A stretch of DNA of 26,052 bases from a virus. Location: positions 1 through 26,052 of the IMG/VR virus record IMGVR_UViG_3300034980_000423, one strand, 5' to 3'. Under the pieces are notes generated by a model, which ran no database searches, was not told the DNA's origin, and saw nothing but the letters and a program-made list of their open reading frames with translations. Both the position numbers and the translations under genes were made by a program. Positions 1 to 26,052 of this stretch are shown piece by piece. Numbering within the stretch: the first letter of the stretch is position 1; the number at the start of each line of letters is the position of its first letter.

Positions 1-2
1 CC

Positions 3-272
3 GGGCTCCAATTCGGGATCTGGCGCGGTCTGCTCGCGTGTCTCGGGTGGCCTTATGTGGTGGTCACTCCGCAGGCATGGCGCAAGTCAGCGGGGATCGT
101 GGTCCCACGCAAGGGAGACCCCAAGGCGGCAACCGTGCGCCATGTGGGGCGGCTGCTACCTGATGTTGACCTTGTACCATCACCCCGGGCCAGGAAGCCT
201 CACGATGGGCTGGCCGATGCTCTGGGTATGGCTCTGGCGTGCCGTGCGATGCATAAGGGCGGGCAGCTATGA
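3..272 (+). CDS. RuvC-like Holliday junction resolvase, C-terminal part (5' end outside window)
   Basis: The frame is open from the window edge to TGA at 270-272, giving about 89 residues of a protein whose start lies upstream. Visible features are a W-R-G-L-L segment, the V-x-P-x-x-W-R-K motif and, near the end, HDGLADALGMA. These match the C-terminal part of RuvC-type resolvases, where the closing histidine/aspartate cluster supplies metal-binding catalytic residues. In phages such enzymes cut branched replication intermediates so that concatemers can be packaged. The stop overlaps the ATG of the next small ORF (ATGA at 269-272), which suggests one operon. The family call rests on the HDG-ADAL block and the W-R-K motif. 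The N-terminal catalytic aspartate cannot be checked because it is outside the window. Confidence 0.72.
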   Translation, partial: GLQFGIWRGLLACLGWPYVVVTPQAWRKSAGIVVPRKGDPKAATVRHVGRLLPDVDLVPSPRARKPHDGLADALGMALACRAMHKGGQL

Positions 273-469
273 GCTGCGCCAGGTGCCGACACAACACGCC
301 CCGAGGCTGTACTCAGCCAGACGCGCAGGCGGCAGCCACTGCAGGACGGCGCACGGGTGCGGGTCTCGGGATTCGGATCCTCGAATGGGCAGCGCGGCAA
401 CCTCTCGACGCGGATGGGATGCCAGCCCGAGAGGGTGAGCTCTGCCCGGGCGTTGGGGGTGCGGCGTGA
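269..469 (+). CDS. Small hypothetical protein, Cys-containing
   Basis: This 66-residue ORF fills the space between the resolvase and the methyltransferase. Its ATG overlaps the upstream stop (ATGA) and its TGA overlaps the downstream GTG (GTGA at 466-469), an arrangement typical of translationally coupled phage genes. The N-terminus has a C-A-R-C pair, and there are two further cysteines, at residue 14 and near the C-terminus. No family is recognised. GC-rich DNA keeps several frames open here, so coding status rests mainly on the two tidy overlaps and the lack of a better candidate in the gap. Confidence 0.4.
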   Translation: MSCARCRHNTPRGCTQPDAQAAATAGRRTGAGLGIRILEWAARQPLDADGMPAREGELCPGVGGAA

Positions 470-1812
470 GCTGGTCTGTCCATCACGGCGACTGCATCGA
501 ATGGCTGCGAACCCTACCGGATGACAGCCTCGATGGGTGCGTGACCGATCCCCCCTACGGTCTCGGGCGCGACTACAACGGGCCGAAGCTGGCCGCGATC
601 CTGTCGGCGTGGATGGCTGGCGAGGAGCCCGAGATCAAGGGCGCGGGATTCATGGGCCGCGCCTGGGATGCCATCGTGCCCTCGCCCATGATGTGGGCCG
701 AGCTGTACCGGGTGTTGAAGCCCGGCGCCTATGCCATCGTCTTCGCGGGAGAGCGGACGGTGGATCTCATGGGCGTCTCGCTGGCCCTGGCCGGATTCGA
801 GCGGGTGCACCTGATCGGGTGGGTGACGTGGCACTCATTCCGAAAGAGTATGGACATCTCGAAGGCGATCGATGCTGCGGCGGGGGCAGAGCGGGAGGTG
901 GTTGGGGTCAAGTTGCGCCATGGCGGTGGGTCGGAGCATTCCGGGGCGATGTCGGGGCCGCTCGGGACTGAGGCGGCACAGCCGCTCACCGCCCCAGCCA
1001 CCGACGCCGCCCGCCAGTGGGAAGGCTGGGGGACAGCGCTGAAAAAGTGCATCGAACCCGCGATCCTCATCAGGAAGCCGCGCGAGGGGACGTATGCAAA
1101 CAACGTGCTCACGCATGGGGTGGGCGGGTTGAACGTGGACGGGTGTCGGCACTGGTACGGGGATCCAATGTGGCTGGGACCGCAGGACGGCGCGGCGACC
1201 ATTCGCCAGCGATGCGGACCAAACGTGGTGGGCACAGAGAAGCCCCAGGAGCATCGGGTCTCGGTGGGTAGCGAGCGGGTCTATTTTCCCGGTGGCCACG
1301 ACCTTGGGCGCTGGCCCTCCAACCTCCTCTACTGCCCCGTCCCATCCACCGCCGAGCGTGAGGCGGGGCTATCAGACCTCCCGGCGTATACGGGCGCGGA
1401 CATCACCGGGAGGGAGGCGGGGAGCGAGGGGATCGACAACCCCAGAGCATCCACCGGGCGGACATCGGAGGGACGGCGCAACGTCCACCCGACACCGAAG
1501 CCGATCGCGCTGCTGCGTAGACTATGCCGTCTCATCACACCCCCAGGCGGGACGGTGATCGACCCGTTCACGGGCTCAGGCTCCACCGGCTGCGCGGCTG
1601 CCGTCGAGGGCTTCGACTTCCTCGGCTGCGAGTTGAACGACGACCCCGAGGCGACACCGCCCGAGCCCTACGTCGACATCGCGCGGGCGCGGATCGCGTG
1701 GTGGGCGAAGCATGGAGACCGCGCCGTCGAGATTCACACGGGGAGCGCGAAAGCGGCAGAGGCGCGGGAAGCTGCGCGGGATGCTGGCCAGCTCTCGATC
1801 TTTGGAGGATAG
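466..1812 (+). CDS. DNA methyltransferase (amino-methyltransferase, beta-type motif order)
   Basis: A 448-residue protein with GTG start preceded by a GGGGGTG purine run. It begins with H-x-G-D-C and then carries D-P-P-Y-G at residues 28-32, the catalytic motif IV of N6-adenine/N4-cytosine methyltransferases. Near the C-terminus D-P-F-T-G-S-G-S-T-G at 366-375 is the S-adenosylmethionine-binding motif I. Catalytic motif first and SAM motif last is the beta-class order. The roughly 300 residues between would hold the target-recognition region, including a G-G-L-N-V-D segment. The H-P-T-P-K-P motif before motif I is also typical. No restriction endonuclease is adjacent, so it is probably an orphan phage enzyme that protects or marks phage DNA. 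Target sequence cannot be read from the protein. It ends just before a small ORF with a good ribosome-binding site. Confidence 0.92.
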   Translation: MSWSVHHGDCIEWLRTLPDDSLDGCVTDPPYGLGRDYNGPKLAAILSAWMAGEEPEIKGAGFMGRAWDAIVPSPMMWAELYRVLKPGAYAIVFAGERTVDLMGVSLALAGFERVHLIGWVTWHSFRKSMDISKAIDAAAGAEREVVGVKLRHGGGSEHSGAMSGPLGTEAAQPLTAPATDAARQWEGWGTALKKCIEPAILIRKPREGTYANNVLTHGVGGLNVDGCRHWYGDPMWLGPQDGAATIRQRCGPNVVGTEKPQEHRVSVGSERVYFPGGHDLGRWPSNLLYCPVPSTAEREAGLSDLPAYTGADITGREAGSEGIDNPRASTGRTSEGRRNVHPTPKPIALLRRLCRLITPPGGTVIDPFTGSGSTGCAAAVEGFDFLGCELNDDPEATPPEPYVDIARARIAWWAKHGDRAVEIHTGSAKAAEAREAARDAGQLSIFGG

Positions 1813-1968
1813 ATGCGACGACGACAACGGCAGACCTTCGAGGCGCCGACCTGGCACGAGCACAGAGGCGAGCTCAGGACACACCCCGAGCGGGTGTGCG
1901 GGTGCGGCGGGCGTGACCTCGAGGCGACCCCGGCGATGGTTGCTCAGCGGCTGCGGGGTGAGCTGTGA
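1813..1968 (+). CDS. Small hypothetical protein (51 aa)
   Basis: The ATG directly follows the methyltransferase stop codon, and a TTTGGAGGA ribosome-binding site (1801-1809) lies inside the end of the methyltransferase gene. The 51-residue product begins with a basic stretch and has a C-G-C-G-G motif in its second half, followed by a short helix-like tail ending R-G-E-L. Its stop overlaps the GTG of the next ORF (GTGA at 1965-1968). No family is recognised. The strong, well-spaced ribosome-binding site and the coupled stop/start favour a real gene. Confidence 0.55.
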   Translation: MRRRQRQTFEAPTWHEHRGELRTHPERVCGCGGRDLEATPAMVAQRLRGEL

Positions 1969-2234
1969 GCGTGTCAAAAAAGGCGGGACCGTGGCGCAAG
2001 GGGGATCCACGGGTGGCGATGGCGGAAGCCGGGCGCGAGCGAGCCCGCATTGTGGTTGACTGCTTTAATGGCCCGGGTGACCGCCCGGGAGCCCTTACCG
2101 GCTCTGTGTTCATCGGCGGTGAGAGCTCTTGGGCTATCTGGACCGACCATCCAGCCGACCAATATAGTGCGCTGGGTGTGGATGACGAATGGCCCGCGCA
2201 CTGGATTTGGGTGGAGCGGGGTGAGCTGTGAGCG
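1953..2234. repeat. 19-bp exact direct repeat at two gene junctions (1953-1971 and 2216-2234)
   Basis: The same 19 bases, GCGGGGTGAGCTGTGAGCG, occur at 1953-1971 and 2216-2234. Each copy contains the end of one ORF (codons for G-E-L and stop), the overlapping GTG start of the next ORF and a G-rich ribosome-binding tract. The two copies bracket the 88-residue ORF exactly, so that gene looks like a cassette carried between identical stop/start junctions. Confidence 0.85.
1965..2231 (+). CDS. Small hypothetical protein (88 aa), Trp-rich C-terminus
   Basis: The GTG start overlaps the upstream stop (GTGA), with GGGGTGAG upstream as ribosome-binding site. The product starts with a basic segment, then has a predicted-strand region (R-I-V-V-D-C-F, G-S-V-F-I-G) and ends acidic and aromatic, with W-P-A-H-W-I-W-V. 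It lacks a signal peptide or membrane segment. No family is recognised. It is bracketed by an exact 19-bp repeat at its two junctions, and its own stop again overlaps a GTG of a tiny ORF. Confidence 0.55.
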   Translation: MSVSKKAGPWRKGDPRVAMAEAGRERARIVVDCFNGPGDRPGALTGSVFIGGESSWAIWTDHPADQYSALGVDDEWPAHWIWVERGEL

Positions 2235-2323
2235 CTCGCCTTCTGCTATACGCCGTGGCTATCGGGTGGTTCACACCGCGCGAGGCGTTGGCCATGTGGC
2301 GGTCTGATACCCTGACGCAGTGA
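2228..2323 (+). CDS. Very small hypothetical peptide (31 aa)
   Basis: GTG start coupled to the upstream stop (GTGA at 2228-2231) and using the same 19-bp junction sequence as the previous gene pair. The 31 residues begin with a hydrophobic run (L-L-L-Y-A-V-A-I-G-W-F), then a short basic/amphipathic tail. It could be a small membrane-associated peptide or a leader peptide, since it ends one base before a strong hairpin. Length alone makes the call uncertain. Confidence 0.4.
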   Translation: MSARLLLYAVAIGWFTPREALAMWRSDTLTQ

Positions 2324-2324
2324 A

Positions 2325-2351
2325 CCCCGGGCCGTGATCGCGGTCCCGGGG
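2325..2351 (+). terminator. GC-rich hairpin, terminator- or attenuator-like
   Basis: CCCCGGGCCG (2325-2334) pairs with CGGTCCCGGGG (2341-2351) through ten base pairs and one bulged T, with a six-base loop. It starts one base after the stop of the 31-aa ORF and lies in the only gap of this gene cluster. No T-run follows, so it is not a textbook intrinsic terminator. It could instead be an RNA-stability or pausing element. Confidence 0.5.
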
Positions 2352-2384
2352 CTCGACCCTCGAAACCTTCCACCGGGCGAGAGT

Positions 2385-2630
2385 ATGAAGACGATACCCC
2401 AAACAGACAGCGACAACCAACCGACCAAGATCGGAGAATGGGTGCGCGACTCCACTACACACTGTGTCCCGGTGTGGATCATGACCGGTCTGGAGGTCTC
2501 CGAAGTCGCAGGCCTAAACGATGAGATCGAGATCGAGATCTTCGGCGCGACCCGCGATTGGATGTGGCTACCGCTTGACCTCCTGGCCCAGATCATGCGC
2601 GCCAACGGCTACACGGTGAGCAAGCTGTGA
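2385..2630 (+). CDS. Small acidic hypothetical protein (81 aa)
   Basis: ATG at 2385 is preferred over an in-frame GTG at 2334 because the latter lies inside the strong hairpin, while GGCGAGAG precedes the ATG. The 81-residue product is acidic in the middle (N-D-E-I-E-I-E-I-F) and ends with W-L-P-L-D-L-L-A-Q-I-M-R-A-N-G-Y. It is probably a small soluble alpha/beta protein. No family, signal peptide or membrane segment is recognised. It ends directly at a possible extended -10 element. Confidence 0.55.
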   Translation: MKTIPQTDSDNQPTKIGEWVRDSTTHCVPVWIMTGLEVSEVAGLNDEIEIEIFGATRDWMWLPLDLLAQIMRANGYTVSKL

Positions 2631-2636
2631 TACAAT
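2628..2636 (+). promoter_or_regulatory. Possible extended -10 promoter element
   Basis: TGATACAAT at 2628-2636 fits the extended -10 form TGnTANNAT and stands out in GC-rich surroundings. It sits at the very end of the preceding gene and about 120 bp before the HNH gene. No convincing -35 element lies at 16-18 bp upstream, so this is weak support for a promoter. Confidence 0.25.
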
Positions 2637-2697
2637 GGACGCGGCTCACACTTGGGCCGCTTGACATCACCACGTCCAGGTGCGGGTCTTCGGGCCC

Positions 2698-2722
2698 CCT
2701 TCCCCAGTCGCTCTGGGGAAGG
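2698..2722 (+). terminator. Perfect 10-bp hairpin upstream of HNH gene
   Basis: CCTTCCCCAG (2698-2707) and CTGGGGAAGG (2713-2722) are perfect inverted repeats around a TCGCT loop. It is in the 127-bp gap before the HNH gene, 36 bases before its chosen ATG. No U-tract follows. It may act as a leader-RNA structure or protein-binding site rather than a terminator. A weaker GCGGC/GCCGC hairpin is nearby at 2641-2661. Confidence 0.5.
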
Positions 2723-2757
2723 CTGCACCGGGCGGGGTGACAGACCTGGACGACAAA

Positions 2758-3411
2758 ATGAACGACAAAAAGCCCGCCAGGGTGGGCGCTCCCGTGTGGC
2801 ATGAATGCACGGCAGGACTCAAGGCCTATCGGTCATCGGGATGCACGGATTGTGCAGGACTCGCAGCCGACTTCACACCGACACCCGCGCAGATAGCCAC
2901 GTTCTCACGGGGTGAGCAGCGCCCGAGGTCGTGGCGCGAGGTCTTGCGGGCACGGCGGATCTCTGTCACTGCAGCCAAGCGGCGCGAAGATCCCGCATGG
3001 ACACGAGCTCGAGCGGCCTACCTGGAGCACTTCGGGCCGTGCGCCACGTGTGGGACCATCAAGCACTGCAGGCCATACCGCTACAGCCTGGCCAATGGGA
3101 CGCGGGTATATCTGTGGTGTGAGGGTTGCAGCGCCTACCCCATGGATCGTCGAGGGAACCCTATTCACGCGATCCCGGCGTGGTTTACCCGCGACCTTCC
3201 CCGCACCCTCGACGTGCGGGAGGGACACGAGGCGGCGTGGTCGGACTACTGCCAGCGGTGCCACGTCTTCGGGCCAGTCGAAGGCCACCACGTGTTCCCC
3301 ATCAGCATCGAGTGGCCGGGAGACCATGACGGGCCGATCGTTGACCTCTGTGGGCCCTGCCACGTCCTGTGGCACAGTACGACGGGCGTGGCTGCTGGCG
3401 GTGCGGGATGA
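2758..3411 (+). CDS. HNH-type endonuclease-like protein with several zinc knuckles
   Basis: ATG at 2758 gives 217 residues; an in-frame GTG at 2680 would add 26 residues but would run through the perfect hairpin at 2698-2722. Cysteine pairs occur at C29/C32, C95/C98, C121/C124, C165/C168 and C198/C201. The last two pairs frame E-G-H-H-V-F-P (H177-H178) and end in C-G-P-C-H-x-x-x-H (H202, H206), the layout of zinc-stabilised HNH nucleases. The usual asparagine between the two histidine motifs appears as aspartate in G-D-H-D-G-P, a tolerated but notable variant. Phage HNH proteins often assist packaging or act as homing nucleases. Here it sits beside replication genes rather than terminase, so its role is unclear. 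Confidence 0.7.
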   Translation: MNDKKPARVGAPVWHECTAGLKAYRSSGCTDCAGLAADFTPTPAQIATFSRGEQRPRSWREVLRARRISVTAAKRREDPAWTRARAAYLEHFGPCATCGTIKHCRPYRYSLANGTRVYLWCEGCSAYPMDRRGNPIHAIPAWFTRDLPRTLDVREGHEAAWSDYCQRCHVFGPVEGHHVFPISIEWPGDHDGPIVDLCGPCHVLWHSTTGVAAGGAG

Positions 3412-3431
3412 TGGCGGCACAGGGGGAACCA

Positions 3432-4364
3432 ATGCAGGAGACGGCGCACCGCTACCCCATGGCCCTGGTTGACGGCGCTCGGTCTCCCGGTGTGACAGTC
3501 CGCGAGGTTGACTGGCCTACTCTTCGAGAGGGATTGACCCGGGCCCGGCCTGTCGATGGGGGGAAGCTGGACGCGCCTGGGTGGATGCCGGTCGTAATGA
3601 AGCCCGGAGCGCCATTGTTGCGGAAGTCGAGCAACGTGTCTGGGGTGTGGGCATTCGTCGCAGACCTCGACTCTGGCGCTGCCGTCTACCACAGCGCCGA
3701 CACCATCGCAGGGGCGGGCCTTCGAGCGGTCATACACAGCACCTGGAGCCACAGCCGTGAGCATCCCAAGGCGCGGGCGGTCTTCCCCTTCGATGAGGTA
3801 TGCCCGGTCGAGCGCTGGCCGGATGTGTGGCGGTCTGCCGTAGTGTGGGCTGAGACTCTGGGCCTCGAGGTTGACCCGGCGTGCAAGGATGCGAGCCGGC
3901 TGTATTTTCTGCCGTCGCTGCCGTCGGAGGACTGGGCGCGAGCACACAGCATGTTCTACGGCGAGGCCATGGAGGGTGACTTGCTGCCGTGGTCGTGGCT
4001 CCTTGACGCCTACCCAGCGCCGGTCAAGGCGTGGGCGCCACCGCCGCTGGCGAACGCCGGCAGGTGTACCGATGCTCTCCGGGGCGACGAGGGACGGCGG
4101 CAGAAGTTCGCGCGGCGCCTCGTGGAGCACCGGGCGCAACAGCTGATCGCCCAAGGCGAGGGCGGACGTAACCGCCGGCTCTTCGGGGCAGGGTGGGCCG
4201 CTGCTCAGCTCGCAGTCTCTGGGGCGCTCGATCTGGAGTGGGCGGCGGCTGAGCTTATGGCCGCTGCAGAGGCGGCGGGCCTTGACTTCAAGGAGGCGGA
4301 CAAAGCACTAAGGAACGGGATCGCGCGTGGGAACGCCGCTGGCCCGTGGCATTGGGAGACCTGA
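3432..4364 (+). CDS. Putative archaeo-eukaryotic-type primase (PrimPol-like) replication protein
   Basis: ATG at 3432 is chosen because AGGGGGA ends five bases upstream; in-frame ATGs at 3369 and 3411 are also possible. The 310-residue product has a metal-binding-type D-L-D at 78-80 after V-W-A-F-V-A, H-S-T-W-S-H-S at 102-108, K-A-R-A-V-F-P-F at 113-120 and S-R-L-Y-F-L-P-S at 155-162. This series is characteristic of AEP primase-polymerase domains in phage and plasmid replication proteins. The C-terminal 100 residues are helical and alanine-rich, as in a primase C-terminal domain. Its stop overlaps the ATG of a VapE-family ATPase, and primase plus helicase is a common minimal replication pair. 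Motif-level recognition only. Confidence 0.65.
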   Translation: MQETAHRYPMALVDGARSPGVTVREVDWPTLREGLTRARPVDGGKLDAPGWMPVVMKPGAPLLRKSSNVSGVWAFVADLDSGAAVYHSADTIAGAGLRAVIHSTWSHSREHPKARAVFPFDEVCPVERWPDVWRSAVVWAETLGLEVDPACKDASRLYFLPSLPSEDWARAHSMFYGEAMEGDLLPWSWLLDAYPAPVKAWAPPPLANAGRCTDALRGDEGRRQKFARRLVEHRAQQLIAQGEGGRNRRLFGAGWAAAQLAVSGALDLEWAAAELMAAAEAAGLDFKEADKALRNGIARGNAAGPWHWET

Positions 4365-5578
4365 TGGACGTGATCGACTTCAACGAAGAGAAGCGGGCCC
4401 GAGAGATCGACGGGGTGATCGAGGGCCTCGCCTGTAGTGAGAAGACGGGGAAGCCCTACAACACGCCCCTAAACCTCGAGTATGTGCTCAAGGTCGATCC
4501 CTACTTCGGCCAGCACATCCGGCGAAACGAATTCACGGGTGAGTCCGAGTGGAAGGGGGCGCCCCTGACCGATGAGGGTGCAACCTTCATTCGCCTGGCC
4601 ATCGGCCGAACGTACCGATTCACACCCTCGATCGCTGCCGTCATGGAGCTCGTGAGGTTCACGGCGGAAGCTCAGCCCTACCACCCGATCCGCGACTGGC
4701 TCGGGGGCTTGAAGTGGGACGGGATCGAGCGCCTTGACACCATGCTCGAGACCTACGCGGGCGCGGAGGGGACGCCGCTAAACCGGGAGCTGGGGCGGCG
4801 GTTCATGATCTCCGCTGTGGCTCGGGTGTTCCAACCTGGGTGCAAGGTGGACACGATTCTCATTCTCGCGGGTCCACAGGGTGTGGGAAAGTCTACGTTT
4901 TTTCGGGCGCTCGCTGGTCCACAGTGGTTCTCGGACACGCCGATCGACCTGCGGAACAAGGACGCCTACTTGGCCATCCGTGGGGTGTGGCTCTATGAGA
5001 TGGCTGAGCTGAGCAGTATGCGCCCACGGGAGGCGGAGACGGTCAAGGCATTTTTGAGCGCTCAGATCGACCGATTCCGCAAGCCATACGGGCACGCGAT
5101 GACCACGCACCGCCGTCAATGCGTGTTTGTGGGGACGACGAATGAACACGGATTTCTGAAAGATCCCACCGGGGCCCGGCGCTTCTGGCCCGTAGCCTCG
5201 TCTGGGCTCATGGACGTGGCAGGCGTAGGGGCGAACAGGGATCAGCTCTGGGCCGAAGCCCTACAGGCATACAGGGGCCGGGAGCGGTGGTGGCTGGAGC
5301 TCAACAGCGATCAAGAGTTGCGAGAGGTGCACCAAGACTTCGAGGCAGACGATCCATGGACAGAGACCATCCGAAAGTGGATCGACACATGGCACGCAGA
5401 CATCACGACCGAGGCCGCGCTATCGCTCGGTCTGGACATCGAGGCAGGCAGGCAGACCCGTACCCACGAGATGAGGATCGGCGGTGTCCTGACCCGCCTC
5501 GGATACCGCCGGGTGAGGGTCCGAAGAGGTGGGGCCAGAAGCTATATCTACACCCTCGCAGGTGGGGACAATCCATGA
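4364..5578 (+). CDS. VapE-family P-loop ATPase/helicase (virulence-associated E-like), replication protein
   Basis: ATG at 4364 overlaps the primase stop, with GGGAG six bases upstream, giving 404 residues. From the N-terminus: Y-H-P-I-R-D-W-L-x-x-L-K-W-D-G (106-120), V-F-Q-P-G-C-K (155-161), Walker A G-P-Q-G-V-G-K-S-T (170-178), a Walker B-like W-L-Y-E-M-A-E-L (209-216), V-K-A-F-L-S (227-232), D-R-F-R-x-P-Y-G (236-243), sensor G-T-T-N (257-260) and R-R-F-W-P-V (272-277). All are hallmark blocks of the VapE family, superfamily-3-like ATPases used in replication by phages and phage-inducible islands. The last codons lie inside an iteron (5561-5570), placing the initiator or helicase gene directly next to its candidate origin. 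Confidence 0.92.
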   Translation: MDVIDFNEEKRAREIDGVIEGLACSEKTGKPYNTPLNLEYVLKVDPYFGQHIRRNEFTGESEWKGAPLTDEGATFIRLAIGRTYRFTPSIAAVMELVRFTAEAQPYHPIRDWLGGLKWDGIERLDTMLETYAGAEGTPLNRELGRRFMISAVARVFQPGCKVDTILILAGPQGVGKSTFFRALAGPQWFSDTPIDLRNKDAYLAIRGVWLYEMAELSSMRPREAETVKAFLSAQIDRFRKPYGHAMTTHRRQCVFVGTTNEHGFLKDPTGARRFWPVASSGLMDVAGVGANRDQLWAEALQAYRGRERWWLELNSDQELREVHQDFEADDPWTETIRKWIDTWHADITTEAALSLGLDIEAGRQTRTHEMRIGGVLTRLGYRRVRVRRGGARSYIYTLAGGDNP

Positions 5579-5871
5579 AGGTGTCCCTACCTGTCCCCAC
5601 CTGCTCGCAAGGTAGGGCCACCGCTACGATGCCCATGATTACGGCGTTGTCCCTACCGTCCCTACCGTCCCTACCTTCTTGTCTAAAGGTAAAGTATAAA
5701 AGAGGGAGAAAGGGGGCATACGTGCACGTGGGGGCGTTTACGTGCGATCATAGTGAACGCCCTTATAGGGGAACAGGGGGGACGGTAGGGACAGGGGCAT
5801 CTAAGGCGCCGAGACCGCCGGTAGCCTCGCGGGTCTCGTTGTCCCTACCGCTTGGCGTCAAGGTGGGGACA
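5561..5871. repeat. Iteron array, candidate replication origin
   Basis: A motif TGTCCCTACC, or its C-variant TGTCCCCACC, recurs in both orientations. Forward copies are at 5582-5591, 5592-5601, 5648-5657 and 5840-5849, plus 9-bp tandem units at 5658-5666 and 5667-5675. Reverse copies are at 5561-5570, 5784-5793 and 5862-5871, and a one-mismatch copy is at 5611-5620. The tandem units have 9-10 bp spacing. An A/T-rich purine tract with TATAAA (5684-5703) sits between the clusters and could be an unwinding element. CGAGACC (5810-5816) and GGTCTCG (5832-5838) add a 7-bp inverted repeat. Position directly after the primase and VapE genes fits a replication origin. Binding and melting are inferred. 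Confidence 0.7.
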
Positions 5872-5898
5872 GGCGAGCTCACCAGGGGGCCAGCATGA
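5575..5898 (+). CDS. Doubtful ORF running through the iteron array (107 aa)
   Basis: An ATG at 5575 overlaps the VapE stop, and its TGA at 5896-5898 overlaps the next ATG (5895), so the frame has coupled ends on both sides. Its product is low-complexity (S-L-P repeated, then G-T-G-G-T-V-G-T-G) because it simply translates the GTCCCTACC units, with a basic K-V-K-Y-K-R-G-R-K-G stretch in the middle. The same frame is open far upstream inside the VapE gene, so openness is weak evidence. The stretch is more likely non-coding origin DNA. Confidence 0.25.
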   Translation: MKVSLPVPTCSQGRATATMPMITALSLPSLPSLPSCLKVKYKRGRKGAYVHVGAFTCDHSERPYRGTGGTVGTGASKAPRPPVASRVSLSLPLGVKVGTGELTRGPA

Positions 5899-6560
5899 GC
5901 ACGCCACCACAGCACACACGGCAGGACATCAGAGAGGTCCTTGGCGCGGCGGCTGTGATGAAAGGGGGCACTGAGCACCACATGAACACCGTTGACGAGC
6001 TTCATCAGGACGCAATGGACGCTGCGGAGCGGGCCTCTGTAGCTGGCAAGCAAGGCGACCGTCCTGCTTATGATGCGCACATGGCAGAGGCTGCTGATCT
6101 TGAGGCTCGCGCAGCCATGAGCCTCCTTACGAGACTGGATGCAGAGCCAACCCGCTCAATCCTCTTTCGCAGTGCGGCCACCCTCTCGCTAGACGTTGGA
6201 GACCTTCAGCAAGCCGAGCGACTCGTTCACGCTGGCCTCTTCGGCGAGTTGGTTCCGCCCCAGCTTCAAGAGGAGCTCCGTGAGGTCCTTGGCAATATCA
6301 GCTTGGCCCGACACCTGAGTGATCAAGGACGCGCGCAGGGCTGCGATGTCGGATCGGCGGCGCAATTGATCAAGCCACCACAGCACACACGGCAGGACAT
6401 CAGAGCAGCTCTCGAGCGCGGGGATCGGGTCTACTGTCGACGCGGGCGCGTGTCGCAGGCATGGCCAGGTGAGGAGGCGCTATCGGTGGACGTTGGGCGC
6501 GTGGCTCTTCGAGACGATGACCTACAGACGATCAAGATCGAGGGGGTGGAGCGTGGGTAG
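5895..6560 (+). CDS. Chimeric protein: bacterial-type helical domain embedded between duplicated segments
   Basis: ATG at 5895, 221 residues. Residues 4-13 and 161-170 are identical (P-P-Q-H-T-R-Q-D-I-R), encoded by an exact 32-bp DNA repeat. Between them, about residues 31-144 resemble a conserved stand-alone bacterial protein of unknown function that I recall from memory, with E-P-T-R-S-I-L-F-R-S-A-A near 84-95, L-S-L-D-V-G-D-L-Q-Q-A-E-R-L and E-E-L-R-E-V-L near the end. It is all-helical and TPR-like. The C-terminal 60 residues (R-G-D-R-V-Y-C-R-R-G-R-V) look like an original small phage protein. Read simply, a host-type domain has inserted in frame into a short phage gene. Function is unknown. 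The next small gene starts inside its end. Confidence 0.7.
   Translation: MSTPPQHTRQDIREVLGAAAVMKGGTEHHMNTVDELHQDAMDAAERASVAGKQGDRPAYDAHMAEAADLEARAAMSLLTRLDAEPTRSILFRSAATLSLDVGDLQQAERLVHAGLFGELVPPQLQEELREVLGNISLARHLSDQGRAQGCDVGSAAQLIKPPQHTRQDIRAALERGDRVYCRRGRVSQAWPGEEALSVDVGRVALRDDDLQTIKIEGVERG
5903..6405 (+). repeat. Exact 32-bp in-frame direct repeat (5903-5934 and 6374-6405)
   Basis: The 32 bases at 5903-5934 recur without mismatch at 6374-6405, offset by 471 bp (157 codons), so both are read in the same frame. A second, 12-bp repeat GAGGTCCTTGGC occurs at 5934-5945, directly after the first copy, and at 6282-6293. The pair brackets the bacterial-type domain of this gene and could be the footprint of a duplication-mediated insertion. 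Confidence 0.9.
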
Positions 6561-6726
6561 CGTCAAGGTCAAGTGCCCAAGCTGTGAGGGGATCAACATC
6601 TTGGGGCGGCAGGAATACCTGCGGGAGTTCAGGCGTGGGCTGTTCCGCTGCGGGTATGCCGTGGCAGGTGGTGGGCTCTGCCCGGTGCCGTTGCGTGATC
6701 TGGTGCGGTATGTGGGGCGGCTATGA
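6553..6726 (+). CDS. Small zinc-knuckle-like protein (57 aa)
   Basis: GTG at 6553 overlaps the end of the preceding gene by eight bases, and the upstream GAGGGGGTGGAG is a good ribosome-binding site. The 57-residue product starts V-K-V-K-C-P-S-C-E-G, and later has F-R-C-G-Y and G-L-C-P-V, so four cysteines could bind one zinc. The middle is basic (R-E-F-R-R-G-L-F-R). This fits a small nucleic-acid-binding zinc ribbon, but no specific family is recognised. It lies directly upstream of the terminase genes. Confidence 0.6.
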   Translation: MGSVKVKCPSCEGINILGRQEYLREFRRGLFRCGYAVAGGGLCPVPLRDLVRYVGRL

Positions 6727-6764
6727 TGAGGGGTGGAACACGATCGCACGGGGTAGGGTGAGGT

Positions 6765-7244
6765 ATGAAACCATATCCACAGGAGACGCGGGATCGGTGT
6801 CTGGGGGCGCTGATGGCGTCTGCTGTGCTGGTTGATGGGGAGTGGAGGCCGTGCTTCGCAGCAGTCGGGAAGGAGGAGGGGATCTCGCATCAGACCATGC
6901 GCAGGTGGTGGCGCGAGAGGGACCATGAGAGGGACGTGGCCCTTCGTGGCGCCTCCACGCGCGCGCGCGAAACCGTCGAAGCCGAGGGCGCCGAGGATTG
7001 GACCCGGGGCGCGTGGGTAAAGCTCCGCGATCTCGTTGACAGGGTCATTACCTTCGACGAGGAATCCGACGAGCCGATCGTGATGACCCACCAAGATCGG
7101 GCCCACCTGTCCCGGGCTGCGAAGCTGGTGGCCGAGACATTGCCCGCAGTTGAGGCGGCGCTGTCTGATGAGGGTGACGCCATGAGCCCCAACGAGAGGA
7201 TCCGGCGCGGTCGACTGGCTCTGAAGAGAACGGGGATCGGGTGA
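6765..7244 (+). CDS. terS: Terminase small subunit (putative)
   Basis: ATG at 6765 with GGGTGAGG upstream; 159 residues. A helix-turn-helix is visible around G-I-S-H-Q-T-M-R-R-W-W-R-E-R (residues 39-52), as expected for the DNA-recognition domain. The rest is helical and charged, suitable for oligomer formation. Its stop overlaps the GTG of the large terminase (GTGA at 7241-7244), and this position defines the call more than sequence does. It would recognise the packaging site and regulate the motor. A general DNA-binding regulator is the alternative. Confidence 0.75.
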   Translation: MKPYPQETRDRCLGALMASAVLVDGEWRPCFAAVGKEEGISHQTMRRWWRERDHERDVALRGASTRARETVEAEGAEDWTRGAWVKLRDLVDRVITFDEESDEPIVMTHQDRAHLSRAAKLVAETLPAVEAALSDEGDAMSPNERIRRGRLALKRTGIG

Positions 7245-8866
7245 CTGTCTCGCGCGATCTCTTCGAACGGCTGGGCGCCCTTCCAGCGTCCGATCAGCGT
7301 GACGCCATGTATGCTGTGTGTCGCGATGATCTGGCCGTCTTCTGCGCGTACTACTTCCCCGAGCGCTTCTCTTCGCCGTTCAACCTGATGCACCTGGACT
7401 TTCTCGAACGCGGGAAGGCCCCATGGGGTGAGCGTGCGAGGCAGGCAAAGATCGCAGACGCGGCGCCCCGGGGCGGCGCGAAGTCCACGATCGAGAGCTT
7501 CGCAAGCCTTGCCCATGACGCGGTGTACGGCCTCGAGCTGTACACCACGGTCATCAGCACGACCTACGATCTAAGCGAAGACCTGGTGAAGGACTTGCAC
7601 GCGGTCTTTACCGATCCCGAGGGATACGCCGAGCTCCACGCGGACTACGGGCCGATCCGTGTCACCGGATCCAAGACGGACTTTGTGGTCCACATTCCAG
7701 GACAGGACGCGCGGGGGGCGCGGTTCAAGGCTTTCAGCTTCGGTGGCTCCATCCGTGGCACGAAGCACAAGGGGGTGCGACCGTCGAAGGTAGTGATCGA
7801 CGACGGTGAGCACCCGGAGAAGGTACGAAGCCCAGGCCAGCGCGCCAAGACTTGGGATTACCTGACGAAGGACATTCTCAAGGCGGGCGCGCGCCATACA
7901 GTGTTCCGCGTGGTCGGAACCGTGCTTCACCCTGCCTCGATGCTGGCCGATCTCCTCAAGTCGCCAGCCTGGCGATCTACCCGGTGGCGATCGATCATCG
8001 AGTGGCCCGATCGAATGGACTTGTGGCAAGACTGCCGCAGGATTTGGGCCGACCTCACCGACGAGGATCGCGAAGAGACCGCGCGCACGTTCTACAGGCG
8101 GCACCGTGCGGACATGGACGCGGGCGCGGTGGTGCTCTGGCCCGAAGAGGAGCCGCTGTATGACCTGATGGTGCTCCTGTGGTCCGATGGCGCGGCCAGC
8201 TTCAACAGCGAAAAGCAGAACGAGCCCCGCGACCCGACCCGCCAGCTATTCGACGTGGATGGGTTCCAGCAGTGCAAATGGGATGGACTGAGCACGATCA
8301 CGACTGCAGAGGGGCGCGTGGTCAACCTGCGCGCGTGCAAGGTTCGGATCTGGCTTGACCCACGGGCATCAGATGAGATCGAGCGCAACGATTACGCCGC
8401 CATCGCGGTGGTTGTCGAGGATCCGCACGGGTACCGCTTCGTCATTATGTGCCAGATGAGGCGCAGCACCCCAGCACAGCAACGCGCGGATGTGTGGGCG
8501 GTGTGGCAGCGGTTCCACCACCTGGATGACGTTCGCGTGGGCTACGAAGACAACGGCTTCCAGGCGTTAAACGATGAAGGTTTCAGCCGTGACAAATCAG
8601 AGCGGCGCCGAGCTCAGAAGCCGTGGAAGCTCCCGCTGAAGGGCTACACGTCAACGGTCAACAAGGACGATCGGATCGCAGCGCTCGAACCGGATGTCAT
8701 CAACGGGTGGATCCAGTTTGACGAAGCACTGCCCCCCGAGGTGACCGATCAATTTCGGGACTTCCCCGGAGGCGCCCACGATGACGGGCCCGATGCGATC
8801 GAGCGTGCGCGGTGGCTTCTGTCGGGTCAGATGGGTATTCTTACGATCTCAGGTCTCGGAGGCTGA
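7241..8866 (+). CDS. terL: Terminase large subunit
   Basis: GTG at 7241 coupled to the small subunit; 541 residues. Walker A-type A-P-R-G-G-A-K-S-T is at 75-83 and Walker B V-V-I-D-D at 184-188, followed by G-E-H-P-E. The C-terminal RNase H-fold nuclease shows W-L-D-P (D373), G-Y-E-D-N (E436, D437) and A-H-D-D-G-P-D-A (D514, D515, D518). Length and motif order match TerL proteins, which pump DNA through the portal and cut concatemers. The large TerL plus the gp7/gpF-like gene downstream suggest a headful or related packaging scheme, but this cannot be decided here. Confidence 0.95.
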   Translation: MTVSRDLFERLGALPASDQRDAMYAVCRDDLAVFCAYYFPERFSSPFNLMHLDFLERGKAPWGERARQAKIADAAPRGGAKSTIESFASLAHDAVYGLELYTTVISTTYDLSEDLVKDLHAVFTDPEGYAELHADYGPIRVTGSKTDFVVHIPGQDARGARFKAFSFGGSIRGTKHKGVRPSKVVIDDGEHPEKVRSPGQRAKTWDYLTKDILKAGARHTVFRVVGTVLHPASMLADLLKSPAWRSTRWRSIIEWPDRMDLWQDCRRIWADLTDEDREETARTFYRRHRADMDAGAVVLWPEEEPLYDLMVLLWSDGAASFNSEKQNEPRDPTRQLFDVDGFQQCKWDGLSTITTAEGRVVNLRACKVRIWLDPRASDEIERNDYAAIAVVVEDPHGYRFVIMCQMRRSTPAQQRADVWAVWQRFHHLDDVRVGYEDNGFQALNDEGFSRDKSERRRAQKPWKLPLKGYTSTVNKDDRIAALEPDVINGWIQFDEALPPEVTDQFRDFPGGAHDDGPDAIERARWLLSGQMGILTISGLGG

Positions 8867-8869
8867 ACC

Positions 8870-10288
8870 ATGCCCACCAATGCACAAGGGCGCCGTGTTC
8901 GCTCACTCACCGGAGTCAACAACCTCGACAGTGGAGAGGGGGCGTACACCTGGCCAACCACGCAAGGCGAGTGGATCGCGCATTACGAGCGGCTCCACGC
9001 GGCATACCTGGGCGACCCTTACACGCTGGCCGATGTCAAGGGGTTGCACCTCTTCCGAGCGCTCGACAACAGCAACCAAACGATCGACATTACGACGCGG
9101 TTGACGCGGGATATCCAGCACGTGGTCGACGTGGACACGGCAGCGATTGCGGGTGTGGGGTTGCGGGTCGAGGGGTCTGAGGCGGCTGAGCTGTGCTGGA
9201 AGCGCACCCAGATCCCGCGCCACGTGTCGCGGTGGGCGCGGGTGTGCGCGTCGATGGGCGATCTGCACCTGGAGGCCGTTCGCCAGAGCGGAACGAAGCC
9301 GTACCAGAGCGAGATCGTAGCGTATGACCCGAGACACGTAGAACTGACGTATGACGCCCAAACAGGTCGACGCCTAGAGCGGGCGGTGATCACCGTCCCT
9401 TACTTCGACGAGGGCGACGTATCCCCAACGGGTGAGATCTCCCGGTTCGGCGCGTTGCACACCTACGTTCGCGTTCTCGATCGCGAAGAGATCGCGGTGT
9501 ACGTTGACGGTAAGCGGCAAGACGCCGAGAGCGGTCCCCACAACCTCGGCGTGGTTCCCCTCGTCCACATCCCATTCCTTCCCTACACCGAGCCAGAGCA
9601 CGGCCTGTGGGCTGCTGTGGGCCTCGAGCGACCGCTGGCGCTCCTTGATTCTCTCCTGACTCAGATCAAAGCGGTCGGCAACCGACACGCGAACCCGCTC
9701 CTTGCCATGCTCGGGGTCAAGATCGGGGACGATGCGGACGTGTTCAAGCTCGGGCGCGTGATCTCGGGCGTACCGAGCGACGGCGATGTGAAATACGTTG
9801 AGGCGACCATGGCGGGATTGTCGACGATCTTGAAGACGATCCAGGCACACCTCGACAACATCCGCGCAACCACACCCGAATTCATCTTCACCGAGGGCGG
9901 CGCGGCTGAGAGCGGCCTGTCTCGCAGTTATCGGGCCTCGCTCTTCGTCTCCAAGATGGAGGACGTTCGCGCACGCTTCTATGGAGGGATCGAAGACGCG
10001 ATCGATATGTGCGTTGCCCTCGACGAAGATCGCGAGTACCGACCCGGCGAGGGGGGCACAACGGTCACAGGTGGCCCGATCCTGCCGCCGGATGTGACCT
10101 CGACTCTCGATGCTCTGCAGAAGCTCAAGGATCTCGGAGCTCTTCAGCGGATCGACGTGGTCAGGAAGGCCCAAGCGCTCGGATTCGTTGACGCTGGCTT
10201 GGATCCGGCGAAGTATGCCGCAGAAGCCGAGGATGAGCAGAGCGCCCGGGCGCTTCAGTTCTTTGGGGATCGGGGCTCTGGGGCGTAG
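8870..10288 (+). CDS. Portal protein
   Basis: ATG at 8870 with GGAGG upstream; 472 residues. Position directly after TerL and before a head morphogenesis gene, length, and the block P-E-F-I-F-T-E-G-G-A-A-E-S-G-L-S (around 337-352) with the following helical F-V-S-K-M-E-D-V-R-A-R-F segment fit SPP1 gp6-like portals. These form the dodecameric vertex ring through which DNA enters and leaves. The C-terminal part is acidic and helical (the crown region). No frameshift or truncation is visible. Confidence 0.9.
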   Translation: MPTNAQGRRVRSLTGVNNLDSGEGAYTWPTTQGEWIAHYERLHAAYLGDPYTLADVKGLHLFRALDNSNQTIDITTRLTRDIQHVVDVDTAAIAGVGLRVEGSEAAELCWKRTQIPRHVSRWARVCASMGDLHLEAVRQSGTKPYQSEIVAYDPRHVELTYDAQTGRRLERAVITVPYFDEGDVSPTGEISRFGALHTYVRVLDREEIAVYVDGKRQDAESGPHNLGVVPLVHIPFLPYTEPEHGLWAAVGLERPLALLDSLLTQIKAVGNRHANPLLAMLGVKIGDDADVFKLGRVISGVPSDGDVKYVEATMAGLSTILKTIQAHLDNIRATTPEFIFTEGGAAESGLSRSYRASLFVSKMEDVRARFYGGIEDAIDMCVALDEDREYRPGEGGTTVTGGPILPPDVTSTLDALQKLKDLGALQRIDVVRKAQALGFVDAGLDPAKYAAEAEDEQSARALQFFGDRGSGA

Positions 10289-10291
10289 CTC

Positions 10292-11362
10292 GTGACGGTG
10301 AACTCAGACATTGCCGACGAGATTGTAAAGCACAGGCTCTTCCTGCTCCGCTACGAGGGGGGCGCGGTTCGGCGTCTGCTCGAGGCTTACGACGACGTAA
10401 CCGGATCGATCTGGGCAGAGATCGACCGCCTACGCTACAAGGCGCGTGGGGTTGGGCTCACCTCTGCCGATCGTCAACGGATGCGCGACCTAAAGCGCAC
10501 CCTTGAGGTGGGCGTTCGCGTCTTTCAGCAACGAGCTGATGAGATCTTGGAAGAGTCGATCAAAGCGGCAGCGGAGGCCGAACGGCGGATCGTGGCTGCG
10601 AAGGTCTCGGATGCTCTGCCGTCATCGGTGAAGGCTGGCTTCAGCCTGGCGCCTGACGCGGATCGGCTGGTGGCGTTGGCCGATTTCGCCTCGGGTCGAC
10701 CGTGGCAGGTTCGGCTAGCGGTCGACCTGGTTGAACAGCAGATGAGGATCCAGAGCGTTCTCGACCGGGCCTCAGCGGAGGGTCTGTCGATGCCGAAGAC
10801 GGCGCGACTGCTCAAGACCGCAACAGGGATCGAGGGCACATATCGGAACCGCTACGTTGCAATCGCCCGAACTGAGGTTCAGCGGGTCGCGAACGTGGCA
10901 GCGATGCAGACCTATGACGCCAATCGGGACGTGGTGAAGGGGGTGCAATACCTCGCCACGCTGGACTCTCGAACCTGTCTCAGGTGCGCCCCGCTACACA
11001 ACAAGGTGTACCTGTACCAGGGAGACGGGCGGCTGCTGGCAGATGACGGCACAGAGGCGCCAGTGATACCGATCCACCCGCGCTGTCGGTGCTTTTACAC
11101 TCCGGTGACGAAGTCGTGGGAAGAGCTCGGGATCGACGTGGAGCCAGATCCAGATCTTGACGGTGAGCCAGCGCCGGAAATGAGCTTCCCGCAGTGGTTA
11201 AAGCGTCAGGACGAGGGCACGCAGCTCGATGTCTTCGACGGCAGCGCAAAGCGGTGGAAGGCATGGAAGACGGGCGCGGTGCCCTTCGACGAGTTCGCCA
11301 CACCGCAGAAGACGCGAACGCTCGAGGAGCTCCGCGCCACTCATTCAGGGTTCCGTGGGTAG
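10292..11362 (+). CDS. Head morphogenesis protein, SPP1 gp7 / Mu gpF-like
   Basis: GTG at 10292, 356 residues. The N-terminal half is charged and helical. The core domain has I-A-R-T-E-V-Q-R-V-A-N, then D-S-R-T-C-L-R-C (C229, C232), P-L-H-N-K-V-Y, and I-H-P-R-C-R-C (H262, C265, C267). This Cys/His set is diagnostic of the phage Mu gpF-like/SPP1 gp7 family, minor capsid proteins that bind the portal and enter the head in few copies. After the core a 90-residue acidic/aromatic tail follows. The last 18 bp overlap the end of a reverse-strand gene. Confidence 0.93.
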   Translation: MTVNSDIADEIVKHRLFLLRYEGGAVRRLLEAYDDVTGSIWAEIDRLRYKARGVGLTSADRQRMRDLKRTLEVGVRVFQQRADEILEESIKAAAEAERRIVAAKVSDALPSSVKAGFSLAPDADRLVALADFASGRPWQVRLAVDLVEQQMRIQSVLDRASAEGLSMPKTARLLKTATGIEGTYRNRYVAIARTEVQRVANVAAMQTYDANRDVVKGVQYLATLDSRTCLRCAPLHNKVYLYQGDGRLLADDGTEAPVIPIHPRCRCFYTPVTKSWEELGIDVEPDPDLDGEPAPEMSFPQWLKRQDEGTQLDVFDGSAKRWKAWKTGAVPFDEFATPQKTRTLEELRATHSGFRG

Positions 11363-11662
11363 CGCCCCGAGTGCCTTGACTGCCCCGGGGCGGTTCCGCC
11401 CTGACCTCTCGTCAGCGAGCATCGTTGCCCGTTCAGCGACTGCCAGCGTGGGCGCGATCTCTCGGATGGCGCCCACGGGCAGCTTCCCCGGATCGACGGT
11501 CGGCGTCGGCGGGTCTGGACGAAGGGCGGCGGCGGCGGCTTGCCCCCCGAGGGTCGCGAACCTCTCCCGCGCGATGTCCGCGCAGCCGTGCTGCTCGATG
11601 GTGCGCCCCTCGTCGTCGAGGATGAGCCACCGCAGATAGGCGGGTTGATGTGTGAGCTGCAT
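11345..11662 (-). CDS. Reverse-strand accessory gene, hypothetical (105 aa)
   Basis: Reads against the head operon. ATG at 11662 (reverse strand) is preceded by GGGAG seven bases upstream, an appropriate ribosome-binding site. The product begins M-Q-L-T-H-Q-P-A-Y-L-R-W-L-I-L-D-D-E-G-R, then has an alanine/proline-rich linker and a helical, basic C-terminus. No convincing forward gene covers 11363-11662, which supports coding on this strand. Its 3' end overlaps the head morphogenesis gene by 18 bp (convergent). It shares an operator-like divergent region with the scaffold gene. It may be a moron expressed independently of the late genes. Function is not recognised. Confidence 0.6.
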   Translation of the reverse strand: MQLTHQPAYLRWLILDDEGRTIEQHGCADIARERFATLGGQAAAAALRPDPPTPTVDPGKLPVGAIREIAPTLAVAERATMLADERSGRNRPGAVKALGALPTEP

Positions 11663-11672
11663 TCGTTACTCC

Positions 11673-11720
11673 CGAACGTGATCAGTTTACACGTTCGACA
11701 TATCAGAAACGTGTGATACC
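11673..11720. promoter_or_regulatory. Operator-like inverted repeats in divergent intergenic region
   Basis: CGAACGTG (11673-11680) and CACGTTCG (11690-11697) form a perfect 8-bp inverted repeat with a 9-bp spacer. A third half-site AACGTG lies at 11708-11713, so ACACGTT (11689-11695) and AACGTGT (11708-11714) also form a 7-bp inverted repeat. The stretch is AT-richer than its surroundings and lies between the reverse-strand gene (start 11662) and the scaffold gene (start 11782). This looks like a dimeric-regulator binding region with divergent promoters. Promoter hexamers are not clear. Confidence 0.55.
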
Positions 11721-11781
11721 CTTTGCCCCATAGCGTCAATCCAACGCGCAGCCGGCGGTCAACGGGCTCAGGGAATACGAC

Positions 11782-12375
11782 GTGGACGAAACGAGCCCGA
11801 TCCTTGACAGCACAGATGGAACCACAACCGGCGACAAGCCGAAGACGGTACCGCTCGCGGCCCTGGAGGCCGAACGGCGGAAGCGTCAAGATCTCGCGGC
11901 CCAACTCGCAGAGATCGAGAGGAAGCGGCAAGAACGGGAGGCGGCAGAGGCGGCAGAGCGCGGCGAGTTCGAGCGGCTCTATCAGAGCACATCTGCCGAA
12001 CTCGAAGCCGCCAAAGCGCGCACCATGGAACTCGAGCAGCGGGAACAGGAGCGGATCGAAGCCGTCAAGGCAGACAACGATCAAGCCCTCGCCCAGCTTC
12101 CAGAGCACCTGCAGGCGCTGGTCCCTGCAAACCTCGATCCCTTCCAGGCCCAGCGGCAGATCGCGAAGCTCCAAGCCCTCGCAACCGACGCCGAACGGCG
12201 CCCCGCAGGCACCCGACGCCCCACCGGCTCGAAGCCTGGAGATATCGACCCTCCCCCGGAGTGCATCGCATCAGCGAAGCACCACGGGCGCGACCCGAAG
12301 ACGTGGTTCCCCATCTGGCTGAAGACCAGCGCGGGCACGCGCTGGAAAGCCTCACAGACTTCAATACCAACCTGA
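11782..12375 (+). CDS. Capsid scaffold protein (putative)
   Basis: GTG at 11782 with AGGGAA six bases upstream; 197 residues. Residues about 25-105 are a long charged coiled-coil (A-A-L-E-A-E-R-R-K-R-Q and E-L-E-Q-R-E-Q-E-R-I-E), followed by a proline-rich, basic C-terminal region. Position between the head morphogenesis protein and capsid genes and the coiled-coil composition are typical of siphovirus scaffolds, which template capsid assembly and then leave. A forward promoter is likely in the upstream 119-bp gap. No protease domain is seen. Confidence 0.75.
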   Translation: MDETSPILDSTDGTTTGDKPKTVPLAALEAERRKRQDLAAQLAEIERKRQEREAAEAAERGEFERLYQSTSAELEAAKARTMELEQREQERIEAVKADNDQALAQLPEHLQALVPANLDPFQAQRQIAKLQALATDAERRPAGTRRPTGSKPGDIDPPPECIASAKHHGRDPKTWFPIWLKTSAGTRWKASQTSIPT

Positions 12376-12378
12376 CGC

Positions 12379-12393
12379 GCCCCGATTCGGGGC
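12379..12393 (+). terminator. Short GC hairpin after scaffold gene
   Basis: GCCCCG (12379-12384) and CGGGGC (12388-12393) pair around an ATT loop three bases after the scaffold stop. There is no T-run, so it may only attenuate transcription or stabilise the mRNA end between scaffold and capsid genes. Confidence 0.4.
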
Positions 12394-12420
12394 ACACCTC
12401 CACACAGAGGACATGCCCCC

Positions 12421-12849
12421 ATGGCCCAGCCCTATGGCTACCGACGCGGCGCCCAGCTCTTCGTTGAACTGCCCCTTGACTCTACCAGCGCGGCTATCAC
12501 GGCTGACGCAACCGCTATCACCGACACCGACGCAACCGCCGGGTTCTTCAAGGAAGTCGACGCGGCTGCGGAGCGCCTTGTAGGCTGGTCTGCCTCGAAG
12601 GTCTCGAGCCCGAGCACTGACGGTGACCTGAGTGTGAAGGTCGATATCAGCGCGTCCAGCGTGTACGAGTTCCCGCCCGATGCGGGCACGGTCACGTATG
12701 ATCTCGTCGGGAAGACTTGCGACATCGGCGCCAATGGTCAGTCCATCGACATCAACGGCAGCACGAGCGACGATGTCCGAATCGTTGACGTGGACACCAC
12801 CGCCAACACCTGTTTCGTTCAGCTCCTTGCCGGCGTTGACGGCGTCTGA
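12421..12849 (+). CDS. Candidate capsid decoration / head structural protein
   Basis: ATG at 12421, 142 residues, with GAGG about ten bases upstream. Composition is beta-rich and acidic with many Asp/Thr/Ala residues. There is no coiled coil or membrane segment. The C-terminal half has V-G-K-T-C-D-I-G-A-N-G-Q and R-I-V-D-V-D-T blocks. A small beta-rich protein between scaffold and major capsid protein is the usual place for a head-decoration protein, which is the basis of the call. Sequence alone does not prove it. Confidence 0.55.
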   Translation: MAQPYGYRRGAQLFVELPLDSTSAAITADATAITDTDATAGFFKEVDAAAERLVGWSASKVSSPSTDGDLSVKVDISASSVYEFPPDAGTVTYDLVGKTCDIGANGQSIDINGSTSDDVRIVDVDTTANTCFVQLLAGVDGV

Positions 12850-12875
12850 ATCACCTGAGTTTTTGAGAGGTTCCA

Positions 12876-13871
12876 ATGTCAATGGACATTTCCCAAGTTC
12901 CCGAGCTGGTTGACAACACCGGCTATCCCCTGCTTATCGAGGGATATGACAGCGTCCCGCTGGTGTACCCCCTTGTCGCTGACGTTCGACCGGTTGACGG
13001 CGACACGTTGTACGGCACAAAGGGCAGCGTGATTACCGGCATGGGCGAGCTCAAGCCCCGGCTTGACGGCGCCGAGTTCGAGCGGGATCAGTTCCGCAGC
13101 GGGCCTACCTGGTACATGAAGACCCACCAGTGGGGATCGGCCTTCGAGATCCCCGATCGGATGCTGAAGGCAACCGATGCAGCGGCCCGCGTTGAGGGCT
13201 TGATCCGCTCTCAGGTGGCGTCCTGGGGACGTTCCACTGCAATGAAGAAGGATCGGTGGTTCGCTGATTTCCTTCAGCAGGGCACCCTGACCGCAGGAAA
13301 CGCGGCGTACTTTGACGGATCGTTCCCCAACAACGACGATCCGAACCCGAAGTTCGTTTATGACGGTCTCCCGCTCTTCGACACCGCGCACACCATCACG
13401 ATCGGGTCGAGCACCTACGCGAACCACGCGGTGAGCTCGTCGCTGACAAAGGCCAACCTGGAGACCGCCGTTCGGACGTGCGAGACAACCAACGCGGTCG
13501 ACGAGCGCGGAGAGGGAATCCTGGTCAACATCGATCGGCTCATGGTGCCTCCCGCCTTGCGTGAGACTGCCCTCACGATCGTCGGCTCTGAGCTGCTCCC
13601 CGGTAGCGCCAACAACGACATCAACACGGCGCGCGGATCGGTGCAGGTCATCGTCAACCGCTGGCTTGATGACGCGGCGTCTGCCTCTGCGTGGTGGCTC
13701 TTCGACAGCGGCATGGGCTCGATCAAGGTCTTCGACAGTGGCCAGCCTGTGATCGTCACAACCCACATCCCAGAGCGGAACGTGACCCTTGTGACGGCTG
13801 AAACCTACTTTGGTGTGGTTGCTGCTCAGGCATTCCGGGGCACCTACTGTGCCAATAAGGCTGCATCCTGA
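12876..13871 (+). CDS. Major capsid protein (HK97-fold, gpT-like)
   Basis: ATG at 12876 with GAGAGG upstream; 331 residues. The central block Y-D-G-L-P-L-F-D-T-A-H-T-I and the following S-L-T-K-A-N-L-E-T-A and L-M-V-P-P-A-L-R-E-T-A resemble Mu gpT-type major capsid subunits, and the size fits. It is the expected gene after scaffold and decoration. No protease-processing site is recognised. The N-terminus is not an obvious delta domain, consistent with use of a separate scaffold. Confidence 0.88.
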   Translation: MSMDISQVPELVDNTGYPLLIEGYDSVPLVYPLVADVRPVDGDTLYGTKGSVITGMGELKPRLDGAEFERDQFRSGPTWYMKTHQWGSAFEIPDRMLKATDAAARVEGLIRSQVASWGRSTAMKKDRWFADFLQQGTLTAGNAAYFDGSFPNNDDPNPKFVYDGLPLFDTAHTITIGSSTYANHAVSSSLTKANLETAVRTCETTNAVDERGEGILVNIDRLMVPPALRETALTIVGSELLPGSANNDINTARGSVQVIVNRWLDDAASASAWWLFDSGMGSIKVFDSGQPVIVTTHIPERNVTLVTAETYFGVVAAQAFRGTYCANKAAS

Positions 13872-13893
13872 CGCGCTGATCTGAGGGGGCCCC

Positions 13894-14244
13894 GTGGCGT
13901 TCACCTACGATGTCACCACGAACCGTGGGAAGGTACGGCTACAGCTAGGAGATACGACAGCGGCGGCCTACGTCTTCGAGGACGCCGAGATCGACTATTT
14001 TCTGGACGCCGGAACCACGGTCAACGGGGCGACAGTCGAAGGGCTGCGGGTCCTCATGGCGGACGCCGCGCTGCGGTCGAAGCTCTACACCCTGAAGGGT
14101 ATGACCTTCGACGATCGCAAGCGTGTCGAAGACCTCGAGCGGCTGGTCAGAATGTATGGGGGCGACATGCCCACCGCATCCGTCACCTACACCGCAACCC
14201 TGCCCATGGATAGCGGCTTCGTTGAGCCTGCCGTGACCTCATAG
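13894..14244 (+). CDS. Head-tail connector protein (gp6-like, putative)
   Basis: GTG at 13894 with a GGGGGCCC run upstream, 116 residues. The N-terminal Y-D-V-T-T-N-R-G-K-V-R-L-Q-L-G-D-T segment followed by F-E-D-A-E-I-D-Y-F-L and helical A-D-A-A-L-R-S-K-L-Y is characteristic of the phage connector family that docks on the portal ring. It is the first gene after the capsid, as expected. Confidence 0.72.
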   Translation: MAFTYDVTTNRGKVRLQLGDTTAAAYVFEDAEIDYFLDAGTTVNGATVEGLRVLMADAALRSKLYTLKGMTFDDRKRVEDLERLVRMYGGDMPTASVTYTATLPMDSGFVEPAVTS

Positions 14245-14256
14245 GACAACGACCGC

Positions 14257-14652
14257 ATGAACACGATCGGCACCGGCACCCTTCACACCGTTCAAAAGGC
14301 AGCGATCACGGCTGATGTTGCGGCGTTGCTGCAGGACACGGTGACCGCGACGAGCGTGGTTGTGGATTCGGTGACGGCGGCCAGCTTCGACGCGGCGCGC
14401 GGCACCTCGGCGCCTTCGACTGCCCAGGTATCGACAACCGGCTGGATGTCTGATCTCGCCTTGCGTGAGATTGTAGAGAGCGGCGGCGCCTACCAGGCTG
14501 GCGATCGTCGTCTGCTCGTACCATCGGCAGACTTCACAACTGCCCCCGAAGTGGGCGCCACCTTTCGCGCGGGCAGTGATCGCTATGCCGTGCTTACCTC
14601 TGAACTTGACCCGCTCGGGCTCTTCTATGAGCTCATCGGGCGCCGAACTTGA
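14257..14652 (+). CDS. Head closure / head-tail joining protein (putative)
   Basis: ATG at 14257, 131 residues. Largely beta-strand prone, with helical N-terminus (K-A-A-I-T-A-D-V-A-A-L-L-Q) and C-terminal D-R-Y-A-V-L-T-S-E-L-D-P-L-G. Size and place between the connector and gp10-like genes fit a head-closure or stopper protein. Family identity is inferred from order and size rather than a diagnostic motif. Confidence 0.5.
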   Translation: MNTIGTGTLHTVQKAAITADVAALLQDTVTATSVVVDSVTAASFDAARGTSAPSTAQVSTTGWMSDLALREIVESGGAYQAGDRRLLVPSADFTTAPEVGATFRAGSDRYAVLTSELDPLGLFYELIGRRT

Positions 14653-14661
14653 GAGTATACA

Positions 14662-15162
14662 ATGGCTGAAATTGTCCGTGGCATCCGCATCAAGGTCACT
14701 CTCACGAGCGTCATTGTGGGCGATGACGCCGCAGAGCAGCGCGTGATCGCTGACTACGATCGAACCTTCACCGATGGCACCGCAGCCGACAACCTTGGGA
14801 ACGCATTCTATGATGCCTCCCGCAACCTGAACGCGGGCGCGGAGGATATTGATCTTGGCGCGGGTGGCGTGACGGACTTCCAAGGGGCGGACATTGTCGC
14901 CACCTCGGTGGGCCTCGTTTGGGCCGAGAACCTGGACACCGACACGGGCGATTGGCTGAAGCTCACCAAGGGCACGACCAACCCGATGACATCCATTCTC
15001 GAGGGCACCGCGCCCAAGCTGACCATCGGGCCGGGCGGGCTGTGCCTGCTCGTGAATCCGGCGGATAAATACACGGCAGCAAACGGCAGCGCCGATACCA
15101 TCGGCTTCGAGACCGCAGACAACACGAATTACAAGCTCTTCATCGGAGTGGACAACGCTTGA
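14662..15162 (+). CDS. Virion structural protein of the neck/decoration beta-protein type
   Basis: ATG at 14662, 166 residues. Features are an N-terminal strand I-R-I-K-V-T-L-T-S, a D-R-T-F-T-D-G-T-A segment, D-L-G-A-G-G-V-T-D-F-Q-G-A, then I-G-P-G-G-L-C-L-L-V-N-P-A. This pattern recalls a common uncharacterised phage virion family located between head and tail genes. It probably forms a beta-sandwich. Its last bases overlap the TTG start of the gp10-like gene. Confidence 0.55.
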   Translation: MAEIVRGIRIKVTLTSVIVGDDAAEQRVIADYDRTFTDGTAADNLGNAFYDASRNLNAGAEDIDLGAGGVTDFQGADIVATSVGLVWAENLDTDTGDWLKLTKGTTNPMTSILEGTAPKLTIGPGGLCLLVNPADKYTAANGSADTIGFETADNTNYKLFIGVDNA

Positions 15163-15677
15163 GCCGAGCAGGACGCCAGGACGGGCCCAGCCTGGAGATC
15201 GACAACGAGCGATTCGCCCGTGCGATCGGGGCGTTCTTGCGTTCCCACATTCCAGACGTGGCATCAGCGTCCGTGCGCAAAATCGCGTTTGATGTGGTGG
15301 CCGAGACACAGAAAGCCCTCAACGGCACCATGGGCGGGCTGCCAAAGCGGATCGATACCGGCCGCCTTCGTGGTGGCTGGCGGGTTGCCCTCGAGAACGG
15401 CGGCCTCCCCACCGCAGGGCTCGCCAGGTCGAGCGCCAACACCTCCGCAGACGGTGACGCGACCGACGAGGGGCGCGGGCATGAGCGCACGATCACGGTG
15501 ACCAACAAGGTGGAGTACGCACCGTTTGTTGAGTTTGGCACGGCCCACATGGCGCCAGGCTTGCACCTGACGCGGGCGCTGCGCGTCACCGCACAGCGAA
15601 TCATTCGGCGCACCTCCCCGGAGAACGTGTCGGGCGAGCTGCGCACCGAGGTAGATCGCGCATGGGCGGCGGGCTGA
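15159..15677 (+). CDS. HK97 gp10-like neck/tail completion protein
   Basis: A TTG start at 15159 overlaps the upstream stop (TTGA), giving 172 residues. The pattern R-I-D-T-G-R-L-R-G-G-W-R-V followed by V-E-Y-A-P-F-V-E-F-G-T (around 124-134), then M-A-P-G-L-H-L-T-R-A is the signature of the HK97 gp10 family, which attaches or completes the tail. TTG is uncommon but no better start preserves the N-terminus. It overlaps the next gene by one base (TGATG). Confidence 0.85.
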   Translation: MSRAGRQDGPSLEIDNERFARAIGAFLRSHIPDVASASVRKIAFDVVAETQKALNGTMGGLPKRIDTGRLRGGWRVALENGGLPTAGLARSSANTSADGDATDEGRGHERTITVTNKVEYAPFVEFGTAHMAPGLHLTRALRVTAQRIIRRTSPENVSGELRTEVDRAWAAG

Positions 15678-16174
15678 TGGCTATCCACGGATCTCAGCGG
15701 TGGCAGAACGTCAAGGCAACGACGTTTACGCACCTCGATGGGCTCACGGTCTCGGGTGCGCCTACGTGGGTCTATGAGGGGCAGGCGCGCGGCCAGGCAA
15801 AGCGGGGGGCCCTGTGGTGTCGCGCAACCCTGTTGCCTGTATCAGAGACCTTGATGGGCCTATGGGACAGCACAGCACGAGCTCTTCACGAGTCGTTGAT
15901 ACTCGCGATCGATGTCTTCCAGCAGGACGGCAGCGCCCAAGACCAGATCGACACCTACGCGATCGACGCGGCGGTGGATGATCTCCGGTTCGAGCTCACA
16001 GCGCTCGGGCTACCTCTCAAGGATTACGCAGCCGACCCCGACGCTCCATCAACCCTGACGGGGCACGGGATCCGGTTCACGACCGTCACCCGCTCGGATC
16101 GAATGAGGGGCGACGGTTACGATCGCGTCCAGCTTCGGGCGTCCGCCTACTACTTCGCACAGCACGCCCTCTAG
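15677..16174 (+). CDS. Tail terminator candidate
   Basis: ATG at 15677 overlaps the upstream stop (TGATG); a further ATG at 15662 is in frame. The 165-residue protein mixes strands and helices, with no membrane segment. Genes located between gp10-like and tail tube proteins usually encode the tail terminator that caps the tube, and length is compatible. No diagnostic motif is recognised, so the call is positional. Confidence 0.5.
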   Translation: MAIHGSQRWQNVKATTFTHLDGLTVSGAPTWVYEGQARGQAKRGALWCRATLLPVSETLMGLWDSTARALHESLILAIDVFQQDGSAQDQIDTYAIDAAVDDLRFELTALGLPLKDYAADPDAPSTLTGHGIRFTTVTRSDRMRGDGYDRVQLRASAYYFAQHAL

Positions 16175-16182
16175 GGGATCTC

Positions 16183-16683
16183 ATGGCCAATCTTGACAGC
16201 TCCATTGCCTTCTCGAAGGTCGATATCACCTCCCTCATTATCGAAGAGGGGGGCGCTACACAGCTCACGCTCACGCTCACTCAGTCCACCCTGACATGGA
16301 CCCGCACGGGCCAGGGCTACGCAGAGGTGCGCGAGAACGGTCAGCACCTTGGGACGCCACAGGCGCGGCTCACCGATGACGGTACGATCTCCCTGTCTCT
16401 CGACCTGGCGATCTCCTCGTTCAAGGGCAGCGCCAACGTCCACCCCTATGAAGCGTTTACGCACACCGGAAACGCTTCGAGCTGGACCACGACCGGCGCG
16501 GGCGACAAGAAGATGCTCAAGCTCATCGCCACCTACAACAGCACCGCAGGCGGCGGCGGCTCTCAGACCGTCACGTTCGCGAATTGCATCGTGGATAGCG
16601 TCGACGCGAAAGAAGTGGGCGACGGCCTGATCGGCATGTCTGTCAGTATGACCGACCTCGAGAACGAGCCGACGATCGCTTGA
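16183..16683 (+). CDS. Major tail (tube) protein
   Basis: ATG at 16183 after GGGGA, 166 residues. Beta-rich, with T-L-T-L-T-Q-S-T-L-T-W-T-R-T-G and a C-terminal strand pair (V-T-F-A-N-C-I-V-D-S, S-V-S-M-T-D-L-E-N). It directly precedes a GC hairpin and the frameshifting tail-chaperone genes, the standard position for the tube subunit. No Ig-like extension is present. The hairpin after it fits a need for higher expression of this subunit than of genes downstream. Confidence 0.72.
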   Translation: MANLDSSIAFSKVDITSLIIEEGGATQLTLTLTQSTLTWTRTGQGYAEVRENGQHLGTPQARLTDDGTISLSLDLAISSFKGSANVHPYEAFTHTGNASSWTTTGAGDKKMLKLIATYNSTAGGGGSQTVTFANCIVDSVDAKEVGDGLIGMSVSMTDLENEPTIA

Positions 16684-16692
16684 CCCGGGCTC

Positions 16693-16725
16693 CGGGCCCC
16701 TCGGGGAGATTCCCCCCGGGGCTCG
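16693..16725 (+). terminator. GC-rich hairpin between tail tube and tail-chaperone genes
   Basis: Bases 16693-16707 pair with 16711-16725 around a GAT loop, through about 13 pairs (one G-T) with two internal mismatches. It starts nine bases after the tube stop. There is no T-run, so partial termination or 3'-end stabilisation of the abundant tube transcript is more likely than full termination. Confidence 0.6.
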
Positions 16726-16758
16726 TGGTCCTCACCCCTGGATGCCTGGAGGGAACCC

Positions 16759-17193
16759 ATGCGCAGCCGATTTACCAAGACCAGACGCCCCAGCGAAACG
16801 CTTTCATTTCAGCGCGACGATGAGATCGTGGAGCTTACGGTGTATGCGATACCCCTGGGTCTCGACGTTGTGCTGGAGGAAGCGATCCCCGATAGCCACT
16901 TCATCAACAGCAAGCGCACCAAGATGGAGGGGCTAGACGCTGCTCGGCAGCGCGAGCAATTCATGTATGCCACACTTGGGGTGTGCATGGACCCGGACGA
17001 ATTCGACGCGAAGCGCCCGAAGGGGTCGAAGCCGGGAGCATGGAAGGCATACGCTCACGCACTGCGCGAAGAGTTCACGGCGGCGGGCTTCGTCGATGGC
17101 GATATCGTGCGCCTCGGGGCGGCGATCAAAAGGCTCACCCACACATCGCGCCCCGCAGAGATCGAGGACATCGAAGACGCGGCGGGAAACTGA
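16759..17193 (+). CDS. Tail assembly chaperone, short form (gpG-like)
   Basis: ATG at 16759 with GGAGGG six bases upstream; 144 residues. The protein is acidic and helical after a basic N-terminus, ending E-D-I-E-D-A-A-G-N just before TGA. Its place between tube and tape-measure genes, together with an in-register GGGAAAC heptamer at the last two codons, identifies it as the short product of a G/GT-type pair. These chaperones bind the tape measure and recruit tube subunits, and are not in the virion. It may be that most ribosomes make this form. Confidence 0.85.
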   Translation: MRSRFTKTRRPSETLSFQRDDEIVELTVYAIPLGLDVVLEEAIPDSHFINSKRTKMEGLDAARQREQFMYATLGVCMDPDEFDAKRPKGSKPGAWKAYAHALREEFTAAGFVDGDIVRLGAAIKRLTHTSRPAEIEDIEDAAGN

Positions 17194-17211
17194 CGGGCCC
17201 CGCAGGGGGCT
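17184..17211 (+). promoter_or_regulatory. Programmed -1 ribosomal frameshift site
   Basis: The heptamer G-GGA-AAC at 17184-17190 matches X-XXY-YYZ in the zero frame (codons gcG GGA AAC), and the stop codon follows at 17191-17193. GCCCC (17197-17201) and GGGGC (17206-17210) form a GC stem with loop GCAG, plus a possible G-T pair (17196/17211), five to six bases after the heptamer. Slippery site, spacing and structure are all as in characterised frameshift signals. Confidence 0.88.
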
Positions 17212-17483
17212 ACACCGTCAAGGCTCTGGACATGATGATCTGCGAGCGGCTCCACATCCCCGATCCTGCTCTCCTGATGGAGTGGCGCCCCGGTTTGCTG
17301 TGCAAGTGGAGGGGCCATCTTCTCAATCAGGCGCGTGGGTCATACGGGCGGCAGGTTGCCCCAGAGGCGCCCCCGACGCTCACCGCAGAGCAGGCGGTGG
17401 GCATGGTCCACCGGAACCGGCAGCGCGCAGCGGAGGGGCTCCCGTCCCTGTCGATCGCTGAGTATGCGCGCGGGGATCGCTGA
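17190..17483 (+). CDS. Tail assembly chaperone frameshift extension (gpT-like), made as 241-aa fusion
   Basis: This segment is in the -1 frame relative to the short chaperone and lacks its own clear start and ribosome-binding site close to its beginning. After the slip it reads L-T-G-P-A-G-G-Y-T-V and continues for 97 codons to TGA at 17481-17483. Joined with the 144 residues upstream it yields a 241-residue fusion. It contains L-D-M-M-I-C-E-R-L-H-I-P and E-Q-A-V-G-M-V-H-R-N-R. In lambda-like phages the T extension bridges tape measure and tube protein. Its stop overlaps the tape-measure ATG (TGATG). Confidence 0.85.
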   Translation: MTGPAGGYTVKALDMMICERLHIPDPALLMEWRPGLLCKWRGHLLNQARGSYGRQVAPEAPPTLTAEQAVGMVHRNRQRAAEGLPSLSIAEYARGDR

Positions 17484-19453
17484 TGGCTCTCGCAGACGAA
17501 CTGCAGTTCAAGGTGGGCCTCGACCTCTCGGGGTTCCAGCGCGGCCTAAGAGGCGCACAGGGTCAGCTCTCACGCTGGGGCGTGACGGCTGCTCGAGCGT
17601 TCGCTGGCGTGGCATCTGCGGCGGCTGGTGTGGGGGCGGTGGTCACAGCGATCGGCGTGTCTGCGGTCAAGACGGGCGCTGAGTTCGAGTCGCTTGAGAC
17701 GCAGCTAGGGACGCTCCTTGGCGGCGCCGAGGCGGGCGCAAAGCGGATGGAGGAGATCTTCGCGTTTGCGACATCCACCCCGTTTGAACTTACCGATCTC
17801 GTCGAGGCGGAGGTCAATCTAAGAGCGCTGGGGCTCGCGGCTGACGAGGTGCTACCGCTGGTGGCGGACTTCGCAGGGGCTATGGGTGTCGACATTCCAC
17901 AAGCTGCCGTCGAGGTGGGCCGGGCGATGCAGTTCGGCGCGGGCGCAGTGGAGACCATCGCAGGGCGGGCGCTACGGGCGCAGGTGGAGCTACGCACCGG
18001 AACCGACGCGCTAAAGATGAGTACCGAGGAATTCCGCGAAGAGCTCACCAAGACGCTCACCGATCCCGATGGGATTTTCGCGGGAGGGACTCAGAAGCTA
18101 GCAGCGACCTTCGACGGCTTGTTGTCCAACCTCTCGGATCAGTGGACGGCGTTTAAAAAGGACGTGGCTGATGCGGGACTCTTCGACGGTGTAAAAGCAG
18201 CGCTTCGTGAAACGCTCGTGATCATCAACGAGAACCGCGCAGGGACACAGAGTTGGGCCGAAGACATCGGGATCGGGGTCCTCGCATCGTTTCAAATGCT
18301 GATCCAGGCGGGCGGTACGCTCGTAGATTGGGCCACAGGGTTCAAGCTGGTGTGGACGGGGATCGGGGTCCTCGTTGATGAGATCTTCCTGTCCTGGCTA
18401 TCGTTTGCTGGAAAGATGACGCAGGCTTGGAAATTCTGGTTTGAGATCTTCGACGCTATCAACCCGATCGCAGCCAAGGCGGTGGATCTGCTGAATGACG
18501 CAGATCTCATCTTCACGGAGCTTGGCAGGACGGCGGAAGAGTCAGCGACGAGGGGCGCGGCCTCCATGGTCGAGCTCACAAACGAGCTCGGCGCGGGCGC
18601 TGAGGCTGCTGAGAGGCTGAACACTGCGATCGACATGCGCAACAAGGGGACGTTCGCGGATATCGTCGGGCCGTCTGTGGGCGGTGGGGCGCCTGTGGGC
18701 GGCGGGGTGGATCTGTCCATGACAGCGGGCGGCGGCGACGATGCGGGCGCCGCGCTTGACGGCGTGACAGACGATCTTGATGACGTGTTGTCTGACCTGG
18801 ACGACGTTGGTGCGAGCCTCGACGACACGCTGTCAGATCTGGACATCTTCGTAAACCGGATCAAGGCGATCCCCATGATCGCGGCTACCGCAGCGTCTCA
18901 GACGTTTGGGGCTCTTTCGTCTATGGGCAGGCTGGCGGCTGATAGCCTCTCCGAGAGCAACGCCAAAGCGGCGCGAAAATGGATGAAATTCGCAGCGGCA
19001 GCGGCGATCTTCCAGGCTACGATCGACGCCGCTGTGGCTATTGGCAAGGGATACGCCCAGCTCGGGCCGATCGGCGGATCGGTGGCGGCGGTTGGAACGG
19101 CTGCTGTGTTTGCTGGCCAGGTGTTCAACGCGATCAATTCAGCGAAGATCCCAGAGTTCGACGACACGCCAGGAGTCATGCGGGCGGATGGTCGGCAGAT
19201 GGTCTCTCTGCATGGCGAAGACAAATTCGCAGCGGCGAAGAGCACAGACGATCTGTTGCTTCAGGTGCTCGCGCTGATGTCCTCCGAGCGGGGATCGGCT
19301 GGTGGCACGGCGCCCCAGCTCCCGCCCGTGTCGGTCTCTTACAAGCACCTCGATCGGCAATTTGCCGATGATATGGCGATGGGTGGCCGGATCCGAACAT
19401 CGGTCACACGCGCAGCCAGGCAAGGCGGGCGCGCTGGTCAGGGGGCTATGTAG
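17483..19453 (+). CDS. Tape measure protein
   Basis: ATG at 17483 overlapping the chaperone stop, 656 residues. The N-terminal L-Q-F-K-V-G-L-D-L-S-G-F-Q-R-G-L pattern is typical of tape measures. Hydrophobic stretches lie at about 38-62, 263-312 and 500-550. The region between is helical, with a glycine-rich hinge (about 395-425) and a D/L-rich heptad-like stretch (430-460). It spans the tail lumen, fixes tail length, and its hydrophobic parts may help DNA pass the membrane. At roughly 0.15 nm per residue the tail would be close to 100 nm. No lytic transglycosylase or peptidase motif is recognised. Confidence 0.9.
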   Translation: MALADELQFKVGLDLSGFQRGLRGAQGQLSRWGVTAARAFAGVASAAAGVGAVVTAIGVSAVKTGAEFESLETQLGTLLGGAEAGAKRMEEIFAFATSTPFELTDLVEAEVNLRALGLAADEVLPLVADFAGAMGVDIPQAAVEVGRAMQFGAGAVETIAGRALRAQVELRTGTDALKMSTEEFREELTKTLTDPDGIFAGGTQKLAATFDGLLSNLSDQWTAFKKDVADAGLFDGVKAALRETLVIINENRAGTQSWAEDIGIGVLASFQMLIQAGGTLVDWATGFKLVWTGIGVLVDEIFLSWLSFAGKMTQAWKFWFEIFDAINPIAAKAVDLLNDADLIFTELGRTAEESATRGAASMVELTNELGAGAEAAERLNTAIDMRNKGTFADIVGPSVGGGAPVGGGVDLSMTAGGGDDAGAALDGVTDDLDDVLSDLDDVGASLDDTLSDLDIFVNRIKAIPMIAATAASQTFGALSSMGRLAADSLSESNAKAARKWMKFAAAAAIFQATIDAAVAIGKGYAQLGPIGGSVAAVGTAAVFAGQVFNAINSAKIPEFDDTPGVMRADGRQMVSLHGEDKFAAAKSTDDLLLQVLALMSSERGSAGGTAPQLPPVSVSYKHLDRQFADDMAMGGRIRTSVTRAARQGGRAGQGAM

Positions 19454-22400
19454 TGGCAAGCGATCTCTCAACCGATCTCCCGTATCTTCGAGGGCTCGGG
19501 CTCGCGGACACCCGGCTAGCGCCTACCACGGCGCTATGGAGCTCCGAGGCCAGCGTGGGAGAGCAGGACCCCACACCAGGGGAGGCCGTTCCACAGCAGA
19601 CAACCTCTAGGATGCTGCTGCGTCCGTCAGGCACACAGTCCGCAGCGGGAGCGCTCACGATTCAAACGCTCACCGCTGGCCATCCGCGACCCGGTCAAGG
19701 CGGGTTCGGCTTCACAAAGGGCGGCGTGACATACGGTCACGATGTCCCGAACTCTATCAGCTTCTACGAAGCGATCGAGATCACAGACGGCGGCGCGGGC
19801 TACGCGCGGCGGGCGGCGCTGTACCCTGACGCGGTGGGCCTGGACAATGACGCCGCTGTGGTGGTGGTACACGCTCGGGATGTGGTGGCGTCGGTCACGT
19901 CGTACAAGGTCAGCGCCTACGTCCGATCGACGGCGGGCGCGTGGGCGTCTGCGGTGACGCTTTACACCACGAATACGGCGCCCCCCACCAGCCCTTCTAC
20001 AATGCACTTTCACCCGTGCGTGGCCGACCTCGGTGACGGCGTGGTCATCTGTGCCCATTGGGTGTACGACACCGTAAATAACGAAGCGAACATCCGAGTA
20101 CACCGATCGACGGATTCCGGCGCAACGTGGGCGGCTCTCTCGCGGTGGGCGCTCGAGTCATCGATCGATGTGAGCACATACACGCCGGGCAAGATGCGGA
20201 TGGCCAATAAGGGCGATCAGGTCGTGATCATGGCAGCGATCAAGAAGCCAGGGGCGACGACATACGCAGACCAGATCGGACAGTTCGCATCGGATTCGCG
20301 CGGGCGATTCTTTGAGAAGATCGAGTTCTACAACAACTCGGAGGCCGCCGTCTTCGGGTTCGGGGGCGTGGTTACCGTGGATGCGGGCTTTATGGTCGCC
20401 TATTGGCAATCAATCGGCGCGGCGTCCACGCTGTATGTTCGGACATTGGGGACCGCTGCTAGTCCATTCAGCGAGGCAGAAGATGTTGACACGGGACAGG
20501 GCCCAGGCAATTTCGCGACATACACCACGGGTCCGATATCAATTCTGAGTTCCGACGTTGACGTGGTTGTTGATGACTCGGGCGCCGTGTTTGCGTATGT
20601 GCGTGACGCTGGCAGCAACGAGGGAACGCTCATCAGATCCCATGACATGGGCGCCACATGGGTAAACGTGGGCAAGAACAATGGCCGCACCTATGGGACG
20701 TGGTGGAACTCGCTTGTAACGACGGCAGCGCCTGTCAATTATGCAGCCATGGTTACCCATGGCCGGGCGCAAATCGTCTGCAACGCTACGCTTGGGACGA
20801 GTTCGTTTGATGACTCCCTGTTTAGCTTGCATCTTGGCGGATGGTCTTCCGTCAACCTCCCTGGGTACGTGGAGCATCAGCGCGATGACAAGCGGGTGGC
20901 GATCGGGAATCTCACCTGGGCACCGTGGGAACTCCCCGAGAATTGTTCATGGACGAAGACGGGCGCGGCAGCAACGACGCTCGAGGCCGATAAGATGGAC
21001 ATCACATCGTCGTCGAACCCTGGGCACTACGCGCCAACAACGGCCCCAAGCGGCACGGTATCCGAAGGGATCACGGTACTGGTAGCGTTCCGCGTGACCT
21101 CTGGGGGCTCGCAGACAATCGCCCAAGCTGGGATCCGGCTAACTCTGGATGACAACGTCAAGGACTACCAAGTCACGATTCGCGCGAATGGGTCAGGGTT
21201 CACGCTCTACGACAACCTTGGTACACCTGCCACATTGGCGACGGTTGCGCAGAACATGGGCGCCCCGGTTTGGTTTCTGGTCAGCATGAACGACGGAAAC
21301 GTGTCGGCCTGGTACCGGGCGGGCGGCGTGTCTGATGCGTGGGCGTGGACTGAGATCGTTAGCGATCAAAGCGTTCAGGATGGCGGCGGCGGCGTGAACT
21401 CTGGCGCGAACAATTTTCAGTTTGGCCACCTCGTTTCCAGTTCGTCAACGTCCTCCGATTGGTACTGGGCTTCAGTTGTATCGGATGAATACAACGGAGG
21501 CGGAAACACCCTTGGATCTGGCCAGGTGTCGCCCGATGAACTGTTCCCAAGGTTCTACGGTGGTGCGGGGCGGCGCCTATATGTCAACGACGGAGTCAGG
21601 ATCACCGCCCTCTCTGGCCCAGCCGACGAGGGCGACCAATTCCAGATCGACGCCGGATCACGTTTCGAGGTGGAGCGCCTTTTTTACAGGTACTCCCCAC
21701 ACCGTCGCGCGGGTTGGCGTTCTCTCGCAGCCACGCCCATCGCACAGCAGGACATCCCGCTAGTCTATGACTCGACCTTGACGGCCTCGGGGCAGGAAAC
21801 GAAGCCCCCGAGCGATACCGTCGCATTCGTCATCACAGACGCCAGCTTCAGAGACTTCGAGATCTGGGGCTATACGTCGGGCGCATGGGTGAGCCTGTTT
21901 AGCGGTACCACGGTGCTCACAACAGGCGAGCTCGACCGATCGGGAACCACCGTTGCTGCAGGCGCGGCGCACACAAGCCCCCCGAACCTGTGGCCAGGCG
22001 AGCTGAACGGCGGCACCGTGCGCCTGATTGACGGCACACCCAAGGACGTGGTGCGCTCCATCGTGAGCCATACCGGCGGATCCTTCATGGCAAGCGGCAG
22101 CGGTCAGCAGGTCAAGATCGAGATCGAGGGTGCGCTGGCTACCGACCCCACCACAGGCAACAACACGTGCGAGGTATGGAGTCCGCACACATGCGTAGTC
22201 ATCAACCTCAAGGGGGTCGACTATGCCGGGTTCCGGTTGCGCATCCCAGCTCAGACCACAGCGACGGGCGATGCTCGGGCCACGTTGTTTGGTGTCTACA
22301 ACGTGGCTCCGTTCGGGTTCATGGATAGCCGCGGATGGTCCGAAGGGGTGATCCCCGGGGCGGCTCTGTCGGCACAAGATGACGGCGTCGAGGTGCCGGT

Positions 22401-22800
22401 GTATCAATCGCCAGGGCGGCGCGTGGTATCGCTGAAGTTTGGCGATGCTATGGATCTCACCCAGTTCAATGCGACATCCGCGCCCGATTACATCGAAGCC
22501 ACCGCGAACGCGGGCGGCGAGCCCATCGCGCAGCGGCATGACACGTTGTTGAAGCTCTCGGGGTGGTTGCGCGCCATGGACAACACCGATCCCGTGCTGT
22601 GGCTCCCGCGCCTGGACTACATCGCCAGCGGCAGCGATACCACGCAGCTATTTAGGTGGGGGCGTGAGTTCATGCTGTGCACGCTTACGAGCGGTTTGAC
22701 GTTTACGCACACGGATGGGCGATACCTGGGCACATCGTCAGGGGCGCGTCACGGTGAGCTCGTGAGCGGTGACGGGATCACCCTCCGAGAGATCACATAG
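19453..22800 (+). CDS. Large tail-tip/receptor-binding protein with Asp-box propeller and lectin-like region
   Basis: GTG at 19453 overlapping the tape-measure stop, 1115 residues. Two sialidase-type Asp boxes, S-T-D-S-G-A-T-W (219-226) and S-H-D-M-G-A-T-W (396-403), lie in a beta-rich region of about 100-470, consistent with a beta-propeller. About 490-690 looks like a concanavalin/LamG-like beta-sandwich (C-S-W-T-K-T-G, then W-F-L-V-S-M-N-D-G-N-V-S-A-W). The remainder is beta-rich tail-tip type. Asp boxes occur in glycan-binding or -cleaving propellers, so surface-glycan recognition is likely. Sialidase catalytic arginines and the Tyr/Glu pair were not identified, so enzyme activity is not claimed. 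Confidence 0.75.
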   Translation: MASDLSTDLPYLRGLGLADTRLAPTTALWSSEASVGEQDPTPGEAVPQQTTSRMLLRPSGTQSAAGALTIQTLTAGHPRPGQGGFGFTKGGVTYGHDVPNSISFYEAIEITDGGAGYARRAALYPDAVGLDNDAAVVVVHARDVVASVTSYKVSAYVRSTAGAWASAVTLYTTNTAPPTSPSTMHFHPCVADLGDGVVICAHWVYDTVNNEANIRVHRSTDSGATWAALSRWALESSIDVSTYTPGKMRMANKGDQVVIMAAIKKPGATTYADQIGQFASDSRGRFFEKIEFYNNSEAAVFGFGGVVTVDAGFMVAYWQSIGAASTLYVRTLGTAASPFSEAEDVDTGQGPGNFATYTTGPISILSSDVDVVVDDSGAVFAYVRDAGSNEGTLIRSHDMGATWVNVGKNNGRTYGTWWNSLVTTAAPVNYAAMVTHGRAQIVCNATLGTSSFDDSLFSLHLGGWSSVNLPGYVEHQRDDKRVAIGNLTWAPWELPENCSWTKTGAAATTLEADKMDITSSSNPGHYAPTTAPSGTVSEGITVLVAFRVTSGGSQTIAQAGIRLTLDDNVKDYQVTIRANGSGFTLYDNLGTPATLATVAQNMGAPVWFLVSMNDGNVSAWYRAGGVSDAWAWTEIVSDQSVQDGGGGVNSGANNFQFGHLVSSSSTSSDWYWASVVSDEYNGGGNTLGSGQVSPDELFPRFYGGAGRRLYVNDGVRITALSGPADEGDQFQIDAGSRFEVERLFYRYSPHRRAGWRSLAATPIAQQDIPLVYDSTLTASGQETKPPSDTVAFVITDASFRDFEIWGYTSGAWVSLFSGTTVLTTGELDRSGTTVAAGAAHTSPPNLWPGELNGGTVRLIDGTPKDVVRSIVSHTGGSFMASGSGQQVKIEIEGALATDPTTGNNTCEVWSPHTCVVINLKGVDYAGFRLRIPAQTTATGDARATLFGVYNVAPFGFMDSRGWSEGVIPGAALSAQDDGVEVPVYQSPGRRVVSLKFGDAMDLTQFNATSAPDYIEATANAGGEPIAQRHDTLLKLSGWLRAMDNTDPVLWLPRLDYIASGSDTTQLFRWGREFMLCTLTSGLTFTHTDGRYLGTSSGARHGELVSGDGITLREIT

Positions 22801-24407
22801 TGCCCACGCCACGCCCGACAGCGGCGGATCTTGCGTCTGCTCAGGTGGTGTGGATCTTGACGATCGAGTGGCGCGGGCGCGAGTACCGACGCAGCACGAT
22901 CCCAATCGAGATCACAGATGCCGATGGCGTGACCCATGCGTATCAAGGGGGTCTCGGAGACATCAGCGGCCTTGAGGAGTCGCTATCCTCGGCGTCCGTG
23001 AACGGCGGATCGGTGCCGCTTGAGATCGATTTTGAGGAAGACCTGATCACGGTGTACGCGGACGGCTACCGGCTGAGCAGCGCCACGGGGTCACTTGACA
23101 TGGTAACGACCCGAGATCGGGCGACATCGGTTCAAACGTGGGAAGGTCGATACCGGTACCTCACCGGGCGCGTTGTGCTGCCTCGGATATCAGCGCGGGG
23201 CGATCGGCCTGGCCTTGCTTCGTTCTCACTCGAGCAGAGCATCACGCAGGATCGAGGGCGGATCCTGCCTGCCTCCGCAGTGATCACGGGTGTCACCTAT
23301 CCAAACGCCCCAGAGAAGAGCGTGGGCAAGGTCTACCCGCTCGTGATGGGGCGCCAGGGCAGCTATCCAAGCGGCGGCGTTACCTTCGACACGTTGGGAT
23401 CTCCCGCCTATGTGGTCGAGGAGACCGGCAGCAACGCAGACACGTTGCACCTTGGCTACGGGCACTGGACAGCAACCCAAGCCAAGATCATCGCGGACAG
23501 TACGAAGACCGCCGCGCTAACCCTGATCAAGATTCACGACGCCACCGGGCAGGCTGTCACCGAGGTCGACATATCGGGCCAGAGCTCCGCGATTCGCACG
23601 GCGTCCGCCTACTACAGCAGCATCAGCAGTGGGGAGGGTTACCGGCTGCCGTTCTCAGGCACCGATCACCGGGGCGCGGGAGACTGGATCCGGTTCATGC
23701 TCAGCCGGTCAACGCTGACCATTGACAACGATGCATGGTCTGCAGTTACGCCAGCGCTGAACGGGTACAAGATCGCGAGCTTCATCAACGATCCCGACGT
23801 TACCCCTAGTGAATGGCTGATTGATAACGTCCTCGGTCTCTTTCCTCTCGACGTGCTGATGGGCCCCGAGGGGCTAACGCCCGTTCTCGATGAGCTGGAA
23901 GTCCCACCCATCGGCGCGCGACCAATAAACGAAAGCGCGGATTTTCGGCGCGTGGGCCCGCTTCAGGAGCGGACAGATCCAGCGGATTTGGTGGAGTCGT
24001 ACACGCTTCGGTTTGCCAAGAACGTGGGGGCCAATGACTTCAAGCTACAGATTACAATAGCTGCGGATCCTACTCCCGGTGGGCGTCGGTCGCTGTCTAC
24101 CCTAAACGCAAAACAGTCGGGGGCGTTGGCCTCGATGGTCGAGGAGACGGACGTCTTAAGCGATCCCGGTAGTGGCGATGGGTTGGCGCGGTATCGCGCT
24201 AAGAAGCTGTCGCAGCAGCCGGTCTGGGATCTATTCTCAGCCGCCAACCACTATGGCAACATCAGCGTGGGGGATCACGTGGCTCTCACATGGAGCGAGA
24301 AGGGGATCGCTGATGTTGTCTTCCGCGTGGAGGGCAAGCGGCGCGTTCGTGGTCGGTGGGTCTTCCTCGCGATGTTCCCCTATGGGCTGCGGGGGCTCGT
24401 TCGCTGA
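22800..24407 (+). CDS. Tail-tip/baseplate hub-like protein
   Basis: GTG at 22800 overlaps the preceding stop (TAGTG), 535 residues. N-terminal strands I-L-T-I-E-W-R-G-R-E-Y-R, a centre with G-K-V-Y-P-L-V-M-G-R-Q-G and G-S-P-A-Y-V-V-E-E, and a C-terminal beta region ending V-F-R-V-E-G-K-R-R-V-R. The K-V-Y-P-L-V-x-G and S-P-A-Y-V-V-E pattern recalls uncharacterised phage tail-tip proteins encoded after receptor-binding genes. No peptidoglycan hydrolase motif is seen. It is the last gene of the uninterrupted tail operon: a reverse-strand gene ends one base later. Confidence 0.6.
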   Translation: MPTPRPTAADLASAQVVWILTIEWRGREYRRSTIPIEITDADGVTHAYQGGLGDISGLEESLSSASVNGGSVPLEIDFEEDLITVYADGYRLSSATGSLDMVTTRDRATSVQTWEGRYRYLTGRVVLPRISARGDRPGLASFSLEQSITQDRGRILPASAVITGVTYPNAPEKSVGKVYPLVMGRQGSYPSGGVTFDTLGSPAYVVEETGSNADTLHLGYGHWTATQAKIIADSTKTAALTLIKIHDATGQAVTEVDISGQSSAIRTASAYYSSISSGEGYRLPFSGTDHRGAGDWIRFMLSRSTLTIDNDAWSAVTPALNGYKIASFINDPDVTPSEWLIDNVLGLFPLDVLMGPEGLTPVLDELEVPPIGARPINESADFRRVGPLQERTDPADLVESYTLRFAKNVGANDFKLQITIAADPTPGGRRSLSTLNAKQSGALASMVEETDVLSDPGSGDGLARYRAKKLSQQPVWDLFSAANHYGNISVGDHVALTWSEKGIADVVFRVEGKRRVRGRWVFLAMFPYGLRGLVR

Positions 24408-24408
24408 A

Positions 24409-24795
24409 CTACCACGCAGGGACAACCCAGCGCGCCTCATACCACGCGGATTCGCCGTCTATTGAGCTGCCCTCGTCCGTTGTCCCCGAGCAGGGCACCC
24501 GCACCAGGCCGGACTCATAGATCCGAAGGTGTGAGCCTGTCAGGTCGATACACCGTGCGCCGTGATCCGGGTTTACGTCGTCGTCTCGGCTGGTGCTCGA
24601 GCAGAACAGCAACCGCCCGATCGCGTCGGGATGTGGGGCGGTTGACTCGATCCAGTAAGCGTCAGACGCGGCGTCATTGACGCACCCGCCGAGGTCGACA
24701 CGGATCACCGATGGCGCGGAGTGCTGGTGGGCAGCTTGGCTGCCTTCGACAGAGTCACACCCACAGAGAATCAAGCCAAGGACAAGCGCACGCAT
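24409..24795 (-). CDS. Reverse-strand lipoprotein (moron candidate, 128 aa)
   Basis: ATG at 24795 on the reverse strand, preceded by GGGGGA; an ATG twelve bases further out is less well placed. The start M-R-A-L-V-L-G-L-I-L-C-G-C-D is a short lipoprotein signal peptide with lipobox L-C-G-C and lipidated Cys13. Asp at +2 would keep it in the inner membrane if an E. coli-like Lol rule applies. The mature part has four further cysteines, which may form two disulfides, and a compact charged composition. Transcription opposes the tail genes and stops just after the hub gene. Phage lipoproteins of this kind often block superinfection or alter the host surface. The role here is inferred. Confidence 0.75.
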   Translation of the reverse strand: MRALVLGLILCGCDSVEGSQAAHQHSAPSVIRVDLGGCVNDAASDAYWIESTAPHPDAIGRLLFCSSTSRDDDVNPDHGARCIDLTGSHLRIYESGLVRVPCSGTTDEGSSIDGESAWYEARWVVPAW

Positions 24796-24963
24796 ATGTT
24801 CCCCCATTGCCCTGTGTACGCACTTCCTCTGTAGATATTGCAGCGCCCACGTTCACGGGCGCACCACACACGGAACACCGCGCCCAGATGCCAGCAGCCG
24901 TGCTAAGTTCGGTTCATCCGAACCCGTGCGGGTTTCACATCGGAATCACCGAAGGGGGCCAAG
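24796..24963. promoter_or_regulatory. Divergent intergenic region with mutually exclusive hairpins
   Basis: 168 bp between the lipoprotein gene and a forward tail gene. GCGCCC (24843-24848) pairs with GGGCGC (24857-24862). GTTCGG (24907-24912) pairs with CCGAAC (24918-24923). AACCC (24921-24925) pairs with GGGTT (24930-24934). The last two share 24921-24923, so they cannot form together. Divergent promoters must lie here, but no clear -35/-10 pair was found. Confidence 0.4.
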
Positions 24964-25329
24964 ATGGCAGCCATTGACCTACGAGCAGCCTCTAAGACGG
25001 GTTGGGTACACACTCAGGCCAGCGTGGCCACAACGTGGCAGCAGTACCAGATCCCCTCATGGTGCAATCAGGTCACGGTCTTGGGAGACGCGATCGTCTA
25101 TGTCGCTGGCGAGGAGAACGGCAATCCGGCGAGCTCGGAGAGCCCGGCAGACGGTGGCGCGGTGGGCACACATCGGATCGAGATCCCAGCCTCGACCGCC
25201 TACCCGGTGGGGATTCAGGGCGACCCGGTCCAGGTGACGGTCGGCGGCGGCGCGTCCCCATCGGGGTCGATCTTCGTCGCAGCCAAGACGGGAACCGCTA
25301 CGGTGACGCTGCAGCTCGAGCGCGTGTAG
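24964..25329 (+). CDS. Small tail-tip/fibre-associated protein (121 aa), putative
   Basis: ATG at 24964 with AGGGGG seven bases upstream. The 121-residue product is beta-rich: W-Q-Q-Y-Q-I-P-S-W-C-N-Q-V-T-V-L-G, then a Gly/Ser-rich centre, Q-V-T-V-G-G-G-A-S-P and a last strand T-V-T-L-Q-L-E-R-V. It looks like a small jelly-roll or beta-sandwich and is next to another tail-like gene. Its independent ribosome-binding site and upstream regulatory gap suggest a separate transcript from the main tail operon. No specific family is recognised. Confidence 0.6.
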   Translation: MAAIDLRAASKTGWVHTQASVATTWQQYQIPSWCNQVTVLGDAIVYVAGEENGNPASSESPADGGAVGTHRIEIPASTAYPVGIQGDPVQVTVGGGASPSGSIFVAAKTGTATVTLQLERV

Positions 25330-25330
25330 C

Positions 25331-26050
25331 GTGGGCGGGTTCGTGTTCACCCCATCAGCGGGCGGTGGCGGTGGTGACTTCCCCGATCCCTTGCTGGATT
25401 GGGCGTCGAGCTCCGAGGCATTCGGAGCCGGTGCGGGGTCATACACGATCGGCGGTCTGTCGGTGACGTATGACCTGGCAGGCGGATCGGCGCCGGATAG
25501 CATCGCGTTGACGGCGGGCGTGCTCGCGGTGGACTGTAGCGGCGGCGGTCAGGCGTACCTTGTGATCGATCTGGGTGAGGCCCTGACCGATGAGATCGCG
25601 TATCTGTACGCCACATCCACCAGCTATGTGGCTGACACCACGTCGGGGTGGATCCTGTCGCTCTGTGATGACACGTCGATCGGTAACTACGGCGGGCACT
25701 TGCAGGCATCCGTAGGGCACGCGGGCACAGAGACCTCCATCAAATTCCGCGAATGCACCGACGATAGTCCGCTGACATTCGTGGACATCGCTACCGAGAC
25801 CGTGACGGACGTGAGCACGACACCCACGCGGGTGTGCATGATGTGGCACGGGGCGTCTGGTTCGATGTCGTGGGATCAAGGGTCGGCCACACTGCCGACT
25901 GACGGCGAGCACCTGACCAATCAGGTGGCGGCCGACTACAACGACGGCACCGGGGCAGCGACCCGAGCGGGCCGGCGCTATGTTCACATCCTCGTGAAAA
26001 CCTCGGTTGACATACGACTATCAGCGGGCGCGCTACGGGCGGCATCATGA
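25331..26050 (+). CDS. Tail fibre-like structural protein (239 aa), putative
   Basis: GTG at 25331 starts two bases after the upstream stop codon. The N-terminus is a short hydrophobic segment followed by five glycines (G-G-G-G-G-D-F-P-D-P). The remaining 220 residues are Gly/Thr/Ser/Asp-rich beta sequence resembling a lectin or fibre domain. The final stop overlaps an ATG at 26047 (ATGA), so at least one more gene continues past the window edge. The start is chosen because it is immediately coupled to the upstream gene. Function is inferred from composition and position. Confidence 0.55.
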   Translation: MGGFVFTPSAGGGGGDFPDPLLDWASSSEAFGAGAGSYTIGGLSVTYDLAGGSAPDSIALTAGVLAVDCSGGGQAYLVIDLGEALTDEIAYLYATSTSYVADTTSGWILSLCDDTSIGNYGGHLQASVGHAGTETSIKFRECTDDSPLTFVDIATETVTDVSTTPTRVCMMWHGASGSMSWDQGSATLPTDGEHLTNQVAADYNDGTGAATRAGRRYVHILVKTSVDIRLSAGALRAAS

Positions 26051-26052
26051 TC

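What the first reader, a model, noticed from the sequence alone, without database searches (positions are those of the whole stretch)
24409..24795. Phage-encoded lipoprotein transcribed against the tail operon
The reverse-strand ORF has a short signal peptide, lipobox L-C-G-C, Asp at +2 and four more cysteines. Lipoprotein genes placed in the tail region and read from their own promoter are known from phages that block superinfection at DNA injection, so this is a good candidate immunity factor with no recognised homologue family.
Basis: partly seen in the sequence, partly recalled or inferred. Interest (0 to 1): 0.62.

Follow-up and report, generated by a model that had tools for sequence, protein, structure and literature searches.

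The report
Phage lipoprotein gene opposing tail genes
An uncultured tailed phage carries, just after its tail genes and on the opposite strand, a small gene for a lipid-anchored envelope protein without any known relative; its placement matches genes with which phages T5, T1 and Rtp shut out competing phages, so it is a plausible but untested exclusion factor.

Summary
A 128-codon reverse-strand ORF (24409-24795, or 132 codons from an ATG at 24807) fills most of the 556-nt gap between the last tail gene (22800-24407, +) and the next forward gene (24964, +). It has a lipoprotein signal (L-C-G-C, Asp +2) and four further cysteines. An ORF of this length in such a gap is unremarkable (22% by chance); one with a PROSITE-like lipobox is not (about 0.1%). 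Codon statistics (P about 0.002), composition and a GGGGGA ribosome-binding site favour a real gene. No homologue was found in any collection searched; the virus itself, a 26-kb fragment, has only distant relatives. Exclusion lipoproteins of T5 (Llp), T1 (Cor) and Rtp (Rtp45) lie antiparallel to tail genes, next to or near the tail-tip or receptor-binding gene. They act on receptor binding; the injection blocker Ltp lies in a lysogeny module. Against assignment: no sequence similarity, larger mature domain, Asp rather than Ser at +2, unknown host, no promoter or lysogeny evidence, and a second antiparallel ORF in the head region, so lone reverse genes are not special to exclusion here. Best reading: orphan envelope lipoprotein, probably an exclusion factor (0.4).

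The parts
24409..24795 (-). lipoprotein gene, 128 aa; signal peptide residues 1-12, lipidated Cys13 expected, Asp +2, Cys 38/65/82/102 in a 116-residue acidic mature domain (12.4 kDa, pI 4.5)
   Evidence: ORF, lipobox, codon statistics, ribosome-binding site
24796..24807 (-). possible upstream start (ATG 24807, adds MGEH) overlapping the GGGGGA ribosome-binding site of the 24795 start
   Evidence: sequence; SD energies
24796..24963 (.). 168-nt divergent intergenic region between the lipoprotein gene and the next forward gene; the promoters of both are expected here; no sigma-70-like site found
22800..24407 (+). last gene of the tail module before the lipoprotein, 535 aa, distal tail or tail-tip protein by position (after tape measure 17483-19453 and the 1115-aa gene 19453-22800); its stop is one base from the stop of the lipoprotein gene (convergent)
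   Evidence: position; no family match; structure model unusable, pLDDT 31
17483..19453 (+). tape measure protein; anchors the tail module
   Evidence: PHROG 973 E 1e-18, Pfam TMP_3 E 1e-9
24964..25329 (+). 121-aa protein, next forward gene; distant relatives in five viral contigs lie beside head or structural genes

Best explanation
A solitary phage gene for a secreted, lipid-anchored envelope protein that probably serves as a superinfection-exclusion factor working like Llp, Cor and Rtp45. Because it is read from the strand opposite to the late tail genes, it can be made at another time than the tail (early in infection, or in a lysogen). The precursor is exported by Sec, lipidated and cleaved at the L-C-G-C box, and the disulphide-stabilised 12-kDa domain sits at an envelope membrane, where it binds the receptor (or injection channel) used by the adjacent tail-tip protein and keeps further phages, or progeny stuck on debris, from using it. 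Shown here: a real-looking gene, lipobox, placement, lack of homologues. Inferred: expression, lipidation, disulphides, target, exclusion.
For: Lipobox ORF in the gap at P about 0.001 and coding statistics at P about 0.002. Same placement as T1 cor (-, 29623-29850, with tail genes +), Rtp45 (-, 27687-27917, tail J gene rtp43 + ends 26723) and T5 llp (+, with oad and tail genes - and annotated divergent promoters). Published: Llp blocks FhuA to the T5 receptor-binding protein (PMC9586334), Rtp45 binds LptDE from the periplasmic side (PMC12685063), receptor-binding loci with cognate exclusion proteins lie downstream of gpJ in small coliphages (PMC8594841). Like Llp and Cor, which carry an intramolecular disulphide (PMC9586334), the mature part has Cys beyond the lipid one. 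BF23 Llp does the same job as T5 Llp without homology to it (PMC4728585), so lack of similarity does not exclude the role.
Against: No sequence similarity to Llp, Cor or Rtp45. Mature part is 116 aa against about 60 aa. +2 is Asp (an inner-membrane retention signal in E. coli, PMC3222651) where all three known ones have Ser. Temperate phages N15 and HK022 carry cor codirectional with the tail genes, so orientation is not diagnostic. A second antiparallel ORF at 11345-11662 lies among the head genes, so lone reverse genes occur in this phage without any link to the tail tip. The tail-tip identity of 22800-24407 is by position only.
Confidence: 0.4

Rival explanations
1. Lysogenic-conversion or other envelope moron: a lipoprotein that changes the host surface for another purpose (as lambda Bor does), with no effect on phage entry.
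For: Lone gene against the operon, orphan sequence, secreted Cys-bearing domain; second antiparallel ORF in the same phage.
Against: No lysogeny gene recognised in the window; nothing specific for any other role; no match to Bor or any Pfam, PHROG or NCBIfam family.
Confidence: 0.3
2. Outer-membrane spanin subunit (o-spanin) used in the last step of lysis.
For: o-spanins are short phage lipoproteins, those of the T4 family are not proline-rich and carry two conserved Cys, and separated o-spanins show beta character (PMC6139136); no lysis gene was found elsewhere in this fragment.
Against: No i-spanin-like ORF (N-terminal membrane helix) next to it on its strand; terminase relatives L007, L009, L010 and L011 carry short lipobox ORFs of Rz1-like, proline-rich appearance just upstream of the terminase, not after the tail; no C-terminal membrane helix, so not a u-spanin.
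Confidence: 0.12
3. Spurious ORF in a non-coding divergent regulatory region.
For: No homologue, so no test by conservation; ORFs of this length arise in 22% of such gaps at this GC; Cys is also raised in shadow frames (2.9%).
Against: Lipobox P about 0.001, codon log-odds P 0.0017, gene-like composition, good ribosome-binding site, exact abutment to the convergent stop.
Confidence: 0.12

Closest known systems
Llp, lytic conversion lipoprotein of phage T5
   Same: small lipoprotein gene opposite in strand to the tail and receptor-binding (oad) genes and adjacent to them; Cys beyond the lipid Cys
   Different: 77 aa, Ser +2, oad and llp diverge from shared promoters (here the tail gene and lipoprotein converge); no sequence similarity
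Cor of phage T1 (and N15, HK022)
   Same: in T1: antiparallel lipoprotein gene after the tail-tip region, convergent to it and divergent from the next forward gene
   Different: 75 aa, Ser +2, two intervening forward genes after the gpJ homologue; in N15 and HK022 codirectional with the tail; no sequence similarity
Rtp45 of phage Rtp
   Same: lipoprotein on the reverse strand shortly after the gpJ homologue, divergent from the next forward gene
   Different: 76 aa, paired with the receptor-binding protein gene rtp44 on the same strand, which has no counterpart here; no sequence similarity
Ltp of Streptococcus phage TP-J34
   Same: phage lipoprotein acting in exclusion
   Different: Gram-positive host, lysogeny module, blocks DNA injection (PMC3952083); not in a tail region
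o-spanins (Rz1, T4 PseT.2)
   Same: small phage lipoprotein, Cys outside the lipobox in some
   Different: paired with an i-spanin gene, usually by the lysis genes; no such partner here

Membership tests
bacterial lipoprotein (signal peptidase II substrate) | lipobox with Lys/Arg n-region and uncharged h-region | tested here: met
   M-R-ALVLGLILCG-C; pattern match; with the 24795 start the signal is only 12 residues, with 24807 it is 16
bacterial lipoprotein (signal peptidase II substrate) | lipidation and cleavage at the Cys | not testable with these tools
   needs labelling or globomycin
Llp/Cor/Rtp45 superinfection-exclusion lipoproteins | sequence similarity to a known member | tested here: not met
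   no meaningful BLASTP match (best a 6-residue match, E 4); no PHROG, Pfam or NCBIfam match
Llp/Cor/Rtp45 superinfection-exclusion lipoproteins | gene next to or near the tail-tip or receptor-binding gene | tested here: inconclusive
   directly follows the tail module, but the tail-tip identity of 22800-24407 is by position only
Llp/Cor/Rtp45 superinfection-exclusion lipoproteins | strand opposite to tail genes (virulent members T1, Rtp, T5) | tested here: met
   not a strict feature, N15 and HK022 differ
Llp/Cor/Rtp45 superinfection-exclusion lipoproteins | outer-membrane sorting (Ser +2 in known members) | tested here: not met
   Asp +2; meaning depends on the host's sorting rule, host unknown
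Llp/Cor/Rtp45 superinfection-exclusion lipoproteins | blocks phage receptor | not testable with these tools
   needs plating and adsorption assays
o-spanin | adjacent i-spanin gene | tested here: not met
   no N-terminal membrane-helix ORF beside it on its strand; fragment ends 1.25 kb away
u-spanin | C-terminal membrane helix | tested here: not met
Ltp-type exclusion lipoprotein | location in a lysogeny module | tested here: not met
   located after the tail genes; no integrase or repressor recognised among the genes scanned

The most novel reading that the evidence does not exclude
A new, unrelated family of phage exclusion lipoproteins in an uncultured lineage: a two-disulphide domain that masks a receptor outside the enterobacterial set, or, if Asp +2 retains it in the inner membrane, one that blocks DNA entry from a tail-linked locus.
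Probability: 0.2. Interest if true: 0.5.

Novelty: new member of a known kind. Interest (0 to 1): 0.3.

Why it matters
If it is an exclusion factor, it adds evidence that phages place receptor-blocking lipoproteins opposite to their tail-tip genes well beyond coliphages, making the arrangement itself a guide for finding such genes where sequence similarity fails. Taken alone it is one orphan gene in one fragment.

Tried and rejected
Homologue searches of the lipoprotein: Pfam, PHROGs, NCBIfam, PADLOC, PDB sequences, phage and plasmid tblastn, IMG/VR, GTDB contigs and 395 genomes of the phylum of the terminase hit: nothing credible. The three weak genome matches (L029-L031, E 0.002-0.008 per genome in a search of 395) and L028 are of the size expected by chance; L029 lies antisense to a ComEA-like ORF. 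Close relatives of the virus: none; only 27-31% identical terminases, 36-44% helicases and 42-49% methyltransferases. Lipoprotein structure model: pLDDT 52, suggests a beta-rich domain but too weak for a fold search, not run. Structure of 22800-24407: pLDDT 31, unusable. Promoter scan and shared motifs between intergenic regions: nothing above chance. ORF length as evidence: rejected. tRNA and Rfam: nothing.

Full report
What is there. The window is a complete IMG/VR-type virus record of 26,052 bases, linear, without end repeats, so probably a fragment. Forward genes give a DNA methyltransferase (466-1812), HNH-like protein, primase/helicase pieces (3369-5578), Mu-type terminase (7241-8866), portal (8870-10288), minor head (10292-11362), major head (12876-13871), connectors (14257-14652, 15159-15677), tape measure (17483-19453), and two large unassigned genes after it (19453-22800, 22800-24407). 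All assigned genes are on +. The ORF in question is on - at 24409-24795, its stop one base from the stop of 22800-24407, and 168 nt divergent from 24964-25329.

Is it a gene? Length alone does not show it: 22% of random 556-nt stretches of this composition hold an ORF of at least 125 codons. Length plus a PROSITE-like lipobox arises in about 0.1%. The frame has the highest codon score of the six frames of the gap, P = 0.0017 against random stop-free frames, the codon-position GC pattern of the real genes, a GGGGGA ribosome-binding site before the 24795 ATG, and an amino-acid make-up like the real genes and unlike shadow frames. I hold it to be a real gene at about 0.88. Two in-frame ATGs make the precursor 128 or 132 residues; the shorter has the better ribosome-binding site but a very short 12-residue signal.

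What protein? Signal peptide, L-C-G-C box, then a 116-residue acidic mature domain (12.4 kDa, pI 4.5) with four more Cys, enough for two disulphides. A single-sequence AlphaFold2 model is poor (pLDDT 52) and only hints at beta strands. No relative was found by any search available. The virus has no close relatives either, so an orphan is unsurprising and conservation cannot be tested.

What does the placement say? I compared annotated genomes of phages with tested exclusion lipoproteins. In T1 the tail genes are + and cor is - at 29623-29850, followed by a divergent + gene. In Rtp the gpJ homologue is + to 26723, rtp44 and the lipoprotein rtp45 are - to 27917, and the next + gene starts at 28260. 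In T5 the tail genes and oad are - and llp is + with divergent promoters annotated. The window has the same scheme. Papers held here show that Llp binds FhuA and folds its outer loops over the binding site of the receptor-binding protein (PMC9586334), that Rtp45 binds LptDE (PMC12685063), and that receptor-binding loci with cognate exclusion genes lie downstream of gpJ in small coliphages (PMC8594841). BF23 Llp performs the same function as T5 Llp without homology (PMC4728585), so orphan status is compatible. Two cautions: N15 and HK022 carry cor on the tail strand, and this phage has another lone antiparallel ORF at 11345-11662 among head genes with strong codon statistics, so orientation alone is not diagnostic.

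The tail-region lipoproteins act on receptor binding. The one that blocks DNA injection, Ltp, is in the lysogeny module of Streptococcus phages (PMC3952083). 'Own promoter' is unproven; no sigma-70-like site was found, though the host's promoters are unknown. 'Lysogen' is unproven; no lysogeny gene was recognised among the genes scanned, and the fragment is incomplete. Asp at +2 would in E. coli favour the inner membrane (PMC3222651), unlike Ser +2 in Llp, Cor and Rtp45; with the host unknown this cannot be resolved and fits an outer-membrane receptor blocker less well.

Verdict. A real, orphan phage lipoprotein gene in a position known for exclusion factors. Mechanism most likely: independently timed envelope lipoprotein that masks the receptor of its own tail tip (0.4); other envelope moron 0.3; o-spanin 0.12; spurious 0.12. 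Interesting as a lead, ordinary in kind.

Noticed in passing
window 11345-11662 (-): Second antiparallel ORF (105 aa, ATG) in the gap between the minor head gene and the scaffold-like gene; highest codon score of all non-gene ORFs and none of 2000 random frames as good; no Pfam match.
   Followed up: partly
window 24964-25329 (+): 121-aa protein with distant relatives (27-42%) in five viral contigs; in L002 two copies follow portal- and scaffold-like genes, suggesting a small virion protein, here displaced to after the tail.
   Followed up: partly
L007, L009, L010, L011: Terminase relatives carry short lipobox ORFs of Rz1-like, proline-rich appearance just upstream of the terminase; the window has none there.
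   Followed up: no
window 5896-5934 and 6367-6405: 39-nt direct repeat, 95% identical, coding PPQHTRQDIR twice in the 221-aa gene 5895-6560.
   Followed up: no
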